In this document: one piece after another, positions 1 through 64,000 of the stretch | Numbering within the stretch: position 1 is the first letter of the stretch | How the letters are laid out: each line of letters begins with the position of its first letter | Assembly (NCBI RefSeq): GCF_024323335.1 | Contig: NC_066580.1 | Location: 261,127,332-261,191,331 of the forward strand | Length of the DNA stretch: 64,000 nucleotides | Reading direction: 5' to 3' | Source of the DNA: Lathyrus oleraceus | Lineage: Eukaryota > Streptophyta > Magnoliopsida > Fabales > Fabaceae | Made by a program: the position numbers and the translations under genes | Notes under the pieces: generated by a model | Seen by the model: only the letters and a program-made list of their open reading frames with translations | Told to the model about the DNA's origin: nothing | The model's database searches: none

Positions 1-588
1 GACCCTACGATGACCCTTTTACATCCAAAGGATAAAACTACTTATTTCTCAATAATAAGGACAGTTTTACCCTCATAAGGATAGGAAATACTCATAAAGA
101 CCTTGGGTCGGTATAACTCTTAATTGCTGGCTCACAACCTAAAACATTTTTTCACACCTCACACCTTTCAAAATTCCTTCAGAAAATCACCACTTGGTAT
201 ACATTCATACTAGAATCATTACCGAGTTATATTTTTCTAAACAATTTTCAAAACTAAACGAGATAATCACTTTGTATACATTCATACAAGAATCATTACA
301 AAGTTAAATTCTCTTTTCAAAACAATTTTCTAAACAATTCACAAACACTTTTTTTAGACAAAAATAATATAAGTGATCGAGCAATTAAGAGCCCATGGAT
401 AACCATGGATACAAAGGGTGCTAACACCTTCCCTTTGTATAATGTACCTCCCGAACCCAAAATCTAAATTAAGGTTTTTCCTGTTCTTTTCCACCTTTCC
501 TTATTGGATAAAAGAAAAGTCGGTGGCGACTCTTGCAAACCGCGACATTGCGATTAAAACCACAAAAAGTCCAGTTCACCGTATGACA
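1..588 (+). repeat. 5' LTR of element A (3' part only)
   Basis: It matches 10678-11267 almost base for base and ends in TATGACA, the inverted copy of the TGTCATA start of the LTR. It holds the U5 block GGTGCTAACACCTTCCC (417-433) and a PBS-like word TGGCGACTCT (524-533), 60 bases before the real PBS. The upstream part of this LTR lies outside the window. Confidence 0.93.
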
Positions 589-592
589 GAAC

Positions 593-610
593 TGGCGACT
601 CTGCTGGGGA
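593..610 (+). other. Primer binding site of element A
   Basis: TGGCGACTCTGCTGGGGA starts four bases after the LTR end. The same word follows the LTR of F, and close variants follow the LTRs of B and H. Published Ogre elements are described as primed by tRNA-Arg. I could not check the tRNA match here. Confidence 0.88.
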
Positions 611-1334
611 ATATTTAAAAAGAGAGGTTACCTTAAAAACAAGATCACTTATTCAATTTGTCTGATTTATTTTTAAGGGATTGCTTGGGTATGTTATGCT
701 TGAGTGAAAGATCCTACACCCGGATCTAGTGTACCTTAGGTAAGTAGCAAGAGATCATCGCGACTGTCCGGCGTATACTGGAATGGTCAAAATGATGGCT
801 ACGGTTAATGTGGCACTTTGGATGTCCTGATGTTCCTCATGTTAGTTGAGGAAATATTTGGCATTCGCGTGGTGCCATAAAAGCATTAACCAGACCTTTA
901 GAACCCTAATTGACTCATCCTGGCCATTAGAAAGTAGTGAGATAACTGGCTTCGGTTCCGACTGGAGTTGGTTGAGACTCGATACTACACTCTTTGAGAT
1001 TGGACTTCAGGGAAGCTTCGGTCAACCACTTGGTGTTGCACTGAAGTGGACTTAAGGAAAGGTCAATGATTTGAGATCCTTCTAGAACCCGGTTACTATT
1101 CTAAGACAGGTTGAACCCACCAAACTTCAGTGGGGAGGGTACTTACCTATGGAACTCATGCAAGCCTTAAAACCTAGGAATGATTGTTGTATGACTTGCT
1201 TATGCTTGTTATTTGTTTAATATCATAATATCATAACATCATAACATCATAACATCATAACATCATAACATTATGACATTGCACTAATCACTTCGAGGAC
1301 TTAGGGATTTAACTTGGCTCTATTTTGTAAGGCT
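611..1334 (+). other. Leader of element A with CATAA-type short tandem repeat
   Basis: Untranslated leader between PBS and ORF1, without a convincing ORF. Bases about 1221-1275 are a short tandem array of the words CATCATAA and CATAACAT. Element F has the same leader and the same array at about 30560-30605. Confidence 0.7.
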
Positions 1335-2663
1335 ATGGCTCCCAGGAAGACTATCCGGATAAATTTTGTAGTCATCTCTCCTCAACTCAAGGATTTAGTG
1401 TCAGAACTTCCTGATCAGGCTCAGTTCGTCAAAAAGCATGGTTCTCTCCTCGATTTGGTTACCACTGGTTTCAAAGAAGATATGATGAGAGTCCTATTCC
1501 AGTTCTTCGATCCTAAACATCATTGCTTCACATTCCCAGATTATCAGTTGGTGCCCACATTAGAAGAATTTTCCCAGCTGCTTGGGATACCTATTCTTGA
1601 TCAAATACCTTTCAGTGGTTTAGAAAAGATTCCGAGGTCCGAAAAAGTTGCCGCAGCTTTACACATGACAAAGTCAGATATTGAAGCTAATTGGGTAACA
1701 AGAAGTGGAGTTAAGGGTTTACTTGCCAAATTTCTGATGAATAAGGCCCGAGAATTCTTAAAAGTCATGAATGTCCATGCTTTCGAGGAGATTCTAGCAT
1801 TACTAATCTATGGTTTGGTGTTATTCCCTAATCCAGATCAATTCATAGATATGAATGCTATTCAGATATTTCTCGCTCGTAACCCTGTGCCTACCTTGCT
1901 CGGCGACATTCTGCATTCCCTTCACACTCGTACTATGAAGAGGCAAGGGACTCTCATGTGCTGCATACCTTTATTATCCAGGTGGTTTATTTCGCACCTT
2001 CCTCAGTCAGTCTTGAAGAATGAGCAAAGTTTGAGATGGTCTCAAAGGATAATGTCGCTCTCCCACTCAGACATCCGTTGGTGTCCTCATTTCAAAGAAA
2101 ACAATATCATCATTGACCGTTGTGGAGAATTCCCTAATGTACCACTCATGGGGATAAGAGGAGGTATTACTTATAATCCTGCTTTAGCCCTACGTCAGTT
2201 TGGTTGTGCTCGAAGAGATGGTCCACATGAAATAATTATACAAGGCACGGTGTTTGACTATGATAACGATTCCCAAGGTCTCCGTCAAAGATTTGTGCGA
2301 GCTTGGGGCATGGTGAAAAGAATTACTTTAGGACAGAAAAACTCTATTCCTATGGAACCTTATCTCAGATGGGTCCGCACAAGAGCTCGTGAACTTGTCA
2401 TGCCATATCTGGCAGTCGGACCACTGATTGTTGAACCAGAAGCTGAAGGAGGTACTCCTCAGATCGTTCCTTATCCAGATATGCCTACCGATGTTGAAGA
2501 GTTAAAGAAGTCCTGGATCCAGTTGAGAGAGGAAAGGGATACTTTTGAAGCCCAGTTCTGTGCTACAAGGAAGAAGGTGTTAGAGCTCACCGGCCAGCTT
2601 AATGAGGAACGAAGACTCAATACATATCTTCGCCCAAAAAGAAGCCGTCCCTGGGAGACCTGA
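1335..2663 (+). CDS. ORF1 protein of element A (DUF7745-type, Ogre ORF1)
   Basis: An uninterrupted reading frame of 442 codons. I chose the ATG at 1335 (MAPRKT) because related ORF1s start with a short basic N-terminus; an in-frame ATG at 1314 would add seven residues. The protein has the block pattern of the plant DUF7745 family: FDPKHHCFTFPDY near residue 55, PTLEEFSQLLG, LLIYGLVLFPNPDQF near 165, RNPVPTLLGD, IRGGITYNPALALRQ near 275, then a charged helical tail, probably a coiled coil, over the last 55 residues. ORF1 upstream of gag is a hallmark of Ogre elements; its function is unknown. The versions in E and B are broken, so this is the only intact copy in the window. It is notable that it stays open in an element lacking most of pol. 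Confidence 0.85.
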   Translation: MAPRKTIRINFVVISPQLKDLVSELPDQAQFVKKHGSLLDLVTTGFKEDMMRVLFQFFDPKHHCFTFPDYQLVPTLEEFSQLLGIPILDQIPFSGLEKIPRSEKVAAALHMTKSDIEANWVTRSGVKGLLAKFLMNKAREFLKVMNVHAFEEILALLIYGLVLFPNPDQFIDMNAIQIFLARNPVPTLLGDILHSLHTRTMKRQGTLMCCIPLLSRWFISHLPQSVLKNEQSLRWSQRIMSLSHSDIRWCPHFKENNIIIDRCGEFPNVPLMGIRGGITYNPALALRQFGCARRDGPHEIIIQGTVFDYDNDSQGLRQRFVRAWGMVKRITLGQKNSIPMEPYLRWVRTRARELVMPYLAVGPLIVEPEAEGGTPQIVPYPDMPTDVEELKKSWIQLREERDTFEAQFCATRKKVLELTGQLNEERRLNTYLRPKRSRPWET

Positions 2664-2867
2664 GCTTTTATTGTATTTTACTTCTTATTATAATGAATAT
2701 TAATCAAATATTATTAATAAAAGTGGCTTTCTTTTTTGGTAGTTTATGCAAAATTAAATTCCAAAAGTCCTTGAAAACATTTCATACATTGCATAGCATA
2801 ACATGACATTGCATAACAGGTACTCTAAAAGGATCAGTATTCTCACGGTTTTCCTTCAAACAGAAAA

Positions 2868-3401
2868 ATGGACCTCGAACAAACTGTCAAAGATCTCCAG
2901 GCTCAGAATGCTCAACTCCAGGAGATGATCTTGAACTTATCCAAGGGGGAGGAGGAACTGAAGACTCTCTTGCTCAAGAAGAAAAAGGACAAGAAATCTG
3001 TGAGGCACATTAACCCGGGAAGAAGGCAGTTTACGAAGATCAATATGACTTTAGCACAAGCACTGCAGGGTATGCTAAAAGTAAATTTAATTACCCTCAG
3101 AGATCCTCCTGCAAAACCCAACACTACTTCTCCTCGTTATAATCCCAACGCCAGGTGTGCCTATCACTCCGATAGCCCCGGGCATGATACGAATGATTGC
3201 TGGTCGCTGAAGAACAAGATTCAGGATATGATCGACGCTGGGGAATTTGAATTTGATCCTCTGGATATTCCTAATGTCATCACTGCTCCTATGCCCGATC
3301 ATGACAAGACTGTTAATGCTGTAGAAGATGTGAATAGCGATTGCAACTTGGATAATTGGAAGGCTGAAGACACTATTCCAACTTCCTTTAGTCAGGAGTA
3401 A
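2868..3401 (+). CDS. gag: Shortened Gag-like protein of element A
   Basis: 177 codons, beginning MDLEQTVKDLQAQN. The first 45 residues form a coiled-coil-like segment that corresponds to the start of Gag in E and G. The protein then jumps to the C-terminal part of Gag: a segment ending LRDPPAKPNTTSPRYNP that aligns with the MTYAELYPSLIERKLITPRDPP region of E and G, followed by a zinc-knuckle-like CAYHSDSPGHDTNDC. The capsid-like middle, about 300 residues in E and G, is absent. Element F has the same shortened form (30829-31398), so this is an inherited state and not a private deletion. It could still bind RNA but should not form a capsid alone. Confidence 0.78.
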   Translation: MDLEQTVKDLQAQNAQLQEMILNLSKGEEELKTLLLKKKKDKKSVRHINPGRRQFTKINMTLAQALQGMLKVNLITLRDPPAKPNTTSPRYNPNARCAYHSDSPGHDTNDCWSLKNKIQDMIDAGEFEFDPLDIPNVITAPMPDHDKTVNAVEDVNSDCNLDNWKAEDTIPTSFSQE

Positions 3402-3602
3402 TTGTTTGTCGTTTATTCAATGTATCAAATTTGGTTAAATGTTTTGTCATTCTCATAAGCATATTCATATTCAATAAATCAATGGACTTTTTGCATTCAA
3501 ATATTGCGCTCTTTATCTTTCCTGTCATTTTTCAAATAAGCTATGCTTTCTTGCACACACTCACGTAACAAATTGCGTATCCACATCCACTCTGGATCCT
3601 GT

Positions 3603-4230
3603 TGATAATAGTTCTGCTACTGTTCATTATGACTTCGAAAATCCGATCTACCAAGCCGAAGATGGAAGTGAGGAAGATTGTGAAGTACCTGAAGAACTTG
3701 CCAGACTGTTACTGAAAGAAGAAAGGACTGTACAGCCGCATGAGGAGTCAATTGAAACTGTCGATCTGAGTACTAAAAGTAGACAAGAAAGAAGTCAGAA
3801 GCCTCTTGGGGCACTTGAATTACATTTCCCGGTTTATATCCTACTTGACTGCTACTTGCAAACCTATCTTCAAATTACTGAGGACAGTCAAGAGATGATG
3901 AATGTCAGGAAACTTTTGATAAAATCAAGAAGTGTCTCCAAGAACCTCCAATTCTGACACCACCAGTTGAAGGAAGACCTCTAATCATGTATTTGACCGT
4001 GTTAGAAAATCCAATGAGGTGTGTTGGGGCAACATGACGAGTCTGGTCGAAAAGAGCATGCCATATACCACCTTAGCAAAAGGTACCGACTGGGGAAACA
4101 AGATACTCATAGCTCGAGAAAGCTTGCTGCGCTTTGGCTTGGGCTGCTCGCCGACTAAGACAGTACATGTTGAATCATACCACTTTATTGATTTCTAAGA
4201 TGGGTTCTATCAAATATCTATTCGAGAAAC
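3603..4230 (+). pseudogene. pol: Pol remnants of element A: linker before RT, then RT end and RNase H pieces
   Basis: Conceptual translation from about 3618 gives a linker (NPIYQAEDGSEEDCEVPEEL) equivalent to the segment just before RT in E. It then jumps, at the words corresponding to KKEVRG, to the region after the RT catalytic core, and on to a damaged RNase H with LNHTTLLISKM. The RT core with YVDD is missing. Frameshifts and stops are scattered, for example in the segment 3790-4100. The jump sits at the same place as in F (31808). Confidence 0.8.
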
Positions 4231-4914
4231 TTGTTGTCTCCTGAAAGAGTTATCACTGATAATAGTGCTAATTTGAACAACAAGATGGTTACTGAACTCT
4301 GCACGCGGTTCAAAATAAAACACTCTAATTCTTCTCCGTACCGGCCAAGGATGAACGGCGCCGTGGAGGCTGCTAACAATGTCCAGAAGCTTATACAAAA
4401 GATGACAGTAATGTACAAAGACTGGCATGAGATGTTACCATTTGCTTTTCATGACTATCGCACTTCAGTACGCACTTCGACAGGGGCAGCTCCGTTCTCT
4501 TTAGTCTATGGAATGGAAGCCATCTTACCAGTGGAAGTTCAGGTTCCCTCGCTAAGAATCATGAAAGAGGCGGGCTTAGATGAAGAGGAACGGATTCAGA
4601 CTCGACTCGATCAGATAAATTTGATGGATGAGAAGAGACTTGCGGCTGTATGTCACGGGCAGATATATCAGAAGCGCATGACCAGGGCATTCAACAAAAA
4701 GGTCAAGAGACAAGTGTATCAAATTGGCGACTTGGTAATCAAGTGTATCGTGCTACCGCAAACTGATCCCAGAGGCAAATGGACTCCCACGTACAAAGGG
4801 CCATTTGTAGTTAAGAAGGTATTCTCTGGTGGAGCCATGATACTTGCTACAGTGGATGGCGAAGATTTCCCGCATCCCGTGAACGCGGACATAGTTAAAA
4901 AATACTACGCATGA
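4231..4914 (+). pseudogene. pol: Integrase C-terminal half of element A, open but truncated
   Basis: An open frame of 227 codons. It begins after a deletion joining RNase H to integrase, so the ATG at 4231 is probably accidental. It keeps the second catalytic aspartate (ITDNS) and the glutamate region (NGAVEAAN), the segment with SLVYGMEAILPVEV, and the C-terminal domain ending in VKKYYA. The zinc-binding HHCC domain and the first catalytic aspartate are gone, so it cannot be an active integrase. The C-terminal domain could in principle still fold. The pol stop is directly followed by the hairpin modules at 4925. Confidence 0.82.
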
Positions 4915-4924
4915 AGAAGACCCG

Positions 4925-5110
4925 CTAGATCGACGTATCTAGGCAAAAGTAAGGGCATCCCGGCGAACCAAAAGGGTTCGGGCAAAAATTAGGGATATAT
5001 ATAAAAAAATGTACACCCGGCAAGTCGAAAACCTGAAAAGGTGGCTTGGGCAAAAAAGGGTATCCTGGTGGGCTGAAAACCTGAAAAGGCGGTCCAGGCA
5101 AAAATTAGGG
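4925..5110 (+). other. Four post-pol hairpin modules with GGCAAAA tails (element A)
   Basis: Module 1: CTAGAT (4925-4930) pairs with ATCTAG (4937-4942). Module 2: CGAACC (4964-4969) with GGTTCG (4975-4980). Module 3: CAAGTC (5021-5026) with GGCTTG (5043-5048), one G-U. Module 4: TGGGCT (5069-5074) with GGTCCA (5091-5096), two G-U. Each is followed within three bases by GGCAAAA. Modules 3 and 4 share the loop words GAAAACCTGAAAAGG. The same arrangement follows the pol stop in F, E and G. Confidence 0.72.
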
Positions 5111-5564
5111 ATTAAAGCGTATGACTATGTCCCGGTCTCAGTCAACTTTCATCCAAGTTCGAGGGACTGACCAAGCCAATCACTTCTATCCGACAGCAAG
5201 GGATGAGATGCTCGAAGACATAATGACAGTAGTAGGCTTAAAATCAATAGGACTTCTTCCACATAGCTATCTCTTTGTTTTCGACAATTTCCTCTTACTA
5301 GGATTTCTGTCTCCTTGTACACAAATTGCCTGTTTATAGGCCTCCTTTCAAAATCAATACAACCTTCTTTCAAAAAAGATACTTTTGTTTTTACTTTTTC
5401 TGTTTTGTTTGCGTAAACGTCCATTGATTTAATTTGAATTAATATGTGCATTTGAATATGATCAATGTTTATCAAAAATACGTACATAGAATAGCAATAG
5501 CAATTACTACAAGACTTCGGGATCGAGGATAAGGTCTAATCATGCTTCCAATGAATCCACTACC

Positions 5565-5830
5565 AATTCTCTTCCCCCAGCAAGTCTGTTTTTCCCCAGA
5601 AGAAGTTGGCAGTATTCCCCGGCACAGCCAGCTATTCCCCAACAGAGGTCGGCATCATCAGACAGATTGATCATCTCATCCATCCCCAGCCAGGCTCTGT
5701 TGAATATCTCTACCATCAGACAGAAATCAGAACCCCCAGCCGAGAGAGGGTCCTCAACACGAATATCTCCAATCAGTAGATGGGGATTTATTTTCCCCAG
5801 TAGAGTCCCCAAGCAGAACTTCTCATACGC
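5565..5830 (+). repeat. CCCC-box region
   Basis: Irregular repeats of the type TCCCCAG(C/A)... spaced about 25-60 bases, for example CCCCAGAAGAAGTTGGCAG near 5595 and CCCCAACAGAGGTCGGCA near 5637. They resemble the complement of the PBS (TCCCCAGCAGAGTCGCCA). F has a similar stretch at about 33490-33690. Confidence 0.5.
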
Positions 5831-6333
5831 ATAACTCATTCATTACATCATTTCACAGCATACGCATGCATACAACATTCGCATTTATTTTCGAAAGCAT
5901 AAAACATCTCATGCATCATGACATAGCATAAAGCTAACTTTTCTTTGCAGGTTAATTATCCTCCTGATATAGTCAAAGTAAGAGGCTCATTCAGGCAGAC
6001 GCCTTTATCAATCACAGACAAGATTCAGATACATATTCCAGATGCAATTCATGGGAACATTCATTCTGACAACACTTCGATATCCTCCTAGCGATGGCAT
6101 CTTTAAGCCCATCCCAGACATTTATTGCAAGTACAACGTATACAGATACAGCCTAACATACGGTTCATTCTGATTCAGCTCAACATATGACTCCTTCAAC
6201 TCAGATACGATCTAGCATACGATCCATTCTGACCCTCAACAACTCAGATACGATCTAGCGTACGATCCATTCTGACCTTCTTCAACTCAAGTACAGTCTA
6301 ATGCACGACCAAGTTAGACCTTCATCTTCCCAT

Positions 6334-8573
6334 ATGCTACCTTCGAACAGGTACATTTCTGGATGGTAGTCCAGTATACGGCTACTCCCTTTCCCAGATG
6401 CTACCTTCGGACAAGTACATTTCTGGATGGTAGTCCAGTATACGGCTACTCCCTTTCCCAGATGCTACCTTCGGACAGGTACATTTCTGGATGGTAGTCT
6501 AGTATACGGCTACTCCCTTTCTCAGATGCTACCTTCGGACAGGTACATTTCTGAATGGTAGTCTAGTATACGGCTGCTCCCTTTCTCAGATGCTACCTTC
6601 GGACAGGTACATTTCTGGATGGTAGTCCAGTATACGGCTGCTCCCTTTCCCAGATGCTACCTTCGGACAGGTACATTTCTGGATGGTAGTCCAGTATACG
6701 GCTACTCCCTTTCTCAGATGCTACCTTCGGACAGGTACATTTCTGAATGGTAGTCTAGTATACGGCTGCTCCCTTTCCCAGATGCTACCTTCGGACAGGT
6801 ACATTTCTGGATGGTAGTCCAGTATACGGCTACTCCCTTTCCCAGATGCTACCTTCGGACAGGTACATTTCTGGATGGTAGTCTAGTATACGGCTACTCC
6901 CTTTCCCAGATGCTACCTTCGGACAGGTACATTTCTGGATGGTAGTCTAGTATACGGCTACTCCCTTTCCCAGATGCTACCTTCGGACAGGTACATTTCT
7001 GGATGGTAGTCCAGTATACGGCTACTCCCTTTCCCAGATGCTACCTTCGGACAGGTACATTTCTGGATGGTAGTCCAGTATACGGCTACTCCCTTTCTCA
7101 GATGCTACCTTCGGACAGGTACATTTCTGAATGGTAGTCTAGTATACGGCTACTCCCTTTCCCAGATGCTACCTTCGGACAGGTACATTTCTGGATGGTA
7201 GTCCAGTATACGGCTACTCCCTTTCTCAGATGCTACCTTCGGACAGGTACATTTCTGAATGGTAGTCTAGTATACAGCTACTCCCTTTCCTAGATGCTAC
7301 CTTCGGACAGGTACATTTCTGGATGGTAGTCCAGTATACGGCTACTCCCTTTCCCAGATGCTACCTTCGGACAGGTACATTTCTGAATGGTAGTCTAGTA
7401 TACGGCTGCTCCCTTTCCCAGATGCTACCTTCGGACAGGTACATTTCTGGATGGTAGTCCAGTATACGGCTACTCCCTTTCCCAGATGCTACCTTCGGAC
7501 AGGTACATTTCTGGATGGTAGTCTAGTATACGGCTACTCCCTTTCCCAGATGCTACCTTCGGACAGGTACATTTCTGGATGGTAGTCCAGTATACGGCTA
7601 CTCCCTTTCCCAGATGATACCTTCGGACAGGTACATTTCTGGATGGTAGTCCAGTATACGGCTACTCCCTTTCCCGGATGCTACCTTCGGACAGGTACAT
7701 TTCTGGATGGTAGTCCAGTATACAGCTACTCCCTTACTCAGATGCTACCTTCGGACAGGTACATTTCTGGATGGTAGTCCAGTATACGGCTACTCCCTTT
7801 CCCGGATGCTACCTTCGGACAGGTACATTTCTGGATGGTAGTCCAGTATACAGCTACTCCCTTACTCAGATGCTACCTTCGGACAGGTACATTTCTGAAT
7901 GGTAGTCTAGTATACGGCTACTCCCTTTCCCAGATGCTACCTTCGGACAGGTACATTTCTGGATGGTAGTCCAGTATACGGCTACTCCCTTTCCCAGATG
8001 CTACCTTCGGACAGGTACATTTCTGAATGGTAGTCTAGTATACGGCTGCTCCCTTTCCCAGATGCTACCTTCGGACAGGTACATTTCTGGATGGTAGTCC
8101 AGTATACGGCTACTCCCTTTCCCAGATGCTACCTTCGGACAGGTACATTTCTGGATGGTAGTCTAATATACGGCTACTCCCTTTCCCAGATGCTACCTTC
8201 GGACAGGTACATTTCTGGATGGTAGTCCAGTATACGGCTACTCCCTTTCCCAGATGATACCTTCGGACAGGTACATTTCTGGATGGTAGTCCAGTATACG
8301 GCTACTCCCTTTCCCGGATGCTACCTTCTGACAGGTACATTTCTGGATGGTAGTCCAGTATACAGCTACTCCCTTACTCAGATGCTACCTTCGGACAGGT
8401 ACATTTCTGGATGGTAGTCCAGTATACGGCTACTCCCTTTCCCGGATGCTACCTTCGGACAGGTACATTTCTGGATGGTAGTCCAGTATACAGCTACTCC
8501 CTTACTCAGATGCTACCTTCGGACAGGTACATTTCTGAATGGTAGTCTAGTATACGGCTACTCCCTTACTCAG
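6334..8573 (+). repeat. 64-bp minisatellite, exactly 35 units
   Basis: The word ATGCTACC recurs at 6334, 6398, 6462, 6526, 6590 and so on to 8574, so 2240 bases equal 35 units of 64 with no net indel. Units differ by a few substitutions (for example GGATGG or GAATGG, GTCC or GTCT). Each unit holds two inverted repeats: TACC...GGTA and GTAGTC...GGCTAC, each around eight bases. A 10-unit (640-bp) block occurs twice: GATGATACC at 7613 and 8253, CCCGGATG at 7673 and 8313 and again at 7801 and 8441. Confidence 0.95.
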
Positions 8574-9030
8574 ATGCTACCTAGTGCACGGTACATTTCT
8601 GAAGTGTAGTCTAGTGTACGACTACTCCCTTTTAGCATCAGATTCAGCCTACTGAACGGCTCATTCTGCAACTCAGATTCGATTTAATGTACGATCCATT
8701 CTGAGCTCCAGCAACTCCAATACGGTCTAACGTACGACCCATTCGGATCCTCAACTACTCAGATGCTACCTAGTGTACGGTACATTTCTGAAGTGTAGTC
8801 TAGTGTACGACCACCCCTTTCATCATCAGATTCAGCCTAACGGACGGCTCTCTCTTCAACTCAGATACGATCTAGCGTATGGTCCATTCTGATCCTTTAT
8901 CCCCAACAGCATATGACACACTCCGACTCCCCAGCGAAGTCGGCAGCCTAATGGATGACTCATTATTCGGTCTAATGTACGACCCAGTGTGGCACCCATG
9001 TCTTCAAATTGGCCTAATGTACGGCTCGAT
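8574..9030 (+). other. Single covarying hairpins after the minisatellite (element A)
   Basis: Short inverted repeats around eight-base loops: GTAGTC/GACTAC (8606-8625, loop TAGTGTAC), GGTC/GACC (8724-8739), TACC/GGTA (8767-8782), AGCC/GGCT (8834-8849), GGTC/GACC near 8965, and wobble versions near 8677 and 8866. Many have outer CAGA...TCTG arms. Stem letters differ between copies while remaining complementary. Confidence 0.7.
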
Positions 9031-9200
9031 CTGAAGCTTTCGTCATCAAACCTCCCGGATGGCATCTTTAAGCCCATCTCCATCAAGACCAACTGTCGAT
9101 TCTCAAGTGCAAATTTTTGGGGCATTCTAGTGTTCAATAATCTTCCACCTCCAAACCACGAATGGCATACACGCCATCCTAACTCTCTCGGTTCAAGAAT

Positions 9201-9216
9201 ATTGAACAGGGGCAGC
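9201..9216 (+). other. Polypurine tract of element A
   Basis: ATTGAACAGGGGCAGC lies directly before the TGTCATA of the 3' LTR. F has the same AGGGGCAGC, and G has AGGGGCATC on its sense strand. It is interrupted by pyrimidines but sits at the required place for plus-strand priming. Confidence 0.75.
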
Positions 9217-9248
9217 TGTCATACCCCAAAAATTACCCATCATTTTTC

Positions 9249-9249
<1 letters not shown>

Positions 9250-9289
<40 letters not shown>

Positions 9290-9410
9290 GAAAAAAAAAA
9301 ACGAAATAAAAAAAGAAAAAAAAAAAAATTTTAATTAAATAATTAATTAATTAATTAATTAATTAATTAATTAAATAATTAAAATAAATAAATAAATAAA
9401 ATATAACAAA
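9250..9410. repeat. Low-complexity A-rich / TTAA-rich tract in U3
   Basis: A run of more than 40 A with few interruptions, then (AATT)n and (AATA)n. It lies inside the LTR U3 upstream of the TATA box, so it is not the tail of a retroposed mRNA. Confidence 0.9.
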
Positions 9411-9474
9411 TTATTTTGGACTTGGGTCTCCCTCATTCCAAGCCCATTACCCACAAAATTAGTCTATAAATACT

Positions 9475-9482
9475 GAAGTTTC
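9475..9482 (+). promoter_or_regulatory. TATA box of element A LTR
   Basis: TATAAATA follows an AGCCCATT-containing stretch and precedes GAAGTTTCAG. The same layout (TATAAATA then GCACTTCAG) is present in the F LTR at 28191, and an equivalent in D. Transcription probably starts 25-35 bases downstream; this marks the U3/R border by inference. Confidence 0.65.
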
Positions 9483-10294
9483 AGTAGAGGAAAAGGACGG
9501 GGAGTTAGACTTGGAGTTTACACTGGGAGATTCACTGGAGAAAGAAGGAAGAGAAGCAAAATACTCTGAGGTTTCCTTGGAACAAAACCTTGAGGAAAAA
9601 GAAAGAGAGAGAACAGAGAAGGACGGATAGAAACTTTGGCATAGGAACCCTGCCAACCCGGAGAATTCAGAATAAAGAAACCCTGAAGGCAGCTCATCCG
9701 CCCCGAAGCCATCGCCGCCCAATTCCCGCCGCCTAACTCATTCCGATACCACAAGTGGTCAATCCCTTCAACCTTGAATTGGCAAACAGGTTTGCGTATC
9801 TCTATTGTTTATACTTTCAATTGGCCATATCTACACATATAATGCATCATGATTAAATGTTGATATATAATTTGCTTTCGTATGTGAATTTAAATATGCC
9901 TGAATACCCTGAATGTTTGACCATGCTGTTCCTGTGATAAAATGCCATAAAGTTCAAGGTTCCTAACATGGGGCTGTTTTTCTCAAAATTCAAAATCCGT
10001 GGCCGTTCGCCTGGCCTTCGCTAGGCGAGGCAGAGGCGAACGAGACAGTACCTGATTTTTCTAGTCTGTTTTTTTTTATGTTTTTATCATAGCCATGCAT
10101 TATTCATCCTATCCTATTTACTGTTGCGATATTTTTCCGGTGTAATCTTCGATTGCACCCTGATTTGGTATTCTGACATGTTTCTTTTTGAGCTTCGAAA
10201 AGGTTCACATATCCCAGGAAAAGGTTATTGGCTAGGTATTCCACTTTATTTGTGGGATACCCTTGTGGAGTTTTCACCCTAAATTACCTAATTA

Positions 10295-10374
10295 ATTTTG
10301 ATGTATTAATTTTAATGTATTAATTTTAATGTATTAATTTTAATGTATTAATTTTAATGTATTAATTTTAATGT
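10295..10374 (+). repeat. 14-bp tandem repeat in LTR (TTAATTTTAATGTA)
   Basis: About five copies of TTAATTTTAATGTA. The F LTRs carry about four copies at the same place (28968-29035 and 37323-37390), so the array changes length between elements. Confidence 0.85.
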
Positions 10375-11267
10375 GGGAGAATTCCTCCTAATCACCTAAT
10401 TAATTGTAAAACTTTGCCTTTGAATAAGTGATCTTGGACCTCTCTTTGTTGCCTTACGATTACGATATTACGGTCATGTCCCGCGAATGTGGGGATACCC
10501 TTAGCAAAGACCCTTCGGTTAAATCATCATAAAATAAATTATAGTCCCTCGGATGTTGCCTTCGAATATACAACTTTGTCCCTCGATGACCCTCCGATGT
10601 TTCCTACGATTAAATGATGATAGTCCCTTCGAATGCTAAGGTATCCTCATAACTGTTGCCTTCAATGACCAATCGATGACCCTACGATGACCCTTTTACA
10701 TCCAAAGGATAAAACTACTTATTTCTCAATAATAAGGACAGTTTTACCCTCATAAGGATAGGAAATACTCATAAAGACCTTGGGTCGGTATAACTCTTAA
10801 TTGCTGGCTCACAACCTAAAACATTTTTTCACACCTCACACCTTTCAAAATACCTTCAGAAAATCACCACTTGGTATACATTCATACTAGAATCATTACC
10901 GAGTTATATTTTTCTAAACAATTTTCAAAACTAAACGAGATAATCACTTTGTATACATTCATACAAGAATCATTACAAAGTTAAATTCTCTTTTCAAAAC
11001 AATTTTTCTAAACAATTCACAAACACTTTTTTTTAGACAAAAATAATATAAGTGATCGAGCAATTAAGAGCCCATGGATAACCATGGATACAAAGGGTGC
11101 TAACACCTTCCCTTTGTATAATGTACCTCCCGAACCCAAAATCTAAATTAAGGTTTTTCCTGTTCTTTTCCACATTTCCTTATTGGATAAAAGAAAAGTC
11201 GGTGGCGACTCTTGCTAACCGCGACATTGCGATTAAAACCACAAAAAGTCCAGTTCACCGTATGACA

Positions 11268-11287
11268 GTAAATTTTGGGGTATTACA
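11268..11287 (-). repeat. Element C: 20-bp visible tip of an LTR interrupted by A
   Basis: Read on the minus strand this is TGTAATACCCCAAAATTTAC, which has the form of an Ogre-type LTR start (compare TGTCATACCCC of A and F). It separates the A LTR from the interrupted ORF1 of B. The simplest reading is that element C inserted into B's ORF1, and A later inserted 20 bases inside the C LTR. The rest of C would lie left of the window. Confidence 0.55.
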
Positions 11288-12090
11288 ACATCCCGCACAT
11301 CCATCCGATATGACTGCCATCTGATATCATATGAAGTAAGAGACATGACCCTCTGAGTCCACCTATGAGTGCTCTGAGCATCCACAAACGGTCCACTGAC
11401 TGGCAGGAGAGATAAGAACCATCTGAGCAAAAGTGGAAGGCAACATCTGATAGCCCCACCCTTACCATGCCTACTGTGGACAACATAGTAAGTGTCAGCT
11501 AACTGAGTAGGAACTGGATTTCCTCCAATGAAGATACAGACTGCAGCGTAGTCAACAAAGTTGGGCATACTTGGAAACAAAACAATCCCATAGATCATAA
11601 CAGCTAACTGAGCATGGAAAGTTTCCCAATTCCCCTTCTCTGCTTCTCCTCTAGCTACCCTCAGCAGAAACTTCAAAGGCATACCCACAACATCCCCACT
11701 GGATCTCCAACCATCACTGACTTCTTTGATACCCAAATGAAGAGCCCTAGCAACAACTCTGAAATCAACTTCCTTCGGTACGTCCAAGAAAGGAACCTGA
11801 TGCTGGATAGGAACATTCAACAGAATGGAGTACTCCTCGAGAGTAGGCGCCAACTGATAATCCTGAAAGGTGAAACAACGAAGCTCTGGGTCGTAAAACT
11901 GAAGAAGAGTCTGCAACGGCACTGGGTCAACTACCATCTTCAACAGTGTCAGAATATCCCCATAATGATCAACAAACCCTCTCAGATGATCACTGGTCAC
12001 AAGGTTGCTCAACTCTATTAGAGACGTCAAAGGCTCACGGTGAAAGCTGTAGGAACAAGTCTTCCGCTTTGGCTCTGGGACTGTTGCCAT
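11288..12090 (-). pseudogene. ORF1 of element B, N-terminal 268 codons, cut by insertion
   Basis: Open on the minus strand from the ATG at 12090 (MATVPEPKRKTCSYSF) to the junction at 11288, where it runs into LTR sequence. DUF7745-type blocks are clear: FYDPELRCFTFQDYQLAPTL near residue 72, LEEYSILLNVPI, MIYGIVLFPSMPNFVDY near 165, GGNPVPTQLADTYY near 190, RCCLPLLLRWFLSLLP near 215. Family members continue for some 150-200 residues more. No frameshift or stop is visible in the remaining part. The start was chosen by similarity to other ORF1 N-termini; an in-frame ATG lies 16 codons upstream. Confidence 0.85.
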
Positions 12091-12875
12091 CTCTATTAGT
12101 GACCAAGCTCTGGAATGTACATGAGAAATGATATGCATGCAGAGATTAGTTTTTTTCTTTTCTTTTTTTTTTCAATTTCTTTTATTGCGTTTCTTTTGAA
12201 AATAAACATGCTATGATGCAGATGATGCAGACAAGACTGGCAGGCTGTGCATCTCAGAACACAGGATCGAAGCTTCGGCTCGAACTCTGAACCACAATTC
12301 ATCTGAAACCCAAAGTCAACTGATACACTGTCATCTGAACCCAATCTGGATAACTGAGTCACCAACAGGACCACAAGTCACCAACAAGTCACCAACTGTA
12401 CCTGTAATAATGATCATTCCCTCCCCACTCACGGGTGTCATCTAGGCCAGGGTAAGGTCGAGAGAAACGCAGCATAAATAACCTTTCACAGAATATTATC
12501 ATATACACACCCGAAGTATGTAACGATAATATCCCACCAGGGTCTGAACTGCTCGTGATATCAATGTTCCGCTAAGTGGCGCATACCACCCGCTTCCCAT
12601 GAATCACTCTATTCCTAGGTTTCCTAGATTTCACTCATAGCCTGGGTATTGGGCCTTTTACCTCGAGTAACTCCCACCCCAAATAGAGAGAACATAGCAC
12701 AGCCAGCACAGATGAATATGAATGAATGCAAACATTATGGCACACATAAATGCAAACAATAAATAATGAATGCAATAAATAAAGCAGCAAACAACAACCA
12801 AAACCCTAACCTAGAGAGCGCTAGGAGAGACTCGCTTAGGGAAGATGGACCAGCAAGAGGTCAACTTCTCAAAAT
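12091..12875 (-). other. Leader of element B
   Basis: Non-coding stretch between PBS and ORF1 on the minus strand. It contains a pyrimidine/purine-rich tract near 12150-12185. I see no convincing ORF. Confidence 0.6.
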
Positions 12876-12892
12876 CCCCAGTGGAGTCGCCA
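12876..12892 (-). other. Primer binding site of element B
   Basis: TGGCGACTCCACTGGGG on the minus strand, two bases after the LTR end. It differs from the A/F site at two positions (CA for TG). Confidence 0.85.
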
Positions 12893-12894
12893 GC

Positions 12895-15800
12895 TGTCGC
12901 ATTACGCGAAAAACCGGCGGGAAAAAAGAACAACAGAGCCGCCACCGTGCGTTATTTATCCTAAAAGAGGGAAAGGAAACGCTCAGAGTAAACCTGGAAA
13001 AAGCATGGTCTCGCGACCAAAGAGAATGGGATCGGGAGTCGGTTATGCGAAGGGAAGGTATTAGCACCCCTACGCATCCGTCGTACTCGACGGGATCCAC
13101 GCACAATAGGAAGGAAAATGGTTGCTAAAACACTGCTCACAAGCAAACACACTGGCTGAAAGAGACACAAGAAAACAAACAAGACTGACTCGGCAGGATA
13201 TCGCACCCTGGGCCTACTTAGTCTATCAAGCATAGACATCAGAGTCGAAGTAGTTCGAACTGGGAAAATCACATGCTCGCTAGGATGTCGCATCCTATGC
13301 ATACGTATCTTCTCGGACTAAGAAGAATCAGAGCATTCGTAGCTCGGCTCACGCACACCAAACACAACAGACACAGGAAATCGACTGCCAATCACTGGGC
13401 TTACGTCAAACTCCACACAAAAATGGGCAAACATGGAACCCGAATGCCAATCGCTGGACTTACATCAGCTTCCGAACCAAACACACCCACACTGGAAACC
13501 AGATGCCACTTGATGGACTTATACCGGACTCCAAGCACACAACAAGAGGATACGGAATGCCAATCGCTGGTCTTACATCCAGCTCCTGACTCACGCAAAG
13601 ACAAAACAAAAAGGGCGTCCGGAGAGATCAGCTCATCTCCTGCCTACGTACCTCATCTGGTATGAGGATCAGGGCGACGTAGTTCCCCTACGAAGGGACA
13701 CAAGACTAGCCTAACCAGATAACAGAGGGAGACACAACTAGGGAGACTAACTCGAGCCTAGATGTTATCATGCATAATCATCCCTAAGTCAAGGTTGCTA
13801 TCTATCTTGCACAGGAAGCAAGCTAAACCTAAAGCGCAGGCAATAGCAAAGCAAACAATTACAGATAGCACACACTATATACACACCAAGTGGGGCTCAA
13901 ACAAAAGGTTAGGCTGCAAGAGCAAGCCAACTGGAAGGGTAATGTTAGCTCTTAACCTTGACATTGAGAGTCAAGGTGAAGCCAGATGAAAGGTGAGTGA
14001 AGATTAGACTTCACAGCTCTTATCCCTGGTCAGGGAGAGCTTTAGACAATGAAGTGTGGGTCCAAAAAGTGGGAACCCTTCTACACTTGTGACACTGACT
14101 CAACTGATCTTGGGTTAATGTCCACGAGGGATCAACATGTGATGTGAGTCAAGGGACGACTCAACAGAATAGCAGGAGGTGGACTACACGCCTCTTGTGT
14201 CTGCCAATTGCCTTAACAAAGGTCTTTTCCTGCTTGTGGACAAAAATAAACAAGCACAAACATTGCCTCTTAAGGAGGACTTCAGACAGGTGCCTGGCCA
14301 AGTAACAGGCCAGGTCTTCCAGACTACATGGAGAAGAGATCATTATACCTCAGTGCTCAAGCTAGCAAGCAAAGCAAACACAAGTTCACAAGGGAACTAT
14401 AGCAACTAAGGTACCTGAAATCAATCCAACATAATCAGTACTCAGCTCAAACAAAAGCAAACAGACAATGGTCAACAGTTAACTATACAGTCAAACAACA
14501 GTCAATGCACAAAGGTGCAAGCCATAAGACACAAGTTTAAGTCTCAATGCCTACAAAATAAACTCAAAGTTAGTCATAAACAAGCTATAAGCCAACTCCA
14601 ATTGAGTGCACATCATCAAGCATAAGCAATTGTGCTCTTAACCTGAAACAAAGCTCAAATGTGAGAGCACAAAACCACTAGTACAAGACTAGGGTCAAAA
14701 TGAGAAAAAAAGTCAAAACAGAACATGAGACTTATCAAAAACCAAGATCAATCAAATAAGAAACAAATCCAAGTGGTTTCATGTTCATATCATCAACCAT
14801 TATCATTTCATAAGAAAAAGAGTACAAAATATGCAATTTAGAACCTCAAAGAACCAAACAGAAAGATTCAACTCAAATCAATTCACAAACATTTCAATAA
14901 ATCCCCAAAAAAAGCATGGTCGAACAGCATTCATAACATGACAATCATACCAAATTTCAAGTTATTTGGACCAAGGGAAGCAAATTAATTAAATTCATAA
15001 AGTTAAGCCAAGTTCAAACAAGCTCATACAAGGCATCAAAACATGCATCCACTTCAAGCAATCATAAAACAGAGACCAAGCATGATAAATGAATGAAATC
15101 AAAGCCATGGCAAACTTCAATATGTCTATAATACACATGCCAAATTTCAAGTTCATCCAATTAACCACAAGGATTTCACAAATCAAATAAAATCATGTCT
15201 CACAAGAAGTCCACATTTGGTCAAACAGGGGAGAAATTCTCAAACAAATAGGAAATGCATTCAAAAATTCCAGGCAAATTTACATACACTCTCAACATTC
15301 ATAAGTATCCTCATGCAAAAATCCAGCTCAAATCATGTTCATATGGCATGGCAACAAAAATGAACAAGTTGGACATGAATGGTGTGACACAAATTGTCAC
15401 ACCTCTATTCAAAAAATCATATCTCACAATCCAAAACCTCAAAAATCACAAACCACATATCAAAATGCTCCTAAAGGTGCCTAGAATAAGCACAAAAAAT
15501 TTCAGCCTCATCCAATTAAGCATCATTATTTCACAAGCAAACTGGCATGGAAGGTACAAATTGGATACACATGAACAAACCCTAGGCAAAACAGAAATCC
15601 ACACGTGCATAAATTATGGAAAAATCACCATAAAAAACTAGAGATCATGAGGAACATTTCACAAAAAATCCCACATTATTTGGACAAATATTGAAGGACT
15701 TATGATTTTTCTAAGATCAGCATACAAAATGAAATAAAAATTGAAAATGAAAATGAAATAAATGATTTAATGACTGAAAATGGCAATTTCGTAATTATGG

Positions 15801-17645
15801 AGCAACAATGGTGAAACGCTGCGTTTCATTTTATGCAGTGGCACGATATGATTGGTCACATGGCTGAAAAACAACGGAACGCATGCAAAAGCCAGGCAAT
15901 ATGGATCAAAGCCAATTCTGGAACGCGTTCTTCATCACATTCATCGTTTTCATCAACAAATTTCCAGCATGAACATTTTTTCACCAAATTTGACAAACGA
16001 TACATCATTCAATTCGTCTCATCATGCACAACAACATTCCTAACATGATTTTTCCTAATTCAAGCTAACAAGTCCAGATCGAGCAAGGAAAGGTTGGAAC
16101 ATCAAACTTCAAATCACGATATCTCATTCAATTCTCAATGGAAATTCATGATTCAAGTTGCAGAATACTCTATGAACTAAGATCTACCAAAGCCATATCG
16201 TAATTATGAGAATTGAAAGCATCGAATTCTTACCTCTTGGAGATGCAGATCCTGATTCTGTTGGTTTCAAGGCTTGAGAGTGCAAAACAGATCTTCAGTA
16301 ATGCTTGGATGAAGGTTTGGAATCAATGCTTCAGCTCAAAACCACTTGAATTAGCATAAATCTCCAACTGCCATTTGAAGGAGCAATGTTCAACAGCCAC
16401 GATCTTCAAGGTTTCTTCCATGTTTTTGCTTCAACAGGTGTTCAATTATACCTACAAATGGTGAATCAAACAAGAACCAGCAAAAAGAACGATGAATTTT
16501 GGTGAACAAAAGTGAAAAAAGTTTTTGGAAGAATTTGAGAGAGTTTGGAGATTTTTATGTTTTGATCTGAAATTGTGAATCTTCTTGATTTTCTGTTAGG
16601 ATTAAGAATATATACTCCTTGCTAATCCAACTTGTTAATCATGCTTAGGCAAAATGAATGAGATTAGTGAAATGCACATGTTAATGGAAATTGGCCAAAG
16701 TACCCTTCATGCAATGCCATGCAATGTAACAGTGTAAATCCATTTGCAGCAAATCACAAATCCTGTTTCAAGGCCATTTGAATTGGTTTGGAATGAAAAT
16801 TGCACATACTTTTCAAATTCACCTTTTTTCCCACCAAAATTTAAATTGATCACTTGAAAAATTCACTTTTTATGTGATGATTTTTGATGAGATGTAATGA
16901 TGGATTATGAAAGAGCATGTCAAATGGAGTTTGCTCAAAAAAGAATCACTCAATTTGGCCAAATGGTTCAAGAGTTATGCCTCCTTGAAGTTCAACCTTT
17001 CTTGAAAATGATTTGATCATAACTTGCCAACCACAAATGAGAAATGAGTGTTCTTGGACGTTTTGGAAAGGTGAGAGAAAGATCTTCAACTTTCATGTTG
17101 GACAAAATTTCATTTGAAGCTTGTATGATGATGTAAATTTGAGGAGAAGACCTTTCCATTTTTGGCAATTTGAAATTACAGGCCACTTACTATTTTTGGA
17201 AACTTTTCCTCTGACCTCAAATTCTTCAATCTTGATCTTTGAAATGTCAAATGAGACATGTATGGACATGAATGAAGCCTTTCAAACCAACTCCCACCTT
17301 CAAATCCATGAATTCTGGCACAATTGACCACAGTTGACTTTCTAGGGTTTCAGATGAAATCCAGCTTGATTGTTGAGCTTTGATCATCCAATCCTTAGTC
17401 AAACCACTCCAAAATGATCCTTGAATCATGTGAACTTGTTGAATCAACCCTAGGGCTTTGTCTCAATAGGATTTGCACATGCTTGCTTGCTTGACTGATT
17501 CTCCTGACCAGTTGACCTAATCTTGTCTAATGGCTTGCACTTGGGCAAAGGACAATGCAATGCTATGCAGTGGACTATGTTATGTTAATGACCTAATCAT
17601 GAAAGTGTATGTACAAAAAGGGAGGTGCAAATTTGAGGTGCTACA
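12895..17645 (-). repeat. 5' LTR of element B (about 4.75 kb)
   Basis: On the minus strand it runs from TGTAGCACCTCAAATTTGC to ...TAATGCGACA and is followed at once by a PBS. The U5 block GGTGCTAATACCTTCCC (near 13050) and the PBS-like word TGGCGGCTCT (12944-12935) are at the positions expected from the other LTR families. The remainder is AT-rich and non-coding; a possible TATA box on the minus strand is near 16606-16614. Such long LTRs are typical of Ogre. Confidence 0.88.
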
Positions 17646-18302
17646 CCAGGGTAATAGGAATAGAATTCCCTTTTGTTTCACTGAAACTCTGAATTTATAA
17701 CCTGATTTTTGTGGACCTGTGGGCTCAAATGAGAGAGACCCAAGTCCAAAAATTTTCTGTTATATTTTATTTATTTATTTAATTTTTTCGTTCTTCATTT
17801 TTTTTTAAACACGTGGGCTTCGCCTAGCAAGCACGACAGTTCAAGAAATTCCTCTGAGCGTAGGTGATTCTGGTGGCTTTTCTTGGGACTCGCTAGGCGA
17901 CCCAATCTGCTCGCCTAGCGAGCATGACAGCTCATGAACAAACTTTTCCTCCTTCAAGATTAATGTTTTGACTGACGAATAGACCCCATTTGAACCTGTT
18001 GGAAGTATCTCAAGCCATTCCCTTGTGTTGACTGATCATCTAAATAGAACCCACAAAGTGTCTTGGATGATACTCAAGCTTCAAACAAAAGATGTTAGTG
18101 ACACATTTTTGTGCTTTTGGTTAGTAAACAAAAGTAAGAGAAACAATTATGTATAATTCAAGCATGCTTGGTGATCTCAAACCAATCACAAGGAGTCCCA
18201 CCCAAAGGCAAAGGGAACCAAGATGTTAAAGATCCTTGAGGCAATGCAAATGCAATGTTATGATGCCATGAGGGATCTTAGGGTCAAAATTGGGGTCTTA
18301 CA
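17646..18302 (-). repeat. Element D: LTR fragment interrupted by B
   Basis: The minus strand begins TGTAAGACCCCAATTTTG, the same tip as the G and H LTRs. After about 270 bases it departs from them and shows CG-rich palindromes (17818-17932) and a TATA box (17699-17691) followed by AGTTTCAGTG, as in the A-type LTR. It stops at 17646 where B starts. No polypurine tract lies before it, and about 960 bases of 3' UTR present in G are missing at this joint. It is therefore probably an insertion into the E 3' UTR; a deleted E 3' LTR is the alternative. Confidence 0.7.
17691..17699 (-). promoter_or_regulatory. TATA box of LTR D
   Basis: TATAAATTC on the minus strand, preceded by GGGTCTCTCTCATT and followed by AGAGTTTCAGTG. 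The surroundings match those of the A TATA box at 9475 although the LTR tips differ. Confidence 0.55.
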
Positions 18303-20234
18303 CATACTCGCATGGAAGATTATCCACAACCAGTTACTGGGTTAATAAAGGATAAATCAACCGCAAAGAAAGGACATCAGGATACCACATACTAGGTATA
18401 AAATGATGACCGATCACAAAGGGGGAAATGATCATTGCCGACAATCGGCGAATGAAAGATGACTCGCTGGGGATACATTGACAAAGGCAATGATCCGGGA
18501 GATATATCACCGGTTACTGGGAGATATACTCAAAAGATGAAGGAATATCAATACCGAATATTGGATAAAGATAACCGTCAAGGAGGGGATTACATCTACC
18601 AGATATTGGGTAGAAAACCACGGGAGAGTAACCGTCATCGGTTAGGATGAACAAAAACAAGGTTACTTCTGCAAGGGGATAAAAATAGGGTTTACAATTA
18701 TCGGTATGAGGGTAGAAAACCACTGACTCCACTAGGGAAAAGATGGACAATTGCTGGTTACTGAGCAATCATTCATCTGAACTAAGGGGAATCGCAGGAA
18801 AAAACACGAGAAGCCAATCTAGGAATAAACTAGAGAGACACAATGAAACAAGACTCATCCCTATGAGGATATAACTCAGGGGAAACTCCATCCCAATATA
18901 TATTCTGGGAGGAAACTAAATTAACAATCATCCACGAGGACATAACTCAGTGGGGAATATGGAAGAAAGGATAAACACTTTCTGCTTATGGGGCTGACTC
19001 TACATGGAGAGATCAAACACAAACATCTGCTTAGGGAGATATATTACCAACTAGCAGGAGACAAGAAATAAAGATATATGGCAAAGAATGCAACATGAAT
19101 ATCTGAATGTTTAAGATCATATGCATATGTGTGTGGTTTATGTATGATGAATGCTGACAAAATAAACATTTCTAACACAAACAGGTCCAACGAATGATGA
19201 ACAAACATATGGTACTACATCTCAAGAGAGAAAGCCAGGCCCAATGGAGAACATCCAATCTGATGGGGATCAGAGATACCAGGAAATAAAGATCTCTGCA
19301 GGGGAATGAACATCAGTCATTCCAGTTGGGGACATGATCATCGCATAGATAAAATCCGCTGTAGAAGCAACTCTTCTAGGGAAATTATTAGAGGGGAGGA
19401 TGGATCTCTGTGGGGAACAACCACCAATCAAAAGCTTCCAAGGTCACCACTAAATACTGCACTACCCAATAGATCACACCTGCTGAGGAGGAAGGATCAC
19501 TACTCTGCTGAAGGAAAGAGGGATGAATACTTTACCAAACACTCTGCTCGGGAGAACAACCGCAAAAGGTTCCAGAGGAAGAGGATACAAGCATGCCAGG
19601 AATATGAACAAATGTCTTACCCTGTTGGGAATCATACCATCTTTGGGAGAGCACTGAAGACATCCCAAGTATCTTTTCATCATTGTGATTGTTCACTTTG
19701 TTTAAAAACAAGTTATATAAAATTCATTTGTTTAAAACAACGATATTTCTCAATTAAAACATGCAAAACATTTGTTGAATAGAAACAAATAAGAGTGCGA
19801 ATGATTGGATAAAGGCTCAAATTTATTTGATGGGATGGTAATCCGCGAATGGCAAGACTCCAAGGATCTTTACAAATTTGAAATTGGTGATATATATTGG
19901 AAAAGGGCTACATTGAACATAATGACCATTTCTCCACCAACTCTGAATCCGATATATTTGAAGCTTCAGTTGATAATGACTGAGCGAGAATCTCTGACAG
20001 ATGATAGCTTGTAGAACAAAGTGTTGTCACGATGCAGTTACTTGCCAAATCCCTAATTTTTGCCTAGATTACCCCAGGGTGAGGTACTCAATCTAGCAGG
20101 ATACATATTCATTTTTTTATGTCTCTAATTTTTGCCTGGATCGCCCTTTCAGGTTTTTGATCCACCGAGACGCTCATTTTTGCCTAAGCCGCCCTTTCGA
20201 GTTTTCAACTTAGCGAGCTATTCTGTTTTTATTT
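18303..20234 (-). other. 3' UTR of element E
   Basis: Non-coding and rich in GGGGA words on the plus strand. It holds inverted repeats with an eight-base loop, for example CTACC/GGTAG (18596-18613) and TTGCT/AGCAA around GGTTACTG (18751-18768). PBS-like words occur, for example GACTCGCTGGGGA (18461-18473, plus strand). Near the pol stop are three hairpin modules (20045-20225). Bases 18303-19790 align with 54496-55900 of G. Confidence 0.75.
20045..20225 (-). other. Three post-pol hairpin modules (element E)
   Basis: On the sense (minus) strand each inverted repeat is followed by GGCAAAA: CTAAG with CTTAG, TGGATC with GATCCA (six perfect pairs, near 20145-20172), and CTAGATT with AATCTAG (seven perfect pairs, near 20065-20105). 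In G the corresponding stems carry G-U pairs at single positions. Confidence 0.7.
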
Positions 20235-21620
20235 TTAGGCGAAGTATTTCTTGACTGCATCTGAATTCACAGGACGAGTGAAATCCTCCCCATCCATAGT
20301 TGTAAGTATCAAAGCACCGCCTAAAAAGGCTCTCTTAACAACATATGAACCTTCATAGTTTGGAGTCCACTTGCCCCTGGAATTGGGCGCGAAAGACAAG
20401 ACTTTCTTGAGCACAAGGTCACCCTCTCGGAACACACGAGGGTTGACCTTCTTATCAAAAGGCTTTCTTCATCCTTTTCTGATATAACTGACCATGGCAC
20501 ATGGCAGTCAATCTCTTCTCTTCTATCAAATTCAATTGGTCATAACGACTCTGAACCCATTCAGCATCAGTCAACTTGGCTTCCATCAAGACTCTCATTG
20601 ATGGGATCTCCACCTCTACTAGGAGTACAACCTCCAAGCCGTAAACAAGAGAGAAAGGGGTTGCCCCTGTTGAAGTGTGGACAGATGTACGATATCCATG
20701 CAAAGCAAATGGCAGCATCTCATGCCAATCTTTGTACGTAACAACCATCTCCTAGATAATCTTCTTGATATTCTTATTAGCAGCTTCAACAGCCCCGTTC
20801 ATCTTGGGTCTGTAAGGAGAAGAATTATGATGTGCTATCTTGAACTCACTACACAGCTCTTTCATCATCTTGTTGTTCAAGTTAGATCCATTATCAATAA
20901 TGATCTTATCCGGCACACTATAACGACATATGAGTTGATTCTTGATAAACTTCACAACCACCTGCCTGGTCACGTTTGCATATGATGCCGCTTCAACCCA
21001 CTTGGTGAAGTAATCAATTGCTACGAGAATAAATCTGTGACCGATGGACGCTTTCGGCTCTATCATGCCAATCATGTCAATTCCCCACATAGAGAAAGGC
21101 CATGGTGATGAAATCACATTCAGAAGTGTCGGAGGAATATGAATCTTATCCGCATAAATCTGACACTTATGGCATTTCTTCACATATTTGCAGCAGTCAG
21201 ACTCCATTGTCAGCCAATAGTAGCCTGCTCTCAACATCTTTCTAGCCATGGCATGTCCATTGGAATGAGTACCAAATGAACCCTCATGGACCTCATTCAT
21301 TAACAGATTTGCTTCGTGTCTATCCACGCATCTGAGCAGCACCATGTCAAAGTTTCTCTTATAAAGCACTTCGCCATTGAGGTAAAAACTGCCTGATAAT
21401 CTCCTCAAAGTCTTTCTATCTTTCACAGATGCCCCAGGCGGGTAAATCTGGCTCTGAAGAAAACACTTAATGTCATAATACCATGGTTTGTCATCTTTCA
21501 CCTCCTCTACTGCAAATACATGAGCTGGTCTGTCCAAGCGCATCACAGTGATATTGGGAACTTCATTCCAAAGTCTAACCACAATCATCGAAGAAAGTGT
21601 AGCAAGAGCATCTGGCATCC
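20235..21620 (-). pseudogene. pol: Integrase of element E
   Basis: It keeps the zinc-binding HHCC domain (THSNGHAMARKM ... CCKYVKKCHKC), the catalytic triad (GIDMIG, IIDNGS, GAVEAAN) and a C-terminal domain ending DAVKKYFA at 20235. A TAG stop at 20752-20754 replaces CAG of G, and an extra G near 20461 shifts the frame before the last 67 codons. Integrase inserts the DNA copy into the genome; this copy cannot be made whole. The order RT, RNase H, integrase fits Ty3/gypsy. Confidence 0.9.
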
Positions 21621-22050
21621 GATTCTCATCTCGAGGAATATGATGGAATTCAACCTCAGTAAAGAATGTTGAAATCCTCCTCGCATAGTCTCTATATGGG
21701 ATGAGGCCAGGATGATTCGTCTCCTATTCGCCCTTAATCTGATTAACCACAAGGGCCGAATCACCATAAACATCAAGATGCTTGATCCTAAGATCAATAC
21801 ATTCTTCCAATCCCATAATACATGCGTCATACTCAGCCATATTATTCATGCATTTGAAAGTTAGCCTTGCTGTAAAAGGAAAATGTGTGCCCTGAGGAGT
21901 AATAATCACTGCCCCAATACCATTTCCATATTGATTCACAATGCCATTAAATACCATGCTCCATCTGGAACCGGGCTCTGACCCTTCATCGAGCGTAGGC
22001 TCATCGCAATCTTTCATTTTCAAATACAGAATCTCCTCATCTGGGAAGTC
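21621..22050 (-). pseudogene. pol: Second (archaeal-type) RNase H of element E
   Basis: The segment SRWSMVFNG ... NMAEYDACIMGLEE ... VYGDSALVVNQIKGE is an RNase H fold placed between the RT-linked RNase H and integrase. A second RNase H in this position is a hallmark of the Tat lineage. The first catalytic aspartate is replaced by asparagine (FNG; G has FDC), and a TAG stop at 21724-21726 replaces TGG of G. Both changes would inactivate it. Confidence 0.85.
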
Positions 22051-23697
22051 ATATTGAACTGACTGATAATCCTCAATTGGTTGATGTGCCAAGTGGTCAG
22101 CCAAGATACTACCTTTTATCGCCTTCTGAGCTCGATACTCAATATCATACTCAGATAACAACATATGCCAACGGGCAACCCTCCCTGTTAAAGCAGGCTT
22201 CTCAAATGTATACTTGATTGGATCCATTTTGGATATCAACCAAGTCGTATGATTCAACATATACTGGCGTAAGTGCTTAGCAGCCCAAGCCAAAGCACAA
22301 CATGTCTTCTCAAGCATTGAGTATCGAGACTCACACTCGGTGAACTTCTTACTCAGGTAGTAGATATCATATTCTTTCTTTCCCGATTCATCTTGCTGAC
22401 CAAGGACATAACCCATTGAGTCTTCAAGAACTGTCAGATACATAATTAACGGTCTCCCTTCCACAGGCGGAGACAGAACTGGAGGCTCAGACAAATACTC
22501 TTTGATACTGTCAAAGGCCTTTTGGCAGTCCTCGGTCCAATCATGATACTGATCTTTCCGGAGGAGCTTGAATATCGGCGCACATGTGGCAGTCATGTGG
22601 GATATAAATCTGGAAATATAATTCAAGCGGCCAAGAAAACCTCGGACTTGCTTCTCAGTTTTGGGCGTAGGCATCTCTTGTATTGCTTGACCTTTGTAGG
22701 ATCAACCTCAATACCTATTTCGCTGACAATAAAGCCCAATAACTTGCCAGAACAGACTCCAAATGTACACTTGTTCGGATTCAGACGAAGCTTATACTTC
22801 CTCAAACGCTGAAAAAGCTTCAACAAGTGCTCAATATTGTCAACTTCCGTTATTGACTTTGCAATCATATCATCAACATATACCTCTATCTCCTTGTGCA
22901 TCATATCGTGAAACAAGGTAGTCATAGCTCGTTGATACGTGGCTCTGGCGTTCTTCAAACTGAAGGGCATCACTCGATAACAAAATGTTCCCCAAGGTGT
23001 GATGAATGTTGTCTTTTCCATATCCTCAGGTGCCATTTTAATCTGATTATATCCGGAAAATACGTCCATAAATGAGAAGACATTGAATTTAGCTGTATTA
23101 TCTACCAAAAACATATCAATATGTGGTAGAGGGAAATCATATTTTGGACTAGCTTTATTCAAGTCTCTATAGTCCACACACATTCGGACTTTTCCATCTT
23201 TTTTAGGCACAGGCACAATATTGGCCACCCATTGAGGATATGTAGAAGTCACCAGAAACCCCGCATCAATTTGCTTCTGAACTTCTTCTTTAATCTTCAC
23301 TGCCATGTCAGGACGAGTTCTTCCGAGCTTCTGTTTCACAGGCACGCACTCAGGCTTCAAAGGCAGGAAATGTTGCACGATATCTGTATCCAGGCCAAGC
23401 ATGTCTTCATATGACCAGGCAAAGACCTCGACATATTCGCGTAGCAACTCAATCAACCCCTTCTTAACAGATTCTTCTAGGAGTCCCCCAATCTTCACTT
23501 CTCGCACACAATCTTCAGACCCCAAGTTGATTGTTTCCAGATTCTCAAGATGTGGCTGAATGATCTTCTCTTCATGCTCAAGTAGACGGGTAATCTCGTC
23601 AGGAATCTCTTCAACATCATCTTCTTCCGCCTCAAATACAGGGAACTCAAAGTTGGGAGATGGTGTTGGATCATTATGATCAATGGGTTTGATCAAC
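22051..23697 (-). pseudogene. pol: Reverse transcriptase and RNase H of element E
   Basis: RT motifs in order: VPVPKKDGKVRMCVDYRDLN, FSFMDVFSGYNQIKM, TPWGTFCYRVMPF and the catalytic YVDD (22869-22880). The gypsy-type RNase H follows (CALAWAAKHLRQYML, LTGRVARWHMLLSEYDIEY). One A is missing near 22690 relative to G, which shifts the frame between RT and RNase H. The exon is taken to begin just after the predicted intron acceptor at 23698. Confidence 0.92.
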
Positions 23698-23961
23698 CTG
23701 CATAGTGATTTTGGATATAAAGAGATTTTAGAATTCAAGCAAAGCAAATCATTATGCAGATGAAAAGATTGATTTTATTCTTATTTTTAGGGTTTTATGT
23801 GATCACCAATTTCATGCAAAAGCGAAAAGGGAAAATAATTGGAAAAACAAACATTTAGCATGAATTTATTGAATGAAAATATCATTGTATTTATGAGCCA
23901 ACAATGTCCTCACTTCTCCTTTTGGCATGGGAGAAGCGTTTTCAAACACAATGAACATTAC
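23698..23961 (-). other. Predicted intron between protease and RT (element E)
   Basis: A 264-bp segment on the minus strand, GTAATG ... TATGCAG. It is AT-rich and has stops in all useful frames. Removing it joins the protease frame (VIHKSK) to the RT frame (LIKPIDHNDP) without a shift. G has the same borders. A spliced intron at this place is described for Ogre elements. The donor was chosen because it keeps the frame in both copies. Confidence 0.72.
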
Positions 23962-24832
23962 TTTGACTTATGGATAACTGTTGGAACATCAACAACAACC
24001 CAATTATTGCAGACCCCTCCAGGGATGATGAAGTTGCCAGAACCTTCTGCATCCTCTTCCACAATAGCAGCAACTTCCTCATCTTGACCGGTGTGGATGA
24101 ATCCACCACTCTTGAACAATCCTTGTTTGTTGAAGACACCAGAAGAATACCCTATGCCAGCCCGAGATTTGTTGTCTTCCAGCTTAATCATTTGCCCCAA
24201 TCCGGCAGTTGTACCATGCTCGATGGCCAACTTTGCATCTTTATAGGACGCAAATGAAGAAGTTCCTTTCTTAATAGGCTCAGCAATAGATAAATCTTGG
24301 AACGGCGTTCCAACTTCATCCTCAGCATCTATATAAGAGAAGGAAGACAAATGGCTAACCAGGAGAGCCTTCTCTCCCCCTACCACCACCAGCTTCTTGT
24401 TTTTAACAAACTTCAATTTCTGGTGTAGGGTGGATGTCACGGCGCCTGCCTCGTGAATCCATGGTCTGCATAATAGACAACTATACGAGGGGTGAATGTC
24501 CATGACCTGGAAGGTGATCAGGAAATCACTTGGTCCAATCTTGACTGGGAGCTCAACCTCTTCAATCACAGTTTTACGAGACCCATCGAAAGCTTTCACC
24601 ACACTCCACTCTGCCTCATGGGAGGCCCCTGATATGACAATTTTGCAAGAGTGGACTTTGGCAACACATTCAATGATGACCCAGTGTCCACCAGGACATT
24701 GGACATGGCATCATCTTTGCAGCTCATAGATATGTGTAATGCCAAGTTGTGGTCTCTTCCCTCCTCAGGGAGATCAGCATCACAAAAACTTAAATTGTTA
24801 CAAGCGGTGATATTTGCAACAATACTATCGAA
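23962..24832 (-). pseudogene. pol: Protease region of element E
   Basis: Aspartic protease with the active site LVDTGSSLNVLPKSTL (DTG at 24688-24680) and a later LLCRPWIHEAGAV, where G has LLGRPWIHEAG, the second conserved protease block. Relative to G, bases are lost near 24605 in QSGVV, shifting the frame. The TAA at 24833 separates it from gag. In an intact Ogre this follows gag in one frame and is cut out of the polyprotein. Confidence 0.85.
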
Positions 24833-27248
24833 TTATTCAATCGTGACGCCATGATCTACATACGCCACATCCAACACCTTCGGCAAAGCTTCTTGGTGTG
24901 GTTCCGAATTCATCAGCAAGGATAGTACAGAGATCTTGGATGGCGTCTGTAGAAGCTGATCTACCACGTTGTACTCACTTCTTTTGATGAGCCTTAGCAT
25001 CTCATCACAGTCTTCTTTCGCATTGCCACTCGGGCCAACAGAGACAGAAGTTTTCAACGTAGAGGCAGGTTTGGCAACAAGTTCCGGATTCGGAGCATTC
25101 ACAGCATCCCCAACCGGGTGTTCAACATAATCAGTAGTATTAGTCCTTCGAACATCAGCTTGAGGTTTCGGCGGAGCCGAGAAGACACGACCGCTACGGG
25201 TCAGGCCGCTGACGTCGGCAATATTAACAACAAATGTAGAGGGCAGGGGCACCTCTTTCCCATTCTCCAATGCCACAACATTGTAGAGATAGGGAACCGC
25301 CTTCTCAGAAGAATATGGCACAGGGCCAGCTGGTTTAATGGTCAAAGAAGGAGAAGCCTTTTGCTTGCTACCATCGTACTTGATGATAACGGGTTCAGGG
25401 ATCCGAAATACTGGAGAAATTACATTGACTTCATCAGCATCTTCGTCAACATTTCGGTTTTGAAGTATCTCAATGACTCCTTCATCCAGCACTTCTTGAA
25501 CATCTTTGCGCACTTGGCGACAACCTCTTTGGTTGACAGAACAAACTCGGCATCTATTGTGGTCGTGCTCGTAATGACTGTACTCACACAGCAATCTATG
25601 CATCTCGACCAGAGATTGTCGAATATGGCTGACATATTTGACTTTGTATTTACTAGGGAAACCTTGGACCATGTTGACAGATTTCCCATGCTCGGGAAAT
25701 GGGTTCTTCTTTACATTAGGACCTACGTCCTCGAAACACAGAATACCGCATCTAACAAGGTCTTGAAGCTTGGTCTTCAGTGGGTAGAAGTTTTCCACGT
25801 CGTGTCCGGGAGCACCAGAATGATAAACACGGTGTAATTCGGGCTTATACCACCACTGGGGGTTGGTAGGTATAGCCGGTGGGTCTCGTGGAGTAATCAA
25901 CTTCCTCTCTATCAAAGAGGGATATAATTCTGCATATGTCATGGGAATAGGATCGAAGATGACCCTTTTCCTCTCGTAGCTCATACAGGCTTGATTACTG
26001 TTTCGAGGCTGGTAAGCCTGCTGTTGAGGACGGTGCTGTCGTTGTTGATATTGCGGATGTTGTTGTTGCTGATTATTGTTGTGATGCTGATACTGCTGAT
26101 TATCTCTGAAAACAGGTGCTATGTGAGCCACCTGATGCTAGTTACCGGTTGGCCGCGCGGTCTTCTTCCTTACTGAGTGTCTTCTTGGTTTAACATGGGA
26201 GGTCACAGCATGTGCCTCGCCATCCTTCTTCTTTCCAAACGTCCCATACCGTTTGGCAGAAGAGCCTTCTTCTCTGGTCAGGCGCCCTTCCCTGACTCCT
26301 TCTTCCAGACGCATCCCCATGTTCACCATCTCGGTGAAGTCAAAAGGAGTACTGGCAATCATCCGCTCGTAATAAAAAGAACTCAAGGTCTTCAGAAAAA
26401 TCTTGGTCATTTCTTTATCCTCCAGCGGGGGCATAATCTGTGCTGCTACTTCTCGCCACCTCTGGGCGTATTCTTTGAAAGTTTCCTTGTCCTTCTGGGA
26501 CATGGCTCTCAATTGATCCCTATCGGGAGCCATATCCACGTTGTATTTGTATTGCTTGACGAAAGCCTCGCCAAGGTCGTTGAAGGATCAAATGTTCGCA
26601 CTGTCCAAGCCCATGTACCATCTTAGGGCAGCACCGGACAAACTGTCCTGGAAGTAGTGAATGAGAAGCTGGTCGTTGTTGGTCTGAGTCGACATTTTCC
26701 TAGCATACATGACCAAGTGGCTGAGAGGGCAAGTATTTCCCTTGTACTTTTCAAAGTCAGGGACCTTGAACTTTACAGGGATTTTAACATTCGAAACCAG
26801 GCAGAGTTCAGCAGCAGACTTGCCAAAAAGGTCCTTTCCTCGAAGAGTTTTCAATTTCTTGCAGAGCTCAAGAAATTGGTCATTCATAGCATCCATCTTT
26901 TCATAGACATCTGGTGTCGTCTACTCTGGGCCTAGTATGCACGACAGGAGGAGGAACAGCAAGGACTGGGCTAGATGCCGGCAGAGAAGCAAAGGTGGGT
27001 GCAGGACCCTCAGGCATGAAGTTGGGAGGCATCCCCCATGGATATCCGGCTGGCATGGCTGTTGGTGCAAAGTGTGCGCTGGCCGCATGCACAATTGAGG
27101 AGACGATCTCAGAGATGATTGTCCTCTTGGGAGAAGTTGAAGGTGTCGGAGACGACTGACTCTGGGCAGCCATGAATGACTCCATCAGGGCAGTCAATCT
27201 GGCTACTTCCTCCTTAAGCTCACGATTCTCTTGTTCCAAATGATCCAT
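24833..27248 (-). pseudogene. gag: Gag of element E
   Basis: N-terminal coiled coil (MDHLEQENRELKEEVARL, start ATG 27248), a Pro/Ser-rich linker, and a capsid-like Retrotrans_gag region (ALRWYMGLDSANI ... KETFKEYAQRWREVAAQI ... IFLKTLSSFYYERM). Then come a Gln-rich stretch near 26050 and a zinc-knuckle region. The two knuckle cysteines kept in G (HCVYHSG...VENCYPL) are R and F here. Stops: TGA at 26588, TAG at 26138, TAA at 24833. A deletion of about 28 bases near 26915 shifts the frame. The start is ambiguous, as the frame is open further upstream. Confidence 0.88.
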
Positions 27249-27565
27249 TAGTTTTGATGCGTTGGCTCGGGTGTAGTACCGGTGAGTCAGCTTGTCTTCA
27301 AAATAAATGAAGAACACAGAGTTAGACCATAGAACAAGAAGTCTGGAGCAAAAACCTGCTTATGCACATGATGCATGCAATGCATATGATTTAATTTTTA
27401 TATCAGAGGAACTTTAGGGTCCTATTTGCAAATATTGGAAGTATTAAACATATGGAAATATCATATCAATAATATTTGGAAAAACATTTTACACCAAAGA
27501 AGTACAGTCTTGGTAACCAAATGATACAATACAAGAGAAAAGGAAAATGAACATCCTATGGAACC
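27249..27565 (-). other. Spacer between ORF1 and gag (element E)
   Basis: About 317 bases, AT-rich, partly open in the gag frame (FFIYFEDKLTHRYYT just upstream of the chosen start). G has an equivalent spacer. A splice or reinitiation signal could lie here; I see none that stands out. Confidence 0.5.
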
Positions 27566-27895
27566 CTAGAAGCAATCATCTAAAGCTCTGGACACAGGAA
27601 GATAAAATGCACGAAGCCTCTTCACCTCCCTCTTGTAGGCTGCCTCCATGTCTGCCTTCTCTTTGGCAAGTCGATCATACTTCCTCTTCCAAAATTTGGA
27701 AGACTGAGGAAGTAGAGAAGTCCATGCATCATCAGGATCGTCTATAACCTGGTGCTCGAGAAACTCTATCAAAGCATCCTTCTCCTTGATCTGCTGAAGC
27801 AACTCCTCTCGTTCACGGATCCAAGCATGCCAACGGTCTTCGTCTCTTAACTCCTCCACTCCTTGGTCAGGGAGGGTTGAAGGCCCAACCACAAC
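27566..27895 (-). pseudogene. ORF1 of element E, 3' part (right of the F insertion in ORF1 sense)
   Basis: The last 110 codons of ORF1: GPSTLPDQGVEELRDEDRW, then a charged helical segment (REELLQQIKEKDALIEFLEH) and the end VSRALDDCF. It continues exactly from the segment at 38285, interrupted by F. G has the same tail at 63485. The helical tail looks like a coiled coil. Confidence 0.9.
27891..27895. repeat. Target site duplication of F, left copy (ACAAC)
   Basis: ACAAC directly before TGTCATA; the same five bases follow the 3' LTR at 38280-38284. Five bases is the usual Ty3/gypsy length. Confidence 0.95.
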
Positions 27896-28034
27896 TGTCA
27901 TACCCTAAAATTTGCCCATTAATATTTCAAGAAATTTTTCAAGGCATTCCGACTCATTTTTATGACACTGATCTTAAAGGAACCAAGGCCCAGCTTACGA
28001 ATGGCCCAATCCAGAAAATGGCCCAAACTGGCCT

Positions 28035-28130
28035 GTTCGCTACGCGCTCGCCTAGCGAACGTTACGTTCGCTACACGCTCGCCTAGCGAACGTTCGCTAC
28101 GCGTTCGCTACCAGCTCGCCTAGCGAAGCT
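28035..28130. repeat. CG-rich palindrome cluster in U3 of F
   Basis: Repeats of TTCGCTA ... TAGCGAA, for example 28036-28042 with 28053-28059, and three further related units, just upstream of the TATA box. Similar words lie downstream at 28635-28720, in the A LTR (10003-10047) and in D (17818-17932). The clusters could be protein binding sites or RNA structures; I cannot decide. Confidence 0.75.
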
Positions 28131-28190
28131 GACAGACAACAAAAAATTTCGGGCTTCACTCCGAGCCCATTAGGTCATGGAAAAAGGCAT

Positions 28191-28198
28191 TATAAATA
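28191..28198 (+). promoter_or_regulatory. TATA box of F 5' LTR
   Basis: TATAAATA after GGCAT and before CCAGCACTTCAG. The 3' LTR copy is at 36546-36553. It lies about 300 bases into the LTR, which implies a short U3 and a long R-U5. Confidence 0.68.
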
Positions 28199-29928
28199 CC
28201 AGCACTTCAGTAACAAAAAGGGAGGACGAAAAACAGAGGGGGGACGAAAACGGAAGAAGACGGACGGAACCCTGGCATAGAAACCTTGGAGATCAACTTG
28301 AAGGACTCCGAGTAAAGAAACCCTGAAGGCCGCTCATCCGCTTCGAAGCTACCACCGCCCAACTCAATCCGGCTCGCCAATTCAAGGCTGCAATTCGATT
28401 GCAAACAGGTTTGCATTACTATTATCGCTTTATTTTCTTAATTTGCATGTGATACCGCTTTATGTTCTTAACTTGCATGTGATATTATAATCGAATTCAT
28501 AAACATATTTGAGGTTTTGCATGTGAATTTAAGTGTGCCTGAATATTGTGAATGCTGAACCATATAATTATGTGTTGGATGCCATAAGCCATGCCGCAGG
28601 TTGAAGTCATACTGTTCTGAAATTCAAAACCCGCAGCCGCTCGCTAGCACATCGCTAAGCGAGCATGTAGCGAGTATTCGCTAGGCCTTCGCTAGGCGAG
28701 GCAGAGGCGAACGGGACAGCCGCTTATATTTCGTTTGTTCTGTGCCATGCTTCTCTGATCTGTTCCCGTATCCTCATACATTGTTTTGCATGACATTTTT
28801 GCTGCTGTTTTTCTTTTGCGGTGTAATCTTCGATTACACCCTGATTTGGTATGCTAACCCGTTTGTTGAATTTTGCAAAGGTTCATATGTCCCAGAAAAA
28901 GATCGTCGTTTAGGTCTTCCACTTTATTTGTGGGATACCCTTGTGGAGACTCACCCTAAATTGCTTAATTAATTTTAATGTGTTAATTTTAATGTATTAA
29001 TTTTAATGTATTAATTTTAATGTATTGATTTTAATGTGGAGGCTCATCCTAATTACCTAATTAACTTTAAAATATGGCCTTTAAATAAATGATCTTGGAC
29101 CTCTCTTTGGTGCCTTACGATATTACGGTATCACGGTCATGTCCCGCGAATGTGGGGATACACTTAGCAATGACCCTTCGATTAAATCATCATAAAATAA
29201 ATCATAGTCCCTCGGATGTTGCCTTCGAAAATACGATTTTGTCTCTCGATGACCCTTCGGTGTAGCCTACGGTTAAATGATGATCGTCCCTTCGAATGCT
29301 AAGGTATCCTTACAACTGTTGCCTTCAATGACCTATCGATGACCCTACGATGACCCTTAAACATCCAAAGGGTAAAATTACTTACTTCTCAATAGTAAGG
29401 ACAGTTTTACCCTCATAAGGATAGGAAATGCCCATAACGACCTCAGGAAGGTATAACTCTCAATTACTGGATCATAACCTAAAACATTTTCCACCCCTCA
29501 CACTTTACACTTTACAAATCCTAGAAAATCACCACTTGGTATACATTCATACTAGAATCATTACCGAGTTATATTTTTCTAAACCATTTTCAAAATCAAA
29601 TGAGATAAATACTTTGTATACATTCATACGAGAATCATTACAAAGTTAAACTCTCTTTCAAACATTTTTTAAGCAATTCACCGACACTTTTCAGACAAAA
29701 ATATAAGTGATCCAGTAATTAAGAGCCCATGGATAACCATGGATACAAAGGGTGCTAACACCTTCCCTTTGTATAATGTACCTCCCGAACCCAAAATCTA
29801 TTGAGGTCTTTCCTGTTCTTTTCCACCTTTCCTTATTGGATAAAAGAAAAGTCGGTGGCGACTCTTGCTATCCGCGACATTGCGATTAAAAGCAAAACAC
29901 CCCAAGTCAGTTCACCGTATGACAGAAC

Positions 29929-29946
29929 TGGCGACTCTGCTGGGGA
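29929..29946 (+). other. Primer binding site of element F
   Basis: TGGCGACTCTGCTGGGGA, four bases after the LTR end, identical to that of A. Confidence 0.9.
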
Positions 29947-30658
29947 AACTTTAAAAAGAGAGGTTACCTTAAAAACAAGATCACTTATTTAAAATTGTTT
30001 GATTTACTTTTAAGGGATTGCTTGGGTATCCTATGCTTGAGTGAAAGATCCTACACCCAGATCTAGTGTACCTTAGGTAAGTAGCAATAGATCATCGCGA
30101 CTATCCGGCGTATACTGGAATGGTTAAAATGATGGCTACGGTTAATGTGACACTTTGGTTGTCCTGATGGTCCTCATGTTATTTGAGGAAAAATTTGGCT
30201 TCCGCGTGGTGTCATCAAAGCATTAACCAGACCTTTAGAACCCTAATTGACTCATCCTGGCCATTAGAAAGTAGTGAGCTAACTGACTTCGGTTCCGACT
30301 GGGGCTTGGTTGAGACTCGATACTACACTCCTTGAGATTGGACTTTAGGGAAGCTTCGGTCAACCACTTGGTGTTGCACTGAAGTGGACTTAAAGGAAGG
30401 TCAATGATTGGAGATCCTTCTAGAACCCGGTTACTATTCTAGGACAGGTTGAACCAACCAAACTTCAGTGGGGAGGGTACTTACCTATGGAACTCATGCA
30501 AGCCTTAAACCTTAGGAATGATTGTTGTGTGACTTGCTTGTGCTTGTTATTTACATAGCATCATAATATCATGACATCATAACATCATAACATCATAACA
30601 TCATGCCATTGTACTAACCATTTCGAGGACTTAGGGATTTAACTTTTCTCTATTTCGT
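29947..30658 (+). other. Leader of element F
   Basis: Closely matches the A leader (611-1330), including the CATAA-type tandem repeat near 30560-30605. It stops where ORF1 should begin. Confidence 0.75.
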
Positions 30659-30683
30659 AAAAAAAAAAAAAAAAAAAAAAAAA
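30659..30683 (+). repeat. Run of 25 A at the ORF1 deletion scar
   Basis: In A, TCTATTTTGTAA is followed by the ORF1 start, and ORF1 ends about 1.3 kb later. In F, TCTATTTCGTAA continues as pure A and then resumes with GAGTTTCC, corresponding to about 2728 of A. So ORF1 is replaced by an A tract. Confidence 0.9.
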
Positions 30684-30828
30684 GAGTTTCCTTTTTTTGT
30701 TGGTTTACGTAAAGTTAAATTCCAAAAGTCCTTGAAAACATTTCATACATTGCATAGCACAACATAACATTGCATAACAGGTACTCTAAAGGGATCAATG
30801 TTCTCACGGTTTTCCTCCAAACAGAAAA

Positions 30829-31398
30829 ATGGACCTCGAACAAATTGTCAGAGATCTCCAGGCTCAGAATGCTCAACTCCAGAAGATGATCTTGAACTTA
30901 TCCAGGGGGCAGGAGGAACTGAAGGCTCTCTTGCTCGAGAAGAAAAAAGACAAGAAACCTGTGAGGCATATTAACCCGGGAAGGAGGCAGTTTACGAAGA
31001 TCAATATGACTTTAGCACAAGCACTGCAGGGTATGCTAAAAGCAAATTTAATTATCCTCAGAGATCCTCCTGCAAAACCCAACACTACTTCTCCTCGTTA
31101 TAATCCCAATGCCAGGTGTGCCTATCACTCCGATAGCCCCGGGCATGATACAAACGATTGTTGGTCGTTGAAGAACAAAATTCAGGATATGATCGACACC
31201 GGAGAATTTGAATTTGATCCGCCTGAGACTCCTAATGTCATCACTGCTCCTCTGCCTAATCAGGACGAGACTGTCAATGCTGTGGAAGATATTGATGACG
31301 ATTATGACTTGGATAGCTGGATTTCCCCAACAATTGGTGACGAACTCGACAATTGGAAGGCTGAAGACACTATCCCGATTTCCTTTAGTCGAGAGTAA
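30829..31398 (+). CDS. gag: Shortened Gag-like protein of element F
   Basis: 189 open codons from MDLEQIVRDLQAQNAQL. Like the A protein it joins an N-terminal coiled coil directly to the C-terminal zinc-knuckle region (CAYHSDSPGHDTNDC) without the capsid part. It is twelve codons longer than in A because of a segment with DIDDDYDLDSWISP near the end. Protein identity to A is high and the frame is open in both, while pol around it has decayed. Selection on this small protein is possible but not shown. Confidence 0.78.
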   Translation: MDLEQIVRDLQAQNAQLQKMILNLSRGQEELKALLLEKKKDKKPVRHINPGRRQFTKINMTLAQALQGMLKANLIILRDPPAKPNTTSPRYNPNARCAYHSDSPGHDTNDCWSLKNKIQDMIDTGEFEFDPPETPNVITAPLPNQDETVNAVEDIDDDYDLDSWISPTIGDELDNWKAEDTIPISFSRE

Positions 31399-31616
31399 TT
31401 GTTATTGCTATTTTAGTATTTCAAAAGCATTATGTCTATACCCGGGGCATAATAGCTAATTTTAAGGGTTTGTCATTTTCATAAGCATATTCATATTCAA
31501 TAAATCAATGGACTTTTTGCATTCAAATATTGCGCTCTTTATCTTTCCTGTCATTTTTCAAACAAGCTATGTTTTCTTGCACACACTCACGTAACAATTT
31601 GCCGATCCATATCCAC

Positions 31617-32290
31617 TCTGGATCCTGTTGGTGATGACTCTGCTACTGTTCATTATGACTTTGAAAATCCGATCTACCAAGCCGAGGATGGAAGTGAGGA
31701 AGATTGTGAAGTCCCTGGAGAACTTGCCAGACTGGTACTACAAGAAGAAAAGACCATACAGCCGCATGAAGAATCAATTGAAATTGTAAATCTGGGTACT
31801 GAAATAGACAAGAAAGAAGTCAGAGGTTTCTTGGGACACTTGAATTACATTGCCCGATTCATTCCACACTTGACTGCTACCTGCAAACCCATCTTCAAAT
31901 TACTAAAAAGGAAGAGATGGTATAGAATGATGAATAACAAAATCAGGAAATATCTCCAAGAACCTCCAATTCTGATGCCACCAGTTGAAGGAAGACCTCT
32001 AACTATGTATTTGACCGTGTTAGAAAATTCAATAGGGTGTATTGGGGCAACATGACGAGTCTGGTCGAAAAGAGCATGTCATACACTGCCTTAGCAAAAG
32101 GTACCGACTGTGAAACAAGATACTCACAGCTCGAGAAAGCTTGCTGCGCTTTGGCTTGGGCTGCTCGCCGACTAAGACAGTATATGTTGAATCATACCAC
32201 TTTATTGATTTCTAAGATGGATCTTATCAAATATACATTCGAGAAACCTGCTGTCTCCCGAAAGGGTTATCACTGATAATGGTACTAAAC
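31617..32290 (+). pseudogene. pol: Pol remnants of element F
   Basis: Same order as in A: a linker (ENPIYQAEDGSEEDCEVPGEL), then DKKEVRGFLGHLNYIARFIPHLTATCKPIFKLL directly after the linker, then RNase H pieces (EKACCALAWAARRLRQYMLNHTTLL). The RT catalytic core is missing. The jump from linker to VRGFL is at the same position as in A near 3785. At 32255 the sequence jumps to integrase (VITDN). Confidence 0.82.
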
Positions 32291-32842
32291 TGAACTCTGC
32301 ATGCAGTTCAAAATAAAACACCATAACTCTTCTCCGTACCGGCCAAAGACGAACGACGCCGTGGAGGCTGCTAACAATATCAAGAATATAACAGTAACAT
32401 ACAAAGACTGGCATGAGATGTTACCTTTTGCTCTTCATGGTTACCGCACTTCGACAGGGGCAACCCCTTTCTCTTTAGTCTAAGAATTGTGAAAGATGCA
32501 GGCTTAGATGAGGATGAATGGATTCAAACTCGACTCGATCAGATAAATTTGATTGATGAAAAGAGACTTGCGGCTGTTTGTCATGGGCAGATATATCAGA
32601 AACGCATGACCCAGGCATTTAACAAAAGAGTCAAGAGACAGGTGTATCAAATTGGCGACTTGGTAATAAAGCGTATCATTCTACCACAAGGTGATCCCAG
32701 GGGCAAATGGACTCCCACATACGAAGGGCCACTTGTAGTTAAGAAGGTATTCTCTGGTGGAGCCATGATACTTGCTACAATGGACGGCGAAGATTTCCCG
32801 CATCCTGTGAACGCGGACATAGTTAAAAAATACTACGCATAA
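32291..32842 (+). pseudogene. pol: Integrase C-terminal half of element F, broken
   Basis: Matches 4231-4914 of A. A 24-base loss lies near 32285, and a 46-base loss near 32481 removes the part coding YGMEAILPVEV and shifts the frame to a stop. The C-terminal domain (DPRGKWTPTYEGPL ... VKKYYA) is open from 32489. The 46-base loss has CTA at both ends in A, so slippage between short repeats is likely. Confidence 0.85.
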
Positions 32843-32853
32843 AAGAGACCCGC

Positions 32854-33040
32854 TAGGTCGACGTACCTAGGCAAAAGTAAGGGCATCCCGGCGAACCAAA
32901 AGGGTTCGGGCAAAAATTAGGGATAAACATATAAAGACGTACACCCGGCAAGTCGAAAACCTGAATAGGCGGCTTGAGCAAAAAAAGGTATCCCGGTGGA
33001 CTGAAAACCTGAAAAGGCGGTCCAGGCAAAAATTAGGGAT
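32854..33040 (+). other. Four post-pol hairpin modules (element F)
   Basis: Module 1 is CTAGGT (32854-32859) with ACCTAG (32866-32871) around CGACGT; in A the same stem is CTAGAT/ATCTAG, a compensated A-T to G-C change. Module 2 is CGAACC/GGTTCG as in A. Module 4 is TGGACT with GGTCCA. Each is followed by GGCAAAA or GAGCAAAA. Confidence 0.75.
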
Positions 33041-34019
33041 TAAAGCGTATGACTATGCCCCGTTCTCTGTCAGCTTCACCCAAGTTTCAAGGGACCGAAC
33101 AAGCCAATCACTTCTATCCGACAGCAGGAGATGAGATGCTTGAAGACATAATGACAGTAGTGGAATTAGAATCGATAGGACTTTTTCTGCATAGCTTTCT
33201 CTTTGTTTGCTTGACAATTTCCTCTTACTAGGATTTCTGTCTCCTTGTACACAAATTGCCTGTTTATAGGCCCTCTTTCAAATCAATATAATTTTGTTTC
33301 CAAAAAGATGATTTCATTTTTACTTCTCTGTTTTGTTTGCATAAACGTCCATTGATTTAATTTGAATTGATATATGCATTTGAATATGATCAATGTTTAT
33401 CAAAATACATGCATAAAATAGCAATGGCCGTTACTAAAAGACTGCAGGGTCGAGGATAAGGTCTAACCACGCTTTCCAACAAGTCCGGTTACAAATCCTT
33501 TCCCCAACAAAAACCAGCTATTCCTCAGAAGAGGTTGGCATCACCAGACTGACTGGTCATCTCTTCTATCCCCAGCCGGGCTCCGGTGAATGTTTCTACC
33601 ATCAGACAGAAATCAAATACCCCTGCTGAGAAAGAGTCATCAATGCAAATATCTCCGACCAGAAGACTGAGATTCATTTCCCCAGTAGAGCCCCCTGGAA
33701 GAACGTTTCAGACGCATAGGGCCTTCATTACATCATTCCATGCATACAATGTTCATTCCGCATCATATACATTACATCATTTCATAACATATACCTGCAT
33801 ACAATGTTCACATTTATTTCATTCCGCATCATATACATTACATCGTTTCATAGCATGCACATGCATACCATGTTCGCAGGCATAAAACATCTCATGCATC
33901 ATGACATGGCATGAAGCTAACTTTATTTTTCAGGTCAATTATCCTCCTGACATAGTCAAAACAAAGGTCCATTCAGACAGACATCTTTATCAATTACATT
34001 CGAGATGCAACTATATCCC

Positions 34020-34440
34020 TCAGATACTGCCTAGCGTACGGTACATTCCGAGGTGTGGTCTAGCGTACGACTACTTTCTTCTTCAGATACATCTTTCAGA
34101 TATACTCCATGTCAATATTCATTCTGACATCCTCCTAATGATGGCATCTATAAGCTCATCCCAGACATTCATTGCCAATACAACATATACAAATACTAGC
34201 AGATATAGCCTAGCGTACGGTTCATTCTGATTCAGCTCAACATATGACTCCTTCAACTCAGATACGATCTAGCGTACGATCCATTCTGACCTTCAACAAC
34301 TCAGATACGATCTAACGTACGATCCATTCTGACCTTCAACAACTCAAATACGGTCTAATGTACGACCAAGTTAGACCTTACATTTCTGAAGCGTAGTCTA
34401 GCGTACGACTACCCCTTTCAGCATCAGATTCAGCCTAACG
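34020..34440 (+). other. Single covarying hairpins before the F minisatellite
   Basis: Eight-base-loop inverted repeats: GTGGTC/GACTAC (34054 on, one G-U), GATC/GATC (34266 and 34312), GGTC/GACC (34347 on), GTAGTC/GACTAC (34393 on), AGCC/GGCT (34429 on). Loops are TAGCGTAC, TAACGTAC, TAATGTAC and close variants. Confidence 0.68.
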
Positions 34441-35575
34441 GACGGCTCATTCCAGTCATCAACTACAGTCTAATGTACGACCAAGTTAGACATTCCAGTC
34501 ATCAACTACAGTCTAATGTACGACCAAGTTAGACATTCCAGTCATCAACTACAGTCTAATGTACGACCAAGTTAGACCTTCCAGTCCTAAAATACAGTCT
34601 AATGTACGACCAAGTTAGACCTTCCAGTCATCAAATACAGTCTAATGTACGACCAAGTTAGACCTTCCAGTCATCAAATACAGTCTAATGTACGACCAAG
34701 TTAGACCTTCAAGTCAAATTCTGCAAATACAGTCTAATGTACGACCAAGTTAGACCTTCAAGTCAAATTCTGCAAATACAGTCTAATGTACGACCAAGTT
34801 AGACCTTCAAGTCAAATTCTGCAAATACAGTCTAATGTACGACCAAGTTAGACCAGATTCTGCTCAGTGACAGTCTAATGTACGACCAAGTTAGACCGTC
34901 AAGTCCTCGGATTCTGCCCAGATACAGTCTAATGTACGACCAAGTTAGACCAGATTCTGCTCAGTGACAGTCTAATGTACGACCAAGTTAGACCGTCAAG
35001 TCCTCGGATTCTGCCCAGATACAGTCTAATGTACGACCAAGTTAGACCAAATTCTGCTTAGTGACAGTCTAATGTACGACCAAGTTAGACCGTCAAGTCC
35101 TCGGATTCTGCCCAGATACAGTCTAATGTACGACCAAGTTAGACCAGATTCTGCTCAGTGACAGTCTAATGTACGACCAAGTTAGACCGTCAAGTCCTCG
35201 GATTCTGCCCAGATACAGTCTAATGTACGACCAAGTTAGACCAGATTCTGCTCAGTGACAGTCTAATGTACGACCAAGTTAGACCGTCAAGTCCTCAGAT
35301 TCTGCCCAGATACAGTCTAATGTACGACCAAGTTAGACCAGATGCTGCTTAGAGATAGTCTAATGTACGACCAAGTTAGACCTTCAAGTCCTCAGATTCT
35401 GCTCAGTGACAGTCTAATGTACGACCAAGTTAGACCTTCAAGTCCTCAGATTCTGCTCAGATACAGTCTAATGTACGACCAAGTTAGACCAGATGCTGCT
35501 CAAATACAGTCTAATGTACGACCAAGTTAGACCAGATGCTGCTCAAATACGGTTTAATGTACGACCCAGTTAGAC
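34340..35575 (+). repeat. Minisatellite of element F, 26-bp core
   Basis: About 24 copies of the core CAGTCTAATGTACGACCAAG-TTAGAC. Spacers differ: single units of about 43-49 bp (34440-34850), then a two-unit repeat of about 97 bp alternating CAGATTCTGCTCAGTGA and CGTCAAGTCCTCGGATTCTG spacers (34850-35340), then mixed units. The ends GTCTAA and TTAGAC of the core are complementary. It occupies the same UTR position as the unrelated-looking 64-bp array of A. Confidence 0.92.
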
Positions 35576-35589
35576 CTTCATCTCCTCAG

Positions 35590-36070
35590 ATGCTACCTAG
35601 TGTACGGTACATTTCTGAACTGTAGTCTAGCGTACGACTACCTCCCTTTCATCATCAGACACATCCTTACGTACGGCTCATCCTGCAACTCCAATACGGT
35701 CTAGCATAAGACCCACTTGGATCTTCAACTCAGATACGATCTAGCATACGATCCGGTCTGATCTTCTATCCCAGTGGAATCACCCGCTTAATGGAGGTTT
35801 CGTTCTGCAACTCAGAGACGATCTAGCGTACGATCCGTTCTGATCTTTCCTCCCCAGCAAAGTCATCTGCCTAATGAACAACTCACTCTGGTATTCAGAT
35901 GCGGTCCAGCGTATGATCCATTCTGATCCCTTATCCCCAGCAGCGTATAACACACTCTGACTCCCCAGCGAAGTCGATAGCATAATGGATGACTCACTAT
36001 CCGGTCTACCGTATGACTCGGTACTACATCCATGTCTTCAGATATCGTCTAATGAACGGTGCACTCTGAA
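35590..36070 (+). other. Single covarying hairpins after the F minisatellite
   Basis: TACC/GGTA and GTAGTC/GACTAC (35598-35650), GGTC/GACC near 35697, GATC/GATC near 35730 and 35820 with outer TCAGA/TCTGA arms, GGTC/GATC near 35907 (G-U), CGTC/GGTG near 36048 (two G-U). The copy near 35662 has a mismatch. Confidence 0.65.
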
Positions 36071-36240
36071 GTTCTCATCATCAAACTCCCTGGATGGCAT
36101 CTTTAAGCCCATCTCCATCAGGAATAACTCCTGACCAGCAAGTGCAAATTTTTGGGCGTTCTAGTGTTCAATAATCTTCCACCTCCAGGCCACGAATGGC
36201 GTACATACCATTCTAACCCTCTCGGTTCAAGAATATTGAA

Positions 36241-36250
36241 CAGGGGCAGC
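36241..36250 (+). other. Polypurine tract of element F
   Basis: CAGGGGCAGC directly before the 3' LTR, identical to A. Confidence 0.75.
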
Positions 36251-38279
36251 TGTCATACCCCAAAATTTGCCCATTAATATTTCAAGACATTTTTCAAGGC
36301 ATTCCGACTCATTTTTATGACACTGATCTTAAAGGAACCAAGGCCCAGCTTACGAATGGCCCAATCCAGAAAATGGCCCAAACTGGCCTGTTCGCTACGC
36401 GCTCGCCTAGCGAACGTTACGTTCGCTACACGCTCGCCTAGCGAACGTTCGCTACGCGTTCGCTACCAGCTCGCCTAGCGAAGCTGACAGACAACAAAAA
36501 ATTTCGGGCTTCACTCCGAGCCCATTAGGTCATGGAAAAAGGCATTATAAATACCAGCACTTCAGTAACAAAAAGGGAGGACGAAAAACAGAGGGGGGAC
36601 GAAAACGGAAGAAGACGGACGGAACCCTGGCATAGAAACCCTGGAGATCAACTTGAAGGACTCCGAGTAAAGAAACCCTGAAGGCCGCTCATCCGCTTCG
36701 AAGCTACCACCGCCCAACTCAATCCGGCTCGCCAATTCAAGGCTGCAATTCGATTGCAAACAGGTTTGCATTACTATTATCGCTTTATTTTCTTAATTTG
36801 CATGTGATACCGCTTTATGTTCTTAACTTGCATGTGATATTATAATCGAATTCATAAACATATTTGAGGTTTTGCATGTGAATTTAAGTGTGCCTGAATA
36901 TTCTGAATGCTGAACCATATAATTATGTGTTGGATGCCATAAGCCATGCCGCAGGTTGAAGTCATACTGTTCTGAAATTCAAAACCCGCAGCCGCTCGCT
37001 AGCACATCGCTAAGCGAGCATGTAGCGAGTATTCGCTAGGCCTTCGCTAGGCGAGGCAGAGGCGAACGGGACAGCCGCTTATATTTCATTTGTTCTGTGC
37101 CATGCTTCTCTGATCTGTTCCCGTATCCTCATACATTGTTTTGCATGACATTTTTGCTGCTGTTTTTCTTTTGCGGTGTAATCTTCGATTACACCCTGAT
37201 TTGGTATGCTAACCCGTTTGTTGAATTTTGCAAAGGTTCATATGTCCCAGAAAAAGATCGTCGTTTAGGTCTTCCACTTTATTTGTGGGATACCCTTGTG
37301 GAGACTCACCCTAAATTGCTTAATTAATTTTAATGTGTTAATTTTAATGTATTAATTTTAATGTATTAATTTTAATGTATTGATTTTAATGTGGAGGCTC
37401 ATCCTAATTACCTAATTAACTTTAAAATATGGCCTTTAAATAAATGATCTTGGACCTCTCTTTGCTGCCTTACGATATTACGGTATCACGGTCATGTCCC
37501 GCGAATGTGGGGATACACTTAGCAATGGCCCTTCGATTAAATCATCATAAAATAAATCATAGTCCCTCGGATGTTGCCTTCAAAAATACGATTTTGTCCC
37601 TCGATGACCCTTCGGTGTAGCCTACGGTTAAATGATGATCGTCCCTTCGAATGCTAAGGTATCCTTACAACTGTTGCCTTCAATGACCTATCGATGACCC
37701 TACGATGACCCTTAAACATCCAAAGGGTAAAATTACTTACTTCTCAATAGTAAGGACAGTTTTACCCTCATAAGGATAGGAAATGCCCATAACGACCTCA
37801 GGAAGGTATAACTCTCAATTACTGGATCATAACCTAAAACATTTTCCACCCCTCACACTTTACACTTTACAAATCCTAGAAAATCACCACTTGGTATACA
37901 TTCATACTAGAATCATTACCGAGTTATATTTTTCTAAACCATTTTCAAAATCAAATGAGATAAATACTTTGTATACATTCATACGAGAATCATTACAAAG
38001 TTAAACTCTCTTTCAAACATTTTTTAAGCAATTCACCGACACTTTTCAGACAAAAATATAAGTGATCCAGTAATTAAGAGCCCATGGATAACCATGGATA
38101 CAAAGGGTGCTAACACCTTCCCTTTGTATAATGTACCTCCCGAACCCAAAATCTATTAAGGTCTTTCCTGTTCTTTTCCACCTTTCCTTATTGGATAAAA
38201 GAAAAGTCGGTGGCGACTCTTGCTATCCGCGACATTGCGATTAAAAGCAAAACACCCCAAGTCAGTTCACCGTATGACA
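36251..38279 (+). repeat. 3' LTR of element F
   Basis: 2029 bp, the same length as the 5' LTR. Differences seen include CCCT/CCCC near base 10, GTG/CTG near 36902, CGTTT/CATTT near 37088, GGTGCC/GCTGCC near 37465, GACCC/GGCCC near 37528 and TTGAGG/TTAAGG near 38157. Confidence 0.97.
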
Positions 38280-38284
38280 ACAAC
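38280..38284. repeat. Target site duplication of F, right copy (ACAAC)
   Basis: Matches 27891-27895. Removing F and one copy restores the E ORF1 reading frame across the joint. Confidence 0.95.
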
Positions 38285-39405
38285 CAAAGGAGTAGATCTT
38301 GGATACTCGTACGGCATGAGGTACTTGGAAGCTCTCCTCCTAACCCAAGAAGTATAAGGCTCCAAAGCGATACAGCTCTTCGGACCTAGCTCCTTCCTTC
38401 CTTTCCTATGGATCTTGCGCCAAGCACGGACCATCCTGCCCTTGAAGCCTTGGGGATCTTTACCCTCCTGAAAGAACACACCCTCTAACAGAATGTTATT
38501 GGGTTTATCCTTTTGGGGGAAGCCAAGATGACGACGTGCCAAAATGGGGTTGTAGTTAATCCCACCACATGTACCAAGAAGAGGTACATTGGAGAATTCA
38601 CCATAAGAGTCAATGATCTACACACCATCATATACACGGTTGTACCAAAATATATCATCATTAGTGAGAGACATAAGTCTCGTAGACCACCGTAGACATC
38701 CTTTGTTCTCCTTGAAGGCGACCGTCTGTGGCAAGTGCGAAATAAACCACTTGTACAACAGAGGAAAACAGCATACAATGGTACCACCACCCTTTGCATT
38801 CCTCATATGCAAAGAAAAGTATGTGCACCCAACAGAGTCGGAACAGGATTAAGATTAGAGAAAATCCTAATAGCATTCACATTCTCAAACTTGTCGATGT
38901 TAGGGAATAACACTAGCCCATAGATGAGAAGTACAAATATGTCCTCAACGGCGTCCTCACTCATGGCCTTCCCATACATAGTAGCTTGAGCAATGAGGAA
39001 CTCAGAAGGGAGACCTTGAATTCCACCTTTGGTAGTCATATGAGCACCAACCAGAGATTCATCTATATGCAACATATCAGCTATCTCTTGAGAAGTAGGA
39101 ACACTCTCTAAGCCACTGAACGCCAACTGGTATAGAATAGGTATACCCACAAGGTAGGCATACTCCTCAAGCGTGGGTAAAAGCAGAAAATCCGGAAAAG
39201 TGAAGCAACGATACAAGGGATCATAAAACTGCACCAATACACTCATCAATCGTTCGTCCACTTGAGTAGTCAGAACAGATAGAAGCTTCCCAAAACGAGC
39301 CTTGAAACCCAAGGGATCTAATACATAGGATGTCAAATTCCTTAACTCTTTCAAGTCGGGTTGTCTGAAACTGTACTTCTTTGTATTCCTTCTTTGTCTT
39401 TCCAT
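38285..39405 (-). pseudogene. ORF1 of element E, 5' part
   Basis: DUF7745-type ORF1 starting MERQRRNTKKYSF (ATG 39405). Blocks: FYDPLYRCFTFPDFLLLPTL, LEEYAYLVGIPI, LLIYGLVLFPNIDKF, NLNPVPTLLGAH; then, after a frame change near 38810, CCFPLLYKWFISHLPQ, and after a stop near 38618, KGRMVRAWRKIHRKGRKELG and RRRASKYLMPYEYP. It runs on into 27566-27895 beyond F. So this gene has at least two breaks besides the F insertion. Full ORF1s of this type have about 450-490 residues. Confidence 0.9.
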
Positions 39406-39989
39406 GTCTGAAAATTTGCAAATAGACCTCTTAAGTTCCTTGAAAATTTTCTCATTATTGATGATATGGATGCAAATGGGTGCGTGGATGCATGAATGCA
39501 ACAACCACAATCAAGGATCAAGCAAAGCACACCAAACAAAGGTCATGGGATGTATCATGTCATCCTTAATATCAATCATCCATTTTGGTGGATTATGGTT
39601 TACACCTTATCAACACCTAAGTTCCATTGATATTAAGGATACATGAATGGATCAACCATGAATCAAGGGTTTATTGCAAGTCACGAGCATGGAGTCTCGG
39701 TTAAGAATCACCCAAAGGGAGTGTACTAGGGTTTAAACCTGTCAAACATGTTCTACAAGAGGTTCCCATAGTCATCATCCCATCTTTCGGATATTATCGG
39801 ATAAACGACTACTCGTATTCCAAAAATATTCTCAAGAGAGACTCTTATGAGTGTAGTATCGCGTAACAATCGTATCAAATCTTACACTTGAACAACTTTC
39901 ACACTACATCCTAAGAATAGGCCCAAATGGGCTTGGTAAACTAAGGTCTATATTGGAAAGAGTAATGTCTACCCACAACTTCTTTGACA
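39406..39989 (-). other. Leader of element E
   Basis: Non-coding sequence upstream of ORF1. I searched it for a PBS on the minus strand and found none, so the LTR end and PBS of E appear lost in a deletion that joins the leader to the truncated LTR at about 39990. The exact joint is uncertain. Confidence 0.55.
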
Positions 39990-41393
39990 TTATTGAACAA
40001 AAACCTAAAAGTTTTATCGAATCAAAAACTAGTAAAAATGTCAGAGATCTGGGTAAGGGGGTTGGTTATGCAATGGGAAGGTTTTAAGCACCCAAAACAT
40101 CCTAGGTACTCCTAGGGAGCCCTTTTCATACTTGTTGTAAGGTTGGTATTTTTGTGAAAGTTTATTTGTGCAAACATGATTGAAGAGATGAGAAGAGAAT
40201 ATACAAGTAATTTACATTTTGTGTTTGGATGGATAAACCCATTGCCTACATACCATCTTAAAAAATATTAGGATCAAAACCTCGTAGTTTGGGGTAAAAA
40301 TCTCAAAATGAGTTGGTGAATTGATTGGTCCAAAAGCCTTAAGGTCTTTTTTTATCCTAGGGAGAAAACTCAACCTAAAACCACAAATCCACCATGTGAG
40401 GATAGCTTCAACATGCGAGTGAGGGGTTAACCCTATAATAAGCATGGAAAACTCATTGTCCATCACTAAGGATATAGGTGAGTATTACATCTACCTCAAG
40501 GATAACTCAAACGTAATAGCTAAAGGTCATGAAAAGTTTTGATTAAGAAAGTGGCCATTGAAACCACAAAAAAAGTATTTGAATGAGTGGTATTTACCAA
40601 TGAAAAGTATTTACAAAGTATGGTCAAAGTTGACTTAAAAGTTCAATTCAACATAAGTGTTATGAAAAGAAAGTTTGAAAATCAAAAGCATAAGGCTTAG
40701 GTTTCTAATGCTTGAAAAGAAGTGTTAAATGTTTGCACAAAAGTTTTGGCTTGGGTTAGAGTGGAGGGAAGAAGAAGAATGGCTAAATCCTAAGTATACA
40801 AGAGATGAGGGATAAGAAACAAAACCACAAATGAAGTTCCTCTCTTGAGATCATATTGATGATCCAAGTATCTCTCATCCTTTGGAATATGCAAGCAAAA
40901 TAATAGTAAGCTCAAGCAATCAACATAATCAAACAAGCTTCTTAGAAGATCCTCAATGCTTCTTGTATCTTTCACTTTGGATGAACATGACAATGGGGAA
41001 CAAGCCTCAAACCCCTTGATTTACTTTGATCAAAATGATGAATTGAGATACTTTGGAGGAATATCTGACGGATGAGAGCTTTGGGAATCATTTCCATGCT
41101 TTCTTTTATCTTCTCTTGACCATATCATTGCACAAAGGATCTCCTAGAAGCTTTGGATCTTGTGACTGCTCAAGCTACAAGCAAGAGATGTTAGTGACAT
41201 ATTTTTGTGCTTTTGGTTAGTGAATGGGAAAAGCAATGATATACAATTCAAGTATGCTTGGTGATCTCAAACCAACTCACAAGAGGTCCCACCCAAAGGC
41301 AAAGGGAACCACGATGCATATGATCCTTGAGGCTATGCAAATGCCATGTTATGATGCCATGAGGGATCTTAGGGTCAAAATTAGGGTCTTACA
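39990..41393 (-). repeat. 5' LTR of element E, internally deleted
   Basis: The minus strand begins TGTAAGACCCTAATTTTG at 41393. It follows the G LTR for about 380 bases, then jumps near 41010 across some 3.4 kb, resuming at sequence equal to about 49720 of G, and continues to the U5 block near 40090. The last part of U5 is missing. It is about 1.4 kb long against 4.9 kb in G. The same LTR type as G and its place upstream of ORF1 support assignment to E. Confidence 0.72.
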
Positions 41394-41438
41394 AAACCCA
41401 CTGAGGGATACTCCCCAGCAGAGTCGCAACTTAATTTT
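41394..41438 (-). other. PBS-bearing 45-bp remnant between two LTRs (element H)
   Basis: The minus strand holds TTGCGACTCTGCTGGGGA (41429-41412) nine bases after the end of the H LTR. Only about 18 further bases separate it from the next LTR start at 41393. No polypurine tract is present. So nearly all of H's internal region is missing, or E inserted just after H's PBS. Confidence 0.7.
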
Positions 41439-44400
41439 TGTAGCGGTAAATTCATGACCATCAAGCTATGGATAAGCTTAACCTACATAAAACCAGAGTC
41501 GCCACCGCGCTTTTATTGTTTCCAAAGGAAAAGGGAAAAGTACGAACAAAACCCAAAGATAAGAAGTTTTCAAATCAAAACTAATAAAATTCCAGAGATT
41601 ACAGGTAAGGGGGTTGGTTACATAGAAGGAAGGTGTTAGCACCCAAAGTGTCCTAGGTACTCCTAGGGAGCCCATTTTTATGTGTGCATATGTGTTTGGT
41701 ATAAAAGATGTTTGAGAAAAATAGAGTGTTGGGATGAGAAAAGAATTCATTAATTATATTTTTGTGTTTGACAAGACCTTCGGATTTATGCCTACGTACC
41801 AACATAAAAATGAAGGATCAAAACCTCGTAGTTCGTGGTAAAAGTTTCAAAGTTGGTGAATTTATTTTAACAAAAATTTAATTGAGAAGGGCACAAAGGG
41901 GCCAAAGGTTTGAATGGGGTTGTTAGTTCTTTTTGTCTTTTGAAATTTTAAGTCAATATGATTATATTTATTTACAAGTTTGATTTAATAAAAAAAAGTT
42001 CAAAAATTCAATGGCATAAGACCAATGTCTTAGTTTAAAAAAATCACAAGCAAAGAAGGTTTTGAAAGAGGGGAGTGATTTGAAATTTAAGAAGTGGGAG
42101 GAGATGAAGAGACTAATCCTAAGCAAAAAATTAAAAGTTAAGAGTGGAAAAGATCTGACCAATGGGATGCAATCCAATAGACAAGAATGTCATATGGAAA
42201 CCCATTTTCCTTTGGACTTTGAATTAAGCAATAATCAACAAGAAATTAGCTATATCAGACATCACGAAGATCAAGGCATTAAATAAAGATAGCCACATCC
42301 AAGCAAGCAAATCCCATAGCTAGCAGTTTTCTTTGTCTTCTCATGTATCAGATGAAATACTCCTTGATCAACTCAGAATAAAGTATTAGACACAAGATCA
42401 AAATAACAGTTTGCATCAAGACAATGTAGCAGATAAGTTCAAATGAATACCAAGACTTGCATCATATGAAGGCCCAGTTCACAATAACTCGGTCTCAAAA
42501 TGTTGGCGTTGGCCAAGTCCTTTTTGCACAGGGAATGTTGCCTAATCCTAAGTCTAAAAGTTTAGATCAAGATCAACAGTCCACCAAACATTTTTTAAGG
42601 TTTTTGTTGTTTATTAAATATTTTAAGGTCCTAAGACCACAAGCACAATCAAAATACACAAACAAATATATACAATCACAAGATATGGCTCAAATGAGGA
42701 AAGGGAAAATTACATAAACATAAACAAGTGTATTGAAATGTAAATGGCAATGAATGATAAATGACTATAAATTAAATTGCATAAAGTAAATGAAAATTGA
42801 AAGTAAAGCAATATTAATAAGAGTTAGTCAAATGTTGGTCAAGATTAATTGAGTGTTAGTGGTGTTTTGCTTTTTAATTGATTAAGTCATTCTTTGGAGA
42901 ACACTCAACCATCTATTCACAAGCATGGATCCTTGAACCAAGACATCTTCCATAGAAAGGAAAAAAGGCCAAGTTTCCACACAATACCATGAAAGATGGG
43001 AGACATATAATCTCACTTACTAGAATGCTATGCCTTTAGGGTCAAATTTAGCTATATGTTAGCAATCGTAATTGGACTTATGTAGAAGTCACAACTATCT
43101 GAGGCCGAGCAATAAAAATTCAGGTGTTAACGCATGTTAGAGATTTGGTATAATCAACCAAACTCCTAAAACATACCACACATTAAAAGAAAAGATCAAG
43201 AGGGATGAACCTATCTCATCCATACCTGTATTGGTTCATCTTACACAAGGTCATTGGTGATCCAATTAGCCTTAGGACATTTGAGATTTCATTGGTCAAT
43301 GAAAGGAACGAGGAAGAATAGGGATGAAGATGAAAATGGAGGGGAATGAGAGAAACACAAATTGGTCATGGGAGGAATTTTATCAAATTAAAATCATTTA
43401 TTCATTTTGGGATATGAAATGCCCATTTCATCAATCCCCTAAATCCAATGATTTTTATCTAACAAAAGTCAAATCAACCTTGACCAAGGCCCGAACAGAT
43501 AGTCAAACATCACAAGACCATAAAAATGGCTCAACATATTTTTTACACAATTAATCAATTAAAAATCAAATTAAAAATGCATTAAAATTCAATTTAATTT
43601 GGTCAAAACCTAAAATCTCTTCAACACACAAAATGAATGGCCAAGATATTTCTCCTAGGTCAAACAAGGTCAAAAGACCTTGGACAAAAAATTTCATGAT
43701 TTTTGAAAAGTCTTAAGTATTTTTAAACAATTAAAAATATGCACAAAAACATTTAATTCATGAAAAATATCAAAATTAATCCAAAAAATAGTTTTAATTC
43801 AGAAAATGAAAGAAAAAAATATTTAAAGATTTTTGGTGAAAGTCCCATATTTTTTGGATTAAAAATGAAATTATTATGAATTAAACAAAATAAAGCAATT
43901 AAATAAAAAATCAGAAAATACAAAAAAACAAGGACCATCAGATCTCCCTCATTAATTGAGGTGGCAGATCTGATGGCCAAAATGGGCGCTCCATCATGTA
44001 CCACAGTCAATGCGTGTACACGCGTGGTAATCAAAAGCGAAGGCCAGGATTAGAAGATATGAGGAAGATCTGATGGTTCAGGACATTGCCAACACATCAC
44101 CGGAGCTAGGGCTCCGGTCTTCTTCTCCGGTGGATCTCACCGGACTGGTCCACCACCAACCACCACCAAAATGAAAAACAAGGACATGGATTTAAAGAAA
44201 AAATGCCCAGGAGCTCGAATCTGGCCTGAATTTGCTCCAATTCCAAGTATATAAAAAGATACATGGATTTGAATTTTGAGGATCATGAACTGAGTTGCTT
44301 CGATTTGACCTTAAAGCAACTCAATCTTGTTCCCTACATTGGTAGGACTTCAGCCAATGAAAAATCAAAAAGAATAGTGAAGAATTGAGGGAGAATCGAA

Positions 44401-46025
44401 GAGATGAAATTCTGAAAAATGACTTTCGGAGGAGCTTCACCCTTGCTTGATCTTGATCCCAATTGTGCTTAGCTTAGCTTCAGAAGCTTGTAGGAGGTGA
44501 TTAAGATCAAAAAGAGGCTTGGACTCTTGGAGTTTCAATTTCAAAATAGAATGAGATTTGAAGCTCGATTTTCAAATGAAAACCTTCAAGATTATCCTTT
44601 AATGGTGAGGGTTTGGATTGCAGGTTCAAAGCTTGGGTAGAAGGTCCTTAATTATGAGCTAAGAGGGTTGTATTCATAGGAATTGTGATTCATTTCCACA
44701 AACTTCTAAATTTAGAAATTTTCATTGCATGCTTACATGAGAGTGTGATAGGCCCATCAAGTGGTGTATTCAGGTCCAAAAATGCTTGTGTATCATGCTG
44801 AAATCATGTCATGTGGCCATGCATTTGAATTTGATATGTGAAGGTGAAATCCATCCAATTGGTCCCTTGAAAAGAACCCACGTGAGAGTCCTTCATTCTT
44901 TGGCTAAATAAGGCGATCTTGGACTTTTTGGAAAGGTAAGATCAAGGGGAACAACTTTCATGTTGAACATTTTTCCATTTGAAGCTTTGATCATGATCAA
45001 TTTTGAGGTGGAAGTTTGGAAAATCAAACATATTTGAAAATTTTCTAAGTACCAAGATAAATGTTCGATTCTTCCACCTTGAATAACTTTTGCTATGGAC
45101 TTGAAATGGAAAAAGGTACTTCACAAAACTTGTAGCTATTTCAGACCTCTTCAATTTTGTCACAAATTTAATCTCATTTAGATATGGCATGAAGGAGTTA
45201 TGCATTTTAGATGTTGAGGAAAATCACTTGTTCAATGGTAATGGCCCAAAATGACCTATAATGTTTCCTCTTGGCACATACATTTGCAAGTCGAATTTGA
45301 ACTTATTTCTAACATAAAATTCGAAAAGGACATATTGAACTTAATCATGGAACTTGAATGGCTTTCATATCATAAACAATGAGCAGGTTATGGTCCTTGG
45401 AAGTTGGCCTCCTAACTAGGGTTCAGACAAAATGACCTATAATCTTTAACCATACAAAATGACTTTCTAAGGAGTAAATTTTCTCTTGTAATGTCATAAG
45501 GAGTAACTTTGCTCTTGTAATAATTTTCATATGACAAAAATTGTAGGAGATAGGGTCTAAGGAACCGCAGTTTTGATTAGTTGACTTTCTCTGGTCAACC
45601 ACCATGAACTAACTTCCAAACTTGAAATTCTCTTGATCTCTTGATCTCTTGGACTCATGGAGTATAATATTTTCATAATATGATGTAATATGAAGTATCC
45701 CTTGAAATATTTGATCAAATTTTAAAGAAACTTGTTGAGGAAGTCATACAAGATACCCATATGAATTAGGGATTCCAAGGCAAACAAGCTTCAAAATCTT
45801 TATGATTTCTTGATCAAAATGATAAATGAAGATCATGGGGACCCATATATATGATGTCTAGATCCAATTTAAACCATCTCTTGATTGATCTCCTTGGATT
45901 GAGGGTCTTAAACCCTAGATATGAGCTTGATGGAGCATGGTTGAACACACACACTACCTACAAAAGTAACAAACTATACATAAACATAGCATGAGGGATC
46001 TTAGGGTCAAAATTGGGGTCTTACA
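41439..46025 (-). repeat. LTR of element H (about 4.6 kb)
   Basis: On the minus strand it runs from TGTAAGACCCCAATTTTGAC (46025) to TTTACCGCTACA (41441-41439). The U5 block GGTGCTAACACCTTCC is near 41630 and the PBS-like word TGGCGACTCT at 41504-41495. It is the same family as the G LTR but clearly diverged. No coding content; small open frames inside it look accidental. It is inserted in the copia remnant I. Confidence 0.85.
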
Positions 46026-46709
46026 TCAAGCTTATCATCGAATATGACATGGATTGATTCTTCAAGAATATGTGTCTCATTGTTATATACTCTAAAGCCT
46101 TTTGAGAATTCAGAGTATCCTAAAATGATGCACATCTGTGCCTTAAAATCAAACTTGTTCAGATTTTCCTTAGTGTTCAACATAAAACGCGAACATCCAA
46201 AAGAATGAAAATAAGAAATGTTGGGCTTATGATTCTTACACAATTCATAGGGAGTCTTACCCATAATAGGTCTTATGGAGATCACGTTCTAAATGTAACA
46301 CGATGTGTTAACTGCCTCTGTCTAGAAGTGTTTTACTACATTTGTCTCATTGGTCATGGTTCTGGCTATTTCTTGTAAAGTCATATTCTTCCTCTCTACA
46401 ACTTTGTTTTATTATGGAGTTCTAGAATAGAAGAAATCATGGGAAATGCCATTTTCATCACAAAAATTCAAAATCTTTATTTTCAAATTCTCCACCATGA
46501 TCACTTCTGACTTTGACAATTTTGAGATCCTTATCATTTTGCACTTGGGAGCTGAAGGTAGAGAACATAGAATGTGACTCATCCCTGTGTCTTAAGAATG
46601 TCACCCATGTCCATTTGGTATAGTCATCAACAATGGCTAGTCCATACTTCTTACCATTGACAGAAGAAGTTTTCACTGGTCCAAAAAGGTCAATATGCAG
46701 ATGTTCCAA
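46026..46709 (-). pseudogene. pol: Copia integrase remnant (element I)
   Basis: Two pieces. 46709-46458 codes HLHIDLFGPVKTSS ... GLAIVDDYTKWTWVTFLR ... KVRSDHGGEF, the integrase core with the DLFGP and SDHGGEF catalytic regions. 46285-46026 codes GKTPYELCKNHKPNISYFH, CIILGYSEFSKGFRVYN and SIHVIFDDK, the later part. Between them, near 46290-46455, the frame is broken. It ends at 46026 where the H LTR begins. Confidence 0.88.
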
Positions 46710-47039
46710 TGGGCTGGAGGTAGAAACAACATTTTTTCTTTGAAAGAAGTTTTAGAAAACTTGCCTTTCTGACATGCTTCACAAATAACATCTATGCCAC
46801 GTCCATTGGTCTCCATTCACATACATTATACATTTTAAGATTTGACTTTTTAAATCAGAAAGTCTAATTTTATAAATGTTGTTCTTCCTCTTTCCATTGA
46901 AAAAAACTGAGCCATCCTTCAAATTGACAACTTTGCATGACTTTTAATTAAAACTAATGTCATAACCATTGTCACTTATTGACTTATGGACAAAAAGTTA
47001 TGCATTAATTCTTAAGCTAATAAACATTTAGTAATAGAA

Positions 47040-47290
47040 GGGAGAGAAAAGTTACCTACTGTTCCAGAGTTAGTGATATTCCCTTTTTGATCACCTCTGA
47101 AACCAATGAACCCTCCAAGCTTTGGAACATATGCCTTCTTTCTGTCATATGTTACGAGAAGTCAGAGTCCAGGTACAATGATTGGTATCTTAACTGCTCT
47201 GCTAAGGATGTCTACAACATAGATTATCTTACCCTAAGGTACCCAGAACTTTCTGGGTCCTTATTGGTTATTCTTCCCAGAGTTTATATC
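47040..47290 (-). pseudogene. pol: Copia protease remnant (element I)
   Basis: Minus-strand translation near 47215-47150 gives YLDSDFS, a stop, then HMTERRHMF. In copia families this place reads DSGCSRHMTG, the protease active site. Glycine and cysteine are lost and a stop is present, so it is inactive. Confidence 0.7.
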
Positions 47291-48620
47291 AAACTTTGGT
47301 TTCTATGCAGAATATTTATACATGCATGCACGATTGAAACGGGAATGGGCTTTTTCGTTAGCCTTAGGTTTTGAAAAGGTTTTACCTTTAGGAACAACAC
47401 CATTTTGTTTACCAAAAGGGAAAAAATGGGAATAAATATTTTTTGGTTTATCATCTTTTTCAGAAGTAGATTCTTCATCAGAATCATAATCAATTCCTCT
47501 TGTTCTATTTCTGCTTACACCATAAATCATTGAAGCTATTACACTTCTATTTAGTCTTTTAGCAAGAAATTTCTGGAAGGATTTTTCATATTTATTTATG
47601 ACATTATTAGAGAATGTAGAAGCTTATGAAATATTTTCCTTCTCAAGTTTGGAACTATTTCTCTAAAGCACAGAGTTATTATTTTTCAAAATAATGTTTT
47701 CTTCATTTAAACTTGAGAAATCTTCCTTAAGCTTACAATATGCTTCTCACTCAGATACATGAACCTTTTTCAGATCCTTGTATTTGTTTAGAAGCTTCTG
47801 ATACTTATCTAGAACTTTTATTAAACTGGATTCAAGTTTAGATTAAGAGAGTTCAACGAATACCTCTTCAAAGTCTGACTCAGATTCTGATTCTAATTGA
47901 ATCTTCTTAGTAGGAGCTTTTGTGCATTCCATCAGCGCCACATTAGGTTTCTCTTCTTGAGAGATATCTTATGAGTATTCTGAATCATCCTAGGTAGCCA
48001 TCAGACCCTTCTTCTTCCCTCTGTAGTATTTCTTCTTTGGTTTGTCTTTCTTTAGCTTAGGACATTCATTCTTGTAATGACCTGGCTCCTTACACTCAAA
48101 GTAGATAACTTCCTTGTTGGGTCCAACTTTCTTGGATTTAGAATCTTCTTTAGATTCTTCTTCTTTTTTTGGTTAAAAAGCTTTAGTCTTTTCAGACTTT
48201 CCCAAAGAATTCAGAGCAATAAATTTTCTATTTCTCTAGGGCTCATCTTCTTCAAGCTCAATTTCATGATTTCTTAAAGAACTAACAAGTTCTTCAAGAG
48301 AGATGTTGTTCAGATCCTTTGATAACTTCAATGAAATTACCATAGGTCTCCATCTTACTGGTAGACTGCTGATGATCTTCTTCACATGATCAGTAGTAGA
48401 ATACCCTTTGTCCACGACCTTAAGTCAGACAACAAGAGTTTGAAACCTTGAGAACATGTTCTCAAGATTTTCATCGTCTTCCATTTTGAATGCTTCATAT
48501 TTCTGAATCAAGGCAAGTGCATTGGTTTCTTTAACTTGGGAATTTTCTTCATGAGTCATCCTCAAAGAATCGAATATCGACTTACAGAGTCTTTATTTAT
48601 TATATTCTCGTACTCAGTAT
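47291..48620 (-). pseudogene. gag: Copia gag remnant (element I)
   Basis: Near 48105-48000 the minus strand codes VIYFECKEPGHYKNECPKLK, a CCHC knuckle whose first cysteine is Y, then a lysine-rich stretch and LMAT followed by TAG, where the family has W. Further acid-rich segments (SESESDFEEVF near 47890, DYDSDEESTSEKDD near 47480) follow. The N-terminal gag part is cut by the G LTR at 48620. Confidence 0.78.
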
Positions 48621-50514
48621 TGTAGCGGGGTATTCGTTACCATTAGAGATATTGACTAAATTCAAGGTAAATCATACAAAGTCGAGTCGCCACCGCATTT
48701 CTATTTATCCAAAGGAATGGTTAGAAAGCGAACAAAAATCTAATAGTTTTTAACAAAAACTAGTAAAAGAAACAGAGATCTGGGTAAGGGGGTTGGTTAT
48801 GTAATGGGAAGGTGTTAGGCACCCAAAACATCCTAGGTACTCCTAGGGAGCCCTTTTCACACTTGTGAAGGTTGTTGTTTTGTGAAAAAAAAAATAGTGC
48901 AAACATGATTGAAGAGATGAGAAGAGAATGTACAAGTTATTTACATTTTGTGTTTAGATGGATGAACCCATTGCCTACGTACCATCTTATAAAAAGATTA
49001 GGATCAAAACCTCGTAGTTTGGGGTAAAACTCTCAAAATGAGTTGGTGAATTGATTGGTCCAAAAGCCTTAAGGTCTTTTGTTATCAAAGGGAGAAAACT
49101 CAACCAAACCATAAATCCACCATGTGAGGATAGCTTCAACATGCTAGTGAGGGGTTAACCCTATAATAAGCATGGAAGACTCATTGTCCATCACTAAGGA
49201 TATAGGCGAGTATTACATCTACCACCAAGATAACTCAAACCTAATAGCTAAAGGTTATGAAAAGTTGATTAAGAAAGTGGCCATTGGAACCACAAAAGCA
49301 CATTTGAATGGGTTATATTTAACAATTAGAAGTATATACAAAAATGGTCAAAGTATGTTAAAAGGTTCAATTCAAAATAAGTATTATGAAAAGAAGGTTT
49401 GAAGATCAAAAGCATAAGGCTTAGGTTTCTAATGTTGGAAAAACAATAGTTAAATGTTTGCACAAAAAGTTTTGGTTTGGGTTAGAGTGGAGAGAAGAAG
49501 TAGAATGGCTAAGTCCTTAGGAAAATAAAAGGTGAGGGATAAGAAATCAAAACCACACTAGGAGTTCCTCTCTTGAGATCATATTGATGATCCAAGTAGC
49601 TCCCATCCTTTGGAATAAAGCAACCACAAAGTATAAGCAACCAAACAAGCAATGAATGCTTCTAAGAATCCTCCATTGACTTTTGCATCTCTCTCTTTAG
49701 ATGATCATGGCAATGGTTCTCCAATTAAGCTCAAATGGAAACTCCTAGCACAAAAGCACATACATCAAAAGTTCCATGAAATAAAACAAGAATGGACAAG
49801 AGAGAGTTTAGAGATTTGGTCCTTCTAATTCCATTTTCATCATTAAGGTCCTATCACTCTAATTTTGCATAAGGAAGGTCCTAGAAACTAAGTCCAATTC
49901 TCCATTTCTTTGCATAGGGAAAGTCCAAAAAACTAAGTCCATTTCTTTGCATTTTGGTTCACCATAATCAAAACAAAACACAAGCAAAATAATATATACA
50001 CAACTATGTGCTCAAGTGAGCAAAAGGCAAATGGCATTAACATAAACATGTGCTCAAATGAGCAAAGGGAAAAACAAATGGATAATATGTGCAAGAATTG
50101 TAAATTGCATAAAAATAAATTGCATAAAGTAAATTGCATAAGTAAATGTTAATTGTCAATAGTTAGTGTTAGTAGTTAGTATGCCATAAGGCAAATTTAG
50201 CGTTATGTTAAGCAATCGTAATTGGACTTATGTAGAAGTCACAACTATCTGAGGCCGGTCAATAATAATATAGGCAACAAACACAAGTTAGGAGTCTTGA
50301 TTAGTGAACCAAGTCCCAACAACTTGCCATGCCAAAAAGAAAATGAGAAATGATCTTTTATTGGTTTAAGCCTTTTGCATGATTTAAAAGACAACCTATC
50401 CTTAATGCAAAGCCATTCACTTGATCAATTGATCAAGATGAATTAGATTTGAAATATGGAAGGTTAAATCTCTCTAATCAATGCTAACTTATCAACCTTC
50501 AACTCATTGATCAA

Positions 50515-50550
50515 AAAAGAAGAAGAAGAAGAAGAAGAAGAAGAAGAAGG
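50515..50550. repeat. (GAA)n microsatellite in the G LTR
   Basis: About eleven GAA units within the LTR. E and H show no such expansion at the matching place. Confidence 0.95.
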
Positions 50551-52017
50551 AGATGGATAAGAGGAAAGGAAGTGACAAAATGGTAAAAGAAATATAAATG
50601 CATAAAATGGAAAAATCATGTACCAACCCTCATATGTTGACCAATAACATTGAAAGTCAAGGTCAAACAATCAAACAAAAGTGAGATGATGATTGGAAGT
50701 CAAGAAATGAATAAACTATTTTTGGCATTTTTTAATACTTAAAATAAACTTGAATTAAAATAAATGGAAAGGTCAAACTTCAAAATCACTTCAAATCAAC
50801 CTTGAAAGGTCCAAGTGATTTATCCTAAGTTCAACAAGGTCAAACAAAGTTTGACAAAAAATTTCAGCATTTTTAAAAGTCAGAAACTATTTTTTATCAA
50901 TTTAAAATGAATAAAAATAACCTAATTGAACTAAAATCTCAAATAAATCTCAAATCAATTAAAAAATTGATGAGAATATTTTTCATAGATCCATCATCAT
51001 TCAAATAGGTTAGGAAAATATTTTTGTATTTTTTGAATATCAAAAACTATTTAAAATGAACTAAAAATAACCAGAAAAGAGAAAATTCACAAAAAATATT
51101 AAATGATTAAATAAATAAAATTAAAAATCAGAAATAGAAACTAGAATTTATTTGTGAAATAATGCAATTGGTCCCATAATTTTTGGATTAAAAATGAGAG
51201 AGATATGATTTTTTGAAATAAAATGGAATTTAAGAAAATGAAAACAGAAATTATAAATTAGAAAAAACCAGGAGCGTCTGATGGAACTCATTAATTGACG
51301 TGGCAACATCTAATGGTCCAGGAGCGCGTTCCCACGGTAAGCCTTAGTCCACGCGTGACATAATGAATTAATGAAAGTAAACACAATGCACGACTGAGAT
51401 TAAAACGTAAGATGTACATCCAACGGTCAGCATTCAAACTGGAGAGAGGCGGCCACCGGAGCCACCTTCTTCTCCGGTGAGCCTGCAAATTCCGGCCAAA
51501 CTTGCAGGCTTTTAAACCTCCATGAAAATACACGATCCTTATACCAAAATGAAGTTGGGGTGATGTACATCACCCCTGTAACCTTGAATCACACTCAAGA
51601 TCTCTATAAATGGAGAAATCTGAGGTGGAAGATTCAGGTATGAAAAATGCAGATCAAGGAAAAGCAAAATTGAAGCTACCACTAGCTTGCCTCTCAAGTG
51701 AGGACTTCAGAAAACATTAGATCCAAGAAAAAAGGTCCATGGATGAAGAGAATCGAAGAAATTACCAGTTGGAGTGCAAGCTTGAGTTCTGGTGATTTGA
51801 GCTTGAAACCTTGCCTGCTTTATCAAAGCAGAAGTTCTATAGGATGAATGATGAAGGTTTAGAAGCACTAGATCTGAGAATTCAACCAGATGAAGTTGAA
51901 TTTCAAATCTGAACAAAAAATGAGAAAAATGAGCTTGCTTCTCTAGTGATGGTTGGGGAATGAATTCTGCAGCATTTCAGGTTTAAAATTGTGTGTGAAA
52001 TGGAGGGAATGAAGCAT

Positions 52018-52026
52018 GTATTTATA
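52018..52026 (-). promoter_or_regulatory. TATA box of the G LTR
   Basis: CTATAAATACATGC on the minus strand, about 1.5 kb into the LTR, in a setting like LTR promoters (ATAAATAC followed by CATTCCCTCC). It is the best TATA candidate in this LTR on the sense strand. Confidence 0.5.
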
Positions 52027-53535
52027 GCTGAATTGGCAAGGAAAGGGTGGAATGATCCGTGTGCATAAATTTGGATACCACTTGCATGATCATGCACAAG
52101 GCCCAAAAGCAATGCCAAATGCAAGCTGAGTTCAAATGCCAAGGGTTTGGACGTGTAATTTACTCTGAATTGGCTTGTGCAACAAGGTTTCAACATGAAT
52201 TCCACAATTGAACCTAATCATTCACCTCTTCGAAAATACCATTTAGAAAATCCAAGTATAGGCATATGGGTAATGGTTGAAAAGGTTTTTGTATAAGGAA
52301 CAAATATTATGTTGGTCAAAAGCTCATTTGGAATGTGGAAATTTGTGAAATTTGAGTTTAAAGTGTGATGTGCAAAACATGTCAAGGCAAGGTTTCTAAA
52401 ATTGGCCAACTTTCAAGCCCTTCTGTTTTGGTGATGCAAGCTTCATATGGAAAAACCTCCAAAACCATAGTTGTATATCTTTTCAAGAGAATCAAAATGG
52501 ACTTAAATTTTGCATCATTTGGATTTTTCATGAAAGAGTTATGGGCACTTGAAGTTGAACTTTTTTGACTTTTAATGCCTTTGACCCAAAAGGACCTATA
52601 ATGTCTTACATTATCACATGTATTTCCTTTGAGATTTTGAAATTATGTTAAACATAACATTTGAATTAGACATATTAAGATTTCCAATTCATTTGATCCC
52701 ACCTCAAAATCATAAAAAATGAGTGAGTTATGTTCTTGGGAAGTTAACCCAAAATTAGGGTTTCAGTCAAAATGACCTATAATGTATTGGAATGGCAGAT
52801 GGTTTTCCAAACTTCAAATAAAATTTTGATGAACATGAAAGTTGTTCATATTGTCCTTAAGAACATTTTTGCTTTTGGAACCATCTCCATTTGACCAGCA
52901 TATAAAAATTTAGGTCTCAATGCATTTCAAAATAGTCAGATGATTTGACTGATCAACTTCTCAAGTCCACAACTCATATCTTGATGAATTGATGATTGAG
53001 GATACTCAAATAAGTTAAAATATGCATGAAATTATTAATTAAAGAACTTCCCTTGATTTTATTTGACCATGGGCTGAGGTTGCTTCATGAGCAAGGCATT
53101 GTAGTGCACATATGATTAGGGTTTCTCTGAAGAACAAGACCTCAAACCCTTTGACTTGTTTTGATCAAAATGATGAATTGAGATGCTAAGGAGGCATATT
53201 TGATGGATGAGAGCTTTGGGAACCATTACCATGCTTGCTTTCATCTCCTCTTGGCCATGTCTTTGTACCAATGATCTCCTAGAAACTTTTGACCTTGTGA
53301 TTGCTCAAGCTACAAACACAAGATGTTAGTGACATATTTTTGTGCTTTTGGTTAGTAAACAAAAATGAGAAAAGAAAATGATATACAATTCAAGCATGCT
53401 TGGTGATCTCAAACCACTCACAAGGAGTCCCACCCAAAGGCAAAGGGAACCAAGATGCTTAATGTTCCTTGAGACTATGCAATGCAATATTATGATGCTG
53501 ATGAGGGATCTTAGGGACAAAATTAGGGTCTTACA

Positions 53536-53551
53536 GATGCCCCTATTTAAG
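53536..53551 (-). other. Polypurine tract of element G
   Basis: CTTAAATAGGGGCATC on the minus strand, directly before the LTR. AGGGGCATC compares with AGGGGCAGC in A and F. Confidence 0.75.
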
Positions 53552-56365
53552 GTCATTCTAGCCGGAGAAGTGAAGGTTAAAATCTTCGTCTCGACGAGGT
53601 AGAATGGGCTTAAATAATAACAAAGAGACGAATTTTGGTCCCTAAGAGACCTCATGATGCAAATGTATGTATGCAAAGGGATAATACTTTGTGGGGATAT
53701 GTGTCCACAAAGGAGTAAAGGAAATCAGGAGACACCGACAATCCACATGAGCAAAATGTTCCGCGGGACCAAAAATCTTGGGGACTCCTAATGGGATAAG
53801 AAAGAAATGTGTGAGCAGAGCACGCCACAACGTTTGGGGAGCAGAATTCCAGAGGGGATAAACCAATGGAAAAACTCGAGCTGACTCGAAGACGCCCGTA
53901 TTGGGGAATATACCAATACATCAAAACTATCCACAACGGATACTTTGGATAAAATCCGGACGAGGACGATCTACTAAGGGACCTCGCTGGGGAAGTCTAA
54001 AAAGACTCTCCTGGGGAAACAGCGAGATGAGGTGTTACCGGTTACTGGGTAGCAAGCTCAATGAGACATGTGATCTGAACACCGCCATAAGGGTCAGAGA
54101 TACAACATGCTCGGGAAGAAATGAATATCTAAGACCGGTATAAGGGTGAGAGATATCAAAAACTCCGAATTATCTGAGGAAGACCTAAAAGGTATATTTC
54201 AACTCAGGGAAATCTGACTCCACAGGGGACAAAAGTCATAATAGGGAGCAGAAAGGGAGGAACACCAAGGATACCGGTTACTGGGCATATAATAGGTAAC
54301 CAACCGAGGCGTGAATTGGGGAATATTCCAAAGACACTCATCATCCGAAAGAGGGCTAAAAGCAAACTCGATTATAGGATGGACACTCGACTCCGCAAAA
54401 GGGGAAACAGATCTTACTCAACTGGGGAAGAACAAAAGGCTTCGATCGAAGAGTGCATGAGATATACTATCTATTACCGTCAGAACATAGATAATATACT
54501 CGCATGGAAGATTATCCACAACCGGTTACTGGGTTAATAAAGGATAAATCGACCGAAAAGAAAAGGCATTGGGATACCGAAACTGGGTATATAATGATGA
54601 CCAATCCAGGGGAGAAACAATCATCATCAATAACAGTGTAAATGAGAGATGACTCATTGGGGATAAATTGCGAGCGCAGGGCAATTATCCAGGTAAAAAA
54701 GGGAATATCAACATCGAATATTGCATGAAGATAACCATCAAGGAGGGGATTACACCTACCGGTTACTAGGTAGGAAACCACGGAAAAGTAACCGTCATCG
54801 ATTATGATGAACCAAAGGTTAACTCTGCAAAGGGGAGAAAATATGGTTTACAGCTACCGGTATCAGGGTAGGAAACCACAGATTCCGCAGGGGATAAGAT
54901 GAATGATTACTAATTACTGAGCAATTATTCATTTATACCGCAGGGAAACAAAGGAAACAACTTCGAGGGGCCAAATTAGGAATAAACCAAAGAGGCACAC
55001 TGAATCAAGACTCGTCCTAATGAGGGTATAACTCAATAGGGAAGCCCATCCCAATACATGTGTTGGGGGAAACAGAAACAACCATCATCCACGAGGACAT
55101 AGCTCTGTGGGGAATATGAAAGATAGGATGGACGCTTTCTGCCTATGGAGCTGACTCTATATGGAGAGATCAGACACACACATCTGCTTGGGGAAATCTA
55201 TATCACCATTAGCAGGAGACAACAAACAACGATATATGGCAAAGAATGCAACATGACTATCTGAATGTTATAATTATGCATGTATATGCATGGTTTATGT
55301 ATGATGAATGCTGACAAACAGACATATCTAACACAAATGGATCCAGGAAGTAAGCACGCAAACATCCGGTACTACATCTCAAGAGAGAAAGCCAAAATCA
55401 CCAGAGAGTGACCAATCTGTCGGGGATCAGAGATAACAATATCTCTGCAGGGGATGAATCATCAGTCTCAGCTGGGGAAAGGAGTTTAATGCACAAATAG
55501 AATATGCCACATAAGAAACTCTATCGGGGAATCTATCCGAGGGATAAAGTGATTCTAGGGACCAACCACCAAGAATCGAATCTTCCGGAGAGAGCACATC
55601 TGCTGAAGAGGAAGGATCACTGCTCTGCCGAAGGGAAGGGAAGTGAATAACCTTAACAAACACTCCACTCGGTGGGATAAACCACAACAATATCTGGGAG
55701 GAAGAGGATACAGTTATGCCAGGAATATGAACAAAGGTTTTACCCTGTTGGAGATCATACTACCATTGGGAGAGCACTGGGGATCTCTTAAGTATCCTTT
55801 CGTCTTTGTGAATGTTCACTTTGTTTAAAAAACGATTTATGGAAAATTTTATTGTTTAAAATAATGATATTTTCTCAATTAAAACATGCAAAACATTTGT
55901 TGAATAGAAACAAATAAGAGTGCAAATAACTGGATAAAAGGCTCAAATTTATTTAATGGAATGGCAGTCTGCAAATGCCGAGACTCCATAGATCTTTACA
56001 AATTTGGAATTGGTGATATATATTGGAAAAGGGCTACATTGAACATAATGACCATTTCTCCACCAATTCTGAATTCGATGTATTCGAAGCTTTGGTTGAT
56101 GATGAATGAACAAGAATCTCTGACGGATGATAATTGTAGAACAAAGTCTTGTCAGGATGCAGTTACTTGCCAAATCCCTAATTTTTGCCTAGATTGCCCC
56201 AGGATGAGGTACTCAACCTAGCGGGATATAAATATTCATCATTTTTTCATGTCTCTAACTTTTGCCTGGACCGCCCTTTTGGGTTTTCAATCCACCGAGA
56301 CGCTCATTTTTGCCTAAGCCGCCCTTTCGGGTTTTCAACTTAGCGAGCTATTCTGTTTTAATTTT
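53552..56365 (-). other. 3' UTR of element G
   Basis: 2.8 kb, non-coding. It has many GGGGA words on the plus strand and inverted repeats with an eight-base loop: AACC/GGTT around GGTTACTG (54520-54535), CTACC/GGTAG (54756-54773), and a variant CTACC/GGTAG near 54855. A near-copy of the PBS core, GACTCTCCTGGGGA, is at 54004-54017 (plus strand). Hairpin modules lie next to the pol stop. The E UTR is collinear with it until 54496, where D begins in E. Confidence 0.75.
56181..56345 (-). other. Three post-pol hairpin modules (element G)
   Basis: Plus-strand coordinates: CTAGATT (56189-56195) with AACCTAG (56215-56221), one G-U in RNA; TGGACC (56267-56272) with AATCCA (56289-56294), G-U pairs; CTAAG (56314-56318) with CTTAG (56339-56343), perfect. 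On the sense strand each is followed by GGCAAAA. Confidence 0.7.
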
Positions 56366-57720
56366 CTAGGCGAAGTATTTCTTGACTGCATCTGAATTCA
56401 CAAGACGAGTGAAATCCTCCCCATCCATAGTTGTGAGTATCAAAGCACCACCTGGAAAGGCTCTCTTAACAACATATGGACCTTCATAGTTTGGAGTCCA
56501 CTTGCCCCTGGAATCGGGCGCGAAAGACAAGACCTTCTTGAGCACAAGGTCACCTTCTCGGAACATACGAGGCTTGACCTTCTTATCAAAAGCTTTCTTC
56601 ATTCTCTACTGATACAATTGACCATGGCACTTGGCAGTCAATCTCTTCTCTTCAATCAAATTCAGCTGGTCATAACGACTCTGAACTCATTCAGCATCAG
56701 TCAACTTGGCCTCCATTAAGACTCTCATTGATGGGATCTCCACCTCTATTGGGAGTACAACCTTCATGCCATAAACAAGAGAGAAAGGGGTTGCCCCTGT
56801 TGAAGTGCGGACAGATGTACGATATCCATGTAAAGAAAATGGCAGCATCTCATGCCAATCCTTATACGTGACAACCATCTTCTGGATAATCTTCTTGATG
56901 TTCTTATTAGCAGCTTCAACAGCCCCATTCATCTTGGGTCTGTAAGGAGAAGAATTGTGATGCGCGATCTTGAACTCACTACACAGCTCTTTCATCACTT
57001 TGTTGTTCAGATTAGATCCATTATCAGTAATGATCTTATCTGGCACACCATAACGGCATATAAGCTGATTTTTGATAAACTTCACGACCACCTGCCTGGT
57101 CACATTTGCATATGATGCCGCTTCAACCCACTTGGTGAAGTAATCAATTGCTACGAGAATAAATTTGTGTCCGTTAGACGCTTTTGGCTCTATCATGCCA
57201 ATCATGTCAATTCCCCACATGGAGAAGGGCCATGGTGATGAAATCACATTCAGAAGTGTCGGGGGAATATGAATCTTATCCCCATAAATCTGCACGTATT
57301 TGCAGCAGTCAGACTCCATTGTCAGCCAATAGTAGCTTGCTCTCAACATCTTTTTAGCCATGGCATGTCCATTGGAATGAGTACCAAATGAACCCTCATG
57401 GACTTCATTCATCAACAGGTCGCTTCGTGTCTATCCACGCATCTGAGCAGAACCATGTGAAAATTTCTCTTGTAAAGCACTTCGCCATTGAGGTAGAAAC
57501 TGCCAGATAATCTCCTCAAAGTCTTCCTGTCTTTCACAGATGCCCCAGGCGGGTAAATCTGGCTCTGAAGGAAACACTTAATGTCATAATACCATGGCTT
57601 ATCATCCTTTACTTCTTCGACCGCAAATACATGAGCTGGTCTGTCCAGGCGCATCATAGTGATATTGGGAACTTCATTCCAATATTTAACCACAATCATT
57701 GAGGCTAGCGTAGCAAGAGC
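56366..57720 (-). pseudogene. pol: Integrase of element G
   Basis: Catalytic triad regions GIDMIG, ITDNGS and GAVEAAN are kept, as is the C-terminal DAVKKYFA. The zinc-binding domain has lost six residues (KKCHKC of E) through an 18-base in-frame deletion near 57293, so the CC pair is gone. Frame breaks near 57414 and 56605-56690. Confidence 0.9.
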
Positions 57721-58134
57721 ATCTGCCATCCGATTCTCATCTCGAGGAATATGATGGAAGTCAACCTCAGTAAAGAACGTTGAAATCCTCCTCGCATAAT
57801 CTCTGTACGGAATGAGACCAGGCTGATTCGTTTCCCATTCTCCCTTAATTTGATTAACAACGAGGGCTGAATCACCATAAACATCAAGATGCTTGATCCT
57901 TAGATCAATGTATTCCTCCAATCCCATAATACAGGCCTCATACTCAGCCATATTATTCGTGCATTTGAAAGTTAGCCTTGCTATAAAAGGAATATGTGTG
58001 CCTTGAGGAGTAATGATTACTGCCCCAATACCATTTCCATTCTGGTTTACAGCGCAATCAAACACCATACTCCATCGGGAACCAGGTTCTGGCCCTTCAT
58101 CGAGTGTAGGCTCATCGCAATCTTTCATTTTCAA
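57721..58134 (-). pseudogene. pol: Second (archaeal-type) RNase H of element G
   Basis: SRWSMVFDC ... NMAEYEACIMGLEE ... VYGDSALVVNQIKGEWETN. All three acidic residues expected for RNase H appear present, unlike E. The domain is open in itself. It is separated from the preceding RNase H by a TAA stop near 58172. Confidence 0.85.
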
Positions 58135-59629
58135 ATACAGAATCTCCTCGTCTGGGAAGTCATACTGAACTGATTAATAATCCTCGATCGGCTGATGTGC
58201 CAAATGGTCAGCCAAGATACTACCTTTAATAGCCTTCTGAGCTCGATACTCAATATCATACTCACAATCAGTGAACTTCTTACTCAAGTAGTAGATAGCA
58301 TACTCTTTCTTCCCTAGTTCATCTTGCTGACCTAGGACACAACCCATTGAATCTTCAAGAACAGTCAGATACATAATCAATGGTCTTCCTTCCACAGGCG
58401 GGGACAGAATCGGAGGCTCAGACAAATACTCTTTAATACTGTCAAAGGCTTTCTGGCAATCCTCGGTCCAATCATGAGACTGATCTTTCCAGAGGAGCTT
58501 GAATATCGGCGCACATGTGGCAGTCATGTGGGATATGAATATGGAAATGTAATTCAAGCGACCAAGAAAACCTCGGACTTGCTTCTCAGTTTTGGGCGCA
58601 AGCATCTCTTGTATTGCTTTGACTTTTGCAGGATCAACTTCAATACCTCTTTCACTGACGATAAAGCCCAATAACTTGCCAGAACGGACTCCAAATGTAC
58701 ACTTGTTGGGATTCAGACGAAGCTTATACTTCCTCAAACGTTGGAAAAGCTTTAACAGGTGCTCTACATGTTCAACTTCCGTTCTTGACTTAGCAATCAT
58801 ATCATCAACATATACCTCAATCTCCTTGTGCATCATATCATGGAACAAGGTAGTAATAGCTCGTTGATACGTCGCTCCGGCGTTCTTCAAACCGAAGGGC
58901 ATCACTCGATAACAGAATGTTCCCCAAGGTGTGATGAATGTTGTCTTCTCCATATCCTTGGGTGCCATTTTAATCTGATTATATCAGGAAAGTCCGTCCA
59001 TAAATGAGAAGACATTGAATTTAGCTGTGTTATCTACCAACATATCAATATGTGGTAAGGGGAAATCATCTTCCGGACTAACTTTATTCAAATCTCTATA
59101 ATCCACACACATCCGGACTTTTCCATCTTTCTTAGGCACGGGCACAATATTGGCCACCCATTGAGGATATGTAGAAGTCACCAGAAACCCCGCATCAAGT
59201 TGCTTCTGAACTTCCTCTTTGATCTTCACTGCCATATCAGGATGAGTTCTTCTGAGCTTCTGCTTCACAGGCACGCACTCAGGTTTTAGAGGCAGGAAAT
59301 GTTGCACAATATCAGTATCTAGACCAGGCATGTCTTCATATGACCAGGCGAAGACATCGACGTATTCTCGTAGAAATTCAATCAACCCATTCTTAACAGA
59401 TTCTTCAAGGAGTGCCCCAATCTTCACCTCTCGCACACAATCCTCAGCCCCCAAGTTGACTGTTTCCAGATTCTCAAGATGTGGCTGAATGATCTTCTCT
59501 TCATGCTCAAGTAAACGGTTGATCTCATCAGGAATCTCTTCATCATCATCTTCCTCTGCCTCAAATACAAGGAATTCAAAATTGGGAGATGGCGTTGGGT
59601 CATTATGTTCAATGGGTCTAGAAATCAAC
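58135..59629 (-). pseudogene. pol: Reverse transcriptase and RNase H of element G
   Basis: RT motifs VPVPKKDGKVRMCVDYRDLN, FSFMDGLS, TPWGTFCYRVMPFGL and YVDD (58812-58801). A TGA stop near 58981 lies in the FSGYNQ motif. In RNase H, 60 residues (about SRYSMLEKT to RWHMLLSE in E) are missing through a 180-base in-frame deletion near 58262, with ACTCA at both ends in E. The exon start follows the intron acceptor at 59630. Confidence 0.92.
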
Positions 59630-59888
59630 CTGCATAATGATTTTGGATATGAAAAACTTTAGAATTCGAACAAGGCAAATCATTATGCAGATGAAAAGAT
59701 TGATTCTTTTTTAGGGTATTATGTGATCACCAATTTCATGCAAAAAGCGAAAAGGGAAAATAATTTGGAAAAACAAACATTTAACATGAATTTATTGAAT
59801 GAAAATATCATTGTATTTATGTTTCCAACAATGTCATCACTCCTCCTTTTGGCATGGGAGAAGGGTTTTTAAACAAAGTGATCATTAC
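59630..59888 (-). other. Predicted intron between protease and RT (element G)
   Basis: 259 bp, GTAATG ... TATGCAG on the minus strand. Removal joins VIHKST to LISRPIEHND in frame. Borders agree with E although the intron differs by indels (264 bp in E). Confidence 0.72.
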
Positions 59889-61312
59889 GTTGACTTGTGG
59901 ATAACTGTAGGAATATCCACAGCGACCCAATTGTTGTAGATCCCTCCAGGGATGATAAAATTGTCCGAATCCTATGCATCCTCTTCCAAGACCGCAGCAG
60001 CTTCTTCATCCATACCAGTGTGGATGAAACCTCCACTCTTGAATAACCCTTGCATGTTGAAGACCCCAGAAGAAAAGCCAATGCCAGCCCGGGACTTGTT
60101 ATCTTCCAACTCAATCATTTTTCCCAAACCAGCAATTGCACCACACTCAATGGCCAACTTCGCATCTCTATAGGAAGTAAATGAAGGAGTTCTCTTCTCA
60201 ATCGGCTCAGCTATAGATAAAGCTTGGAAAGGAGTTCCAACTTCATCCTCAGCATCTATGTATGAGAAGGAAGACAAGTGGCTAACCAGGAGAGCCTTTT
60301 CTCCCCCTACCACCACCAATTTTTTGTTCTTCACGAATTTCAGCTTCTGGTGTAGGGTGGATGTCACGGTGCCAGCCTCGTGAATCCATGGTCTGCCTAA
60401 GAGACAGCTGTACGATGGGTGGATATCCATAACCTGGAAGGTAATTTGGAAATCACTTGGTCCAATCTTGATTGGGAGATCAACTTCCCTAATCACAGTC
60501 TTTCGAGACCCATCGAAAGCTTTCACAACAACTCCACTTTGCCTCATGGGAGGCCCTTGATATGATAGTCTTGAAAGAGTGGACTTTGGCAATACGTTCA
60601 GGGATGACCCAGTGTCCACCAGCACATTGGACATGGCGTCGTCTTTACAGTTCATGGATATGTGCAAAGCCAAGTTGTGGTCTCTTCCCTCCTCAGGGAG
60701 ATCAGAGTCACAGAAACTCAAACTGTTACAAGCAGTAATGTTTGCAACAATGCTATCGAATTGCTCTATTGTGACATCATGATCTACATATGCCACATCC
60801 AAAACTTTTTGCAGAGCCTCTCTATGTGGTTCTGAATTTAGAAGCAGTGATAACACGAATATCTTGGATGGCGTTTGTAGAAGCTGGTCTACAACATTGT
60901 ACTCACTCTTCTTGATGAGCCTCAGCATCTCATCACAGTCTTCTTTTCCATTGCCACTAGGGCCAACAGAAGTAGGAGCTTTTGGTACAGAGGAGGGCTT
61001 AACAGCAAGTGCCAGATTCGGAGAATTCACCGTATTCCCCATCAGGCGTTCAACAAAATCAGCATTAGCTTGATGCTTCGGTGGTGCTGAAAACACGCGA
61101 CCGCTGCGGGTCAAACCACTTACGTCAGCAATACTCACCACAGATGAAGAAGGCAAAGGCACCTCTTTCCCATCTTCCACAGCAACAACATTGTAGCGGA
61201 AGGGAATTGCTTTTTCGGAAGAGTATGGCACAGGACCGACATGCTTAATGATCAAGGAAGGAGAAACCTTCTGCTTGCTAGCATCGTATTTAATGATAAC
61301 AGGTTCGGGCAT
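59889..61312 (-). pseudogene. pol: Protease region of element G, with the Gag C-terminal linker
   Basis: Active site LVDTGSSLNVLPKSTL (DTG at 60616-60608) and the second block LLGRPWIHEAGTV. Open from 61312 to a TAG near 59971, where E has a sense codon; the last part (NFIIPGGIYNNWVAVD) continues to the intron donor. The N-terminal part of this stretch is the Pro-rich end of Gag. Confidence 0.88.
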
Positions 61313-63172
61313 CCGAAATACTGGGAAAATTACGTTGACCTCAGGCTCATCTTCGTCAACATTCCTATTCTGAAGAATATCAATAACTCATTCATCCAGC
61401 ATTTCCTAAAGATCTTTGCGCACCTGGCCACAACCCAATCGGTTAACAGGGCAGATTCAACATCTATCATGGTCGTGCTAATGGTGATTGTACTCGCATA
61501 GAAAACAATGCAACTCGACCAGAGACTGTCGGATATGACTGACATATTTGACCTTGTATTTGCCAGGGCAGCCCTGGACCATGTTAACAGATTTCCCATG
61601 CTCGGGCAATGGGTTCTTCTTCACGTTAGGACCTACGTCCTCAAAACACAGAATGCCACACCTCACAAGGTCTTGAACCTTGGTCTTCAAAGGATAGCAA
61701 TTCTCCACGTCGTGGCCGGGAGCACCAGAATGGTATACACAATGCAATTCGGGCTTATACCACCACTGGGGGTTAGCAGGTATAGCCGGTGGGTCTCTTG
61801 GAGTAATAAGTTTCCTCTCTATTAAAGAAGGGTATAACTCTGCATACGTCATCGGAATAGGATCAAAAGTGACCCTTTTCCTCTCGTAACTAGTGCTGGT
61901 TTGATTACTGTTTCGAGGCTGGTAGGCCTGCTGTTGCAGACGGTGCTGTTGCTGATATTGCTGAGGTGGTTGCTGATTGTTGCTATGTTGATTGTCTCTG
62001 AACACAAGTGTTATATGAGCCACCTGGTGCTGGTTACTGGCGGGACGCACAGTCTTCCTCCTCACAGAGGGTCTTCTTGGTTTCACATAAGAGGTCATAG
62101 CATGTGCCTCTCCATCTTTCTTCTTTGCAAACGTCCCATAGCGCTTGGCAGAAGAGCCTTCTTCTCTGGTTAGACGTCCTTCTCTAACCCCTTCTTCTAA
62201 ACGCATCCCCATATTCACCATCTCGATGAAGTCAGAAGGAGCGCTAGAAATCATCCGCTCATAATAGAATGAACTCAAGGTCTTCAGAAAGATCTTGGTC
62301 ATTTCCTTCTCTTCTAGCGGAGGCACGATCTGTGCTGCCACCTCTCGCCACCTCTGGGCGTACTCTTTGAATGTTTCCTTGTCCTTTTGGGACATGGCCC
62401 TCAACTGATCCCTATCGGGAGCCATATCCACATTATATTTGTAATGCTTGACGAAGGCCTCGCCTAGGTCGTTGAAAGATCGGATGTTCGCACTGTCTAA
62501 CCCCATGTACCATCTCAGGGCAGGGCCAGACAAACTGTCCTAAAAGTAGTGGATGAGCAACTGGTCGTTATCAGTCTGAGTAGACATCTTCCTGGCATGC
62601 ATGACCAGGTGGCTGAGAGGACAAGTATTTCCTTTGTATTTTTCAAAGTTAGGGACCTTGAACTTCACGGGAATCTTCATGTTGGGAACCAAACACAGTT
62701 CGGCAGCAGACTTGCCGAAGAGATCTTTTCCTCTAAGAGTCTTCAATTCCTTGCGAAGCTCAAGAAATTGATCGTTCATAGCGTCCATCTTCTCATAGAC
62801 ATCTGGGCCCTCAGACGGCTCAGAATGATAGATGGTGTCGTCTACCCTGGGCATGGTATGCACGACAGGAGGAGGAACAGCAAGGATCGGGCTAGATGCC
62901 GACATAGAAGCAAAAGTTGGAGCAGGACCCTCAGCCATGAAGTTGGGAGGCATCCCCCACGGGAATCCGACTGACATGGCCGCTGCAGGAACAAAGTGTG
63001 TACTGGCTGCAGGCACAGTTGAGGAGACAATCTCAAGGATGACTGTCCTCTGGGGAGGAGTTGAAGGTGTTGGAGAAGACTGGCTCTGGGCAGCCAAAAA
63101 TGATTCCATCAAAGCGCTCAGTCTGGCCACTTCCTCCTTGAGTTCACGGTTCTCTTGCTCTAGTTGATCCAT
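61313..63172 (-). pseudogene. gag: Gag of element G
   Basis: Start ATG 63172 (MDQLEQENRELKEEVARL), chosen by alignment with the short Gags of A and F. Capsid-like region ALRWYMGLDSANIRSFND to YYERM, a Gln-rich stretch, then the zinc-knuckle-like CVYHSGAPGHDVENC with its ligands kept. A stop near 62538 (CAG to TAG) and several stops between 61480 and 61380 break it. The reading frame is open upstream of the chosen ATG, so the true start may lie further up. Confidence 0.87.
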
Positions 63173-63484
63173 CAGTCTTGCAGAGTTGGCTCTAGTGTAG
63201 TACCGGTGAGTCAGCTTGTCTTCAAAATAAATGAAGAACACAGAGTTAGACCACAGGACAAGAAGCCGGGAACAAGACCTGCTTATGCACATGATGCATG
63301 CAATGCTTGTGCACATGATTTGTTTTTACTTTTCAAAGGAACTTTAGGGTTTTACTTGCAAATTTTTGGAATTATTTAACATTCATTGCATATAGAAATA
63401 TCTCATAAAATAATGTCAGGAAAAAGAAGTACATCATTGTCAATCATGTACAAGAGGAAAGGAAAATAATCATCATATGGATCC
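63173..63484 (-). other. Spacer between ORF1 and gag (element G)
   Basis: 312 bases, collinear with the E spacer (27249-27565). Nothing clear beyond the open frame running into gag. Confidence 0.5.
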
Positions 63485-64000
63485 CTAGAAACAATCATCT
63501 AATGCTTGGGACACAGGAAGATAAGATGCGTGAAGCCTCTTCACCTCCCTCTCGTAGGCTGCCTCCATATCTGCTTTCTCTTTGGCAAGTCGATCGTACT
63601 TCCTCTTCCAGAACCGGGAAGATTGAGGAATTAGAGAAGTCCATGCATCATTAGGATCATCAATAACTTGATGCTCAAGGAACTCAATCAAAGCATCCTT
63701 CTCCTTAATCTGCTGAAGCAACTCTTCACGTTCACGGATCCAAGCACGTGAACGATCTTCGTCTCTCAACTCCTCTACTCCTTGATTAGGGAGGGTTGAA
63801 GGCCTAGCCACAATCATAGGTGTAGGTCTCGGATATTCGTAAGGCATGAGATACTCAGACGCTCTCTTCCTTACCCAAGCAGTATAAGGCTCCAAAGCGA
63901 TGCAATTCTTAGGACCCAACTCCTTCCTCCCTTTCCTATGAATCTTGCGCCAAGCGCGGACCATCCTAGCTTTCAAGCCTTGGGGATCTTTACCCTCCTG
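63485..64000 (-). CDS. ORF1 of element G, C-terminal part, cut by window end
   Basis: Open without a break from the window edge to the stop at 63485. It codes KARMVRAWRKIHRKGRKELG, an RKRASEYLMPYEYP segment, then a charged helical tail (EELLQQIKEKDALIEFLEH) and the end VSQALDDCF. It matches the E ORF1 tail closely. Whether the whole ORF1 of G is intact cannot be seen. Confidence 0.88.
   Translation of the reverse strand, partial: QEGKDPQGLKARMVRAWRKIHRKGRKELGPKNCIALEPYTAWVRKRASEYLMPYEYPRPTPMIVARPSTLPNQGVEELRDEDRSRAWIREREELLQQIKEKDALIEFLEHQVIDDPNDAWTSLIPQSSRFWKRKYDRLAKEKADMEAAYEREVKRLHASYLPVSQALDDCF

Follow-up and report, generated by a model that had tools for sequence, protein, structure and literature searches.

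A family of small hairpins recurs in the 3' untranslated regions (UTRs) of two retrotransposons, elements A and B, within the 64,000-nucleotide stretch of Lathyrus oleraceus DNA analysed here, which we call the window. The letters of the inner stem covary, and the loop is nearly fixed. The folded sense-strand RNA has very probably been maintained by selection, and we read it, with a probability of roughly 0.45, as a multi-copy cis-acting protein-binding site that would serve packaging in the first place and export in the second.

Elements A and B are recently inserted, non-autonomous Ogre-like retrotransposons, both on the plus strand. The 3' LTR of element A spans 9217-11267 (TGTCATACCCC ... 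GTATGACA) and its 5' LTR, which starts outside the window, ends at 588, the pair being 99.15% identical over 591 aligned positions. Element B (27896-38279) has a target-site duplication ACAAC and LTRs at 27896-29924 and 36251-38279, with 99.46% identity over 2033 positions; LTR length is about 2 kb in both elements. At E 1e-5, the RT catalytic part and most of gag of two pol-bearing elements, C and D (3' UTRs at 18302-20238 and 53536-56370, minus strand), found no match in A or B. The pol of A and B is broken, with remnants that match the RNase H and integrase of C at 58-79% of amino acids. Because the LTRs are 99.2-99.5% identical despite these broken coding parts, the hairpin zone was kept through recent cycles. 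The domain order is that of the Ogre/Tat branch of Ty3/gypsy, as checked in full in element C only, where RT_RNaseH_2 and RVT_3 in 21727-22674(-) are followed by integrase in 20755-21618(-); RVT_3, an RNase H of archaeal type that lies between RNase H and integrase, is described as common to Ogre and Retand (PMC6317226). The long LTRs and an extra ORF upstream of gag agree with Ogre/Tat as well: element A contains a 449-aa ORF with DUF7745 at 1314-2663, upstream of a gag remnant, and element B has no upstream ORF of at least 200 aa. A Retand-type antisense ORF was not found in the zone between pol and the 3' LTR, where the longest stop-free run in six frames was 128 aa in A and 114 aa in B. 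A coding role of the hairpin zone was rejected for either strand, as it lacks a long open frame.

The window contains 50 occurrences of the motif TARYGTAC, where dinucleotide shuffles lead one to expect 3.1; two zones, 6143-9033 and 34021-36068, account for 42 of the 50. Of the 36 non-array hairpins that we listed in the 3' UTRs of A and B, 30 have an inner stem that is paired throughout. Most share one build, in which the 8-nt loop UARYGNAC sits on an inner stem of 4 bp, followed outwards by a 3x3 internal loop of unpaired bases and an outer arm; in a second type the stem has 6 bp. The upstream group of element A (6143-6317, plus strand) consists of four 30-nt two-tier hairpins at 6143-6172, 6202-6231, 6245-6274 and 6288-6317, the last with an A.C mismatch in its inner stem. 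The downstream group (8571-9033, plus strand) occupies 8571-8600, 8606-8625, 8639-8668, 8674-8703, 8717-8746, 8760-8789, 8795-8814 (A.C mismatch), 8827-8856, 8862-8891, 8938-8967 (degenerate), 8962-8991 and 9004-9033. Element B has the same arrangement on the plus strand, with loops starting at 34032, 34061, 34211, 34270, 34313, 34356, 34399 and 34436 in the upstream group (34021-34454), and at 35555, 35598, 35628, 35667 (one mismatch), 35702, 35742, 35824, 35872 (broken), 35907, 35983 (broken), 36007 and 36050 in the downstream group (35544-36068).

A family with a recurring loop and changing stems had been proposed in an earlier note on this DNA, and its five named stems were all found in place: GATC/GATC (6252-6267) with outer arms TCAGA/TCTGA, GTAGTC/GACTAC (8606-8625), GGTC/GACC (8724-8739), TACC/GGTA (8767-8782) and AGCC/GGCT (8834-8849). 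For the last of these the stem holds, but the loop is TAACGGAC, outside the loop pattern given in the same note. The mismatched copy it placed near 8797 is indeed mismatched, by A.C. As GATC is its own reverse complement, the 6252 copy alone cannot separate an inverted from a direct repeat. Other copies are more telling in their changes: relative to the CAGA/GATC type, copy 35691-35720 has compensatory changes at two outer pairs and one inner pair, and none of its changes at paired positions lacks a partner, and the A/B counterparts at 9015 and 36050 differ in three inner pairs with pairing intact.

An unbiased window-wide scan for one loop with many stems was unspecific, since A-rich loops had 10 stems and TAATGTAC had 8, and scans of the same type on five block shuffles gave 7-11 stems for 8-nt loops. 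The case rests on loop-first tests, in which a site qualified solely by its loop (a match to TARYGTAC in 7 or more of the 8 letters), with G.U allowed as a pair, the zones set at 5990-9090 and 33990-36110, and sense sites in the tandem arrays kept apart. Among the 30 non-array sense sites in the zones, 26 had a fully paired 4-bp stem, three had 3/4 pairs and one had 1/4. Fully paired sites outside the zones numbered 0/56 on the plus and 0/44 on the minus strand, together 0/100; on the minus strand within the zones they numbered 0/7 outside and 0/35 inside the arrays, all 35 array sites having three of four pairs. Stems complementary no more often than shuffled copies, the outcome that the earlier note had named as speaking against the family, did not occur: 13 of the 16 distinct arm pairs were fully paired against a mean of 5.3 with right arms shuffled, and 13 was reached in 0/50000 shuffles. 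At a laxer loop cut (6/8), several unpaired sites appeared (5924, 6134, 6287, 34588, 35789, 35941, 35948 and 35978). A covariance model built from these very hairpin copies gave 58 matches (E up to 10), every one of them sense-strand and inside the two zones.

Column shuffles, slid partners and tree-aware simulations support the claim that pairing was kept while letters changed. The observed numbers of paired cells and double-changed cells and the covariation score were each reached in 0/500 column shuffles, and 86% of cells were paired in register as against 19-43% with slid partners. Alignment A1 (29 rows) was chosen with the stems partly in view and omits 10 of 39 units, which have differing outer arms; the choice of sites by loop only (30 sites, 28 distinct) served to remove this selection bias. 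In the loop-only set, 94.6% of the inner cells were paired against 60.6% and 71.2% under tree-aware nulls from two trees (0/4000 each), and double-changed inner cells numbered 30 against 10.0 (3/4000) and 4.4 (0/4000). The outer arms, tested also on all 39 units (37 distinct), had marginal tree-aware support (P 0.017-0.093). Of the covariation against phylogeny-aware nulls that was to be expected of a selected RNA family, the window copies show the aggregate part, inner-stem pairing beyond phylogeny (0/4000), and not individually significant pairs: in an R-scape-like test of our own implementation, with few rows, no single column pair was significant, the best stem pair having E 0.30 (37 rows) or 1.07 (28 rows), and in the 28-row run a non-stem pair topped every stem pair (E 0.23). 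Nor was it unusual how many pairs had at least one double change (a count reached in 134/500 and 407/500 shuffles). On the sense strand, three of the four inner pairs have two Watson-Crick states plus an extant G.U or U.G state. G.U outnumbers A.C by 9 to 3 in the 16 distinct sense-strand stems; in the arm-shuffle test P was 0.6 for the difference between G.U and A.C (not significant) and 0.002 for the ratio.

The tandem arrays mostly carry degraded versions of the hairpins. The 64-bp array of element A (6327-8632, plus strand) has 36 copies of a unit with two hairpins, TACC-TTCGGACA-GGTA and GTAGTC-YARTATAC-GGCTAC. Its loops have diverged from TARYGTAC, with a changed loop in all 33 regex-matched units. 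In these units the outermost outer-arm pair was C-G in 22, T-A in 6, T.G in 3 and C.A in 2, and a C.A mismatch stood beside the second loop in 5. The array of element B (43/97 bp, 34450-35579, plus strand) contains 23 copies of AGTC-TAATGTAC-GACC with one A.C mismatch and offers an alternative stem, GTCTAA/TTAGAC. Of 36 array sense sites taken by loop score, 12 had 4/4 and 24 had 3/4 pairs.

Folding of the whole zone 8560-9060 was not unusually stable (z -0.96 sense, -1.86 antisense), and whole-zone thermodynamic stability was therefore rejected as evidence. Single 36-nt units folded about equally well on both strands (mean -7.8 kcal/mol sense, -8.7 kcal/mol antisense), and their best fold included the inner stem in 24/30 cases on the sense and 21/30 on the antisense strand. 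Neighbouring GATC copies are able to pair with one another instead. One 124-nt stretch reached z -3.0, but via pairing between neighbouring units.

A packaging signal should consist of numerous stem-loops that have a loop motif in common while their stems are free to vary, and this is the pattern seen here. The loop would be read by a sequence-specific RNA-binding protein, most likely Gag (or the ORF1 product) of an autonomous relative, with the stem as scaffold only, and many weak sites per RNA would jointly label the full-length transcript as the RNA to be packaged in particles; binding and packaging combined are a tentative proposal, somewhat on the doubtful side. An element without its RT domain and with little of gag left could then remain mobile if it retained the sites. 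Hairpin-bearing units may have been amplified, perhaps by template jumps in reverse transcription, into long arrays in which the motif decays. Several results weigh against such a role, namely the non-significant single-pair covariation, the marginal outer arms, the ordinary whole-zone folding, the nearly equal folding of single units on either strand and the possible cross-pairing of neighbouring GATC copies. Moreover, the copies that were amplified the most show either an altered loop (A array) or a stem mismatch (B array), only about five copies apiece are present in the pol-bearing elements C and D, and we connect the loops with Gag by inference only. Kissing-loop dimerisation was rejected: GTAC is present in only 20/30 loops, and a self-complementary stretch of six bases, the minimum for such contacts, in 2/30; the GTAC palindrome is absent from the CAGTAACC-type loops of C and D.

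The same selected hairpins could instead serve to export unspliced full-length RNA from the nucleus or to stabilise it, which we consider rather unlikely. Their zone lies between pol and the 3' LTR, and a covarying three-tier hairpin follows pol in all four elements. The Ogre intron is described as only partly spliced (PMC6317226), and as it is lost from only some transcripts, unspliced RNA must leave the nucleus. Both the RTE of mouse IAP and the MTE of musD are reported to act in splicing-independent export (PMC12786077); however, that source describes the MTE as a single complex structure rather than a series of small hairpins by the dozen, and plants are said to use TREX factors, not the TAP/NXF1 receptor. 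Alternatively, the pairing could be purely mutational: template switching over short distances, during replication or reverse transcription, would copy one arm onto the other, and stems would stay complementary without function. New RNA stems can arise, and lost ones be restored, by this mechanism (PMC8794818), tandem hairpins in reverse transcription could favour it, and the absence of significant single-pair covariation agrees with it. Yet if whole arms were copied, the 3x3 internal loop should be paired too, but it is open: in 22 type-1 units only 4/66 cells were Watson-Crick and 62/66 were not, cells that are not independent because the internal-loop letters are conserved. The open internal loop argues against copied palindromes; the sense strand shows many G.U intermediates, and inverted loops were not seen, a full stem being present in 0/42 minus-strand loop-like zone sites (the 35 array sites having 3/4 pairs). 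Template switching as the source of the compensatory changes is thereby only partly excluded, and we regard the explanation as improbable.

Relatedness alone, with a few ancestral palindromic monomers copied around and the stem variety reflecting founders under no later constraint, also seems improbable. It accounts for the handful of stem types and the free decay of array copies, but leaves unexplained why founders should share loop, internal loops and geometry and differ in stem letters. The tree-aware nulls speak against it too, as do the A/B counterparts at 9015 and 36050, paired despite their changed inner pairs. Least probable in our view is a role at the DNA level, as cruciforms, dyad protein sites or recombination seeds making satellites. 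The zone is indeed described as a birthplace of tandem arrays and, in Lathyrus, of satellites (PMC7004042), but a protein that reads a DNA dyad should constrain the arms rather than the loop, and G.T is tolerated above A.C on the sense strand.

Compared with known systems, the family combines familiar traits in a different way. Hypervariable 3' UTR tandem repeats are described in Tat/Ogre elements (Macas et al. 2009, cited in PMC7004042); those found here lie in the same place, from pol to the 3' LTR, and their tandem units are likewise some tens of bases long, 43 and 64 bp as against 26-105 bp in the soybean Gmr9/GmOgre minisatellites (PMC3305785). The literature found treats this zone as fast-changing repeats, whereas here the non-array units are hairpins with covarying stems. 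RNA structure is thus shown within what passed for 'hypervariable repeats'. To our knowledge, no cis-acting RNA signal of Ogre-type elements is known. The main text of PMC3305785 and of PMC7004042 mentions neither hairpin nor secondary structure nor palindrome, and the literature searched, which did not extend to Macas et al. 2009 (Gene 448:198), gave no description of an Ogre hairpin family. The packaging signals of satellite tobacco necrosis virus (STNV) are described as many stem-loops with a common loop motif, AXXA (PMC3593212). Like the dispersed signals of STNV and MS2, the present family has many stem-loops per RNA with one loop motif; unlike the viral signals, which are genome-wide and shown to act with coat protein, its members are clustered in one non-coding zone and are candidate sites only. 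It shares with the RTE and MTE that these are cis-acting structured RNAs of LTR retroelements, but in PMC12786077 they are not described as a many-copy motif, and their export route is animal.

No Rfam family reached its gathering score anywhere in the 64 kb, and identity with a known RNA family was accordingly rejected. A 16-base pattern matched 15 stretches of the viral contigs once each, taken as chance; the longer hairpin patterns had no match in viral contigs, the hairpin patterns none in genome contigs, and protein look-ups in viral contigs gave no relative. Ogre-type elements account for a large share of the genome in some legumes; for Lathyrus sativus the reported figure is 45% (PMC7004042). 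A repeated covarying hairpin motif offers a testable handle on packaging or export and on the mobility of gene-poor copies, and bears on the origin of legume satellites and the growth of 3' UTR tandem arrays.

The minus-strand 3' UTRs of C and D contain cousin hairpins, sparser than the A/B family, with an 8-nt YAGTAACY-like loop, a consensus chosen post hoc with the hairpins in view. Their loops have first bases at 18763, 18608, 18519 (one T.T mismatch), 18394 and 18339 in C, and at 54919, 54768, 54531, 54283 and 54047 in D. Five-bp stems with an 8-nt loop numbered 9 against 2.9 in D (0/200) and 6 against 2.2 in C (7/200), where a 10-nt loop was enriched as much. Exact YARTAACY loops were paired in 6/7 cases within the C/D UTRs and 0/11 elsewhere; the motif is not over-represented (18 against 15.4 expected), so the excess lies only in its pairing within the UTRs, and at looser loop cuts C/D sites are mostly unpaired. 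As a broader and distinctly speculative extension, Ogre-lineage 3' UTRs may hold a 'loop code', in which multi-copy hairpins with lineage-specific 8-nt loops (UARYGNAC in A/B, YAGUAACY in C/D) would be read by the lineage's own Gag, alongside a covarying post-pol hairpin domain; non-autonomous elements would exploit autonomous ones through this code, and legume arrays and satellites would be its run-away amplifications. The post-pol three-tier hairpin lies at 5062-5113 (+) in A, 32990-33041 (+) in B, 20120-20171 (-) in C and 56250-56301 (-) in D, and it covaries across all four elements with 56/56 cells paired.

The loop TARYGTAC occurs 50 times in the window compared with 3.1 expected, and 42 of these loops lie in the stretch that separates pol from the 3' LTR in A and B, two non-autonomous Ogre-like LTR retrotransposons on the forward strand. 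These 3' UTR zones cover about 6143-9033 in A and about 34021-36068 in B. A typical unit reads CAGA-TAC-NNNN-TARYGTAC-N'N'N'N'-CAT-TCTG, in which a 3x3 internal loop separates the outer arm from a 4-bp inner stem capped by the 8-nt loop. Units of a second type lack the CAGA-type outer arm, have a 6-bp stem (GTAGTC/GACTAC) and are often preceded by a TACC/GGTA unit. The inner stem was fully paired in 30 of the 36 units outside the tandem arrays, a list picked with the stems partly in view. An earlier note had placed such a family in the 3' UTR of A; its hairpin coordinates were correct, and the family was confirmed and found to extend to the B zone as well. A covariance model built from A1, a gap-free alignment of 29 hairpins (28 distinct), gave 58 matches at E up to 10, every one of them in the two zones and on the forward strand, and zero matches at this threshold in C and D, the pol-bearing relatives on the reverse strand. 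Near-palindromic copies of GATGGCATCT(T/A)TAAGC(C/T)CATC bracket the zone in both A (6093-6113 and 9058-9078) and B (34140-34160 and 36093-36113).

Sites were then taken by their loop only, accepting at least 7 of the 8 loop letters and ignoring the stem. As a result, 26 of the 30 sense sites in the non-array zones had the full 4-bp stem, three had three of the four pairs and one had a single pair. A full stem was found at none of 100 loop-selected sites outside the zones (56 on the forward and 44 on the reverse strand) and at none of 42 on the minus strand within them, where 35 array sites had three of four pairs. Thirteen of the 16 distinct arm pairs were fully paired, compared with 5.3 under arm shuffles (0/50000 reached 13). 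In A1, 92.0% of the inner-helix cells were paired, against 78.6% after shuffling and 6-41% with slid partners, and 80.4% of the outer-helix cells. Changes on both sides were observed in three of the four inner pairs: the outermost was G-C 13, A-U 8, C-G 1, U-A 1 and G.U 2, the second G-C 15, A-U 7 and G.U 5, and the third U-A 15, C-G 8 and U.G 2. How many pairs showed any double change was ordinary under shuffles (407/500 reached the count), while the number of double-changed cells was unmatched (0/500).

Kinship among the copies was modelled by simulating substitutions along FastTree trees built from unpaired columns or from all columns; the simulations preserved branch counts and column rates. 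Among inner cells of the loop-only set (28 distinct rows), 94.6% were paired versus 60.6% and 71.2% under the two trees respectively, a fraction reached by 0/4000 simulations under either tree; double-changed cells numbered 30 versus 10.0 (3/4000) and 4.4 (0/4000). For 37 distinct rows (2000 simulations each), P was 0.0000 and 0.0010 for the paired fraction, and 0.333 and 0.0245 for the count of further pair types. Outer arms in 28 type-1 rows gave P of 0.052/0.093 for the paired fraction, 0.0285/0.0165 for double cells and 0.087/0.0505 for types. Column by column, the covariation noted earlier fell short, as an R-scape-like G-test of all column pairs (our own script) contained no significant pair. 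Its best stem pair had E 0.30 with 37 rows and 1.07 with 28 rows; in the smaller set a non-stem pair topped the scores (E 0.23). Because the tree-aware paired fraction is strong yet this test yields no significant pair, the structure is supported in aggregate, not for individual pairs. Within these limits, the interpretation of covarying hairpins under selection is supported in the main, and we put the probability that RNA pairing is kept by selection at roughly 85%.

Template switching is able to create and repair RNA stems, as described in an excerpt of PMC8794818, and might produce complementarity in this way. Three observations disfavour it as the main cause. Between the helices, the internal loop is non-Watson-Crick in 62 of 66 cells, whereas a copied arm would close it; relative to the CAGA/GATC type, the unit at 35691-35720 has compensated changes at two outer pairs and one inner pair, and its internal loop is still open; and sense-strand G.U exceeds A.C by 9 to 3 in distinct stems, a ratio unusual under arm shuffles (0.002), though the difference is not (0.6). 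At the outermost outer-arm pair of the A array (64-bp tandem repeat, 6327-8632), the 33 matched units have C-G 22, T-A 6, T.G 3 and C.A 2 (Fisher P 0.0017, for copies that are not independent).

A constant loop on a free stem would be expected were a protein to read the loop, with the stem merely presenting it. The zone could be a signal in cis through which an autonomous relative packages the RNA. A packaging or assembly role is tentative; it fits young insertions that have lost most of gag and RT but still keep the zone. The nearest functional likeness lies in small RNA viruses such as STNV, whose packaging signals are many stem-loops with one loop motif (PMC3593212, in extract). The main rival, that the hairpins serve export of unspliced RNA or stability, is rather unlikely, although the Ogre intron is removed from only part of the transcripts (PMC6317226, in extract) and some animal elements contain transport elements (PMC12786077, in extract). 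Three results weigh against any firm claim: the whole zone does not fold with unusual stability, single units fold about equally well on the opposite strand, and neighbouring units are able to mispair. Hairpins in Ogre UTRs were undescribed among the titles and abstract openings listed from the open-licence literature, a scope outside which Macas et al. 2009 falls, and the sequence letters of five stretches had no match in open-licence literature.

Suggestive evidence that is independent of the repeat copies comes from series of hairpins directly after pol in all four elements (A 4912-5125 and B 32842-33055, forward; C 20040-20240 and D 56165-56370, reverse), each hairpin followed by a GGCAAAAATTAGGGA-like tail. 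One hairpin differs between A (CTAGAT-CGACGT-ATCTAG) and B (CTAGGT-CGACGT-ACCTAG) by one compensatory pair. Another, of 52 nt with three helices, has standard pairs in 56/56 cells (14 pairs in four elements), compared with 17-57% when partners are slid by 1-3 columns, and four of its pairs have changed on both sides (A-U to G-C, C-G to U-A twice, U-A to C-G). Its paired fraction and covariation score were reached by 3/500 shuffles and its number of double-changed pairs by 84/500; single-sequence folding of the domain was without unusual stability. With only four sequences, the domain is suggestive and points the same way, to a zone working as folded RNA.

Hairpins with 8-nt loops also occur in the UTRs of C (ATTGCT-CAGTAACC-AGCAAT, TCTACC-CAATATCT-GGTAGA, ATACC-TAGTATGT-GGTAT) and D (CCTACC-TAGTAACC-GGTAGG, TAACC-CAGTAACC-GGTTG). 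Watson-Crick stems of 5 bp with this loop length numbered 9 in D versus 2.9 under the null (0/200) and 6 in C versus 2.2 (7/200). Lengths 6, 10 and 12 were also raised in D (14-18/200) and lengths 4, 7 and 10 in C (10, 15 and 6/200, respectively), so 8 is not the sole peak in C. Counting four or more pairs with G.U allowed, exact YARTAACY loops, a consensus chosen post hoc, were paired at 6/7 UTR sites versus 0/11 elsewhere; loops matching 6 of 8 letters were paired at 3/40 in C and 0/44 in D (to 54480), not clearly above elsewhere (55/2271). Since TACC-TAGTGTAC-GGTA of A/B and TACC-TAGTAACC-GGTA of D agree at 13 of 16 positions, common descent of these hairpins is plausible.

In the A array, 33 of about 36 units were matched, and all 33 carry TTCGGACA or TTCTGACA as the first loop and CAGTATAC, TAGTATAC or TAATATAC as the second. 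The B array (43/97-bp tandem repeat, 34450-35579) has AGTC/GACC in 23 copies, in which one pair is an A.C mismatch and GTCTAA/TTAGAC offers an alternative stem. With changed loops in the A array and a mismatched stem in the B array, the motif is better preserved outside the long arrays than within them. This decay is an argument for amplification being a by-product and for any function residing in the non-array units. At 34352-34378 and in the B array, the alternative (G)GTCTAA/TTAGAC(C) stem and the 8-nt-loop hairpin overlap; within the array, the hairpin has lost one pair and the alternative stem is intact, as if the fold had been switched.

The 5' LTR of A ends at 588 and its 3' LTR spans 9217-11267; B, whose LTRs lie at 27896-29924 and 36251-38279, is flanked by the 5-bp target-site duplication ACAAC. 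As the LTRs are 99.15% identical in A (591 visible positions) and 99.46% in B (2033 positions), both are young insertions. Their pol is broken: at E up to 1e-5, the 374-residue RT-bearing frame of C (RT domain at residues 180-341) is matched by B only at residues 14-85 and by A only at residues 19-77, and the 351-residue gag frame of D is matched only at residues 220-320. Despite broken gag and pol, A holds an intact 449-aa ORF (1314-2663; DUF7745, E 1.9e-123). Pieces of RT, RNase H, RVT_3 and integrase occur in C, D has gag, protease and integrase in the frames tested, and the two are about 85% identical. In C, RNase H, RVT_3 and integrase follow one another in the order described for Ogre and Retand (PMC6317226, in extract). 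B appears nested inside C (C 18302-27895; D 53535-63813), and the C-D alignment ends at 27894, where B starts. The UTR of C is ~900 bases shorter than that of D, the missing part adjoining the LTR. The B LTRs contain a 31-bp tandem repeat of GTTCGCTACRCGCTCGCCTAGCGAAC type (28035-28108 and 36390-36463), and similar CGCTAGGCGA runs occur in the LTRs of A and C.
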